In this document: piece after piece, positions 1-64,000 of the stretch
How positions within the stretch are numbered: the stretch's first letter is position 1
Layout of the letters: every line of letters begins with the position of its first letter
Source of the DNA: Polytrichum commune
Taxonomy: Eukaryota; Streptophyta; Polytrichopsida; Polytrichales; Polytrichaceae
Assembly: GCA_950295325.1 (NCBI GenBank)
Contig: OX485805.1
Location: 36,939,501-37,003,500, forward strand
Reading direction: 5' to 3'
DNA length: 64,000 nucleotides
Program-made: the position numbers and the translations under genes
The notes under the pieces: generated by a model
Told to the model about the DNA's origin: nothing
What the model saw: only the letters and a program-made list of their open reading frames with translations
Databases searched by the model: none

Positions 1-1542
1 GGTGGAGGAGTTCAAACAACTAGAGAGGCAAAAGGAGTGGTTCAAAGAATGGGAGAACTTGAAAGATTCAAGAATTCATGAGGAAACGTTGAAAGCTTGG
101 AAAGATGCACTGCGAAGTATTTATCCTCTGAATGGGATCCAGATGATTCTTGGAGAAGGTGAAGTATCCTACAGAAAGAGTATCGTCCGAGCTATATGTG
201 ACATGGTGCCTCCAGTGATTGAATTTGACGTGTCGCATGTTGAAGGCAAAGAACGTAGTTGTACCTTCTTCCGAGAGGTAAGAATCCTTGGCGGCGATGC
301 CGTTCCATACTTGTGTCGATCGTTTGTGATTCTCAATTAAATTAACAAAGGTGGGTAAGAGAGGTTAAAATTTAAGAGTGACATGCACCATGCTAGGATT
401 ACGATTTGTTGTGAAGTGATTAATGCATGAATTTCATGGATGGACCAGAAATTGGAGCCGTTCGATAAAAATTGCTCTCCCTGCTTTTTTGGACTGTCTG
501 CGATGGGGGGAATGGGAAAGACGACCATGAGCAGGGTGTTGTGTAACGAGTTTTCTTCAGAGTTCTTAACAAAAGTATGTCATGTGGAGTTGAACAATCA
601 TGCTACTATCGATTTACGAAAGGCATTGTTGCGCACGCTTACGAAGTGGAACGAGATTGACATGAGCAAATTAACCGATGAATCCCAGGTTCACATTCTC
701 TCCCCGGCATATGTGATTGTTGTTGCCTTTTCGTTTTGTGCCATGTTGAGCATTTCATCAAATTCATGTGGAATTGCAGTCAAAGTAATGAACAGGAGGG
801 CCTCTGATTCTCTGATTACGTTTCAATTATGCTATCATGTCAACAAACATTGAATCCATTAACTTAGTTGGATGAGATGTATGTGCAGGTCCGTAATCTT
901 CTCATTCAGCACGTCCCCAAGCATCGACTTTTCTTGGTTGTGGATAATGTATGGGATCAACAAAATTCAATACAAGAGGCCAAGTCATTTTTGTCGTTGC
1001 CGTTTGAGAAAGGCAGTGTGGTGTTGGTCACGGCACGCAACATTGAGATACTGAATCTCTTCAAGAACATAATACCATGGAAAGATTGTTTCTCGACTCC
1101 CTTCTTGGATACACATGCAGCAACAAACTTGTTTCTCAACTCTGCGGGTTCTAAGTCTTTGTCAGAGTTAGAGCCAAAACAGCAAGCTTTGACAAGAACC
1201 TTTGTTGGTTCTTGTTGCTTTCCACTGTCGGGTTCTTTGGATGGTCGAGAGTATCACCCATTGGCTCTAAGGGTGCTGGGAGGATACGTCGGACAATATC
1301 CGGGGCCTTGGGAAAATATAAAGATTGATTTCAAAAGTTTGGGTGAGAATGAGAAGATAGATCCGCTATTTTCCGTGTTGGAGATTGGTTGGGAAGCATT
1401 ATCCACGAATTGCAGGAGCTTGTTTTTGGATATTGTTCAATTCAAAAAACCTGAAAGAGGTTCTACAGGTACACTGCTGAGCCATTTTTTAAAATGGTAT
1501 TGCACAATATTTGATGAGGACGAAGAAAACGTTTGTGTTAAG
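1..1542 (+). CDS. NLR immune receptor, NB-ARC exons (5' part, gene starts outside the window)
   Basis: Three exons are visible: 1-277 (continuing from the left), 449-688 and 889-1542, with GT-AG borders and all joins in phase 0. The first encodes the linker before the NB-ARC. The second carries the P-loop GMGGMGKTT. The third carries kinase-2 LFLVVDNVWD, an RNBS-B-like GSVVLVTARN, a GLPL-like YHPLALRVLGG and an RNBS-D-like stretch with SLFLDI. Known for the family: the NB-ARC is an ATP/ADP switch in cytoplasmic or nuclear pathogen sensors. Any TIR, CC or other N-terminal domain lies outside the window. The exon ends at GTTAAG/gtaagc, and the matching phase-0 acceptor is at 18897, where the MHD-like motif follows. 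The stretch between RNBS-B and GLPL holds extra, poorly matching residues around 1190-1250, possibly retained intron or decay. The downstream LRR exon is broken, so the gene is probably not functional. Confidence 0.85.
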
Positions 1543-1671
1543 GTAAGCCCATATATACCCTGGGATGTATTTTTTGTTTGTTTGTTTGGATTGCAGTCTA
1601 TCCATCATAATATGAACTCATGTGGCCTCTAGCATGTGAATCTTATCCTAATTAGTGAGAGTGGTACTAAT
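1543..1671 (+). other. Native NLR intron, left remnant
   Basis: This is the 5' end of the NLR intron, from the donor gtaagc at 1543 to the TAAT duplication at 1668-1671. With 18048-18896 it makes a native intron of about 1 kb; everything between is the inserted element. Confidence 0.7.
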
Positions 1672-1699
1672 AACACTATATTCGTTAAATTGAGACTTT
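1672..1699 (+). repeat. Left terminal inverted repeat, 28 bp
   Basis: Identical over 28 bases to the reverse complement of 18020-18047. It is preceded by TAAT. Just inside, GAGACT and AGTCTC form a small hairpin at 1692-1708. Further in, at about 1828-1895, the phrase TAGAGCACTC recurs about 50 bp apart and may be a subterminal binding site. Confidence 0.8.
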
Positions 1700-2202
1700 C
1701 TCTAGTCTCAAATTAATATATGGATCAAACAACATTCCGTGTTCCGAAACTATATTGCGAACAATCTCAAATATATTATATGTTCTAATATCCCAAATCT
1801 ATTATGTGTGGACATAAGCACATATGGTAGAGCACTCAACACCAACTTCATCAACAAAAACACTTTGGGTAGAGCACTCCAAACTAGTTTCATCCAATAA
1901 ACATATAAAATGGTTTATATTATTAGCATGGTCAATAAAATATAGACATTGCAACATACAAAGTGCATGCAATAAATGCATTTTTCTTCAATGGAAAATT
2001 TAGTCCCAAACTTAATAAAAAAATGAACTTCACATTTGTATTGAAATATAGTAAATGAATATTCATCCAACCCCAAACAATATAGCATTCGCAAGCTCTA
2101 CCCAAACTTTGCCCCAAGTTTGAGGAGCACACATATGAGTAATATATATTCGTCGAATTACTGTTTACACTATAATCATGCTAACACAATCCTACCAACT
2201 TC

Positions 2203-5200
2203 TCATTTAACGTGGGTTGCTTCTTCTGCGATCCGAGCAAGGTTGTCTTTTGCAAAAGTTATGTACTTTTGAGGGATGGACACCGATCCACTATGATTTT
2301 TCCGTGGTTTCCATGCTATGAATATGGAATCTGTATCTATCCAAGATGGACCATGCTCAGAATCCACCTTCCACCGAAAGTTAGGGTTTGTATCCCAGCC
2401 TGTATAATGCCGAACAACATCTTCATTCCGTGATGTCGGTCGGTAGTACTCTACTTGTATTTGTCGAAAATGAGGGCTGGAAGTTACAAAATTTGGTTTG
2501 GACAAAACTCTTGCCACCCACACTGGCTTTGCATATGTCTCGTCTCCAGGACGCAAAATGAGCATATAACCTTCATGACAATCCACTGCAATGCGGAAAG
2601 ATGGTGGCGGACGACTACTAGCAGGCCCCACGTAATGGTCGTCCACATCAAACTCCTCTCGAACCTCTCCATTTCCCAAAAGACTAGCCTCCGAAGCTTG
2701 TACATTGACACGTGTTTGTGGCCAAAACCCATGCCTTAAAGTAAGGGGTGTATCTTCATGAAGGTTTGCCAAAGCGCCACGAACACGTGTCCAATATTGT
2801 ATCCAACTTCCGTAACGAAGCCAACACGATCCACCAATATCCGCTACCCTCAAACTCTCCCAATATTGTATGAAGCCTGATATGCCTTTACAAATGTCCT
2901 CCAAATTCTTCATGGGTATTGGTTTGCAAGGCTTAGGCTCTCCGTCAGGCAACATCGTCCTTCCTTCCCCATCAACACGCCATACAAGGAGACCCTCCGG
3001 CGGGCTCCAGTCTTGTGATGTGCACAACAACTTGTATTGCATGGCGGGGACACCATCGTCACGCACGTAGAACCGAAATTGTTGTGCCTTCGTATGTCCG
3101 ATCAATCGGTGAGCTCCGCTTCGAATATACGGTTCTATAAATGCCTTGAAGTCTGGAACCTCCTCAATCATATGTGGGATGACGGGAATGTTCTCCAAAT
3201 CCATGTACGACTTCATCAACAATGGGATTGTTGGAAAATCCTCCTCGCGCAACTTCATGCTCCACCGCCCAAAGGACGCATCAATATCATCGTGCGTGTG
3301 GCCTACCAATAGAAAGGACACAAAAACCTCCTTGAAAATGCCTTTCGCAACCAACAACGACCAATATGCAAAAACATATCTACTTTTATTGTCCTTCGCA
3401 CAATTGTCCAATTGGACACGCAGAGTTGGGGGCAAATTCATGGCAATCACATCTTCACTTGGTGGCTCCGGCAAAGAGTGCACGCATACATCTCTTCCAT
3501 CCAATACCGCTTCATATAGAGGTGTTGATCCCGAGTTTTCAAATAACAATCTTGATGAATAGGACGGCGGTTTCTCCAAATCACGTAAAAGCTTTGCAAA
3601 TGACCCTATCGTGTGGTTTGAATCCCCCGGATACAAATCAAGAGCATAATGAGCATACTTGACATCTCCATGCCCATGTGCAATCATTCCTGCAAAGGCA
3701 ACCCAATGGTTTAATATTCAACTATAACACCAAAAAATTCACATGGTGTACATGTATGGCCCCAAGTACAAACCTAAACGCACAAATTTGTGTTTAGGTA
3801 ATGCAATGCAATTGTTATCAAAATCACCTGTAACCGAAACAGGAAGCTTAAAAAGGCCGTCCGTGGCTTTTATTCGATTTGCAAAACATGGTGAGGCTGT
3901 TTTGGCATGGTCCATTTTGTCATGGATGATTGTAAGGACTTCCAAAGGCCTGGAGATGGACAAAGCTCTATTTGTGTAGTAATCATTACGGTGTGCCTCT
4001 TGCATGTTCACATGCTTGAAATAGTTCATTTGATGTGCGGCATAGGACTCTGTCCCCATCGTGTGTGCATCTCGAAGGCGTTTCAACTTCTCGCATTTGG
4101 AACAACGGGCAAATTTGTCGCCTCGTCTTTTTGTGATGTATTCGCTAAAGTGAGATTTTTTGATAGCACTCAGTTTCGACAACGAAATAGGGTCCAACCC
4201 GGCCTTCTCGCCAACTGCGTTTACGTCCAACAATATGTCTTTCCATTTCGTGCCTGTAGGAAGAACCTTCTCCACAACCTTTTCACCGGTTGCGAGTGTC
4301 CGTGTTTTGTGCGGCATTGCATCGGCAAGGGGGACAATGATGGTTGCCAGAGTGGCTGTTGCTTGTCTCGTTGCTTCTCTTGGTTTCTTTAAGCCCGTGT
4401 TCCCATGGTGACGGGCACGGCGGCCTTCATTGGCATACGCGGCTTGTCTATAAAATTCCGCTTTCGACACACCGTGAATGGTGTACCATGCCGTACAACA
4501 CACGTCTATGATCTCAAGGGTGATGACCTTGCGACCCGCTCCGTTCACATGTATCGCCCTATGAACATCAAGTTTTTTGGTGGATCTTAGACGGAAATCT
4601 CCAAGCCACATTTCTTCACGGATGGCCTTCAATTTATCTCTTGGGAACAATTGGCAACAACGATGTACACAACAATCCTTCGTAGCAACTTCTCTAATAG
4701 ACTCCTCACATAGCAACCTTTGACGTTTACACTTATTTGCAGACGGAGTAGGACGTGTCAATGTTTCGTACTTCCGAAGGCCTTTGCGTGGCCGAATGTT
4801 TGCTTGGAGCTCCTGTTGGATTTGGACGTGTCGTCGCTCATGGTCGCGCAAGCTAACCCCCTCAATTGTCACATTCCTCAACGGCCACCTTCGCAACGAG
4901 AACCTATGAGTTGGATTGACTTCCGAATGTACAAGTGATTCTAATATAACAACTCCAACGTCCTCGGTGCCAAGGGAGTGTTCATCAATGCAATCTTGTG
5001 GATGTGTGTTACGACAAATACCCTCCGCCACAGCAACTCCACTGTCATTAACAAGTACCACATCCAAATTCACCCATGAAGCTCGTGAAAGCCCCGCACA
5101 TTCCACAATGGGGCAAAAAGGATCAGATGGCGAAGGACTCCCCAAATGACCTTCATCTGCACTGTCATCAAAACTATCCTCCCCGACAATGTCTAGCTCA

Positions 5201-5292
5201 TCCCCAGACAGAGATTGGGTGCTGCCCATGTCTTCAGAGAAGGAATCCCCTCTTCCACCAACTCCCTCCATTGCGCCTACACAAATGCACAT
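2203..5292 (-). CDS. DUF7869-type protein, candidate DDE transposase
   Basis: Two exons, 5292-3828 and 3689-2203, join in phase 1 (CAG/gtgatt donor, tgcag acceptor) to give about 983 residues. Translation could instead start at the Met of MEGVGG, seven codons in. The N-terminal third is acidic and unstructured. A CSKC motif precedes a long alpha-rich part. The C-terminal half has the features of DUF7869 proteins: DKMDHAKT (Asp about 461), LDNCAKDNKSRY (Asp about 583) and LLVGHTHDDID (about 619-624). The three conserved Asp-bearing motifs, with this spacing, look like an RNase H-fold DDD/E catalytic core; that is inference. It is the only gene in the element that looks open from end to end, so I take it to be the mobilising enzyme. 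It is transcribed toward the left end. Confidence 0.7.
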
Positions 5293-5457
5293 GAAACCTC
5301 AACAAACATGGACACAACGTAAGGGTCCATGCTGTGAATAGGTCCTCATGAACAACAGCGTGAACGAACCTCGAAGTACAGCTCCGACTAAGAGTTCTCT
5401 CTACGAATTCAGGAGTGGGAAAAGAGCAAAAAAGAACCAACTTTTGGGGGGTGCGCC

Positions 5458-5466
5458 CCTTTATAC
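5458..5466 (-). promoter_or_regulatory. Possible TATA box of the DUF7869 gene
   Basis: On the minus strand the sequence reads agTATAAAGgg, about 170 bases upstream of the start codon and followed by a G/C-rich then T-rich leader. The spacing allows a 5' untranslated region of about 130 bases. There is no experimental support. Confidence 0.35.
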
Positions 5467-5569
5467 TATCCACCTCCACTTGCCCGACTTCCTCATTGGA
5501 TGCCTTTCCCGCCTTGTTATTTCAAACCTTCTGACAGAATTCCCCGTTTTCTGTTTATTGTAGAAAATG

Positions 5570-7328
5570 CGCATCTTTCAATGCCCCTCTCATACCCCAG
5601 CCGTCATATGTCTTAGTCTATGATATTTAATTTTTTTTTGGTTTTGTGTGTATATGACATACGACATTGGGAGGAAGGGTGGCGGCCACATTAATTTTTT
5701 CAAGTGTCACAACGGTATATTTTAACCAATATGTATACCCAACCACAACTCCATTCAATGCTTTCAAGTGCAAACCTATTTAGGTGGGGTTGGGGCCATT
5801 TGGAGGTTGCAATTATGAGAGAGTTTCCAAGGCTTGAGGCCATTGTCATGATGAATAAAATTATTTATTTGTCTCCCCTAAACCCTAAACCCTAGAACAT
5901 TGCGGCTCTGTTATCTCGCATGGAAGTGTGGCAATGATAAACGTATGTGGACGTTGTTAAGGGGATACTAACTAGCAATGTCGCTTTTTGGTTCAATCTT
6001 TTAATGTTATTTCAATCCATCCTCAAGTTCACTTCAAGTTTACTAATGTGTGTGACCAAAACATCCAAAGTTGGACCCTAAACCCTTATAACATCCACAA
6101 CATGAAATACGTATTGACAAAATACAAAACCAATTAGTATATCATGTTTAAACGTCCCAAATAACATATTAACATGATCAAGATTGTATTTACTATAACC
6201 TTCTTATTAGACTCTTCTTCATATTATGCAAACAATATCTGTTATATCTTTCTCCATTATCCAATACATGTGGAGGGAACAATGAATAAGAACATGATTG
6301 CGTGAATGGCTTCATTTGATGTTGTGCTTCTCTTATTTACTTTTGCATCACATTCCATATATTAAATACATCATGAACCATGGTTTATTGGCGACTATGT
6401 GATTCCCTAAAGTGAGCAAAACATCCAAAGTTGAACCCCTTACCCCTAATAACATCCACAACATTTCATGTTATTTGAATAAACACAAGACCATTCACTA
6501 TATCACGTTTAAACGTCCGTAATAACAAATAAACATAATCAAGATCGTCTTTTCTATTACCTTCCAGTAAAAACCTATTCTCACCAGTAAGTCAATGTTA
6601 TATGTTAATATTGGATAGATTAATATGTTATAAACCTAACTCCTAAACCCTAAACCCTAAACCCTAAATACAAAAATTCGTAGTTGTTCACTGCTACCTC
6701 CACATACAAACAACATGAACTTTATCTTGCGCCATTATGTAATATACGTGGAGGGAACATTCAATAACAACATGATTGCGTCAAAGGGCTTCATTTGATG
6801 TTGTGGTTCTCCGATTTACTTTTATATCACATTCGAAGTACATATATCACGATCCATGGTTTATTGGCGACTATGTGATTCATTCAAGTGAGTATGTAAG
6901 GGATTTACTAAAAACTTGAGCATGTTAGCATTTCGACATAAGGATCATGCAATTCCAAACCCTGAGAAAATGCTCTTGGGGAAGGTATACATTTAGCAAA
7001 CACATTCAAATATCCTAAATTTCCGAATTTCATGTTGGGGGACGGGGGTTATATTTTTTATTCATTGCATATTGTGTGAGTTCTTGGCATCATTGGTAAA
7101 GTCTAAATGTCAACGATTACATCGTTAAATGTCACGCAATTGTATTATTTTTCTAACTTGCTCAAACAAAAGAGAAACCAATGATTTCAACTTGTTTGGG
7201 AAATTTAGGTTATGGTGTCATGTGAGTAGGGGTTAAGTCTTAGTTTTAGCATAACGTTGCGTTGTAAAAATGCATTAGTTGTATAAATGGTTTCATTTTG
7301 TAGAATACCGCATTTGATGTGCACCTTA
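5570..7328. repeat. Gene-free stretch with a diverged tandem duplication
   Basis: I see no gene here. Two diverged copies of one block lie head to tail. Both begin CAAAACATCCAAAGTTG (6056 and 6418) and later read TTATTGGCGACTATGTGATTC-like text (about 6382 and 6859). The second copy is about 110 bases longer because it holds an AT-rich piece and a CCCTAAA run. The remainder is AT-rich and unassigned. Confidence 0.55.
6642..6668 (+). repeat. Short interstitial telomere-type repeat
   Basis: About three and a half CCCTAAA units in a row, the Arabidopsis-type plant telomere motif. A shorter one (two units) lies at about 5878. Both are too short to be a former telomere. They fit gap-filling at a break or simple plant-type repeat. 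Confidence 0.7.
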
Positions 7329-7859
7329 TGGGGCATTCCCACTTGACATTAGTTAGAAGTAGTATTAGTCTAAATGCGGTTTTAGTTATCTAGGTTTCAC
7401 ACATATGGCTCTTTTTAGTGCCGTGCCTAGGTGGCAAATGATGTGGCATGGCTTAAAAGTGGAGGTTTTAAGCCTCAACCACCGACGCTCCCATCGGTAC
7501 CTAAACATTAGGCAAGAATATAGGAATTTTAAAAGTGTCGCCTCCCACCCTTGTGATTGGTTGCTTTTTAGTCTTAGCTATGAGGGCACGAGGAGCTTCA
7601 TTAACAAAAACCGATGGTAAGATAGGTGAGTAGTAAGGCATTTGGGGATGGGACAAAAACTACCCAACATTCATTGCTTGGTAGATAAAACCATGAACAT
7701 GTGTGAAAGCTACTTAACTAAAACCTACTTGAAAATCTCCGGAGCAAGTTCTTGTAGGTGCATTGGGATAGTTGGATGCCTCCGCTATAACCGAGGGAGC
7801 TTTACCCGGTCTTTATAAAATAGTGAGGGTCTTAACTAAAGTCAAGTGGGAATGCCCCA
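7329..7859. mobile_element. Tourist-like MITE (PIF/Harbinger type), 531 bp
   Basis: The ends are inverted copies of TGGGGCATTCCCACTTGAC, extending to about 27 bases with one mismatch. They are flanked by TTA at 7326-7328 and 7860-7862, the 3-bp target duplication typical of PIF/Harbinger MITEs. It has no coding capacity and sits between the two genes of the large element, just upstream of the promoter region of the plus-strand gene. Confidence 0.75.
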
Positions 7860-7899
7860 TTAGGGTACTCCAAAGTGTCTTGAAAATACTAATGCCCGC

Positions 7900-9053
7900 T
7901 AAGGGTTTACAGTTTGGCTTTAGGATTTAGGGTTCCCCGTAATCCTAATTCCGTTGGTGCCCTAATCCTGTTGGCACCCTATTCGTGCGGTTGGGGGCCA
8001 ATTCCCGAGGCATACAAAACCCCAGCTGTCACAACTTTTCGCTCTTTCTCTCTCTCTCCGCGCCAAGCATTCGCTCCGCGCCTCTTGTGGAAGCGCCGCT
8101 TTCGCGAAGCGCCGTGGCGATTCAGGGTGGCGATTTTCTTCTCTTCCCTCCCTTCTTGTTGCTTTGGCGCCTACTGATTCTTCTCCTTCCCTCCCTTCTC
8201 TTGCTGTAGAAGTTAGGAAGTGTTTGCAATAGAACATAAACCTAAGGAGAGAGTTTTAGAGTGCGTGAGAGTTAGTAGAGTGATTGTTGTAGAGTGAAGT
8301 AAGTAGAAGATTGTTGAAGGGTTTTCCAACATTCTAAGCTTGCGGGTTTTGGAGGCTGTATTGTAGTTGGAGAGTTTGTGAGATTTAGGAGTTCTATAAG
8401 ATAATCAGGAGGTGTTTGAGAGATACAAAAGTCATTTGAGAGAGTCAGTCATTGTTTTGAGAGATTCACTTGTTCTTAGGGATTCAGAGGTTGTTTGAAA
8501 CACTCAATTGTTGTTTGAGAGATACAAAAGTCATTTGAGAGAGTCAGTCATTGTTTTGAGAGATTCACTTGTTCTTAGGGATTCAGAGGTTGTTTGAAAC
8601 ACTCAATTGTTGTTTGAGAGATACAAAAGTCATTTGAGAGAGTCAGTCATTGTTTTGAGAGATTCACTTGTTCTTAGGGATTCAGAGGTTGTTTGAAACA
8701 CTCAATTGTTGTTTGAGAGATACAAAAGTCATTTGAGAGAGTCAGTCATTGTTTTGAGAGATTCACTTGTTCTTAGGGATTCAGAGGTTGTTTGAAACAC
8801 TCAATTGTTGTTTGAGAGATATCTAAGTCATTTGAGAGAGTCAGTTATTGTTTTGAGAGATTCACTTGTTCTTAGAGATTCAGAGGTTGTTTGAAGTATT
8901 GAATTGTTGTTTGAGAGATTCAAAAGAGATCTAGGAGTTGTATGAGAGATTGTGGATTTGTGTGAGAGGTTACATTCAACTGTTTCTGTGTTATTGGAAG
9001 AAGAACACCTGTTCTAAAGCAACTGTTTACAACAACTGCTACATACAACAAAG
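7900..9053 (+). promoter_or_regulatory. Promoter and 5' leader exon of the accessory gene
   Basis: A CT-rich block (ctctttctctctctctcc at about 8040) looks like a plant initiator region. It is followed by about 1 kb without a long open frame, rich in GAGAG and TTTGAGAGA, and ends in CAAAG/gtattt at about 9053. The next acceptor, ttacag at 9649-9654, places the first ATG (9655) directly after it. I therefore read this as a non-coding first exon. It contains the 99-bp tandem array. Confidence 0.45.
8414..8930 (+). repeat. 99-bp tandem repeat, about five copies
   Basis: Units start at about 8421, 8520, 8619, 8718 and 8817, marked by AGATACAAAAGTCATTTG and TTCTTAGGGATTCAGAGG. The first four are nearly identical. 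The fifth has substitutions, and a partial sixth follows. It lies in the presumed 5' leader of the accessory gene. Confidence 0.85.
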
Positions 9054-9173
9054 GTATTTTCTTTTATTATATGCAATAAGTGTTTGTCAATTGAAGGTAT
9101 TGTAGCATACACAACGCATAAGCATTGTATATGCTACGTGCCAACTTTTAAAAATTACATTAAAATAGGAAAG

Positions 9174-9368
9174 TTTGGGGAGACGACCCAAACACGGCCA
9201 CAGGTTTGGGTCGGTCGACCCAAACACAGCCTCTTGTTTGGGTCGACCGACCCAAACACAAAACAAAGCATCATGTTTGGGCCGAACGACCCAAACACAG
9301 CCTCTTGTTTGGGTCGACCGACCCAAACACAAAACAAAGCATCATGTTTGGGCCGAACGACCCAAACA
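9174..9368. repeat. Palindrome cluster 1 (six copies)
   Basis: Six copies of a 22-bp palindrome with arms GTTTGGGTCG and CGACCCAAAC; some have GGCCG or GGGAG in the left arm. A 71-bp unit is duplicated within it. It lies in the intron before the first coding exon, with one more variant at 9608-9629 close to the acceptor. Confidence 0.85.
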
Positions 9369-9654
9369 ACGTCTTCTAATTATAAACTCATAAAGAAATC
9401 CATGATTTTTGCATCAATATAAAATTCACATCCACTAAAAAATAATAATCAAGGAATGTATCAAGGAAAAGTATCAAGTAATCATGCATGTCACAAACAA
9501 TATAAAATGCAAATCCACCCAATAATCAAAACATTCTTATTATCAATACAAATGATGCTGAAATATATAAATATACAATCCACCTAAACCTATTCATGTC
9601 GTAGATGTTTGGGTCGAACGACCGAAACTAACATTGCACATTATTTTCTTACAG

Positions 9655-12521
9655 ATGGCTCCAAAGAAAAGACCCGGCGAAAGGTGGTTCATGCCTGCGC
9701 CGGACATGTTGTGGCAGGAGCACGAAACCCCGCAGGATGACTCCTATTCCCCTAAGGACGGGCTTGTCCTCGCGTGGTCTATACAAGTGGTTAAGGGTTC
9801 GCAATACAAAATGATTTTTGTTGTGAAGGTTGGGACCGTGGAGAAGCACACATGGGCTACTCTTACGGGGTGGGAGGTGGCATCGGTTCAGTCTCTTGGA
9901 GACTACGTGGATGTCATCCTCGAGAACAACGCTGTCCAGAACGCGCATATGTTTATGCACCAGTTCTCCGAACCCTTTGACGCTATCTATGCAAAAGAAA
10001 CATGTGTAGAACCAGACGTCATCAAACCGGAGTCCATATTCATCGATAACAGTACATCGAACACAAAGGTGTCGAGCAGATTCACGAAACTAAAGCATGC
10101 AATCAGCGTGCTCAACAAAGCCCTGCAGAGCAAAACCAAGTCTCAGCAACCCGTGAGGCGGAAAGCAACCACAGAGGAAGGAGCAGGGTCGTCAAGACCT
10201 CAATCGGTGAGGAAGCCGCGACCAGTACCGGCTGACTCGCGGAGGACCACTCCCTCCCAAACACCTGCGGATAGCGAGACGCCTACACCTTCTGGGAGCC
10301 GTCAAACAACTCCATCCAAGAGGGGGAGAGAGTCATCTGTGATGACTGACGAGCCAGTCTCACCGGAGTTGCGCATGCCGAAGCCCGGCGAAGAGGTGGA
10401 TGCAGGGGAGCTGCAGAAAATCGTGAACAATTTCACGACGAAATGCTCCCACTGTTTTTTCATGGGCAGGGATTTTAAGTTCGACGTGAACATCAGCCAG
10501 TGCCATCTAGCGCCACCGGAGAAGTGTGTCCGGGCAAAGGAGGACGCCTACGTTGACTGGATAATCGCGCAGATCGTTTGCGAGCAGTTTAAAGACGACA
10601 GGCAAACGATTGTAGTGATGCCACAAGGTCTCAAGAAAATGCCTACACCTGAAATGTGGCCCACAATTCAGAAGGGCGATTTTTGGCTCATAGACGGCCA
10701 GCACAGCGTGGAGGCATCCAAGAAAATCCAACTCATGAATGAGTGGGATGATCCGAACAATCAGAAGGAAAAGCTGAAGGTTTGGAAGGCACTAGTGGTG
10801 TGGTCTGACGACGAGACCAAGCTCAGCGACATCTCCCGGTACTTCAATATGGGAAATAAGAAGAGGGCCTACCAAGCTTCCTGGATAAGGAATATCATGG
10901 CCTCGCGGGAGGTGTGGGAGTTCTATGGTAGGCCTCCCAAGGAGAGGGAGAATGCGAAGGACAAGAATCCCAAATGGGAGGTGAGTATTGTTTAGGTCGA
11001 CCGACCCAAACTCCTGATGCAGCCTTGTTTATTTAGTTTGGGTCGACCGACCCAAACTCCTGATGCAGCTAGTTTATTTAGTTTGGGTCGACCGACCCAA
11101 ACTCCTGATGCAGCTAGTTTATTTAGTTTGGGTCGATCGACCCAAACTGTTGTTGCAGATGTTGGTCATGATATGGGTTGGAAATCACATGTACATATCT
11201 AACACGCATTCAAATGTTCTGTTTTGTGGACGTGCAGGATTTCAAATACCAAATGATCAACAAATTCTCCTCCATTGATAATTCGAGCCACAAGCAGAAG
11301 AAATACAGCGACCTCAAGGGGGAGATTTACTTGATTACAGCATCTGACTCAGTTTGGAGGAAGTGGAAAACCGTGTTTGAAAAGCACGAGACGGGGGATT
11401 TGATCGACCCCGACACTGGCATTTTCTTCAGCCAAACCTCGCGCTTCAAGCAGATGAAGCCTCTCGTGAGAGAGTTCTTTAGAACTCTTCAAGGGCTGTC
11501 AGAGACGGAGGTGGAGAAGGCGGCATCTCACATCCTGCACGTGGCACCCACGGCGAAGAGGTGTTGGGTGCACCCGAAGATTGTCTTCCAAAAGCCCAAA
11601 TCCTTCGTTCCTTCATGCTACACCATGAAGGAATGGACGGATAACAGGAAAAAGAAGACGACTATCGTGCAGGAGCTGCATAAACTCGTGCCAGAGAGGA
11701 ATATTGTCGTGGACGGCGAGGTCCATGAGGCTAACTGGAGAGCATTCAAAGCTGAATATAAGTTCACCAGTGCCTCCATGGCGGCTCTAATAAGGGAAGC
11801 GGGGGACGACTTCTTGCGGGCCAAGATGGTGAAGGGTGGGAAGAACCGGGCGCTTCCGGATCACACAGCGCGTGCGTTCTCGAACTTCATCAAGGAGAAG
11901 AAGATTGTCCAGTTTGAAGGGGAAGCGTACTTCAACCTTGTCACCGCCGACCCGTTGAAAATTCAGGGCTGGCCAGGTCAAGACGCCAGAATGGCGATAA
12001 GGACGAAAGCAAGGGACCGCTTTCCTTTTGGGATGATTGATTTCAGGAATATTCCTGGAAGCTCATTTGAGGGCACGATGAGCACCCTCTTCTATGACCC
12101 CTTCCTATCTAAGTTCGTCGATTATGCAAGCCCTAAGTTCAGGGAGGTAGATATCTGGCTTTGGATAGTCGAGGATAGGAGGGCGGAGCAGGTGTACGAG
12201 CTTGTCCGGAAACTGCAGCCGGAGTATGCAGTCTCCAAGTCTCACTACATCGCCGCACCGGCGGAGGGAGCTTACACGACGTTGAGGGACAAGAAGACCA
12301 AGTTCGTCAACGTCTTGTGTTTGTACTTCGTGTACAAAGCGGAGTTGCTGAAGGTGCCGAACCACCCTATATCCCGGATGGACAAACTCTTCCAAGTTCC
12401 AGAAGGGTTGGGTGTCAACAAGTGCCTCTACGACGAGGCTAAATACGCGAACTATCCTTTAGATGAGCTGCGGATGGAATTTTACGTGAGAATGATGATG
12501 TCACGCACCTCTCCATGAGGA
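9655..12521 (+). CDS. Accessory gene of the large element, N-terminal part with a DGQH (ParB-like) motif
   Basis: Exon 9655-10980 (MAPKKRPGERW..., donor GAG/gtgagt) joins in phase 0 to an exon starting at 11239 (gtgcag acceptor). About residue 346 reads WLIDGQHSVEASKKIQ, which resembles the DGQHR-type signature of ParB/sulfiredoxin-like domains; the nuclease assignment is inference. A Ser/Pro/Thr-rich linker lies at about residues 170-245. The second exon is globular (many Trp and charged residues), with no family I recognise. It runs to a TGA in the ATGAGGA target copy, where a 951-bp repeat has landed. The last few codons before the insertion probably also contain a frameshift, since the continuation at 13473 reads in another frame. 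The G/C-rich codon use differs from the AT-rich surroundings. Confidence 0.6.
10990..11149. repeat. Palindrome cluster 2 (four copies)
   Basis: Four copies of the GTTTGGGTCG/CGACCCAAAC palindrome (10991, 11038, 11081 and 11127). The first three are centred on AC and the last on AT, which makes it a perfect palindrome. Spacers of about 21 bp read TCCTGATGCAGC...TTTATTTA. The cluster fills the intron between 10981 and 11238, immediately after the donor. Confidence 0.9.
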
Positions 12522-13472
12522 GTGCCCGAAACACCATGGGCACAAGGGGGACCCCGGAGTGACACCCGGGACTTGTGGCGCCGTTGGTGAGAGGGCCCAA
12601 GTGATCCTAGTGTGGGTGAGGGCCCCGGGCGTTGGGAACGCCTCCCACCCACGAAGACTAGGAGGCACAAGGGTAAGGCCATAAGCTATGCGTAGCTCAT
12701 GGCGTGGTGATTCTAGAAAGCTCAAGAACACCTCAATCGGAGGTGTGAGCTAGGAGTTATGGCCATTTGAGTGGGGCGCTGTCCCGGGACAGCGCCCTGG
12801 TACAGCAGTGCCTGGGAGTGATTCCCGGGACTGCCAAGGTTCAAACAGGCATAACTTCCTCAAGACTTGCTCAAATGGGGCAAGTGAGGAGTCCATCGGC
12901 ATCTACGTGAAGCGTAGATGAGGATGGAGCGGTTGGTTGTTATGATCAGACATCATACAAGGAAGTTATGATGGTCTGAAGCTGCTGGGGGGGTTCTAGG
13001 CCCAGCAGCTAAGGGAAAATGTCCACTTGGCCCCAACTCTTGGTAGAGAGACAAGAGGTTGGTTGGCGGTGGGGTAGGGGCTCCGTGTAGAGTCCTAGAG
13101 GCTTATATGGGTGAGGTGGTGTGGCCTCACCCACCCGAGGCCGAACGGCAAGGCCTCCATGGGCTTTGGCCTATTGTGAGGCCATAGTTGCCTAGTATGG
13201 TTCGGGTTGTTGTAGTGTTGCTCCGGCAACGCGATGATCAACATAGGATTGGACTTCCATGGATGGAAGTCCACATTGGGGAAATGGGTTACCGATTAAG
13301 GGGTGAGTCCCGAAAGCAAAGTAGGAGGGTTGGTTCCCTCCTATGAACTATTGGTCCGGGGTAAGAGGAGCTATCCATTAGCATGGCGGAATGCGAAGGG
13401 TTAGCGCTCGTAACCTTTGGTAGAAACGAAAATTGGCAAGATTATTAAGGGACCTAGCAAGGGTTGCGACAG
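12522..13472 (+). mobile_element. Unclassified 951-bp repeat inserted in the accessory gene
   Basis: Flanked by a direct repeat, ATGAGGA (12515-12521 and 13473-13479). A second copy lies at 34019-34962. The shared sequence begins TGCCCGAAAC and ends GGTTGCGACA(G), giving the TG...CA look of an LTR, but the 7-bp duplication does not fit the usual 5 bp. There is no coding capacity and no inverted terminal repeat. It could be a solo LTR, a SINE-like or TRIM element, or an unknown class. It interrupts an exon. Confidence 0.7.
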
Positions 13473-15283
13473 ATGAGGACGCTGACGAGGAGAGGGGATT
13501 GCATCTTCAACGTCTTCGGAGGCTCTAAACCTATCTATGCTGCCATGGTAAGCGACTTTCTATAACTCGTGCGCAGTTTGGGTCGATCGACCCAAACTAG
13601 GCTCTGTGTTGGTTTGGGTCGATCGACCCAAACTAGGCTCTTTGTTGGTTTGGGTCGATCGACCCAAACTAGTCTCTTTGTTGGTTTGGGTCGATCGACC
13701 CAAACTAGGCTCTTTGTTGGTTTGGGTCGATCGACCCAAACTACACATTGTACTTGGTCTTGTTTATGTCCCTCGCCTAATTCTAATGTCTATATAACTT
13801 GGATTGTGTAGATGTCGGGGCTGAGTATATACTCCTACATAGAGGATGGCGATCTGCCATTTTACAGGACGCAGAGATCGTTGGCGAAGAAGATGGACAT
13901 CCTCGATTGGATCCCGGGTAGCTACGTCGACGAGGTTGTTCAGGGGGGCGAAAACCCTCTTGATAGGGTGAGGCGGATCAACCCGGAAGAAATGGCCATG
14001 AGGGCCACAACCCAAGAACCCGAACCTCTTGTCGGGTTGCATCCGGGCAATCCGTCCCGCACAGAAGGTGGCGATGTCGAGGAGGAGGAGGAAGAAGAGG
14101 AGCACGAGGAGGCGGAGAAGGAAGGCGACGTGGAGGAAGGGGCAACGGGCTTCACGCAAGAATCCGAAGCCCCTCAACGGAAGAAGGCGATGCGGGCGGC
14201 AACCCCGCAGAGTAAGCTCGTGCCCGTCCTGACGGTGGACGATGCACGGGACATGTACTCCAGGGACGCGACCGCCACGTTCAGGGAGAGGGGAAGAAGC
14301 TGTATGGCGACTACTCCGTGGAGGAGACCATTGCCATAAGCAGCGAGGACGACGATGACATTGAGCTCGCCAAACGGCTAAGATCAGATCCCCCGTCCCC
14401 GACAGCGTTCGCTGGCATGGTTAGGGTGAAGCCCGAGGTCCTGACTGTGGAGGAGGCGAACGAGAAGATGAGGAGGGACGAGGAGCAGCGAGTCCGCCTG
14501 CAGAAGGCTGCCGCGGAAGAACCCTCAATGCGGAACGAGGTAGCAGAGCTAAGGGCTCTCCTGTTGGAGCAGGAACGACAGAGGGCGATGGCCCAACCTC
14601 CGTCCCACGCCGAATTGATATCACAAGTGATACAAGGAATGTGGGCGCAAGGTTTGGTGGTGGCTCCCTCCAGCTCCTTCCCGCACTTGCCCCCCGGCTT
14701 CCCTCCGCAGAGCATCCCTCAGCAGCCTGTGCCGCAATCGTCTTTCAGCTTCCAGCACTTGATTCGGCCCCACCAAGTTCTGTACGCGCCGGTCCAGCAA
14801 GTGGATGACCCCAACATCTGGCGCGTCTCTGGAGCCTCCTCCCCTTTGGGCCCTCCACCACTTCGGCCCCCGATAGTCATGGCGCCCCCTCACCAATCGG
14901 ACGACCCCAGGATGTTTGGGTCGACCGACCCAAACCCACCATCCACTGGAGTGTCCGAAGGGCCCTCTCCAGATGCAGGACAGTTTGGGTCGCCCGACCC
15001 AAACCCCGTTGCAGCGCAGTCCTCCCTTGACCAACATGGGTGTCAACTAGACACGGCCATGCTAGATGTTGAAGGCTTGCAAGGGCCTGGTGATACCTCT
15101 ACTCCTAACCAAATCGATGAACCCATGCATGATGCAAATGCGGAGATTGGTTTAGGACAAGGGCCTGATGCCGATCGTTTGCAGGAGAAGGTTCCTGACG
15201 TCGTCGGAGAAGGCGGTGGCGAGAGAGGCGGGGCAGCGGGGACGGTGGAGGCTTCCACATCGTCGAGACATGACCAGGGCGAG
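13473..15283 (+). pseudogene. Accessory gene, middle exons (acidic and coiled-coil linker), frameshifted
   Basis: After the insertion, a short exon ends at 13553 (GCCATG/gtaagc) and encodes CIFNVFGGSKPIYAAM. It joins in phase 0 to 13812 (ttgtag acceptor), encoding MSGLSIYSYIEDGDLPFY. An acidic run follows (EEEEEEEE at about 14085). The frame then shifts by one base at about 14280-14292, and the reading continues as GKKLYGDYSVEETIA in the next frame. That part has charged heptad-like helices (about 14440-14590) and then Pro-rich, low-complexity text. Two palindrome copies at 14914 and 14983 are translated as FGSTDPN and FGSPDPN. The donor GAG/gtaata is at 15284. I do not recognise a family. 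Confidence 0.5.
13576..13742. repeat. Palindrome cluster 3 (five copies)
   Basis: Five perfect palindromes (GTTTGGGTCG, AT, CGACCCAAAC) separated by about 14-bp spacers such as TAGGCTCTTTGTTG; period 36 bp. They fill the first half of the intron 13554-13811, again just after a splice donor. Confidence 0.9.
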
Positions 15284-15327
15284 GTAATACACTGAGCCCT
15301 CCCCAGTTTGGGTCGACCGACCCAAAC
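14914..15327. repeat. Palindrome copies in the exon and the next intron
   Basis: Copies at 14914-14935 and 14983-15004 lie in coding sequence, the second with a CC centre. One at 15306-15327 lies 22 bases after a splice donor. Together with the three clusters and the copy at 9608, about 19 copies occur between 9.1 and 15.4 kb; I notice none elsewhere in the window. Confidence 0.85.
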
Positions 15328-15772
15328 TTGCTGGGTCATTGTCTTGTTGGCGTGGTCGTGTCCCCCTTGCTAGGAGGAAATGCACACCCCCTGCCCCCCA
15401 TGCTCTACACTTGCTCCCCCCCCCCCAACGTGCCCCCCCGCGATCCCCTTCGTCTCACCTGCACTCGACTATGCTCGACCTTGGCGGCGCGCAACCAATT
15501 TTGTAGATGTAGAATTAGGATAGTGTGAATGCCCTCGTTCACCGCGGTCCCCCCCCCCAATCAAATTGTACATAGAGATTTGTAAAAATAAAATTATTAT
15601 TTTTGGCGCCCATATGTTTGCATCCGTGTCCCAATGTATGTTGTTCCCCTTGTATTTTTTTGTTGCCACCAATGGTCCAATTCTTCTTGTGTTTGCACAA
15701 AATTTCCGTTCTGCTTGAGATGGACATAGCATAACATAGTCCTCGTCCGCCTTCTCTCGCTCGTCGCCGCAG

Positions 15773-16585
15773 GGTTCGGAGCATAGCGTCGCAGCTCCCC
15801 ACCGATCCTCTCCGAGGAGTGTGGAGGACAGCGCGGTGGTCCCCCCGATTTTGCCCTCGCCACCTTCGCCTCCCAAGACCCGGTTCCTGGTGCTAGACCT
15901 CAACGGGGTCCTTGTCCAGTGCGTGCATTGTCCGAGGGTCCCCACGGTGCCTTTCTGCAAGCCCGAGGACGCCAACTACGATGGTCCCCCCGCGTACATC
16001 AAAAGCAAGCTAGTGTACCTCCGCCCGTGGCTTCGGCGCTTCCTGCAGGTCGCCCTATCCAAATGGTGGGTGATCGTGTGGAGCTCCATGAAGTCCGAGA
16101 ACACCCAGGCCGTCGTGGAGTTCATCTTCAAGGGACTCCAACCCCCGTGCTTGGTCCTAGGACAGGACTCTTGTAGAACGTTATACACCCCCGAGGGCAG
16201 GGTTGTGAAAAAGCCCAACAACCCCGCCGTAAACCAATTTCTTAAGGTCTTGAAGCCAGTCGTATGGGACCAGCGTCCGACCATGGTCGGCTGTCCCTAC
16301 GACGTTCGCCCCACCCGTGACAACACGTTGATGGTGGACGACAGCGCTTCCAAAAACATTTTGAACCCGACCTCGAACTTCATAGTTTGCCCCACGTGGA
16401 CGGTCGAGAAGGTCCGAGACCGCTTTTTGTTAGACCTACTTAAGTACATTCAAACGCTCGTGGGGAGCGGACTACCCGTGCCCCGGTTCCTTAGTTGTAA
16501 TCCGATAGGCGAAAGATACATGGATCCGAAGGACTATATGTACAGAGAGTTGTACGCTCACGCGAAATATAATAAACTCATTTGA
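15773..16585 (+). CDS. Accessory gene, FCP1/NIF-like HAD phosphatase exon
   Basis: The exon starts after cgccgcag at 15772 and continues the frame in phase 0 (271 codons to TGA). RFLVLDLNGVLV at about 15877 is the HAD motif I of the FCP1/NIF (CTD small phosphatase, TIM50-like) family. It is followed by YLRPWLRRFLQ, WWVIVWSSMKSENT (motif II region) and LMVDDSASKN (motif III/IV region with paired Asp). In catalytic members motif I is DxDxT; here the second Asp is Asn, as in many plant DLNG-type FCP1-like proteins, so phosphatase activity is doubtful. The exon ends in a stop instead of a donor, although exon-like sequence continues at 16705. That suggests either the true C-terminus or a nonsense change. 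A bipartite nuclease/phosphatase-like arrangement would be unusual. Confidence 0.65.
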   Translation, partial: GSEHSVAAPHRSSPRSVEDSAVVPPILPSPPSPPKTRFLVLDLNGVLVQCVHCPRVPTVPFCKPEDANYDGPPAYIKSKLVYLRPWLRRFLQVALSKWWVIVWSSMKSENTQAVVEFIFKGLQPPCLVLGQDSCRTLYTPEGRVVKKPNNPAVNQFLKVLKPVVWDQRPTMVGCPYDVRPTRDNTLMVDDSASKNILNPTSNFIVCPTWTVEKVRDRFLLDLLKYIQTLVGSGLPVPRFLSCNPIGERYMDPKDYMYRELYAHAKYNKLI

Positions 16586-16704
16586 GATACTACATGGTGT
16601 GCCATTGTGTGTGATATATTATGCCTCAATTGTATATCGATTTTCACATGCTCCCCCCTCCCCCCCTCCCCTTGGGTTTTGTTTTGTTTCCTTTTTTGCG
16701 CCAG

Positions 16705-17505
16705 CGTTTGGAGCCCTCGATTGAGATCGTCAGCGAATCAAACTTGGGGAGCTTCTTCTACGAGACCGTCTACGATGCCGCGTCCACCATCGACTACTCC
16801 AAGGAGCCTATCGACGCCGGCGTCGTCGATAGCCCCCCACCCAAGCAAATCTTCCGGCCATCTCCGTCCCCGTCGCCGCTCAAGGGCATAAATCGCAAAT
16901 GCGTCTGGACGTCCCCGTCTCGGCCCGGCGGCAGTAGTACACCTCAACGGCGGCTGCGGATGGACGCTCGGCCTACGAAGAGTGGCACCCTTCCTATTCC
17001 TTTGCGGGACGCATTGCCCCTCCTCGCCGACTCCGACGGGAACGTCCCCGGTGACAAGGTGAACCCCCCCCCCCCCAAAACATGGTTATCCGCGCATTAC
17101 AATCATCCCGCACTTAAAAAATGAACGTGTGACACGTTTGGGTCTTCCTCCCTAAACTAACACGTGTGTTCTTGCATTCACGCGTTGCAGGTTGCTCCCA
17201 CCCGTAGACCTATGCGGGCTAGTGCGTCCGTCGAGTTGGAGCGTTTCTACTCCATGACCAGAAATGCAAGACAGTCCACTTCATCGTATTCGAATTCTTC
17301 GTCGTATAATTCGGGCGGCCGACGGAATCCAAAATGTGTTATTGATGGCGGTCACCCCAAGAATGGCTATAGTCGCGGGGCGGAGATTTTCAGGAATGTT
17401 GAAGCAATGCGAGCAAAAGAAGCCGCAGCAAAAGAAAAAGAGGCAAAAGAAAAAGAGGCAAAAGAAAAAAAAAGCAAAAGAAAAAGAGGTAGTCTCCGAG
17501 GCTAG
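16705..17505 (+). CDS. Accessory gene, C-terminal exons (basic, low complexity)
   Basis: Exon 16705-17058 (gcgccag acceptor, GACAAG/gtgaac donor) joins in phase 0 to 17191-17505 (gttgcag acceptor). The first encodes SIEIVSESNLGSFFYETVYD and a Pro/Ser-rich tail. The second ends in a Lys/Glu/Ala-rich helix (AKEKEAKEKEAKEKK) and a basic terminus, KRKRG. The phase and codon bias fit the preceding exons, but the stop at 16583 separates them, so they may form a distinct gene or a stranded end. No known domain is seen. Confidence 0.45.
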
Positions 17506-17673
17506 ATAGGCCATAGTAGGCGTAGGGTTGTGGGCCATAGGCAAGAACATTTTGGGTCGCACTATCCAATGGATGTGTGGTGTTAGCATGCTATGCATTT
17601 TACATGCCACACTTTGTATGTTTTTTTTGCAATAATATAAGTGTCACATGATTTCCCCTTCCATATGGTCTAA

Positions 17674-17886
17674 GGTTTGGATTGCCCTACCTAAACCATC
17701 ACAAATATGAGTTTGGAATATTTTGTATGTTATATTATATTGGTTCACATATTTCCCCTTCAATATGATCTATGGTTTGGATTGCCCTACCTAAACCATA
17801 TTCATACAAGTTTTTGTGCGATAATATGAATGTTTTAAGATTTCCCCTTCAACTTGGCCTAAGGTTTGGATTGCCCACCCTAAACA
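17674..17886. repeat. Right subterminal repeats of the large element
   Basis: Three imperfect palindromes with arms GGTTTGG and CCTAAACC around ATTGCCCTA (17674, 17774 and 17863), each in a roughly 90-100-bp unit starting ATTTCCCCTTC. A weaker relative lies at about 17136. They lie inside the right end, where transposase-binding sites are commonly found. Confidence 0.7.
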
Positions 17887-18019
17887 ATCCCAAATATGAG
17901 TTATTAATGGGGATCTTGTTCTAAACACCCGCTTCAAAGTGTTCGCATCTTACAACTTTCTCCAATATGTGTTCCATTTATCCTTGTTCTTATTTTTGTG
18001 AATGTCTCAAAATGCCCAA

Positions 18020-18047
18020 AAAGTCTCAATTTAACGAATATAGTGTT
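18020..18047 (-). repeat. Right terminal inverted repeat, 28 bp
   Basis: Reverse complement of 1672-1699 without mismatch, followed by TAAT at 18048-18051. Confidence 0.8.
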
Positions 18048-18896
18048 TAATTCTTAAAGCACGCACTATTTAGCCAAATCTCAAAGGTGCTAAGGGTTGA
18101 AATTTTTACCAAGGGACACGAAATTCATGAAAGTATGCTCATTAACCATAGAGTTGAAGAAAATTAGTGCGCACTTGTTATATGTGCGTGCCACATGCTT
18201 GTTAATGAGTAGTGCCAATGTTGGTACTTTTAATGAATTGTGTTGTATTTTTTAGTATTTTCAATAAATATTGTCGGGTTTAACATGCTTCTCAAAGCAT
18301 TTGGTGGCACTAATTTCACAGCTTAAATAAATTCAATATCACACTCACTAATTTCCCACCCTTATTACTAGCCCACCTTCATTAATTGGGATAATCAATG
18401 TAATGATATATAAATTACAAATCATTAGAGGATTGAATTTGGATGGATATTATCAAGTCACCAAGGTTACCCTGATAGAATCAAACTTTGGTCACAACGA
18501 GGTTAAAATGAGCACATTAAAATATGTACAATGCTTGATGTAGGTTGTGAATATCAATTTGATGTAAAGTTAGAAGTTCACCAACATTTTCTTTATTGGG
18601 TGAATTGGTAAGTCATCATTGGAAGTTGCTATATATTTGTATATATTTTCTAGTCATTTTACTACAATGAGTGTTTGAAGATTTTTTTTAGATAAAACAC
18701 CTATTTTCCATGTTCCGCTATCAACACTTGAGCCACGTACTAGGCGATGAAGTGGGAAAGTGATTACATTCACGCCCTCTTCTTGGCTTCATAACTTGTC
18801 TAAAACGAAAAGCTTGTTTTATAAATTGATTGAGAAACCATCTATTTTTTCAATTCATTAAATTTTAATTGGTGTCTTGACTTATTTGCATTGCAG
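18048..18896 (+). other. Native NLR intron, right remnant
   Basis: AT-rich, with no gene or repeat that I recognise. It ends in a pyrimidine-rich tract and ttgcattgcag at 18896. Confidence 0.65.
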
Positions 18897-21556
18897 TTGG
18901 AAATACTCAAGAGACGATCCATCTTGAATCTTGATAATATTTGGGGAGAGGAGCGTTTTTCAGTCCATGATTTGTATCATGAATTTGCAACTCGGGAAGC
19001 CAACAAATCGACCCACTTGCGTAATTGTATACTTCATGGTAGAGGAGACAATAAATATTACCAAAAGAAAAGACTCACAATGCGTGGGAGCAACATCGTT
19101 AGCCTTACCAAGCAAGGACTATGTGAGTGCTTTGCAAATGTTGAGATACTGAGAGTGGTCGGTTGTGATCATTTGACGATTGTGGATTTGCGAGGCATGA
19201 AGGACGTCCTCAGTGTTGAGCTTCTTGACTGTGAGTCTTTGAAGCAAGTTTGTTTGGATGATCTCCAAAATTTGGTTTGGCTAGAGATAGTTGGAACCAA
19301 AAGCTCAATGATTATGAGTATGGAAGGCTTGGTATCCTTACAGATCTTAAAACTATTTAATAAATATAGGTATCAAAACGATAGTTAATCAACATTTTGT
19401 GGGTCGTTGGATTTACTCCATGATTGCACAAGTCTGCTTGAATTGGAAGTGAAAGGCTTTGAAGAAGTGTTGGAGTTTCCAGATCTTGGGAACTCAAAAA
19501 AACTGAGGAGTTTCATTTGGAAATGCTCCCTAAAGACAAAGACATTACGAGGCCTTTCAAATTTGGAAGAATTGCGACATCTTGAGCTTTATCGATTGGG
19601 ATTGATTGAAATTCATGGCCTTGATGTATTGAACAAATTGGAAATATTGGACATCAGGGACTGCTACAAATTGAAAGCAATTCCTAACTTGGAGAATATG
19701 GGTTTGACTTTACATACTATCGTTGCTCAAAATTGCCAGGATCTGAAATATGTTTCATCCTTGAACAAACTCTTTAGCTTACAAAACTTGGACATCTCTG
19801 GTTGCAACCAACTTGGAGAAATCCATGGCGTTGACCAACTCCAAAACCTCATCAACTTCAAGTGCAATGGGACAAGCATAAGGTACCTCCCGGATTTGAG
19901 CATGTTGATAACGTTGAATTCGCTTGATGTGTCCTCCACACCCATTGAACAAATTGGTGGTCTACCTAAGAACCTTAGAGTTTTTAGAATCCACAACTGT
20001 GCACAGGTCAAGGAATTACCAAATCTAAGCCAACTCAATTGCTTACAATACTTGTACATCTTTGGTTGTAAACAAGTTGAAGAAATCCATGGCGTTGACC
20101 AACTCCAAAACCTCAACAACCTCAAGTGCATTGGGACAAGCATAAAGTACCTCCCGGATTTGAGCATGTTGACAACCCTAGATTCGCTAGATCTGTCCTC
20201 CACACCTATTGTACATATTGGTGGTCTACCTAAGAACCTCAGAGTTTTTGATATCCACAAATGTGCACAGGTCAAGGAATTACCAAATGTAAGCCAACTT
20301 GGTCGCTTACAAAACTTGGACTTATCTGGTTGCGAAGAAGTTGAAGAAATCCATGGCGTTGACCAACTCCAAGACCTCAAGGACCTCAATTGCAGTGGGA
20401 CAAGCATAAGGTACCTCCCGGATTTGAGCATGTTGACAATGTTGAATTCGCTTGATGTGTCCTCCACACCCATTGAACAAATTGGTGGTCTACCAAAGAA
20501 CCTCAAAGTTTTTGATATTCACAACTGTGCACAAGTCAAGGAATTACCAAATCTAAGCCAACTTGGTCGCTTACAAAACTTGGACATCTTTGCTTGTGAA
20601 CAACTTGGAGAAATCCATGGCGTTGACCAACTCCAAAACCTCAAAGACCTCAATTGCAGTGGGACAAGCATAAGGTACCTCCCGGATTTGAGGATGTTGA
20701 CAACATTGAATTCGCTTGATGCGTCCTCCACACCCGTTGAACAAATTGGTGGTCTACCTAAGAACCTCAAAGTTTTTGATATTCACAACTGTGCACAAGT
20801 CGAGAAATTACCAAATCTAAGCCAACTTGGTTGCTTACAAAACTTGGACATCTCTGGTTGCAAACAACTTGGAGAAATCCATGGCGTTGACCAACTCCAA
20901 AACCTCAAGGACCTCAAGTGTATTGGGACAAGCATAAAGTACCTCCCGGGTTTATATATGTTGAGAGCGTTGGATTCGCTTGATGTGTCCTCCACACCCA
21001 TTGAACAAATTGGTGGTCTACCAAAGAACCTCAAAGTTTTTGGTATCAACAACTGTGCACAAGTCAAGGAATTACCAAATCTAAGCCAACTTGGTTGCTT
21101 ACAAAACTTGGACATCTCTGGTTGCAAACAACTTGGAGAAATCCATGGCGTTGACGAACTCCAAAACCTCAAGGACCTCAATTGCAGTGGGACAAGCATA
21201 AGGTACCTCCCGGATTTGAGCATGTTGACAACGTTGAATTCGCTTGATGTGTCCTCCACACCCGTTGAACAAATTGGTGGTCTACCTAAGAACCTCAAAG
21301 TTTTTGATATTCACAACTGTGCACAAGTCGAGAAATTACCAAATCTAAGCCAACTTGGTTGCTTACAAAACTTGGACATCTCTGGTTGCAAACAACTTGG
21401 AGAAATCCATGGCGTTGACCAACTCCAAAACCTCAAGGACCTCAAGTGTATTGGGACAAGCATAAAGTACCTCCCGGGTTTGTACATGTTGAGAGCGCTG
21501 GATTCGCTTGATGTGTCCTCCACACCCATTGAAAAAATTGGTGGTCTACCTAAGAA
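18897..21556 (+). pseudogene. NLR immune receptor, MHD-like and LRR exon, broken
   Basis: The acceptor ttgcag at 18896 continues the NB-ARC frame in phase 0. The exon opens with LEILKRRSILNL and the MHD-equivalent FSVHDLYHEFA, exactly what should follow the ARC2 part ending at 1542. LRRs follow. An in-frame TAA at 19386-19388 interrupts the frame, yet the same frame is open again straight after it (19389-21556), so this is a single nonsense change or an unseen tiny intron. From about 19800 the LRRs form an 88-residue supra-repeat with NLSQLGRLQNLDISGC, LPDLSMLTTLNSLDVSS and IEQIGGLPKNL blocks. The exon is cut at 21556 by a CACTA element, which would append a short foreign tail ending at 21686. 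LRRs in this family detect ligands or hold the switch closed. Confidence 0.8.
19790..21556 (+). repeat. 264-bp LRR tandem array
   Basis: Marker GAAATCCATGGCGTTGA recurs every 264 bases (about 19820, 20083, 20347, 20611, 20875, 21139 and 21403), that is, four LRRs of 22 residues per unit. The block LPGLYMLRALDSLDVSS appears at about 20945 and 21473, 528 bases apart, so the last four units arose as a duplication of a two-unit segment. The array resumes at 33007 beyond the CACTA element. Confidence 0.85.
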
Positions 21557-22526
21557 CACTAAAAGAAAACGTTGTTTTTTTGGATGTCAAAGAAAATGGC
21601 TCTGCGCGTTCGCTTTGACATGGAAGTGCTCCTCTGGGACGTCACCTAAAATCCGTTATGAAGGACAGGCAAAAAACACCCAATAAACATAGATAACATG
21701 GCCAATTTCAGCATGTTTTTTTGTGACGTCACATAGAACATGGTCTTCCATAATCTCCAGAGAGGGCCACGTGGCCTCCACGCGAGCAACTTTTGAGCGG
21801 ACAGTGCCATGTCGGCCACTTCTACATTTGTTGCCTTGCTGACGTGGGGTGTCATGTGGACCCCCTTCAGAAATAATGTGGACTGCGAGATTTTTGACGT
21901 GTCATCCGTTGTTGCTGATGTGTACATTGCAATATGTTGAGTTGTCTTCTGACGTGTCACCCGTTGTTGCTGATGTGTACATTGCAATATGTGGAGTTGT
22001 ACGTGCCGTGCTTGGTTTGGCAGACGTCCAGTGCGACATGGAAATGTCATGTGGGACATCTTGCTCGACGTGGACATTTAATTTATGGAGTTTGCAGTTT
22101 GATGCATTGTTTTGTACGACGGCCTATGTGGCGGTAGAATGTCTTGTGTGGCATCATATTGGACATTCAATTTTTTTGCGATGTGTGGACAAAACATAGC
22201 AGGTCTGACGATGAATTCTCTGAGACATGTTCCCATTCATGAGGAATTCGTTTTTAAAATGGGTTGGCATTGGCATGGATGATTGCCTCAACTTCTCAAA
22301 GACAGTACTGACATCAAGCTACATGGCTATTACAACAACCAATTGTGAAAGGGTCATTTTTACATGAATCAACCTGGACAGCACGCGTTTCACATGGCCA
22401 TGGCATAGACATAAAGAACGCTAGGAATAATAGCTATGCAAATCATAAAATGCATTGTATTCATTGATACAACATATTGCAAGCACAAGGCCGCATTTAC
22501 ATAAGAGTCTGTAGTCACCCAAAAAT
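21557..22526. repeat. CACTA left subterminal region
   Basis: No gene. It is dense in short motifs such as TGACGTGTCA, ACATGTCA and GTCATGTGGA in both orientations. A 53-bp phrase (GACGTGTCA...GTTGTTGCTGATGTG...TGCAATATGT) is repeated at about 21895 and 21951. Such clusters are where TnpA-type proteins bind in En/Spm. Confidence 0.5.
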
Positions 22527-25500
22527 TTACAGAACATCCATTTTTCCAATGTCTTTGTGCACAACGGCAATTGTAGTCCTCGATGGCGATGCAAAAAATG
22601 TTGGAGCACTCCAGATTGGACCGCGACATTTCTGGTGACGTCTCATTTCCTCTGTGTCTGTGGTTTCGTACCACTCGCCACCTGCTACATCCCACCGCCA
22701 TTCACAAAGCACCATGGCATCTATCAGTGGGTTTCATTCCGTTTACCAACAATACATGCATTGTGTGCATTTGCAATCACACGGGCCGGTGCTCCTGCGA
22801 GCAAAGGGAATCAACCGAAATTGACATACGAACACTATGTCCCTCACCTTTGGAGGAATTTGTCGAGGTTTAGGTAGACCAACCGCTTTTGGTGCACCGA
22901 GTTCAACCATTGTCGACTTCGTGGTCGTTTTCGCTGCATTAATGGCTTGCGCGTTTCTCACAGCACGTCGAGGACGGCGTCCTCCCTCCTCATGGACATG
23001 CACGTCCTCTTGCCAAAATAAACCACATTCATGCTCCACAATTAGCTTTACAGGTTAATTTTGTCACGAATGGGGCGTTTCCTTACAATATGGACACGGC
23101 AACATCATTGTCACATATCATTCTTCCCAGCGTCCTTTCATATCTTGCCCATAAGGGAATGAGCGAAAAGGTAAACATTTTGGGTGACATCTCATTGCGT
23201 CGGATTAGACGTCCCAACAAGTATCCTGTCGAAAACACACCTGTCTGAAAGAACAACATGTCCGACAACAACACGACCACAGAGTTCGTTTAGCCTTGGA
23301 AAGTTTATGTCAAAAATCTTACCTGCTCCAAAAATGCGTCCGCTTCGTGCGCGTCCACAATGCCCTATTTCTCAGGTTGTCCTTCTTCGACGTCTTCCAT
23401 GGCTTGAATAGGCTCTTCCTCCAGTTCGGGCTCTACTGGGTCGCCAATTGCATGCGATTCTGTCGATTTCTTCCTCTCTTCTGGGAGTAAATCCTCGACC
23501 CCCGCAGCTATATCAGCCACAGGGTTGTTGTGGACTCCTTGCTTGTTCGTGTTGGCCTCGGTCGCCACATCTTCGCAGACGTCACTGGAAACATGAACCT
23601 CGGTCGGGAAGAGCACGTCTACAACGCCCATGGTGGTCAGTAGTGGAGCGGGGACGGGTTCATGCACCAGCGTCATGGCCTCTACCGTCGTTGACGTCAA
23701 TGCGGAGGTATCCAACATCTTTGCAGATGTCGAGGGCTCTATCGTGTCCTCACCTGGATTTCCGTGCTTTTGGCCCTGATTCTGAAGAATCATTCGCATC
23801 ATGTCCTCCAGACGTTTGTGGGAGGTTGCTACGTTCTCTCCAAGGCGTGTGACGCTTCCCTCCAAATCCGCAACTCGAGTGCGCACCGCCTGGATCTCTC
23901 TGCCATGATCGGGACGTGCTCTGCGTTTTTCCTCCTGTAGGCGTTGGTATTCTTTAGCAACTTCTGCATCTACCTCCGCATCGTACGGTGGCCGGTTTTT
24001 CAACATTGTCTGCAAAAATCGGCCAACGCATTTGGAATTAGACATCAAATCAAGCACTTAGGTGGAAAAGGTGCACACTGCAATGTAATCAGAATCCCAA
24101 CCATTGCATACATCATCACTTCGTAGCACAAATAGTGGCAACCTTTTCAACTTGCACTTCAACCTATGTACACGCTATGGTAGACGTAGGTTGTCATGGA
24201 GGATGTTTCCACTGACATGTGGAGACATACACAAATTAAATTGATGTCAACAATGACATCTGCCTCGACATAGCATGGTAGGTATCTTACCAATCGTGAC
24301 ACGACTTCCCTTTCAATGGCTTTCATTTGTGCTGTGGTGGACCCTTTCCCTTTTGAAATAGACCGCATGTGCTCGGACTTTACTTGCGATGCCTTAGTGG
24401 TGCGCATAGCTATAAGTGTCTTCCAATGCTCCGGATCCACATCAGCTGGTTTGCTCGCATTGTTGTCAATGAGCTGGTTTAGTCGCCAACGAGTGTTGAT
24501 GAGCACCTTCGTTATGATGGGCCGCATCCACTTCTCGCACACTTTATCGCACTGCCCACACATCTCCCAATCTGCACGCCAAACACGGGCGTCAATTCCC
24601 TCAGACACTCCTCCCATCCCAGGATCCTTTCCAGCCAACATTGCCAGCAAATGCGCAATGCATACCAACAAACTTACATCCTAGGGAACAAGAGATTTTC
24701 ATGCATGCCTAGACAGAAAGCGGAAAAAAATTCCAAGCATGTACTCGTCAAAGTAGATGTCTTGGACGACATGTCCGTGTCCCTGCACATGTCCCTTTCG
24801 ACGCTGAGATAAACACAAAACGCAATAGAAGATCCATTCACATCACAATATACATGTGCCACATGCGAGGCATGTAAAAATGACTATGCTTACCTGTGTA
24901 CAAACGTTTGAACAACCACTTTCTCTCATGCCGCGGCTGGCCTTCCCATCCTGTCGTGGGATCCAGGTTCTTTGCGTACTTCTTAATATCGCTACAAAGG
25001 ACGGCCTTCATTGACCCAAATGGTTGCCCTTGCGCGTCCAATTCCACATGTTTCTTCATGCTGGTGCTCCCCCCTCCCTTTCGTTTTGGTTGTGGCTGCG
25101 AAGTTTCACCCGCACCATTGTTGTCACCCTCGGAGTCCTCTGTGTCTGAGTGGACACAGTGGGTTGGGTACCCTCGGCTACACAAACCACATATTCAGAT
25201 TCAGTTTGCCCTATCTATGTTGACATGTTGTGGCCTATGACAGACGAGTATCAGAACACATACAATGTATGTTTGCCCGATTGCCTAAAATCAGCTCTGT
25301 GAAGCCATGAAGACATAGGGCGCAACAATGGATTTTTTTGCCTGCTCCGAACCTGAGCCTGTTAAGTTTCACTTAATTACTTGAAATAGACAAGCCATCC
25401 CCAAAAGTACAATTTCATATTTAGATGTGTATATAACTGGCATAATTAATAAATCACAGGGAATGGGAGTACATCGACTTGGGTATAGCAGGACAAAGAA

Positions 25501-26093
25501 CCTGCGCCCATTAAATTAATACCCTGATTGCACTAATGTAGTCATCGGTTTCTGCTCCGCCCCGATTCTGTTTCCAACAACCTCGATGAAGTACAATTTT
25601 CGATTGGACGTCAATTTCGACATCTACATGTCTAAGCCGACATCGTGGGTGACGCATTCCATGATGCCGTTGACTACTCTGCGTCCAAATAAAAGTTTTC
25701 GTCTTTGCTAGGACATCGCTGCGACTGAAACTAGCTTATTCTACAGTACCAGCGATACCAGGATAGGCTATCAAATGGAGGAGAAAGTGGCATGTACCTC
25801 CAGGGTTGCTCTCTGTCGGTCATCCCTCCGCTGCGGTCGCCTTCATCTGGCGCATCCTCCTCCGAAGATGTGACCTCAATTACCCTGCTCCGTTTTGGGG
25901 GAGGTGAGCCACGCCTCAAACCCTCCCTGCTTTTGGAGGTGGCCACATGCCTTGGGTCCTCCCTGGCCTTCGACCTCCGCTCTCGAGCTGCTCGCATGTG
26001 CTGCCGCGATGCAGTGGCATCCGCCTCGGAGGGCGGCAGTGTTGGTGGAGACAAATCCTTCCACTTGTCGCTGCGATCCCTAGGCCGCACCAT
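22527..26093 (-). pseudogene. TnpA-like accessory protein gene of the CACTA element
   Basis: Transcribed leftward from ATG 26093 (MVRPRDRSDKW). Exons as I read them: 26093-25798, about 25190-24894, about 24660-24290, about 24009-23324, about 23050-22850, and a last one to 22527. The protein is highly charged. One exon has VWRADWEMCGQCDKVCEKW, and another has a coiled coil (VDAEVAKEYQRLQEEKR and the following heptads). An in-frame TAG at 23365-23367 follows GQPEK, but the frame stays open to a good donor (GAGCAG/gtaaga at 23323), so I read a nonsense mutation. The layout matches the DNA-binding partner of CACTA transposases; the family match is by position and character and not by a recognised domain. 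Confidence 0.55.
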
Positions 26094-27565
26094 CTTCGAC
26101 ACAGGAGGGCAACACAGGAGCGTCGGACAAAACACCAAACTAGAGACTGAAGACGCAGGCAACCAGGTGAATGTAAAGACGAAGGCGGCGTGACCTATGA
26201 CCGTGTGTGCACCTATGGCCGCGGAGACCTATAACCGTGTCTGCACCTATACCCGGTACAGTCCCCGTGTCCGCCCGAGGACAAAGGCGGCCATTGTAAC
26301 ACAGCTCCAGCAGTGGAGAGCCGGAAAAAAAATTGGATGCACGAAAAAATTTGAATTCCTGCATGGCCTAAACTATGAAGCATACACAGGCAATGGGAGA
26401 ATCACCTGTTTTGCAGGTGGGTTGAGCGCGATGCTTGTTGGTGGAGTGGGTGGTGTGCAATTTTCACTCCCAAACAAGTGGAGCAAGCGTGAGCTGCGGC
26501 GCCGTAGTGCAGGTTGGGTTGCCACAAGTGTGTTTTGCTTTGTGGATGGCATCGTTGCACTCTTGTCTCCGCATTGTAAAACCAAATTGGATAGCACTGC
26601 AACGGCCTCCGAGTCATCCGCATCCACCCTACGCGATTGTTGTACTGTGTCTGCAAAACGGACAACCCTAGCATGCTTTCGTGGCGCACGCGACACTGCC
26701 ATGCTGCTAAGTGCTGCTCTTTCAATGTGCGTACAAAGGTGAGGCCGCAACGCTTAGGGTTTACAGAATGTCGGCAAGCCTTTTCGGGGTCTTCTGGGGC
26801 ATCCACTGTGAGGAATACCCTGTGGGACACGTGGGAAATGGTCATTTACATGGCATTTTACTTGCGTGGTAGAAACCGCCGTTTTCATAGATGTCATTTT
26901 TGACACCCATGTTGACATGTGCGTATCCCAACGAATGTGTAGTGTCAGTGATTGTGGGACTGAAAGTCGTCTGGCTGATTCACCTACCAACCTCCGCAGA
27001 CTATGCCACCGATATGGCGAATGTTTTCACGATCTTCCAAGTGAAAGTCTTCCATGCATGGGGATTCGTTGAGGCAATTTAGATATGCATGGACCGGAAA
27101 GGAAAATGAGCCAGTGTCCTCCAATATTTGTAGCATATGGAATCGAATGCAGAATGACAACTTGCAAAACCCAAGCCCCACACATGTGTTTGTATTGAAT
27201 GCACTGCCGTGTAGTGTGGGCACCTTCATTTTGGCGTCCGTCAAGATGTCACCTTGGACAGGAAGTCATTGAAAGGGACGCCCATGTGGACATTCTCGAT
27301 GACATGTATGCAATTTCTCTGCATGTTATGCATGCAATTCCAAAGAGGAACATTGGTAGTTGTTAGAGTTTGATGTAGTTGGGAACAATGGTAGAGTCCA
27401 AAAATTTTCACTGAAAGGGTGACAATATATGTGGGCAGAGGCTCTTTTGGTGTGTGTCAACCTAGCGTTACGACTTTGAGAAGACCGCGAAGATTTGTTG
27501 CAGGGTCTACAACGGAGGAGAGGTGAGGTTCTTTTCGCACTTGGCATTGCGAACAACATCTGCGA
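26094..27565. promoter_or_regulatory. Divergent promoter region of the CACTA element
   Basis: About 1.5 kb between the two divergent start codons, with no convincing gene. At 26190-26260 the phrase ACCGTGT(G/C)TGCACCTAT is tandemly repeated next to the TnpA start. Motifs GACATGT and ACATGTC recur. Confidence 0.4.
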
Positions 27566-30500
27566 ATGGCTGGTCAGAAGATGAGTTCAGCGCAGAGCCG
27601 TGGTGCAACCATTCGTTTCACGGAAGACGGACGCACACTACGGCATGTCCCCGTTGGGGACATAATTCTCCACACGGAGTTGCGCGTGGCCACGGAGAAT
27701 AATGTGCGTGCATATAGGTGTCCTTGCAAAGACTGCAAGGGTGGACAACGGAAAACCATCCAAGTTATACGACAACACCATGCAGCGGTTGGCCGTGATC
27801 CATTTTTGCGGAAATCTTTACTAGGCGGAGACCCCCCAGAGGCCTACCCACCACGTGGAATGTGGGTGGAGGACGTCGCTTGTGACAACGATATTGTGGA
27901 AGACATTCCAAATGACACAGTACATGCACATTTGGACGTTGACAATGTCGGAGTTGGTGAAGAGCAGGCCCCCACCGTTCTGGATGAATTTCACGAGGTC
28001 GAACGCCAGGTGCTTGAGGCCTTGGGCAGAGCGGATGCATTGCATGAAGAGGCCGATGTTGAAGGACTCCGACAAGTGGACAACGAGGAAGACCGCGATA
28101 TTGTGGACGAATTGGAGGGTTTGTACATGGAAGCCACCACTCCACTGTATCCACGTTCCAAAATGAGCGTTGTGTCGGCCACAATCATCATCATGAACAT
28201 GTGCTCGGTGTTCCGCGTGTGCAATACATTCACTGATGAGTTGTTTCGTTTTCTGTCTGGGGACTTGTTGCCAATGCCCAACAAATTGCCTAAAACTCAT
28301 TATGCGGCTCGGAAGAGCATCCGCCGACTAGGTTTGCACTACAACAGCATTCATGCTTGCCCCAGTGGATGTATTCTTTATGACGAAGAATATGCAACTC
28401 ATGATACATGTCCTAAGTGCGCGCAAAGATGATGGCTTGATGGTAGCAACAATATTCCAGCAAGGGTAATCCGACACTTCCCCCTAATTCCAAGGTTGAA
28501 ACGGATGTGGCGGTCGTCGGAGATAGTGCGTCTATTGACAGGGCACACTAAACACGTCAGCAGTGACGGCATCATGCGTTCAGTGGTCGACAGCCCTACA
28601 TGGAAACACATCGACACGGACGCCGCATTTGGTAACTTTGGATGCGACGAAAGAAACATGCGTCTTGCTCTAGCACTCGACGGGGTGAATCCTTTCAAGC
28701 TAAGCAACACCAACTGGTCAACTTGGCCGGTGTTGATCTTGATCTACAACTTTGAGCCATGGTTGGTAACAAAAAAAAATTTCATATCATTGTGCATATT
28801 GATTTCAGGGAAGAGGTCGCCGTCCGCCTCAAACATTGATGTCTTCATACGACCACTATTGAAGGAGCTCCAAGAACTGTGGCATGGGGTTGATGCGTTA
28901 GATTTCTCCCAACCACAAGGGAGTCGCAGTTTTACCTTACCTGCCTTACTTATGTGGACCATTTCTGATTTTCCCGCATATGGCCTCATTTCCGGTCTTA
29001 CTTGTAAGGGTTACAAGGGATGCCCTTGTTGTGGACCTGACATAGATGCGAGGATGGCAAAAACGGGGGACATGTTAACTAACAGGAGGATCAGGGGCTC
29101 CAAGATCGTATATGGCGGCATTCGTCGTTACTTACCTCGAAACCACCCGTATCGCCGCAATAGAAGATTCAATGGCTTGCAAGAACACCGTGCAAGGCCA
29201 AGATTGTTGACGGGACAAGATACTATTCGATATGCAGCATGGCGTGAATCATACTTGCAGTTGGGGGGGAGGGAGAATGGACCCAACGATCCTGTGCATG
29301 TCACAGGTGTGAAACGGCTGAGTGCTTTGTACGAGCTGGAATATTGGCAGGTGAGGCCTATATGACTATTCATGTTTGGCTCTCATGTGCAATGGGGACG
29401 TTGTAGTGGACACATTGCCGACGAAGTCAGACACGGCAGATGTAATTGACATCAACAATGACGTTTGACCTGGTGTCCAACGTGGTTGTTCCACATGATC
29501 CCGTGAAGCATTTGTCGATGATTGTTTTTGCCTTGCGAGAATGCTGGAGTGTATGTGTGCATGTGTGTGATCAATACCAGAGTTTGTTATGGCGTGGTCA
29601 TGACAGGTGGAAAAAGGTGCTCCTTGGAAAAGAAAATGATCTCCTCTTTGCGTCCATCGTCTGAACATTGTACTGTTTGTTCTGCAGCATCTGTTGGATC
29701 GGCACATCCTGGACGTCATGCATTGCGAGAAGAATTTGTGCGAGAACATGTTGAGGACTTTGTTGGGCATGAATGACAGTCCCGGAAGCAGGGTCGATGC
29801 GGAGGACCTAGGCATACGTGAGGAGATATGGTTGCAACCTCCACGACGACAACAGGATGAGTACTATATGCCGCATGCTCCATATGTGTTCAGGGCAAAT
29901 GAACGCAGGGAGTTTATTGGAATTGTTTCCAATATCCGTACACCCACGAACTACGTGGGTGGCATTCACAAGCGCCTCGCGGATGGGAAATTGCAGTACA
30001 TGAAAACGCATGATTACCACGTTCTCATGCAACAGGTAGGCAAAGATCTTTTATTCTGCAAGTGTAGTTTGCAATTTTGAATGAATGCCCCATAGCTGTG
30101 AAGACCGAGAACACGTGATGTCTTCCGCAACGCAATTGCTAACATGGTTGACGTGGCTCTGTCCATGCAGATGTTTTTCCGAAAATGTGGCATCAGTGTA
30201 TGGGCATGGGCATCAGTGTATGCGATAGTGTGGGTGATGTTTGCTATGATTTGATACAATGTCTATCTGAGTGTCAATGTCACATGTGTTTCAGATTCTA
30301 CCTGTGGCTGTTCGCAATATATTGGACGATAGTGTGCGCATTGCTATAATTAAAATGAGCAGAGTTTTCCAAAGACTATGCGCCAAAGAGGTGAAGGAAA
30401 CGGATGCAGAGGGCATGATGTTGGATGTGGTCATGGCGACGTGTGTCTTGGAGAAGGAGTTCCCCCCGACATTTATGAACATATTGACGCATCTACCTGT

Positions 30501-31997
30501 GCACTTGGTGGAGCAATTGTTCAGGTGCGGCCCAGTGCACTGTAGGTGGATGTATCCCATAGAACGATACATGAAAACGTTGAAGGATTATGTGAGAACA
30601 TATGCACATCCGGAGGGCAGCATAGCGGAAGGCTATCAAATGGATGACACGCTTGGTTTTTGCACAGAGTACATGCATCAGTATAGAGGAACAACACATC
30701 GTGTGTGGGACGTGGAAGAAGACGCAATCATGAATGATGAGATTCTCCGTTGCAATTCACAACAAAGGCGGAAGATGTCCGATGAGTTCCGCAACTATGC
30801 GCATGCCTTTGTTTTGGACAATGCGTCGTCATTGGAGCGTTGGAGAGAGTGAGTGCAACTCAAACCCGCTCATGTTCATTCCACTTGATGTTCATTCTCG
30901 TCACAGTCAGTGTTCATCTTTCCTTAGTTCCATCGTCCGCAATGGGCGATTTCCACCCCCCTGTGCCATGTCTATTGGGATATGCAGCCACCCCTGAGCG
31001 ATTGACAGAGAAGGTGTCCCAAGTGACACCCTTTCTGACGGAGGCCCGTTACATAGCATGTTGCAGATGATGTCAACTGCGTTTTTGCAATCGTTATTAT
31101 CACATGTAAGGTCCATGCACAGTCTTACTGACATGACAATGAATGTTGTATAGGGAGTACATGGCAGCAAGAGCAGAGCGTTGGGAAGAGAGGGAGGCAT
31201 TTCGAAGACGCTTTCGCCGTCGCCACCCCTCCTTGGCTATGAGGTATCCTCCGGAACTCCACGATCTGCCACGTTTTACATCATGGTTAACCTTGTGAGT
31301 GAGTAGTGAACGGCAAGCAGGTGAAGACGTGGATGATGATGTTGTGCAATATGCGCAACCTCCTGAGCGATATGCTATTTCACACCGGAAAATGTATGCC
31401 TTTGGCATGCACTTTCGTGTTCGAAGTGCTGAAGGTGGCCTTGTAACGCGCGATTCATGTGTGGTGGCCTCTTTCACACGACAAGTACCGTGGGGGTTGC
31501 GAAATGGACGACCTGTGGAGACAACCGAGGAGTATGTGGGCTACATCGAAGAGATTCTAGAGCTGGACTACAGAAATCATTGCACCACCGTGCTAGTGTG
31601 CGATTGGGTTCGCCCAAGCCAAGATCCCCGGTATCCAAACATTGAAAGGGATCGATATGGATTCACTGTGGCTAACTTCGACCGAATGGATGGCAGGGTG
31701 CACTCGAATTCTTTTGCATTTCCATTGCATTGTCAACAGGTCTTCCTCTCCAATGATCCAGCGAGGCCGGGCTGGAAGATAGTTTGTCGAACGGACGTGA
31801 GGGGTAGACGCGGGCAAGCACAAAGAAACCAAGGCATGCCAAACTTAATTGATGTGCGAAATGATGGTGACTTCTTGGGTTTACAACCTCTGGTGGAAGA
31901 TGCAGAACCCACTAGGGAGCCCGCAATAGACGGCGGTATGTACATCCCAATAGCAATAGATGATGGTGGGCAAGAAGACCACGAAGGAACACAGTGA
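27566..31997 (+). pseudogene. TnpD (tnp2-family) CACTA transposase gene with in-frame stops
   Basis: Exons 27566-29350, 29688-30035, 30295-30848 and 31154-31997, with consistent phases. Domain order: a Cys-rich N-terminus (RCPCKDCKGGQRK), then CPSGCILYDEEY...CPKC. The tnp2 core follows, with LALDGVNPFKLSNTNWSTWP, NIDVFIRPLLKELQELW, MWTISDFPAYGLISG and GCPCCGPD, then DVMHCEKNLCENMLRTLLG. Next are a DUF4218-like exon (ILPVAVRNIL, VHCRWMYPIERYMKTLKDYV) and a DUF4216-like end (YVGYIEEILELDY, VANFDRMDG). The enzyme cuts and joins CACTA ends. Two in-frame TGA codons (28430-28432 and 31296-31298), each followed by an open reading frame, indicate inactivation unless short introns were missed. Confidence 0.8.
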
Positions 31998-33006
31998 AAT
32001 GGCCATGTCCCATAGCACCTGCACCAACGTCGCAACGCACATGGCATGCAATATAGCGTCGGACCAAGAGACCCACAACACATGGCATGTAGGATAGGAA
32101 CCCATTGGCAAAGTTGATGTCTACTCATGCATCCACACGAATGTCTTGTGTGTCATGTAAACTAAGACGAACATACGGATGACAATAAGTTGCGGGCATT
32201 TTCTTTTCCATCAGTACTCCTTGATTTCCACATGGCATGTGGCCACGATATTGTGGATAAGAGCAAGAAAGGTTTCAAGCATGTATTTTCGGATTCTTCA
32301 GAGTAATAAAGGACCATATTTTGCAATGGATGGAAATGTTTTCATGTATTTGAATGGAAATTACAAGACTTGAGTTCATAGAAATGGAGAACGACGGCAG
32401 TGGCAGTACTGCCCTAAACGCAAATGTCATTGATTGTGTTCATGTCTTTCATTACAGCACGAACATGTCTTTCTTATGCTATAGAAAGAAAGAAGCAAAA
32501 ATCCTCAAAAGCCCTTTTTTTTTAACATATTGTAAAGATTTCAATGCAATTCTTTGCAATATCATGCATGGAAATATCCAGATCCAAGCAGTTGAACATA
32601 TTTATGAGTAATTCCCTAAATTGTGTCGGAGGGAATTCGGTTTAGGGAGCTAACCGCAAGAACCTGCCCATTCCCCACCATTTTTTTCCCCCGGGCAGCG
32701 TTTTCAGTCTGCCCGCCGCAACTACCATGACTATACATGCAACGAAAATGACCTCAGGAGATGACGTGGCCTTCTTGTGTTTCCCGACATGTTGTTGTTC
32801 AACGTCAACATGTTTTAATCAACATCTACAAAAATACGCCTGCCCTTCGTAAGATCTCCATGTCTTGGCAAATGAGGCCACATGTTTCCTGCAACATCCA
32901 ATGAAATTTAGAGTACTGCATGCGTTTATTGCCGGACATAGAGATGTCTCTGAAAGCAAAACCCGTTTACCTAGAACGACCCATAAAACGCAGGTTTCTT
33001 ATAGTG
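31998..33006. repeat. CACTA right subterminal region
   Basis: No gene. It contains scattered ACATGTC, GACATGT and CATGGCATGT motifs (for example at about 32040-32240 and 32780-32870), then the terminal repeat ending TAGTG. Confidence 0.45.
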
Positions 33007-33945
33007 GAACCTCAGAGTTTTTGATATCCACAAATGTGCACATGTCAAGGAATTACCAAATCTAAGCCAACTCAGTGGCTTACAAAAGTTGGACGTATCT
33101 TGTTGCAAACAAGTTGAAGAAATCTATGGCGTTGACCAACTCCAAAACCTCAAGAACCTCAACTGCAGTGGGACAAGCATAGAGTACCTCCCGGATTTGT
33201 ACATGTTGAGAGCGTTGGATTCGCTTGATGTGTCCTCCACACCCATTGAACAAATACGTGGTCTACCTAAGAACCTCAAAGTTTTTGATATTTACAACTG
33301 TACACAAGTCAAGGCTTTACCAAATCTAAGCCGACTTGGTCACTTACAAAACTTGGATGTATCTGGTTGCAAACAAGTTGAAGAAATCCATGGCATTGAC
33401 CAACTCCGAAAACTCATCAACTTCAAGTGCGGAGGGACAAGCATAAGGTACCTCCCGGATTTGAGCATGTTGATAAGGTTGAATTTGCTTGATGTGTCCC
33501 TCCACACCCATTGAACAAATTGGTGGTCTACCTAAGAACCTTTGAGTTTTTAGAATCCACAACTGTGCACAGGTCAACGTTGGCTTTACCAAATCTAAGC
33601 CAACTTGGTTGCTAACAAAGCTTAGGCGTACTTGGTTGCAAAATAATGTATGGCATTGACCAGCTCCAAAACGTCATATTATTCATGTGCAATGGGACAT
33701 GCATAAAGTACCTCCCAGATTTGAGCATGTTGACAACGTTGGGTTCAATTGATGTGTCCTCTACACCCATTGAACAAATTGGTGGTCTACCAAAGAACCT
33801 CGAAGTTTTTGATATTCACAACTGTGCACAGGTCAAGGAATTACCAAATCTAAGCCAACTTGGTCGCTTACAAAACTCAGACGTATCTGGTTGCAAACAA
33901 GTTGAAGAAATCCATGGCGTTGAGCAACTCCAAGACCTCTAATTT
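33007..33945 (+). pseudogene. NLR LRR continuation beyond the CACTA element, decayed
   Basis: From 33007 the 264-bp LRR array resumes in the pre-insertion frame and stays open through about 33495 (KELPNLSQLSG, LPDLYMLRALDSLDVSS, IEQIRGLPKNLKVF). One extra C at about 33499 (TCCCTCCACACC against the usual TCCTCCACACC) shifts the frame. A TGA follows in AACCTTTGAG, and the unit at 33570-33660 is degenerate. A last partial open piece, 33646-33942, ends in a stop after LQDL. Since these lesions would not follow from the CACTA insertion alone, this end was not under constraint. Confidence 0.8.
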
Positions 33946-34018
33946 CATTTGATTTATTTTGACGATGCAAAAATTTGATTCGACTGATATTTTTTTTTTG
34001 GCGCCTCTACATTAGGAA

Positions 34019-34962
34019 TGCCCGAAACATCATGGACACAAAAGGAACCTCGGAGTGACACCCGGGACTTGTGGCGCCGTTGGTGAGAGGGCCCAAGTGA
34101 TCCAAATGTGGGCGAGGGCCCCAGGTGTTGGGAACGCCTCCCACCCATGGAGACTAGGAGGCACGAGGGTAAGGCCATGAGCTATGCGTAGCTTATGGCG
34201 TGTAGATTCTAAAATATTCAAGAACTCCTCAATCGGAGGTGTGAGCTAAGGGATATGGCAATTTGAATTGGACGCTGTCCCGGAACAGCGCCCTGGTACA
34301 GCAGTGGCCTGGGAGTGCCTCCCGGGACTGCCAAGGTTTGAACAAGCATAACTTCCTCAATACTTGCCCAAATGAAGCAAGTGAGGGGTCCATCGCCATC
34401 TACGTGAAGCGTAGAAGAAGATGGAGTGGTTGCTTGTTAGCATGAAAGATTACATCAAGAAGTTATGATGGTTTGAACCTGCTAGGGGCTTCTAGGCCCA
34501 GCGGCTAAAGGGAAATGTCTACTTAGCCCCAACTCTTGGTAGAGAGACAAAAGGGTTCTTGACGGTGGGGTAGGGGCCCTGCCAAAAGTCCTAGAGCCTT
34601 ATGTGGGTGAGGTGGTGTGGCCTCACCCACCCGAGGCCGAACGGCACGGCCTCCATGCGCATTGGCCCAATGTGAGGGCATAGTTGCCTAGTATGGTTCG
34701 GGTCGTTGTAATGTTGCTCTAGCAATGCGATGATCAACATAAGATTGGACTTCCATGAATGGAAGTCCACATCTAAGAATTGGTTTCCGATTAAGGGGGT
34801 GAGTCTCGAAAGCAAAGTAGGAGGGTTGGTTCCCCTCCTATGATTTATAAGGTTCGGGGCATAAGGAGCTAACCACTAACATGGCGGAATGCAAAGGGTT
34901 GGCGCTCTTAACCCTTGCTAGAAATGAAAATGATTAAGGGGAGCTAGCAAGGGTTGCGACAG
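34019..34962 (+). mobile_element. Second copy of the unclassified repeat, 944 bp
   Basis: Begins TGCCCGAAACATCATGG and ends GGTTGCGACAG, co-linear with 12522-13472 at roughly 85-90 percent by eye. I see no clear target duplication here. The right flank has several GTTTGATTCGA phrases, and one also lies left of the copy at about 33972, so rearrangement at the site is possible. Confidence 0.7.
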
Positions 34963-35110
34963 GTTTGATTCGATGCAAAGGTTTGATTCGAATCAAACTT
35001 CCATCTTTGATTCCTGATCTTTCTACACGGGAAAAATTTGCACCTCCTTATATTTCCTAAAATTTGGTGCAAACTCTCTTAGATGATCGGTAATGGGCAC
35101 CTATATTCTA

Positions 35111-35264
35111 GGTAATGTTGGTTTCATTTATGGACAGTGATGAGGTAGAAAATGACTTCATCAATGAGGAATTGTTTGTAGAAGAGGGAGAGTTGGGTGT
35201 TGAGATTACGTGTTGGGCCTTCCCAAAATTTGTGGCTATGTACATAGTGGGGCATGGGGAATAA
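35111..35264 (+). other. Possible terminal exon of the NLR
   Basis: After ttctag at 35110 an open frame with an acidic, plausible protein end (DSDEVENDFINEELFVEEG, then WAFPKFVAMYIVGHGE) runs to TAA at 35264. It lies downstream of the LRRs on the same strand, so it may be the last NLR exon. The evidence is weak because the exon is short and no homolog is recalled. Confidence 0.25.
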
Positions 35265-35533
35265 ATGCGTATTATTGTTATTGGAGATACAACTTAGTTA
35301 CAAGTTGGTATTTCAAATTGGAGTTACAACCTATGATTTCAAGTTATTGCTTTGCATCTATGCATCATAAAAACATATAGAACTCTAAGTCACATAACAC
35401 ACTAATACTTGTGCACAATATTTTGTTACCAGTGCAACGATATAAAGCATGTCACTTTCATCACCTATCAAGGACAAAAACATCAAAAATAACATTGAGG
35501 CCAATTTACATGACATCAACAATTGGCATCCTT

Positions 35534-41091
<5,558 letters not shown>

Positions 41092-43010
41092 ATGTACAAA
41101 GGGCCTTCTCTTCTATCTGTTACTTCCTTCCTTTTGGCCTTGCTTGCCTCTTACTGCATGTAATGCTACATGTAACCTGAAATTACATGTGGTTCTGAGT
41201 GCACAGTAGAGGGTATTAAGTACCGAGTGAAAGCTCCCTGCAGTCGTCAGGCATTGATCAATCCCAATCTGGCTTGGAGACGCAGAGCAGATTCTCATGG
41301 CCAAGAAAGTTTTCAAAAGGATCATGTTGAGTATTCAATAGCCGGATGATGCACTGCCTCACAGGCTGGTGTACCTAGCAAGGGTTTGGATCTGAAAAGA
41401 TGCTTAGTTGAATCTCATTCAATTGGGTCCCAAAATATATGATTGAAGGATACTACGTCTGCACAAACAGCACCTTGTTATCTCTGGAAAAGACTCAATA
41501 TATATCACCTCCTTTTATTTCTTCTCACAACTCTGAATATCGCAGAAGTAGAATGTCGGCATATCATATATAACTCTGTTCAAATGTTTGTAGTAGCCTT
41601 TGCCAATGAGCTGCAGCAATATCCATGCATAAGCATTTCCGTGACTACCTAGGTTTGCAAGTCCAAACAAACATGGCCAGGACTGCAAGCGAAACTCAGA
41701 TGCACATGCAGTCCAGGAGGCAATGAAGATGATCAAATTGTTATCCACAAACAACACATCATGCATTGCTTTCACTATGATTCAAAGTTTTGGTTGGTCT
41801 TCTTAAGGTGGACGCACAAAAGCTTCAAGCACTGATTGCTCATGGCTTGTGTAATAAAACAGTTCACTACAAGATATGCTTAAAATGCTACATGCTCAAC
41901 CTCGGACGCCGAGTTTCGTCCCACTCACTTCATTGTTCTCTCATTGGTTAACTGGCTAATCTCTGATATGCAGTCTCTGTTAGTCCTCACACATCTGACG
42001 CACACATGTTACATGATCCTGACAGACCTAATTAATTGAGATAAAGTTTGCTCTCAGCAGTTTGGAGGTGACGGCGAGGCTCAGGGTAAGAGCTCCCTAA
42101 CCTTCCCAACCATTCCATGAACTCAATAGTTTCTGTCTCCCTTCCCACCCTAACCACCTTCAACAGTGAATTATGGTCAACCACTAGCAGGTTCATGGGC
42201 ATCCAGTGAACCCATAGCATTCACGCAAACAGACAAACCCAATTCCAAGTTTCGTCCGGTTTTGGTTGGTCAGCTTGCCTAATTGGAGGTTCTAACTGTT
42301 CATCGTGAACCATTGTATTACAAACCAGCCACAACAGGGAACTAATAAGCACTTCACTAGATGCTTGCATTGCTACATCTGCAACCTGCTAAGATTATAA
42401 CTAAGGATCTACAATTTGGGCGACTCACATTGCAACTTAAATGTACCTTGCTAACCATCAGGCCAACAACCAAAGCCTCCAGAAAACTAGTGAAACCCTC
42501 GACAAGGGGCATGAACGAGCAAAGTACAGGAAATGAATGATTGGCAAGAATCTACACCTCAGTGAGAACAAGAATCAGTGCAGCATGTGACTTTGGAGTT
42601 TGCAACTGATTCAAACAGTTATATGCTGAAGATAGTCATATCATGACTTTAGAGTTCAGCATGTGTTGAATCAGTTCAACTGGTTCAGGACTCTAGACCT
42701 GGCCAACAACATTAGAATAATAATCACTCTACTTGAGCCTCTGGATAACAGAAGTATGACCTTCATGTGGTACCCCAACACACTTACCATGCGTTAGTCA
42801 ACTTGGCACTTAACTAAAAATCAGCAGCCACAGAGCAATAAGTATGTTGCTGTTCATTTCACAGACATTCGAAAGAATTGATAAAACATGGTACAGACGT
42901 ATAATAGAATAGAACTACTGGCCTCAAGACCAGAATAACCTTGGGTCGTAAGCATCAACTGACACTACTGATGTAACAAAAGGTCACTTGCAACTTCTGT
43001 AGATATTTTT
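41092..43010. other. Intergenic region between katanin and the membrane protein gene
   Basis: About 1.9 kb with no gene that I can support. Both neighbours are on the minus strand, so it should hold the 3' end of the membrane-protein transcript and the katanin promoter and leader. Confidence 0.5.
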
Positions 43011-46000
43011 TCACTTGGTGACCTCATTGAATGAGGACAATTTCTGCTCACCTTGTAATGCCTCCTCTGCCTGTACAGGAGGTTGCATAGAAGCAGTAGG
43101 TTTGCTTTGACTGGGGCCAAACTTTTCTAGAGGTATGTCATTCTTTTCATGCTGCAATACCAAGTGGCGGTAATTATAAGTAGGTTTATTCAAATTCTGA
43201 CGACCTTTTTGCATAGGAACTCTGCTTTTGGTCCTCCAGCGTGCTCCAGTTGGAGTGTGACCATCTTCCTGAGTACTAGTCAAGCCAAGATTCTCTAATT
43301 TCATACTACTTTGTTGCTCATTCATCGGCTTCCACGCACTTCCTACAATCTGAGAAGACAAGGAGACATTGCTATTTGGGAGGTGTTTTACAAATACCCC
43401 ATCCACATCCCGCATCCACAAAACACCATTATGTGAAAATTGGTCCTCCCCAGGATCTGTATATATCTCCTCAAAATCCTCCACACCATTTACAGGCTTG
43501 CTACTCACATTGCTCTGACCACCAGGATTTGCCCAGTAATCCACTTCTTTGCACTTGAACCTAGAGGTATCCCTTTTCCCAGCTTCAACAGATTCATCCA
43601 CAAGCTTTAACTCACCATACTTGCGATTTCCTTCTTTGATGCCCGAGGTTGATAACTCATCCCTTTGATTTGCATCTTTGTTGACCCACATTGTTTGGTT
43701 ATTTGTTTTAATAATGTCAACTTCACGCATTTGTCGAAGTGGATGGGTTCTGCTTGTTCTGAAGTCCTTACTATCAATGCCAGGTCTTTGAGACACCCCA
43801 GCTAGTCTGTTCCCTGCTAAGCTCTTGAGAGGTGATCTTGATGAGGTAGTGGCCTCGGCCTCATCCCTTACCCTCAATTTTTTGCCATAGTCTGTATGTG
43901 CAGGAACATACACCTCTCCCCCATCTTGCTCAGCAGGGCTATTGCTCTTCCTAACCAACCTGCCTCTCCCACTCCCACCAGACCCATCATCACTCCCCTT
44001 TTCTCTGTTTCCATTGCTAGAGGATGGTGTGTCTTCAATTTCACCTACTCGACCCCTCACCACTTTGTTATCAGGTAGCTTAATGCTCTGTTCAGCAGTC
44101 TTCACAAGGAACTCTTCTTTGTATGGCTCTAAAACTCTGCCTACCCGCTTCTGTGGGATAAGTGGTGCATCGGCAACATTTAAGACTTGGTTCTGCCTTT
44201 CAGTTGCTGCCTTCCTTATAGACGCCAATCTCTCACTGAAAGGTCTGTCCTCCTTGTTCCTTGAACCTTCTCCTAAAATCCGACCCTCTCCTAGAGGGTT
44301 TCCTTCTACTTTATCAGTGTTCTTACCAATGTCCCGCATCTGATTGAAGATCTCTCCCATGTTGGTCCAAATAGTGCCAAACAGACCTGGTTTTTGATTC
44401 AAAGCCATGCTACTTCTCTCAGAGGTCTTGCTGAGCTCAGACTTGACACCCATTTCCACCATATTTTTGTCTGCAATTGCAGCTTTTTTCCTTTGGCTCC
44501 AGTCCAGAAACTTCCACTGTCCGAAAATGAGCACAGCATTCAATATCAAAACACCAACGCCCGTTGCCACCACTTTGGGGTCCCTGATAAGATCTGCAAA
44601 AACATCGCAGTGCCAAGTTAGCTGGACCCAATCAGATGAGTTCACTGGGTTGCTAGCTCCAAAAAAACCAGAAAAGATGTGCAGCTCATCGACTATGAAA
44701 GAAACCAATGCAATCCTTCTGTCACTTCTTGTACATCCTGCCCATCATAGAGTCTTGAAAGTTTGCATACCTTGTGGGTCCCTGCTCAAACTTAGATCCT
44801 TTGCACCTGCGTTTGCAAGGTCTTTTGCTTCACTTGCAGAATCTACTCTCTTCTGAAATTCTTTCCACAGCAATACCGTCAAATCTTCATCCACTATGTC
44901 CTTCACACCTTCCGCTCTGCCACTATTCGCACTATCCTGTACTCGGCTGTCTGTATCTTGTGGCAGGCCTGGTCGGGTAGCCTCTTTGGCTTCAGCTGAA
45001 GACTCAACCTTTTCATTTCCAGCAGAAATATTTTCTACTTCATCTGCTTTTCCTTCGCTGCTTGTGGCGGCTTGGGACTCGGAACGCAAACCCTCACCTC
45101 CATTTTTCTCACTTACACCTGCTTGTTCCGTTCCCTGAGTCCCAAAATCTATCTTACCAGACCTGTTACTGCTGCGTTGCTCAATCCCAGCACCCAATTT
45201 CATTTTTTCTTGCTCCAAGCTCTCCAAGCCAGGAACCGAACCATCTTTGGATAGCACTGTGAAGGACTTGCTTGCACGTAGGAGCTGTTCGAGCACCTCC
45301 GCCAGCTCCTCATCACTCATTTCCCGAAACCTGAAATGCCATCAGAGCAGGTTATTGCGACCGACTGGATCGATCAACCCCATTACCTTGCTCAATCCAA
45401 ACTGCAAGGAAGAATCTCACAGACAATTTGAGCTACTGATCGGAGAACCCTGGAACGCAAGAGAAGACGAACATAGTCCAGGTAAGCGGGTCACTCTTGA
45501 ATGGACACTTTTAGTTCTGCAACCACTTCTTGTAGTATATGAAACATGCAATTAGTGCGAGATGATTATCGAATTCATTTCGTGCATGTAGCCATTTTCC
45601 TCAAAATTGTTAGAGCTCGTATGAAAATCTTATTCATTGTCGAAGTGACGATTCTCATTCTTATTAAATAGTCATAGAGCCCACCCCCCCCCCCCCAATT
45701 ATGTTGACTACGACTATGGGCATGCCCTCAATGAACCGAAATAGGTTGCCCTTCGTTCAAATTCAAACACTACCTCCGAGCATACACCACAAGTGAAAAA
45801 AAAATTTCTTGATATCGTATGCAAAACAACCATTGTAATATCATAGGGTCAACTCCCGACGAAAAGTCCCATTGACTTAAATTAGAGATCTAATGCTTCC
45901 AACGCATTGGTACGGTACAAAAAATTCATCTCGAGTCACGGCATCCCAATTACAAACATCAGAATGATCTGCAAATGTATCAAATGGAAAACGGGCACAC

Positions 46001-46293
46001 CTACGTGCAAGCTGGCGCGCAAGGATGCCCTCAACGGACGACGCCTTCGCAGCTACCACCTGCGGCTCGCCCATCACCAATCCTGCAACCGTTCCCGCAG
46101 GCTCCACGTACAGGAACCCTAACGGCAGAAACCCCACAAGGCCCGCCATGGCCGCGCGCACCATTCCTCTGCCATGAAAATGATGATCCGCGGCAAGCGT
46201 AGGCCGCCGTAAGTGCGGCCGTCGCTTGGGGCCACATTGCGGGAGCACAGATTTGACGAGAAGGGCAGGACGACAGCCTAGGGTTAGGGTCAT
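43011..46293 (-). CDS. Unrecognised plant protein, probable organelle-targeted, one membrane span
   Basis: Three exons (46293-46001, 45330-44771 and 44593-43011) join with phases 2 and 1 to about 811 residues. The first exon has a transit-peptide-like start (MTLTLGCRPALLVKSVLPQC, no acidic residues for about 40 positions, many Arg) and a hydrophobic stretch (AGLVGFLPLGFLYV). Exon 2 starts FREMSDEELAEVLEQLL and is then acidic and Ser-rich. Exon 3 begins with a clear membrane segment, VVATGVGVLILNAVLIFGQW, followed by a basic and polar tail of about 480 residues with little predicted order. That layout suggests an organelle membrane protein with both large soluble parts disordered. I cannot name it. 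The splice phases and the smooth reading across all joins support the gene model. Confidence 0.7.
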
Positions 46294-46619
46294 GGAGGGT
46301 CCGTGGAGGTCGAGCTCCACTGCACAAGATCCTCGTACGCAGCAACACAAGACCGTCTACCGGACTTCGCACAAGGAGAGGAAGGGGGAGGACGATGAAG
46401 GAGACGACGAGTGGATGAATATTATGGATGATTCAAAACCTTCATCTTCTTAATCTCGTCCAAAAAGGCACACGTGGCCCTCGCTGATTCGACGTACCTG
46501 TTTGCAATGGACATGTCACCAGTGGTGATTTTTCACGGGCAGGGCAGGTTGACCAATACACTGGTACCCGATGGATGAATATCCCATCCTCGGGCATTCC
46601 GAAAATTGTTGCCAGAAAG

Positions 46620-46693
46620 TGTACACTCTAAACTCCGTAGTATCACACGTAGTACCCCAAAGTGCACGTGATATTACGGAGTTTTGTAGTGTT
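46620..46693. repeat. Foldback repeat, MITE-like
   Basis: TACACTCTAAACTCCGTAGT is followed 30 bases later by its inverted, slightly changed copy (ATTACGGAGTTTTGTAGTGT). Related pieces (GTGATACTATAGAATTAGTG, then GATATTACAAAGTTTAGGGTGTA at about 47098) suggest a larger element, about 46620-47120, whose terminal repeats contain several copies of one motif. Confidence 0.5.
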
Positions 46694-47384
46694 AACATGG
46701 ATGCGTGATACTATAGAATTAGTGTAGCATGTGACACTATGGAATAACACAAAGGAGATGTGAGGACAATTTGAATTCGTTCTCCTGTCACCTACATTAG
46801 TGTGGTCCACTCCACTTGGCCTTCCTGGGCGATGTGGCGGATGCATGCACCAACATTCAACACGTGGCAGCATAAGAAGAAGAAGAAGAATGAGAGTAAG
46901 GATAAGAAGGTGACACTCCACATGTTGAAAAATGGTGCAATGTGAGGGTGTGCGTTGACTTCTTTGGTGGTTTGCATTAATGACAAAATTTGTGATATAA
47001 GGGAGAGAAATGTGACAATAAGGAGTGAGATTTGAACTGCGAACATCCGTTCCCTAGGGTTTTGGGATATTAGAGAGTGAGTGACATTATGGAGGTTGAT
47101 ATTACAAAGTTTAGGGTGTATTGACGTATTGCATACACTCCAAAAATATGAATTGTCAAAATATGAATCTCATTTGCTCTGTTATGTTTAGTAACCATTT
47201 TTCCTCCTTCATCCACATAGTTCAACGAATAAGTTAGCAAACAAATACAGAGCCTATACCAAACATTCACTTAATATTTTTGATGTATGATTTTTGTTGT
47301 TTAAGTTGAACACATTTGTTTCTGAGATTCCAATAATATATGTTTTGATCTCTTATGAATTTTGTCCAATACATGTTTTTTATA

Positions 47385-47545
47385 CATGTATTGCAATCAT
47401 TTTTGTAGTGCAAGATACACAATTCACATACACGTATTGCAAATAGGGCAGCATATCCCATATTGCAAGACATTAATTGGCACACATATTGCACATCTTT
47501 TTATACATGTTCAATTTGTTGGAGCAAAATACATGTATTGCACAG
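47385..47545. repeat. ATACATGTATTGCA motif cluster, left
   Basis: Five copies or half-copies of a near-palindromic motif (TACATGTATTGCA, ACACGTATTGCAAA, CATATTGCAAG, ACATATTGCAC, TACATGTATTGCAC) occur in 160 bases. A like cluster lies at 51541-51830. Confidence 0.6.
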
Positions 47546-50500
47546 TAGAATAAGATTACTTATATTGAATTCAGTGTGATTGTCTTCAATTTACAAGAGG
47601 TTGTGTCATCATGTTTTCTAGATTGCATTGGTTAGTTGTAATGTATGTGATTAGCAATGAATTTTTTCCATATTTTTCAAATTTAACGTTAAATGAATAG
47701 TAAAACATGTTAGTATTTATTAGATGTTTATGTTAGTTGCACCTTGAAATGTAAGATGCTTTCATTGTATATTTTAAATGGAATAGAATATATGGAGAGG
47801 GAAGAAGAAAGAGCTTGAGGTTCAAAATCCCCATAGTTCTCCCATTCACTTCCAAAATTTGAAATGGGAAATGAAGATAAGAAATGGCTTCAGAACACAA
47901 GTGAACGTCTTATGTGCTTACATATTGTGGGAGAGAGTGTCACGTTTATTGAAGGACAAGTTTGTAAAGACGGGTCACTTGTTAGTGGAGCATTGGTGAA
48001 AAATTAGATGGTAATTCAAATATGAAATTCTCCCAACTATACTTATGTATTGAACATACTTGGTATCCATAACATAATTTCTCTATTTGTTATGATTAGA
48101 TGTATTTATGAGGTAATTAACCTCAATTCCTTTCTTGATATAGGGTTTGAATGTTCTCATGGTTCTAAAGATTTTAGGAATGATCTACGTCATCCTAAGT
48201 CCCAAAAAAAAATACATAATTAAAATTTCAATCAAACATTTGTTTATGCATTCACATACTGTGGAAATTGTATAATATCATGATGACCATACAAGAGAAG
48301 ATAAAAGTGCAACCCAAATGATTATGATTTTACATGAAATAAATTATTATATGCACCTTGAATATCCAAAGCACTTAAGATTTGAATTTTAGGTAAGTTA
48401 GATTTTGCATATACAACAAGACAAATATTTGAAACACACAAGAAAATATGGCTAGAAAATGTAAAGACTGGGAAAGTAATGGTCATAGATGATTTTCTAT
48501 AATTAAGGCTTATACACTATTATGTTTATTGTTCATAAATTGGTACATGAAACGACTAATTTAGTGTGAAATAATGAACATTAAAACATCCAAATATTGT
48601 GTTTTTTTTTCAAGACCATCAACAAAAAATTGATTTATCATTCACATTATGCATTTAAACCTCATTGGAAAAAATATAATATCAAGATTTGCCCACAATG
48701 AAGCAATCTTTATAAATGCAACACATGAGACATGTGCACCAAAATTCTCATTGTTTTCCTCATTTGTGTTTGATGATTGGCACAATGATATGCGAATTGC
48801 TTAGATTATTACAAGTCGACAACAACAAGAAGACTTGATTGATTGGCTCTTCGCATTGAAACATCACATTTTTAATCGAAAGCCTTCATGTTTCATTATG
48901 GATGATGCACCACAAGATATGAATACTAGGTATGTGAAAACTACCACTTATTTTAGATATTTGATTTATTTAATAAAATTATACATACTTTATGATTATG
49001 TATTTGAACAAAATTGACCATGCTTTACAAGTGCGTGTGGTAAAATGACAACATATCTCTATACTTATGTGTCTAACATGTGATAAAAAAAAATTGTATG
49101 ATTCTAAAAGAAAAAAATCAAAATGAGAGGACAATAAACAAAAGCTACACATACTTCGAGGTTAACCAATGTTTTTAAATATTACAAAGTATCATGTATT
49201 GGCCAATTGATTATAAGAAGTCGATTCACCAATTTGTTGCATGCCTCAAGATAATTCGTAGCATGAATTTTGGGGATTTCAATTTATTCTTCTATGCTCT
49301 AGAGTTCCATCCTCTTCAAAATCATCTTCGTAGACCACAGTCACCACAGTCACCTCCTTCCTCCTCATTGGCAATTTTTTATTCTTCTTCAATCTATTTT
49401 TTTTTTTGTCCTCTTTGTCGTCCTCTTTTTCATCATCTCTATAAACTTCATCATCCGAATCTTATCCAGAGGATCTAGAAGAAGAAGTACTAGAAGAAAT
49501 TTCATTCTCTTATGTAGGTCTTATATTTGCATCAACAAAAGAAATATCTTGTATTCTTACATCATCATGATCATTATATCACCATCCTCTTCAAACCCAA
49601 AGTTGTCTACATCCTCTACATTGCCTTGTATAATAATATTATGAAACTTTTGGAGAGCATTCTCCTTGCCTACAAGGGATTGAATAATCCTCATTACAAC
49701 AAGCTTTTCATGCCTACTCAAATGACCTCATAAAGGCTTCCCTCAAGATAATAAAACATACACAACCACTCACATTCTCCTCCTTTCATCTATAATTTTT
49801 TTTCAAATGAACTTTTTCAGTGCCTAAAAAGGCTTGAAGAATTAAATTTTCAGTGCTCAAAAGAGTGATTAAAAAATGTTCCATGACTTGGGATGCACAT
49901 TTTCATAGTAAAAAAAATACAATACATGTATTACAACTATGAAAACATGTTAAATTTGATGTATTGCAGTCTTGAAGATCAACAAATATAATTTGTTATA
50001 TGTCCCAGGTTAAACAAGCTATCATTGAAATGCATGAAGTGCCTAAAGAGCATAACCTTGTACCCACATCTTGGCCAGTTGCATGCACAATTACATAGGA
50101 GTGAACTTTTTGCATACGACAATAAATCACATTGCCTCCAAATGCAGCCTCATTGTCTTTCAAATGAGGCATTTGGAAGAGAACATCACAACCCATCAAA
50201 CAAGTCTCTAACTTATGCACCATCAACTCTTTGAAAATGTGACAACTTGTCAAAACCTCAGTCTATAGTATTGAGAACAAAATCTTACCACATGCTCCTA
50301 CTTCATACTCTTGTCTCATGAATCCCAATATTTCACAAAAACAAAAACCAACCACATGTTGCAATTAAGTTTGTAATCTACCAACAAATTTGTGGCTCGG
50401 GGGGGGTAGTCATTGGTTGGAGTAGCAATACATGTGCGAACAAATGATAGGGTATTTTAAAAACATGGGGGCTAAAAATTATAAATGGACTTAAGAGTAA

Positions 50501-51540
50501 TATAGGGTATCAAAAATGGCACTGGACATCTTTAAAGTACTATAGGGTATGGAATAATAAGTAATTTGGAATTATAAGTAATGCAAGCCATTTTTCTATT
50601 AACCCAAAGTAGAAATTTACATAATGATAGCATGTGAAAAAAAGAAGAGAATTGAAAGTAATACCCCCCTATAAAATAGTGGTTGTTCGCACCTATATCC
50701 TTAACTTTTTAACACACTGCCCCCCCCCCCCCCCCCGAGATTTGTGGCAATCAGATATCTCATTGCCTTTGTCTACTTGCTTAACTCAAGGTATATTGGT
50801 CTTGGGTGGCCAGTTTGCTTAATTGGACCCCTAGATTTGATTAGTACATGGTTCTGTGAGGATCAATGAGCAAACATCATAAAGACACATGTTTGAAAAG
50901 AGATTGGACTACGTCTTCAAATATTGACAACTACTCTACATCAAAGATCTGCTCATGCAACATGAGTTTGGATGTGTAAATATAAGTAGTAGAAGTTGGA
51001 GAACATGAAATAGGAACTGCATAACCACCACATACCTTAAGCTTGTTTGCAAGATCCCGAGGCATCCAATTTATCGCGCGCTTTGTGTTGGGAGATACAT
51101 AACTCAACACACAGATGTTTGGTATAACCCAATGCCACATTTGCAATACAAATCACACATCTCGGGAGTTTCAGAAAGTCAACAAGCTGTTAATCATAGT
51201 ATAGGATCCATTATATTCTTGAGGGAAGAGGACGACAAAATAGCAACCCCATTTCACTGCATCAGATTAAGTAGAGGTACGACCAGTTCGAGATCAATTT
51301 AACAACGATGAGGGTTGAAATCGATCTCACTACCTGCCAGCAATTTCTTCTGCAGTTCCCCTACATCTTTTCTTTTTTCTGCTATGTTACGGATGCTCAA
51401 ACATCAGTAATGTTCATGTGTTCGGATACAATCTGCTATGAAGTAATTGGGATTTAAGTGGCTATTTTTCATGATCAGAGACGTTGACATTCATTGGAGA
51501 CTCTAATTCGAGACTCCAATACATCAGAAGTTCAATTTTG

Positions 51541-51830
51541 AAATACATGTATTGCAACCCTAATCTTACATGAACATCAAGGCCTTCATGAGTACAGTGG
51601 ATTTGTGGTGAATGAGAATTTCACAAGCAAAACCCTTGCTATGTGTTTGAAGCTCAAGTAATTTGGAGCTAGGGTACAAACCTATCTCTTTTTTTAAAGC
51701 ATTCCTACAAGTAAGTATACCAAATGCAAGCAAATACACCACAACATTGGTTTTGCAATACTTGACATTTGTTCAAGACTCTAATACATCACAACCCTAA
51801 CTTTGCAATATACGTATTGCAACCCTAAAC
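51541..51830. repeat. ATACATGTATTGCA motif cluster, right
   Basis: AATACATGTATTGCAACCCT at about 51541 and AATATACGTATTGCAACCCT at about 51809, each preceded by a repeated phrase with GACTCTAA and CAATACATCA. Together with the left cluster they could be subterminal repeats of one element of about 4.5 kb, but I found no terminal inverted repeats. Confidence 0.5.
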
Positions 51831-53370
51831 ATCAAGAAGTATGCTCACATATGATAGATAGAGGCCTCAATTGATGCAAATTTTGAATACAAAAAATCAA
51901 TTTGCAATATTTGAGAAGAGCAAGGAGAAAGCAAATTTGTAGTGAAGAAAGGGAAGGAGAGAAAAGAGGGAGACACCCAGCCGTTGAGTAGGTCCCACCC
52001 TCGACTCATCCACAGACACTCTATACCTTGGCAACAGTTTAGCTTCTATCCATGGCAAGTGTATTGGTTACCCTACCCAAACTATTTTCACAAGCTAGGC
52101 ATGTTGAGGACTAGAAACAATATGCCATGTAAGCAAGACACAACCACATATTTGGCTATCAATTTTACAGAATGTGGAGGAAGCTTAAGGTAGGGGGTGT
52201 ATTCTTTGAGCCATGTCTAAATATGTACCCTAGTATAGCCTCCCAATCCCATACTCTTTGCCTTGCTCAGACCCGTTCTTTACATGTTCCTTCGACACTA
52301 GGGTTGGGAAAGGAGCGTCACTACTATAAATGAGGCCTCACATGTCAGTGGTTAGTAGAGTTGTAGTAAGGGTCTACAAGGGATGGATTTGGATATTACA
52401 AGGGTAGCTATTAGAAGCCACATAGATCAGCAGACATGCTTGCCGTGATTATCAAATGAGGTAGATAGGGGTCATTGATCCGTGGGACAACTTTGTGCAA
52501 ATGAAAGGGCTCTACTGCGACTTTAATGTGGCGCCTTCAAGTTTAGATACCTCCAGCTATAGGATAAGATGGGAGGGGTTAAGAGGCTCATTCGAACGTA
52601 AGAGGACTAAGTTTGGTAGGTTGCGAGTGCTCCAACAGCCTAGTCACCACCCCCTACTCGATGGAAAAGAGAAGCTAGTAGATTACCTCTAAGAATTTGC
52701 CTACTACACTATATTTAGGTTGTGATCATTTTATTTTGTATTTTTTTATGGCAATGTGCTTTATTGTACCGCAACATTACTCAACCATATGGTTGAGGTT
52801 TATTTTTTGTTACTAACATGTGATAGGGGCCTCCTCCATCGTCTCACCTTAATGGGGGGTAAAAAAACATAGATAATAGGAAGAAAACGATGCCATGATG
52901 AATAGTGGATAGTGTCAATATGAATACTAGTATGAATATTGTGAATAGTGCCAATATTTTCAGTGAATAGTGTCAGGATGAACATGGCTTCCTTTGAATA
53001 ATGCCAGTAACATAACTTCACCCAGATTTCCAAGTGCCAGCTTGTGTGTATGAACAATAACCGAATATTGCTACGTTTTTTGGAGGGTCCACATAATATA
53101 ATTACGCTATTCCAAGATCCAGTGAAATTGACCCAAATAATTGAGTAATGTTATGACTAAAACATACATGTCGTCATTTATACAATGCTCTATGTAGGCT
53201 AAATCAGCCAAAGGGTTGGTTTAAGCACCCTCTACGTTATAATATGGAAAGGGGGAAGGGTGGCGGTTGGAGTTGCCCTAGGCAAGCATCCGCAGGAGAT
53301 CCTTCGCGTCCCTCCACGGTGAGCCATGGCAGCGGAAGACACCACACACCTCTAGGGCTCTGTGCCTAGG

Positions 53371-53709
53371 TCAATCCTTCCAGCAGTTTGTCTCCCGAAA
53401 TTTACAATCACTGATTGATCCTGTTGGACTCAGCCGCGTACACATTGCAACGAGCCCGACGGCCGCTGCTGGAATCGTTGAGAGTAGATCAACCAGTTCG
53501 TGACGGACTCCAAGAACTGGACCACGTACAAAAGAGTTCTCAAAACTTTGGCTTAAGGATTTAGTAGCGCCGATTCGTCCTCTTAAATTACGATGCGTTA
53601 ACCTTGCAATCATCCTGATGGCTGCCGTGGACATCTCCGAGAATAGATTGAGTTTGTGGAGTCTAAGAAACCTGCAGACAGCAATTTCCACCGGTTTGGG
53701 CGATTCCAC
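53371..53709 (-). CDS. Small hypothetical protein, 112 residues
   Basis: An open frame from MESPKPVEIAVCRFLRLH to a TGA-type end. The middle is Arg-rich with few acids (ARLTHRNLRGRIGATKS), reminiscent of a short mitochondrial or plastid precursor. There is no recognised domain and no clear promoter. It lies 740 bases upstream of, and divergent from, the pyruvate kinase gene. It could be chance or one exon of an unseen gene. Confidence 0.22.
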   Translation of the reverse strand: MESPKPVEIAVCRFLRLHKLNLFSEMSTAAIRMIARLTHRNLRGRIGATKSLSQSFENSFVRGPVLGVRHELVDLLSTIPAAAVGLVAMCTRLSPTGSISDCKFRETNCWKD

Positions 53710-54449
53710 ATTTAAAGTATCGATGGATCAATCCTAGTGTTGAATTAAGCTATTTGAAAATTGTACTTAAGCCTGGCGACCGCTGTATTAGGAATGAAAA
53801 AGGTTCTGGCGGGCTTTGGATGTTGTGATGAAAGGAAATGAGGAAATTGTAGCGCGGAGGCTTTTTGTGGTCGAGATAGGAAGGTGAGATGTGCACCTGG
53901 AGTGTGTGTGGATGTGAACAAGTTATTTGAGATGCGGAAGGGCAGGAAGCGCAAGATGAGTCAATTGAAGTGTGTGGAAGCGTTGTTTCATGTCTTCGCT
54001 TGCACCTGCTGATTTTCGATGCAGCTCATACGGCGGGAGTTATTGCAGGATGTAACAGTCTATTACAAGGTGGCGAGTTCCACCTTTGAGAGATTGAAGC
54101 AAGCAAAGAGCCTGGACAGGGTCCCTAGGACGGTTGCTGAGAGATGGAGTCCGGTAAAACGAGAGACTATCTATGTTGTCTTTATTGATCAGCTGCAGTA
54201 CCCGGAATCGTTTTAGTAGGTAGGCCGTTTTTCTATCAAAAAGGTTCCAGGTGCAGCTGAAACGATCCTGAGGTTTGTAAGAAGTTTTTAAGGATCGGGA
54301 TAACACGCAGAACGTGTATACGATGTGGTATGAATTTCTGACTTGGTGAGATACAGTGTCGTACCCGCTGGCAACACCAGAGGGAGCACATTGAGTCAAT
54401 AGTTGAAAGATTTGTGCCTTGAGTGATAAGATAGAAAAAAGAAGCCAAG

Positions 54450-57237
54450 ATGCCTTATTCATCAATGTTGCTTATGAAAGAACCGGTGAAGCTGGCGTCC
54501 ATTCTGGATCCAGCTCCTAAAGCCGCGTTTTCAACTCTGACGAAAATTATTGGCACACTAGGGCCAACATCTCGGTCAGTTGCTGTACTCGAGGACCTCC
54601 TGAAGGGTGGTATGTCGGTGGCGAGGTTCGACTTCTCCTGGGGAGACGAAGCTTATCACCAAGAGACTCTGGACAATCTCAAGCAGGCAGTGAAAAACAC
54701 TCGGCGCTTATGCGGTGTGATGCTGGATACTGTTGGTCCGGAGCTTCAAATTGTCAACGGTGCAGATTCGCCGATAGAACTAGTGGAAGGGAACGGTCTC
54801 ACCCTAACACCTGACAAAACCAAAAGTGCATCATCTACAATGCTTCCAATCAATTACTCGGAGCTTTCGTACGCTGTCAAGCCAGGTGACGAGATATTCG
54901 TTGGCCAGTACCTCTATACAGGCAGTGAAACTACTTCCGTATGGCTTGAGGTTGTCGACACGAATGGCCCTAATGTTGAGTGTGTGATCAAGAATAGTGC
55001 AACGCTCACAGGCAACCTCTTCACCGCTCTTGCCTCCAAGGTACGCATTGGCCTTCCAACTTTAACCGAAACAGACAAGCAAGCTATTCAGAACTGGGGG
55101 GTTCGCAACCAGATCGACTTCGTGTCCCTTTCCTACACACGTCATGCCAACGATGTGCGGCTCGCACGATCTTTTCTATCCAAGCTCGGGGACCTCCGTA
55201 GCACACAGATCTTCGCAAAGATCGAGAATGTGGAAGGTTTAGAGCACTTTGATGAGATTCTTAAAGAGGCCGATGGCATCATCCTCTCGAGGGGAAACCT
55301 TGGTATCGATCTTCCCGCTGAGAAGGTCTTTGTCTTTCAAAAAGCTGCTATCTTTAAGTGCAACATGGCGGGGAAACCTGCTGTCGTCACTCGAGTTGTA
55401 GACTCCATGGTAGATAGCCCCAGACCAACTCGTGCAGAGGCAACGGACGTAGCAAATATAGTTCTCGATGGCACGGATGGCATCATGTTTGGCGCAGAAA
55501 CACTTCGTGGCACTTACCCTGTAGAGACCGTTACTACGGTTCGCCTAATTGCGGGCGAGGCTGAGAAGGTTTACAACCAACCTCTGTACTTCAAAAAGAC
55601 TTGCAAATATGTTGGAGAACCAATGGATCACTTGGAGTCAATTGCTTCCTCGGCTGTAAAAGCAGCCGCCAAAGTGAACGCCAAAGTTATCGTCGTTTTC
55701 ACATCGTCGGGCAGAGCTGCAAGGTTGATTTCCAAGTACCGGCCAACCATGCCGGTGCTCACTGTTGTGATTCCGAGGCTGACGACGGACCATTTGAGAT
55801 GGAGCTTCAGTGGCGCGGCTCAAGCAAGGCAGTGTTTGATTGTCCGAGGCCTTTTCCCAATGCTTGCTGATCCTAAGCACCCTGCTGACAATGGTGGTAG
55901 TACTAATGAAACTATTCTAAGGGTGAGCTCACTTCATCTTGTTATAATTATGGCCCCCTTAACACTAGAGCTCGAGTTTGCAATTTTAAGAGTTTGACAA
56001 TTGGAACAAACAAGCATTCATCCAAAGCTCAAACCATCCGAGAGCTTCACCAATCCTTAAGCTCTCAATAGTGGAAAGTGACCATGTTCAAAGTGAGATG
56101 TCAAGGGGGAACGGTCCTAATCAAAAGAGATTTCATGGCAAAGTTAAAATTGTTTGAAAGCCCATTGATTTGAGAGAGCTTGAACTCTAGACATTCCTAG
56201 CAACCTCCGCGAGACAGCTTAAGAGTTTGACCGAAAACTCGTCAAAAATAACCGAAAGCTTGTCATTTCATCAAGGCGCCCTCTAAGTGTACGAAGTTGG
56301 AGGTCTGAAGTTGCAATTTCAAGTGGACTTGAGTGGACATGCACGAGTAAGACGCTCACCACTGAGTAGAACGCCCTCAATCTTCAAGCTCTCAACCTCT
56401 TTAGTGTACAGGGAGCCTAAGTTTGTTCATAATCTAGTTGGCATGTGCCGAGTTGTCTACACGCCCTACAACTGGCAAGTTGGCAATTAAGCTCCCAAGA
56501 AATTCAGCATGCTCAATAAAGAGATGCTCATATAACCATTTCTCGTACATGTCATCAAGGCCCCTTGGTATCTTGTGTAGGCCTTTAATTTATTCCCGTG
56601 AATCCCCAGTCCCTACACTAAATATTCCTATTAGTATCGGCCACAGCAATTTTGTAGAGCCCAGATTAATTTCAAGCCACCCCAACTCTCTCGTTTAAAA
56701 TTAATGTGAGCCACATTGATTGTTTTTCTAGAAAGTTGATGCGGGTGAACATTTGGTTTTATGCTACTTGTGATGTACGGTGATTACTTTATTTTTTTGT
56801 AAGGTTTTGGCTGGCAGTCTCAACAAAGATCGAGGGGCAAGATCCCAGGTCTTGCATACACATTATTTCCACCCTGATCAACCAATTGGATGGGCCCACA
56901 TTAATTATTTCCTCGCAAATTTTCCAGCCACACTAATAGGAATATTTAGTGTAGCTATGAGCCTATTCTTGTGCCCTACTATGAAAGTATACTCTTAGGT
57001 GCTTAAGTCTTACATCCAACTTGACTACCAGGTTAATTTTCATGACGCGGTATAATCATAAGCCTTAGCAAATTCAAGATGACTGAAAGAGTGACTCCTG
57101 ACATGCAATGTCTGTACCTTGTGTAGATTGCTCTGGACCATGGGAAAAATGCAGGCATCATCTCCTCAAAAGACCGAGTTGTTGTATGCCAGAAAGTTGG
57201 GGACTGTTCCATGGTGAAGATTCATGAGCTGGAATGA
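54450..57237 (+). CDS. Pyruvate kinase, cytosolic, divergent plant type
   Basis: Two exons, 54450-55922 (CTAAGG/gtgagc) and 57127-57237 (gtgtag acceptor), join in phase 0 to 527 residues ending KIHELE. It transfers phosphate from phosphoenolpyruvate to ADP at the last step of glycolysis, and no transit peptide is seen. Visible: [45 protein letters not shown] (catalytic Lys region), [44 protein letters not shown] and [17 protein letters not shown]. It belongs to the plant group in which the usual ARGDLG reads SRGNLG, and FSHG reads FSWG (Arabidopsis At3g52990/At2g36580 type, from memory). The start at [12 protein letters not shown] matches the group's short N-terminus. The intron carries a MITE. 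Confidence 0.93.
56613..56954. mobile_element. MITE in the pyruvate kinase intron, 342 bp
   Basis: Perfect 23-bp inverted repeats starting CTACACTAAATATTCC at 56613-56635 and 56932-56954. No clear target duplication. There is no coding capacity. The CACTA-like core of the ends hints at a deletion derivative, but the flanks do not show the 3-bp duplication. Confidence 0.6.
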
Positions 57238-58210
57238 GTTCCCAGGTCTATTCTTTTGATTTTTGATCTCATGGAGCCTTTGTTGCAATGTCAATGCTGT
57301 GGACAAAACCGCCCTTCTTCTAATTTGGTAAGAGGGTAAGTTAAATTTTTTCCTACACATCGCTGAATCTCATCCAAAGTTCTGTCCTGAACGACACTGT
57401 TTGTTCAAAGTTTCTGATGGATGGTGCTGGACTTAACAGTTGAGCACATATGCTCAAGATTTTAGATTCAAGGGATAACTTGAAATTCCTTCACCTCATT
57501 TACTGTGGCAATAATAGCCTCCAATGCCACTAAGTTCCTCACCTAGAGGGAGAACCTTCTGTCCTCTCTACGTATACACATAAGTCCAGTTTCCAATGCC
57601 TTGAGCCCAGGCATAAACCACACCTTTGTATTCAAGAATCCATGATGGAAACCCATATAACTTACTTGTGAATATTTGGTGACATTCTCATCAAATTTCT
57701 CTTACCCAGACAGATCGCTTTAAAGCAAGTGTGCCACCCAACGATAACAGCATGTGTTCAAGGCAGACAAGGTGTGCACAGTTTCAATAAATTGAAGTGT
57801 TCATTGCTTTCATGCCAGATTGTCCACCTCTCCCAAAGGACCATTCCTGATCCTCAAAAGAAACCCTAAGAGTACAGTATCATATCTGTCAATGGCAAAG
57901 ATAAGAACGATTCATTTCTGATTTCCTGATATGGGATTCAGAGCTTCTCATGCTTTCCAACATGAGTTTTGCTTAGTATCCTGGTTACATGCACCTACTG
58001 ACATTCAGTGAGCTCATAGATGATAGCTCAAGGTCCCATGGTATTTAATTTACTCCCGTCACATGAGCAATTCCAGAAAGTACATGAATCTCTAGTGCCT
58101 CCTTTCTTTGCTCATTTCTCCCTCTTCTCCTGCACTCCTATCTACAAGTTCTCCTGTAACAGGGATGGTCCTAAGGGTCATTCAAAACCTAAAGTGGAAA
58201 CTACACCCAA
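57238..58210. other. Intergenic region between convergent genes
   Basis: About 970 bases shared as 3' flank by pyruvate kinase (plus) and the disulfide isomerase (minus). No gene, RNA or repeat that I recognise; the 3' untranslated regions should lie here. Confidence 0.6.
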
Positions 58211-61200
58211 TCATAGTTCATCCTTAAGATCAGCTTCTGAAGATTGGACAATCTCTGGGTCAGCTTTTGAGCCTTTTGACTTTTCAGATTTGGGCAGAGC
58301 AAATGGGATGGCTGCATTCTTCTTCAGAAATTGGTAAAAACCTCGCACAGTTCTATCCCCTTCAAATGTGACCTGCATCCCAAGCCAACCTTGAGTAGCA
58401 GCCTTTGAAACTTGCATCAATTCGTGATTAGTAGTGGATTCTGTCAATTAGGGTCTAAAATGAAGAGTTCCTCCCAGGGTACCTATCATTGGCCATGTTA
58501 TCATTGAATCCAGGACCACAAAGACATTTTTAAAAAAATCATCCCATCTCATGACCAGATTTGAGGATTCTTTAGTAGGTATGTACAACCTCTTACAAGT
58601 CTCTTCCCTTGATCAAAATGCCATGCTCTCAACCTTTCAGTAATTGTAAGAGATTGTGAAATGGCCCATGACAGTTTCTGGCCTCATGCAGTATGCAAAA
58701 GTCCACATAGATGTGCTAAACATAACACTGAGACCATAAAAAGGATAAGTGAGAGACTTACAGGCTCAAAGCTTTTCTTTCCAGCAGGGAAGAAGAGAAT
58801 AGTTGGGAATCCATCGGGCTGCACAAACAATCAACAACCACAGTCCAGTATGAATGGTTATGTATCCCCGTCTTACTTCTAGGGAAGGGTCTTGGTAATC
58901 ATCGTGACTTACAACTATAACAAGGGATATGATGGAGAATTTGTGTCAATGCATAGTTAGTGCCATATCTAGTGACATTCCTTGCAAAGTAAGGTGGAGT
59001 ACAATGTATACCTTGGCACGGGGATGATCATTAGCAGTCCCATCCATCTTGACTATTGACAATGACTCAATTCCTCTCAGCCGCTTTGCAAGTTTCTTGT
59101 AGATGGGTTCCAATGTCTGGCAGTGTCCACACCATGGGGCATAGATCTGTGTGGTCATGCAAAATATGCTTCCTGTGAGTAAACTTCTTTTCCCATCTGG
59201 TCATTTCCAGTAATTTCTTGTGTGGTAATTATTCCAGGAATGACATATCCATAAGCACTGGCCTTACCTCAAGGAGAGTGTCCTTGGACTCATCAAGTAC
59301 AATCTCCTCAAAGTTTTTGCTGACAGCTACCTTCACGTCTTCATCGTTCTGCAAACAATCGAAACCCGTACATTAGATCATACTGTTTTTAAGAGGACCA
59401 CTGCCAAGTTTCCATAACAATTTTCCTGTTAAGCAAGAGAGTAACACATGCAAGACATTGCACTTTTATCAACTTTAAATGTCAGTACCTACCTTCTCAG
59501 GAATGGGTTCAGACTTGAGGTATGGCCTCAACTTGCCAGCCAAAAAGTTCTCTCCAAATGCCTGCAAAAGTGAATCCAATATCAATTGGAAACCCAACTC
59601 CATATTCACAAAGCTTGCAGAAGAGTGTTTGACTAAATGCAGTCTTATGAAGCAAAGGCTTTAAGATAGATAATACTAACCTTGAGTTCATCTACAGTAA
59701 TAGCACCTTCATGCATGTGTTTAGCACCATCCTCCTCTGCTACGAATGCCATGACCTGCAATTGAGCAGACCAAGTAAGGGTTCTTCCACCACAGCATAT
59801 GAAGGCCAACTCTAGAAACTTGGTTTTGGAAGTCGATGCACATTTTGTCAGTTATTTGTAACCATCTTTACCACGCTCAAATTAGGTGTGCATTTTTTAC
59901 TATTGTAAGAGTAAGAAAACACACCGTAGTCTCCTTCCCAGGGATGCCAAAGAAATCGACAACTTGACGTGCTTCTCTGTCATCCAGGTTCACATGTATG
60001 ACAAGAACCTACATCCATGTTGAAAGCAATCAACAAAAACTCAAGTGTACCCTACAAAGATATGTTGAGAATTGCATTTAGCCAGATTCTGGATTGCAAA
60101 TACGGGCTGACAGTCCTTGCTAATAGGTAAATGTAATTGTAACATAAATTGACCTTAGAAGCAGGCTTGAAACTGAAAGTAAATTTCTTAATAGAAAGAT
60201 CATGATACCTGCCCTTTGAGGGCCCTTGAGGCAGCCTCAAAGACCGGGAGATACTTTGCATAATCAGACTCCAATGTGAACAGGAGAATCTGGAAAACCG
60301 TACATCTTTGTTAACAGAGACAATAAACAGATGTTATAGCCCCATAAATTCCAGTAACTACAAAACCTTAAGTCACACTAAGCTGATTTTGGATGACATT
60401 AGCCTGAAATTAGAAACATCTTGGACAAAATAGTAAATATGTACTTAAACACATAGAAAACGAGATGGGACATAATCTTATAGATTATGAACAGTCAAGC
60501 TTTGTTGACATTTTAAAACCCTAGATCTTTATGTGATGTTTTTTTAGCACATTCGTCATTGAAGAACTCCAGTAAATGTATCAGACAATTTCCAACAGGG
60601 GTCATGGTTTTAAGAATTGCTACAACTTCCCAATATGCTCTACTAAATTTAACTTTGGTGACTTGTATATCCCTTCCTGGACCTCTTGGGCACATCACAA
60701 CTTAAGGACTAGTTTTCCTTTTTGCAAAATTAGGAGTCAGCTTACTTGTCTCTTAACGTCACTCTCGAAGATTGAAGAGGCAGTTTCGCGGGTGAAGTTG
60801 ATTACAAGCGGCAGCTTGTTTGCAAACACAAACTCATGAAGACGTATTCTGTTAAATTCTCCATCTGCACGCCCAACAAAACATACTCTAGGTTTTAAAA
60901 CCATGACAAAAAAAGCTCTCATTACAATCACATTTCCAACACGAAGACATCAGAGGTGCCCTAAATCCTGCAGTAATTATCAACATTTGGATTTAGTGTT
61001 AATTAAATTTACCAAAAACTGCACGTTGCTCGTGCTCTTTCTTTAGTAGCACTGCAGAAGGCTTCTTAAGCTTCTCAAGATCGAAGACACGTGCAACATC
61101 CGCATTGCTGGTCATGTAAAAGGTGACCATTTCCTCCTGTCTTGCTGCTGCTATCAACTCCTCCGCTTCAGCACCCTGCAACCAGAGCACAAAACAGCCA

Positions 61201-63545
61201 AAATGTCTCACTTGTTTGTAACCCTCACAGGCCAAGGAGACTTTCTGCAAGACAACATTGCAACTGCAATACCAGAAATGTGAGATACATGTTGGTTGGC
61301 AACCAGTGGAAAGATTACCTCCACATTGTCAAGGTATGCGACAACAGCTGGAGTCTCCAGCTTTAATACAGACTCTGTTTTCTCTGTGGAGGTAAGGATT
61401 GTCACAGGTGGGCCGATTTTCTTCCTAACCCAGTTCACAATGTCATCCCTAAAACACAAATCCACAACAATATTTCAGCACACCATTGCATGAAAAGGTG
61501 CAAGTGCTGATAAAGAGTTTCACAGGAACATTTCAAGGTAAGCTTGTTTTAACTCACATTGTCCTATTCTACAAAATTAATCAAATTCTCTCCTTCAAGA
61601 AAAGTTGATACTCTCCTTGAAATATTCAGAGTCTCATTAAGACATTGGTCTAGTAAGAAATCGTCCATGACTCAAAGGTGTATAATCAAGGTAGATTGTC
61701 ACAGGATTATCAAGGCTGGGTAAAGAAAACATTCTTCACCACTTGCCAAATACATGCATTCCGGAAACAAAGGAACCGCCATTTTTACTAACCCGCTCAA
61801 TGTCCAATATTTATTTGATAGAAATTAGGCTCATATATAATTTCGCAAATTCGGTGCACACTATGTGCAAAATTGCTCAGATAAGATAGTCAGCATCGGC
61901 AAGGACATATCACATATACATATCTGGCCTCTTTTTTGCCTCTAAAAGCAAATTGTCACTTCATTGAATTAAATCTTCCACGCTTGAGAGTGAAACTGTC
62001 TTTCGCAAGCTTCAGAGCAAAGGTGACAAATATTCATATGCACTTCGATCAAATCTGAGAGCCTGAACCACATAATTGGGGCAAATAATAGCTTCTGGCC
62101 ATTTCTGTTTCAAATATTTGCCGCTCTGCATTGGTTCCTTGTTTTCAAATGGCTTCTTCAGCCTTTCATGTCACTGGTTCTCTGGAAGTAGTGTAAGGAA
62201 CAGGGCCTCATTCGAAATTGTCACCGACATTGAATAATTGACATTGAATGTCGTTGACTGTGGTTGCAGTTGTGATACCGCAGGCAGTGAGCAATCCAAA
62301 ACCTATATTCTTCATGCCGAGAACGATTTTCTCACCAACACAAATCCCTTCAAGCTATTGAAGCTGATTTATGGATAGCATTTAAGTCCGGATGTAAGGT
62401 AATGAAGTTCCGGAACAGAGTAGTATGAGGAAAAGTTAACGGCTCGATTTCGCCACCGACATTGAGGAATTGTGCTGCAAATATCGTTGACTGGGGTTGG
62501 AGATGTGATATCGCAGGAAGTGGACAATCCAAAATGTACATACTACATACCGAGATCGAGTACTTCGCGAACACAAAAAACTTCACACAATCAAAACTGA
62601 TTTATGGACAATGCTTGAATCCGGATCTAAGGCAATAAAATTTTGAAACAAAGTGGTATAAGGAACAGGAAATTTTCGAATTTGCCACAGACATTGAGTA
62701 ATTGTTCGAAATATCGTTGACTGTGGTTACAGTGGACAATCCAGAATGTATATGCTACCAACCGAGATCAATTGCTTCACGAACACGAATTTCTTCAAAC
62801 TATTGAAGCTGATATATATATGGAGAGAGAGAACGATTGAGTCAGAAACTAAGGAAATAAAGGTTTGGAGAAGCAAGGAGTAATGAGAGAATGCGTACTT
62901 AGTTCGAGTCCCGGTGTAAGATCTGTGCACACCATCAACGAAGAAGAAGAGCGTGGGGTAGCCAGACACGTCATATTTGGCGGCAATCTCCTGGTGTGCG
63001 GTGGCATCCACCTTTGCAACGGGCACATTATCCTCCTTGAGAGCCGTGGCCGCTGCCGCCCACTCAGGGGTGAGCTCCTGGCAATGTCCACACCAGGGGG
63101 CATAAAATTCCACCATCACATAGTTGTTCGCCTGCACGAACGAAGTGAAATTGTCGGAGCCAAGAATGACAACATCCTTCTCGCTCACCGCCTTCTTCTT
63201 CAACACAGTTCCACCTTCTTCCTCGTCCTCTTCCTCCTCATCCTCATCTTGATCTTCATCATCTTCCAAATCCTCATCTCCATCTTCACCTTCACCTTCA
63301 CCTTCACCCTCTTCTACACCCTCCCCGACATCGTCATCATCATCATCATCCTCATCACCATCAACATCCACATCATCGTCCTCCATAGCCAATTCTTCAA
63401 GGTCGCCATCATCACTGTCCTCCAGTAGCTTCGAAAGGCCTGCGGGGCGGGGAACGTGGGCTGTGACGGTGACAAAGACGGCGAGAACACATAGCAGGGA
63501 AATCAAGAGGAGGGCGATGCGGCGACGCCCGATCGCCGACGCCAT
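58211..63545 (-). CDS. Protein disulfide isomerase, acidic N-terminus, PDIL1-3/1-4 type
   Basis: Twelve exons (63545-62899, 61448-61319, 61175-61013, 60864-60746, about 60290-60210, 60008-59925, 59755-59681, 59561-59493, 59348-59268, 59146-59012, 58818-58762 and 58372-58211) join with consistent phases to about 600 residues. A signal peptide (residues 1 to about 29) precedes a strongly acidic segment (about 42-111). Thioredoxin domain a has FYAPWCGHC (about 147-155). The b and b' domains lack active sites (VTFYMTSNADV, LPLVINFTRE). Domain a' has IYAPWCGHC (about 484-492), and the end is KDEL. It oxidises and shuffles disulfides of secretory proteins in the ER lumen. Both catalytic CGHC sites are intact and the retention signal is present. 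The long acidic stretch before domain a is the mark of the PDIL1-3/1-4 subgroup. Confidence 0.94.
62190..62860. repeat. Three diverged tandem copies in intron 1 of the disulfide isomerase gene
   Basis: The phrase TCGTTGACTG recurs at about 62252, 62484 and 62713, with co-linear neighbours (CACC/CACAGACATTGA before; GACAATCCA, CCGAGAT and TTATGGA-like text after). Period about 230 bases, fairly diverged. The third copy abuts the exon 1 donor. Confidence 0.7.
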
Positions 63546-64000
63546 AGCTGTCTACACTAACCTACGAAAATGCAACAATGTCGTACTTACTCCACACCGG
63601 TACCGCTGCAAATGCGAATGCAAATGCAAAGCGGGATTGGGATCAGCAATTATGGTTACGTTAGGCTTAATAATAAGTTAACACAACATCGCGATGAGGC
63701 AAAAAGCGAACAAGAGGAGAGACAGATCAGAGTGACCACCGAGTCCTCAAAGGCCAACTTAACGACGCACGAGTCCGAAGGCTACGGCTCAGAGTTGTCA
63801 GTTTTCGTAGCTAACCGAACCACCGTCACGCGAACGAGCTCGGCGACAACACGAATTCCCATAGCAGCTATGATTGATAACTGGATTGGATTAGGGTTTG
63901 GGGCTCTCCATCAATCAGTTGTTTGGCTTTTGGTATGCCACCAATTGCAAGTGTTGAGTTACTTACCTTGGAGTAATAGAAATTTAGAGTAAAAGATGTT
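63546..64000. promoter_or_regulatory. Upstream region of the disulfide isomerase gene
   Basis: This 455-base stretch should hold its leader and promoter. I see no clear TATA box. No second gene can be supported before the window ends. Confidence 0.45.

Follow-up and report, generated by a model that had tools for sequence, protein, structure and literature searches.

A 16.4-kb unit at positions 1672-18047 of the window, a 64,000-nucleotide stretch of the Polytrichum commune genome (OX485805.1, positions 36,939,501 to 37,003,500), is a single cut-and-paste transposon, probably of the DDE type, that carries a DUF7869 transposase, two putative accessory genes (A and B) and 18 copies of the 22-letter palindrome GTTTGGGTCGNNCGACCCAAAC, on which the earlier note on this DNA was silent. 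Three families of DUF7869 elements each have a distinct palindrome. We infer that the palindromes are bound, that it is the product of gene A that binds those of its own family, and that this self-recognition probably serves anti-silencing in the manner of the VANDAL/VANC system (VANDALs are MULEs), the gene B domain providing the contact to the transcription machinery; we give this reading as a whole a probability of about 0.5. The features of the element and its flanks are as follows.

1668-1671: left TAAT copy of the 4-bp target-site duplication (sequence and empty sites)
1672-1699, plus strand: left terminal inverted repeat, 28 bp (end comparison and genome count)
2203-3717, minus strand: candidate transposase C-terminal ORF, DUF7869, with the second and third Asp motifs (Pfam PF25273, E 2.3e-41; at least 85 scored genome copies)
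3739-5298, minus strand: ORF for the N-terminal part of the candidate transposase; the first Asp motif, DKMDHAK, lies close to the ORF end (ORF list and relatives)
8413-8926: 99-bp tandem repeat without palindrome, upstream of gene A
9204-9367: palindrome array upstream of gene A, five sites
9607-9628: single palindrome, one mismatch, just before the gene A start
9655-10980, plus strand: gene A exon 1, DGQH codons at 10693-10704 (ORF, at least 95 scored copies, dN/dS, place of the motif)
10990-11147: four palindromes arrayed in 45-bp units within the intron of gene A
11238-12518, plus strand: gene A exon 2, ending at a stop (ORF; second-family homologue, E 1.5e-17)
13576-13741: five palindromes arrayed in 36-bp units upstream of gene B
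13812-15283, plus strand: 5' portion of the gene B coding sequence; in the window copy its reading frame shifts near 14288 (ORFs and copy comparison)
14914-15004: two palindromes within the gene B coding sequence
15306-15327: one palindrome in an intron of gene B
15773-16585, plus strand: gene B FCP1/NIF-like HAD phosphatase-like exon (PF03031, E 1.6e-13; TIGR02251, E 4.2e-08, under its cut-off)
16705-17058, plus strand: downstream exon, probably of gene B (kept in L005 and L007)
17191-17505, plus strand: possible last exon with a basic tail, uncertain (sequence kept)
18020-18047, minus strand: right terminal inverted repeat, 28 bp, perfect (end comparison and genome count)
18048-18051: right TAAT copy (sequence and empty sites)

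The perfect 28-bp inverted ends and TAAT flanks described in the earlier note proved exact on re-reading, with 28 of 28 positions complementary between 1672-1699 and 18020-18047 and TAAT at 1668-1671 and 18048-18051. With up to three mismatches allowed, the 28-mer end occurs at 1029 forward and 1031 reverse places (about 2,060) in the 407.8-Mb genome, while the same pattern read backwards occurs at none. Identical 4-bp flanks were found in 32 of the 34 end pairs read, against a shuffled mean of 1.5, and the element thus combines inverted ends with a target duplication of fixed length, as expected of a cut-and-paste DNA transposon. The joined flanks (352 bases) gave 41 genome matches, five of which cover all or all but one base; the three of these that were read base by base hold exactly one TAAT, gap-free, and supply the empty sites that the earlier note had proposed to look for, as paralogues rather than alleles. 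The spread of the element is recent, on the basis of ten HAD copies, that of the window included, which are identical in protein.

That transposase and accessory genes belong to one element, which the earlier note had put forward as its own inference to be checked against other copies, is borne out by a second complete element (L004+L005, C1:610757-628840) with both ends and all genes in the order seen in the window. Both genes lie within one end pair in at least seven of 34 pairs on scored matches alone, a lower bound since only the best candidates were scored. Two transposase copies without gene A, L008 (3.6 kb) and L009 (4.8 kb), contain remnants of gene B exons, and we read them as internal-deletion derivatives; both are palindrome-free, yet have the ends and 4-bp duplications. 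The proposition that the palindromes are dispensable in cis was considered separately and is unsupported, as the deletion junction of L009 is spanned by one of 40 scored matches (769 candidates).

The candidate transposase scored 142 bits for DUF7869 against a gathering cut-off of 26, and the motifs DKMDHAK, LDNC and HTHDDID were read directly in its ORFs. An intron presumably joins 3739-5298 to 2203-3717; a relative (L003:6044-8122) has one ORF. The D motifs are common to four lineages, with a single copy, L016, lacking the second D. In the predicted model the order of strands and helices fits an RNase H fold, but the mean pLDDT is 43, and Foldseek with this low-confidence model returned Argonaute and Mos1 as best matches at a non-significant E of 0.025 or above, with none at 0.001 or below; the DDE identity is plausible on this modelling. 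Sola elements have a 4-bp target duplication, the length found here, and the comparison is one of duplication length alone. Four base pairs do not fit KDZ or Zisupton elements, the duplication of Zisupton being 8 bp in the available text of PMC12730594. Pfam holds no functional description of DUF7869, the family is unnamed in the literature searched, and no relatives were confirmed in viral contigs.

The accessory region, in which the earlier note had seen one long multi-exon gene, is here divided into two genes: A, at 9655-12518, closes with an in-frame stop at 12518, and B, at 13812-17505, opens with a fresh ATG at 13812. Comparison of copies places gene A under strong purifying selection: its protein is 87% identical between copies whose fourfold sites agree little more often than by chance. 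In exon 2 the dN/dS ratio is about 0.05, and exon 1 shows saturation of its synonymous sites. Composition bias was rejected as the sole cause of the silent-site saturation, third-position GC being similar in the two copies (0.64 versus 0.71). The motif recurs as DGQH, HGQH or VDGQH across three DUF7869 families, and the product is probably a ParB-like DNA binder on the basis of this motif and its homologues. The DGQH part of the "DGQH/ParB-like" description in the earlier note stands as read in the ORF, whereas its ParB-like part found no credible match to a ParB fold in Pfam, PHROGs, NCBIfam or PDB searches. The predicted model of exon 1, with a pLDDT of 31.5, lends such a fold no support. 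Neither a DNA methyltransferase domain (in the gene A exons or the relatives read) nor the DUF1985/DUF287 homology of VANC (in a Pfam scan of both exons) was detected. Relatives of gene A were confirmed neither in viral contigs or phages nor in bacterial and archaeal genomes (49 pattern matches, none confirmed).

For gene B, the FCP1-like HAD domain of the earlier note is a firm match, the NIF domain of ORF 15740-16585 scoring 51.1 bits against a Pfam cut-off of 21.8 (E 1.6e-13), though its second catalytic Asp is Asn. Active phosphatases of the FCP1/SCP type have a catalytic DxD. The corresponding stretch is LVLDLNGVL in the window and LVLDVNGIL in a second family, and with DLN and DVN in place of DxD phosphatase activity of gene B is doubtful. 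A PDB sequence search with the HAD part gave no match at E 0.01. Two other copies have 13 nt near 14288 that are missing from the window copy, whose gene B reading frame is shifted as a result. The last ORF (17191-17505) differs from L004/5 by nine nonsynonymous and no synonymous changes and is uncertain as an exon, given no sign of purifying selection.

All 18 palindromes of the window, against none expected there, lie inside the element; 14 are perfect, and each consists of 10-bp arms around a 2-bp spacer (10-2-10). They are chiefly upstream of genes or intronic, with two of the 18 in coding sequence. Perfect copies of GTTTGGGTCGNNCGACCCAAAC number 9,231 in the genome and those of the reversed pattern zero, and these counts, together with the 18 against none expected, rule out chance or a general genome feature as their source. 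Among the first 100 listed of the 9,231 places, three DUF7869 elements account for 77 and two MULE-like or ParB-like loci for 19, while four are outside identified elements or end pairs; in a separate listing, this is true of 14 of the first 50 places. When the loci were scanned for recurrent palindromes without guidance, the same families came out on top. Between two subfamilies the unit of the gene A intron array changes from 45 to 57 bp with the palindrome retained, and the linkers there match at 10 of 23 positions (shuffled mean 10.7, reached by 440 of 500 shuffles); linkers upstream of genes A and B retain some likeness (reached by 8 and 48 of 500 shuffles, respectively). In another subfamily, palindromes also occur upstream of the transposase.

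The second of the DUF7869 families, whose elements are frequently some 25 kb in length, has different ends and the palindrome CCCACGGGTGNNCACCCGTGGG, also 10-2-10, together with homologues of gene A (E 8.6e-19) and of the HAD gene (E 5.4e-24; Pfam NIF 4.4e-11, 43.2 bits). The third has the palindrome GGGTGAGGCANNTGCCTCACCC, with 17, 10 and 11 sites in L014, L015 and L016 (up to two mismatches), and a VDGQH-motif gene whose similarity to gene A is weak (tblastn E 6e-4; blastp E 0.25, a score that the best shuffle also reached); the 28 kb read yielded no HAD gene. When five palindrome types were counted over the window and all 26 loci, no DUF7869 element had two types, the sites in L026 belonging to a neighbouring first-family element. 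No recurrent palindrome was found in L017, a fourth lineage. The GTTTGGGTCGNNCGACCCAAAC palindrome also occurs in a MULE-like locus, in which no DUF7869 was found and whose ORFs include a DGNHR and a DNA methyltransferase-like protein (PHROG E 5e-5); this locus and L002 each have a second palindrome type. Homology of the MULE-associated DGNHR protein to gene A was tested and none was detectable.

Relatives with related genes but different palindromes suggest that DNA belonging to such an element is marked and recognised by the element itself, which may thereby escape silencing. The gene A product would bind the 22-bp palindromes as a dimer, and binding in introns and upstream of genes would mark copies of its own family; once bound, it would most likely keep the element transcribed against host silencing, the gene B domain would contact the transcription machinery, and families would diverge by joint change of protein and palindrome. 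As a tentative and broader proposal, plant transposons may hold a modular self-recognition code in which a ParB-like dimer reads a family 10-2-10 palindrome amplified through noncoding parts, diversified inside a hitherto unnamed DUF7869 superfamily, equipped with an FCP1-like effector, and common to, or hijacked by, unrelated MULE-like elements in which a ParB-like motif goes together with a DNA methyltransferase.

The identity of the palindrome reader is the point on which sequence cannot separate gene A from the transposase, because both vary together between families. Transposase, ends and palindrome all differ from one family to the next, so that the palindromes might be sites of the transposase itself, serving transposition, as with the TnpA sites of maize. 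The single occurrence of the palindrome-free derivative checked by its junction is in keeping with this, but the sites lie in the interior of the element, about genes A and B, and do not adjoin the ends, and the 3.6- and 4.8-kb derivatives have ends and duplications without palindromes, though deletion may have followed insertion; on balance we think a transposase role improbable. We likewise give little probability to a host transcription factor or insulator protein that reads the palindromes and is exploited by several transposons, gene A having another role. Such a factor would explain why DUF7869 elements have the same palindrome as MULE-like or ParB-like loci, but three families with three palindromes in one layout fit a diversifying element-encoded binder better, and 77 of the 100 first-listed places fall within three DUF7869 elements.

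If gene A is the reader, binding might have other consequences. It may mark or modify the DNA of its own transposon through ParB and a degenerate or cryptic methyltransferase part, the palindromes being modification or entry sites, a role like that proposed for algal ParB-methyltransferase accessory proteins and in line with the DGNHR and methyltransferase-like ORFs of the MULE-like locus; we regard this as unlikely, the methyltransferase match being absent from the gene A exons and the relatives read. Self-repression that limits copy number, for which KorB or ParB autoregulation is a precedent, would suit the sites that precede genes A and B, as well as those that precede the transposase in another subfamily, but the high copy number (about 2,060 ends) and recent spread make a self-repressor improbable.

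To our knowledge, sequence-specific anti-silencing is known from one transposon group, in Arabidopsis. If gene A acts as we propose, this mechanism has a separate origin in a second group of plant transposons, whose proteins are different and whose code is much clearer: a palindrome legible from DNA alone gives a predicted target for each family, directly testable by binding. Such elements could supply a set of DNA binders whose natural 22-bp sites differ from one another, and would provide a well-delimited context in which to study the role of DUF7869 proteins, the match here (E 2.3e-41) being to a Pfam family (PF25273) that has no function assigned.

Accessory genes of the ParB-methyltransferase kind have been described before, in transposons of algae. 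One such transposon, Sola1-1_Ec32 of Ectocarpus, is comparable in its large size and in carrying a ParB-like gene, as gene A probably is, in the orientation opposite to that of the transposase (PMC12477816, available portion). The present element differs in its transposase, its FCP1-like gene, the lack of a detected methyltransferase in gene A, and its cognate palindromes, of which the available portion of that account makes no mention. In fungi, TET/JBP genes provide a comparable case of epigenetic accessory cargo in DNA transposons from several superfamilies, but this cargo is a dioxygenase, superfamilies and duplication lengths are different, and no cognate motif is mentioned in the accessible part of the report (PMC12730594). 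Closest in layout is VANDAL21/VANC21 of Arabidopsis, in which, from the text available to us, the accessory protein binds short, family-specific motifs in tandem repeats within introns and upstream regions of its own transposon's genes (PMC5735166), and an unrelated element can be affected (PMC10398659, in part). The VANC21 motif is short and non-palindromic (YAGTATTAY) and its protein is of the DUF1985/DUF287 type (PMC5735166), whereas the element described here, known from sequence alone, combines a DUF7869 transposase, 22-bp palindromes and DGQH-motif and FCP1-like accessory proteins; the anatomy of its motifs nevertheless matches that of VANC targets.

The perfect 28-bp inverted ends and TAAT flanks described in the earlier note were both recovered, with 28/28 bases paired between 1672-1699 and 18020-18047 and TAAT beside each end. 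Allowing up to 3 mismatches, the 28-mer occurred at 1029 forward and 1031 reverse places in the 407.8-Mb genome (64 contigs), where the window occupies C3:36939501-37003500, and the reversed 28-mer control at none in the same 407.8 Mb. A shorter end pattern with flanks was found at 788 places; the 100 listed gave 34 pairs in which adjacent ends faced inward at a distance below 45 kb. Identical 4-bp sequences stood on both sides of 32 of these, against a mean of 1.5 for shuffled pairings; the two exceptions (21.7 kb and 22.1 kb) are perhaps ends belonging to different elements. GGTTTGGATTGCCC occurred three times close to the right end (17674, 17774 and 17863; window 17674-17876) and is a possible subterminal transposase site separate from the palindrome. 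On its two sides (window 868-1632 and 18834-21686) the element has the NB-ARC and the LRR coding sequence of a resistance-type gene, which belongs to a cluster with five or more matching empty sites in paralogues; these flanking ORFs point to a plant host, possibly a moss. A genome-wide query with the element's joined flanks and one TAAT (352 bases; 40 of 1081 candidates scored) gave 41 matches, five of which spanned all or all but one of the 352 bases; these five lie within C3:36.58-36.88 Mb and are 92-95% identical to the query. Three of the five were read base by base and each had a single TAAT and no gap, as the earlier reading had implied. Although the empty sites are paralogous copies from a resistance-gene cluster and not allelic, they display the pre-insertion state.

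The features of the element are as follows.

3739-5298 and 2203-3717, minus strand: transposase, two ORFs
9655-10980: gene A (DGQH-motif accessory gene), exon 1; ORF with GT-AG borders read from the sequence
11238-12518: gene A, exon 2; ORF with GT-AG borders read from the sequence
13812 (ATG) to 17505: gene B (accessory gene with an FCP1/NIF-like HAD domain); predicted exon borders
15773-16585: phosphatase-like domain of gene B (PF03031, E 1.6e-13)

What had been taken for one long multi-exon accessory gene is thus read as two predicted genes, A (9655-12518) and B (13812-17505), and the FCP1-like domain falls in gene B. That domain also matched the dullard-like TIGR02251 (E 4.2e-08), under the family cut-off. 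Active phosphatases of the FCP1/NIF-like type carry a DxD motif, and since this position reads DLN in the window and DVN in a second DUF7869 family, the domain may bind instead of dephosphorylating. Gene A is a putative ParB member on the basis of its DGQH motif. In a second-family relative, a single transposase ORF held all three Asp motifs.

That these genes form a single element, an inference in the earlier note, was borne out by a complete copy at C1:610757-628840 (loci L004 and L005) with both ends and the same genes in the same order and orientation. Protein identity to the window was 83-93% over most of the DUF7869 gene (78% in one 99-aa piece), 83-84% for gene A (tblastn), 57-79% in the longer 5' pieces of gene B, 78% for the HAD domain and about 90% for the tail ORFs. 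A further copy at C1:27537293-27551721 (L006 and L007) had the same gene set, with gene A exon 2 and gene B each incomplete. Compared with L005 and L007, gene B of the window lacks 13 nt near 14288, which shifts the frame. Two short copies, L008 (3.6 kb) and L009 (4.8 kb), had ends and 4-bp duplications with only transposase and gene B exon remnants, and neither a gene A match nor a palindrome at up to 2 mismatches was found in them. Among the 34 end pairs, at least 17 had a DUF7869 match, at least 7 gene A and at least 10 the HAD domain, with DUF7869 together with gene A or HAD in at least 7; these are lower bounds, as 85 of 1868, 95 of 1137, 138 of 1289 and 150 of 1491 candidates were scored. 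The Pfam family of the last search was matched in 0 of 14 control genomes. At least ten HAD copies, the window copy among them, were identical in protein (138 of 1289 candidates scored), which shows recent spread of the element. All of the sequence evidence came from one assembly.

Compared with L004 and L005, the window copy's transposase had a dN/dS of 0.15-0.20 and its gene A exon 2 one of about 0.05; gene B gave 0.12-0.23 and HAD 0.18. Nine nonsynonymous and no synonymous changes in the last tail ORF make its coding status doubtful. Gene A exon 1 had 212 synonymous differences over 442 codons, past the reach of correction, and its protein was 87% identical between the window and L005/L007. 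Fourfold-site identity was 34% (near chance) in this exon and 76% in the C-terminal transposase ORF, with third-position GC similar across the comparison. Gene A therefore encodes a protein under strong constraint and has saturated silent sites, inside an element with more similar outer parts, and this saturation could reflect module exchange between old lineages or selection for escape from homology-based silencing.

The palindrome GTTTGGGTCGNNCGACCCAAAC occurred 18 times in the window at up to 3 mismatches (14 perfect; 0 expected), always within 9204-15327. Two sites were inside gene B coding sequence; the other sixteen lay outside the predicted coding parts, either upstream of one of the two genes or within an intron of A or B. 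Array units of the window measured 71, 45 and 36 bp, and those of the L005 intron 57 bp. In the gene A intron, linkers of two subfamilies matched at 10 of 23 positions, a value reached by 440 of 500 shuffles, so that the linkers there are no more alike than shuffled sequence and the palindrome is kept nonetheless. Linkers upstream of gene A (8/500 shuffles) and gene B (48/500) retained some likeness, which argues against a fully independent array origin there. Perfect GTTTGGGTCGNNCGACCCAAAC was found at 9,231 places genome-wide and its reversed pattern at none. Three C1 DUF7869 elements accounted for 77 of the first 100 places listed (36, 16 and 25, the middle element having an unfixed right end). 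L001/L010 and L002/L011, two loci whose DGNHR ORFs are ParB-like, contained a further 19, and 4 fell elsewhere. Window 12519-13500 also contains two long palindromes, GGCGCTGTCCCGGGACAGCGCC and TGGACTTCCATGGATGGAAGTCCA; one or the other recurs at window 34746, L002 or L011, and the stretch is probably a separate dispersed repeat.

Other DUF7869 groups had other palindromes. Second-family ends (ATGGGGATATTAACTAAAATGAG..) occurred at 95 places, and 20 of their 37 inward-facing neighbour pairs (<70 kb) measured 24-26 kb. One member, C2:4153720-4178705, had a TACC duplication; the 18 kb read of it contained CCCACGGGTGNNCACCCGTGGG at 12 places with no more than 2 mismatches, together with homologues of HAD (33% identity, E 5e-24) and of gene A exon 2 (27% identity, E 1.5e-17). 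The joined gene A proteins of the window and second family aligned at E 8.6e-19 (97.8 bits; shuffled maximum 31.2), with HGQH as the ParB-like stretch in the latter. Perfect CCCACGGGTGNNCACCCGTGGG was present at 644 places, and among the 50 distinct places that head the listing, 36 lay in three second-family end pairs and 14 outside those. In the third family, GGGTGAGGCANNTGCCTCACCC (23 perfect places genome-wide) occurred 17, 10 and 11 times at up to 2 mismatches in L014, L015 and L016; in the first two of these loci the sites lie upstream of the transposase. A VDGQH gene of L014 was weakly similar to gene A (tblastn E 6e-4, blastp E 0.25), and the 28 kb read of that copy yielded no HAD gene. 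In a fourth DUF7869 lineage, L017, no recurrent palindrome was found; beside it, at L017:9383-10000, lay a relative of the third family's gene (E 2e-7). When five palindrome types were counted in the window and in each of the 26 loci, no DUF7869 element read held more than one type, and an unguided recurrent-palindrome scan of the loci gave this set of palindrome families first.

The MULE-like or ParB-like loci L001 and L002 each had two or more palindrome types. At up to 2 mismatches, L001/L010 (C1:2150001-2168000) carried GTTTGGGTCGNNCGACCCAAAC and CCCTGTGCGTNNACGCACAGGG 18 times each; the locus also had a DGNHR-motif ORF, a DNA methyltransferase-like ORF (PHROG E 5e-5) and a transposase-like ORF with a sub-threshold SWIM match alone (E 0.076), and seems to belong to the ParB-methyltransferase accessory kind. 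At L002:131-2065, GGTGTCTCGGNNCCGAGACACC occurred 13 times at up to 2 mismatches, with a spacing of about 139 bp in most cases; it is another 10-2-10 palindrome family.

In this mobile unit of recent spread, with its constrained accessory gene and family-specific palindromes, we propose that the gene A protein would bind its own element's palindrome and thereby counter silencing, and that the gene B domain may assist transcription. The transposase varies between families along with gene A, so the sequence does not settle which of them reads the palindrome; gene A is the best candidate because the sites are internal and a ParB-like motif gene accompanies the same palindrome in a MULE-like locus.

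On the protein side, the main prior art in the material cited comes from Ectocarpus Sola1, whose ParB-methyltransferase accessory gene has reported green and red algal counterparts (PMC12477816); gene A, having no methyltransferase match, differs from it. For the palindromes, the VANC literature describes motifs in tandem repeats, intronic in VANC21 and VANB21 and upstream in the case of VANA21 (PMC5735166), which diverge rapidly between families, an unrelated element being affected too (PMC5735166; PMC10398659). The palindrome anatomy of the window element parallels this VANC motif layout.
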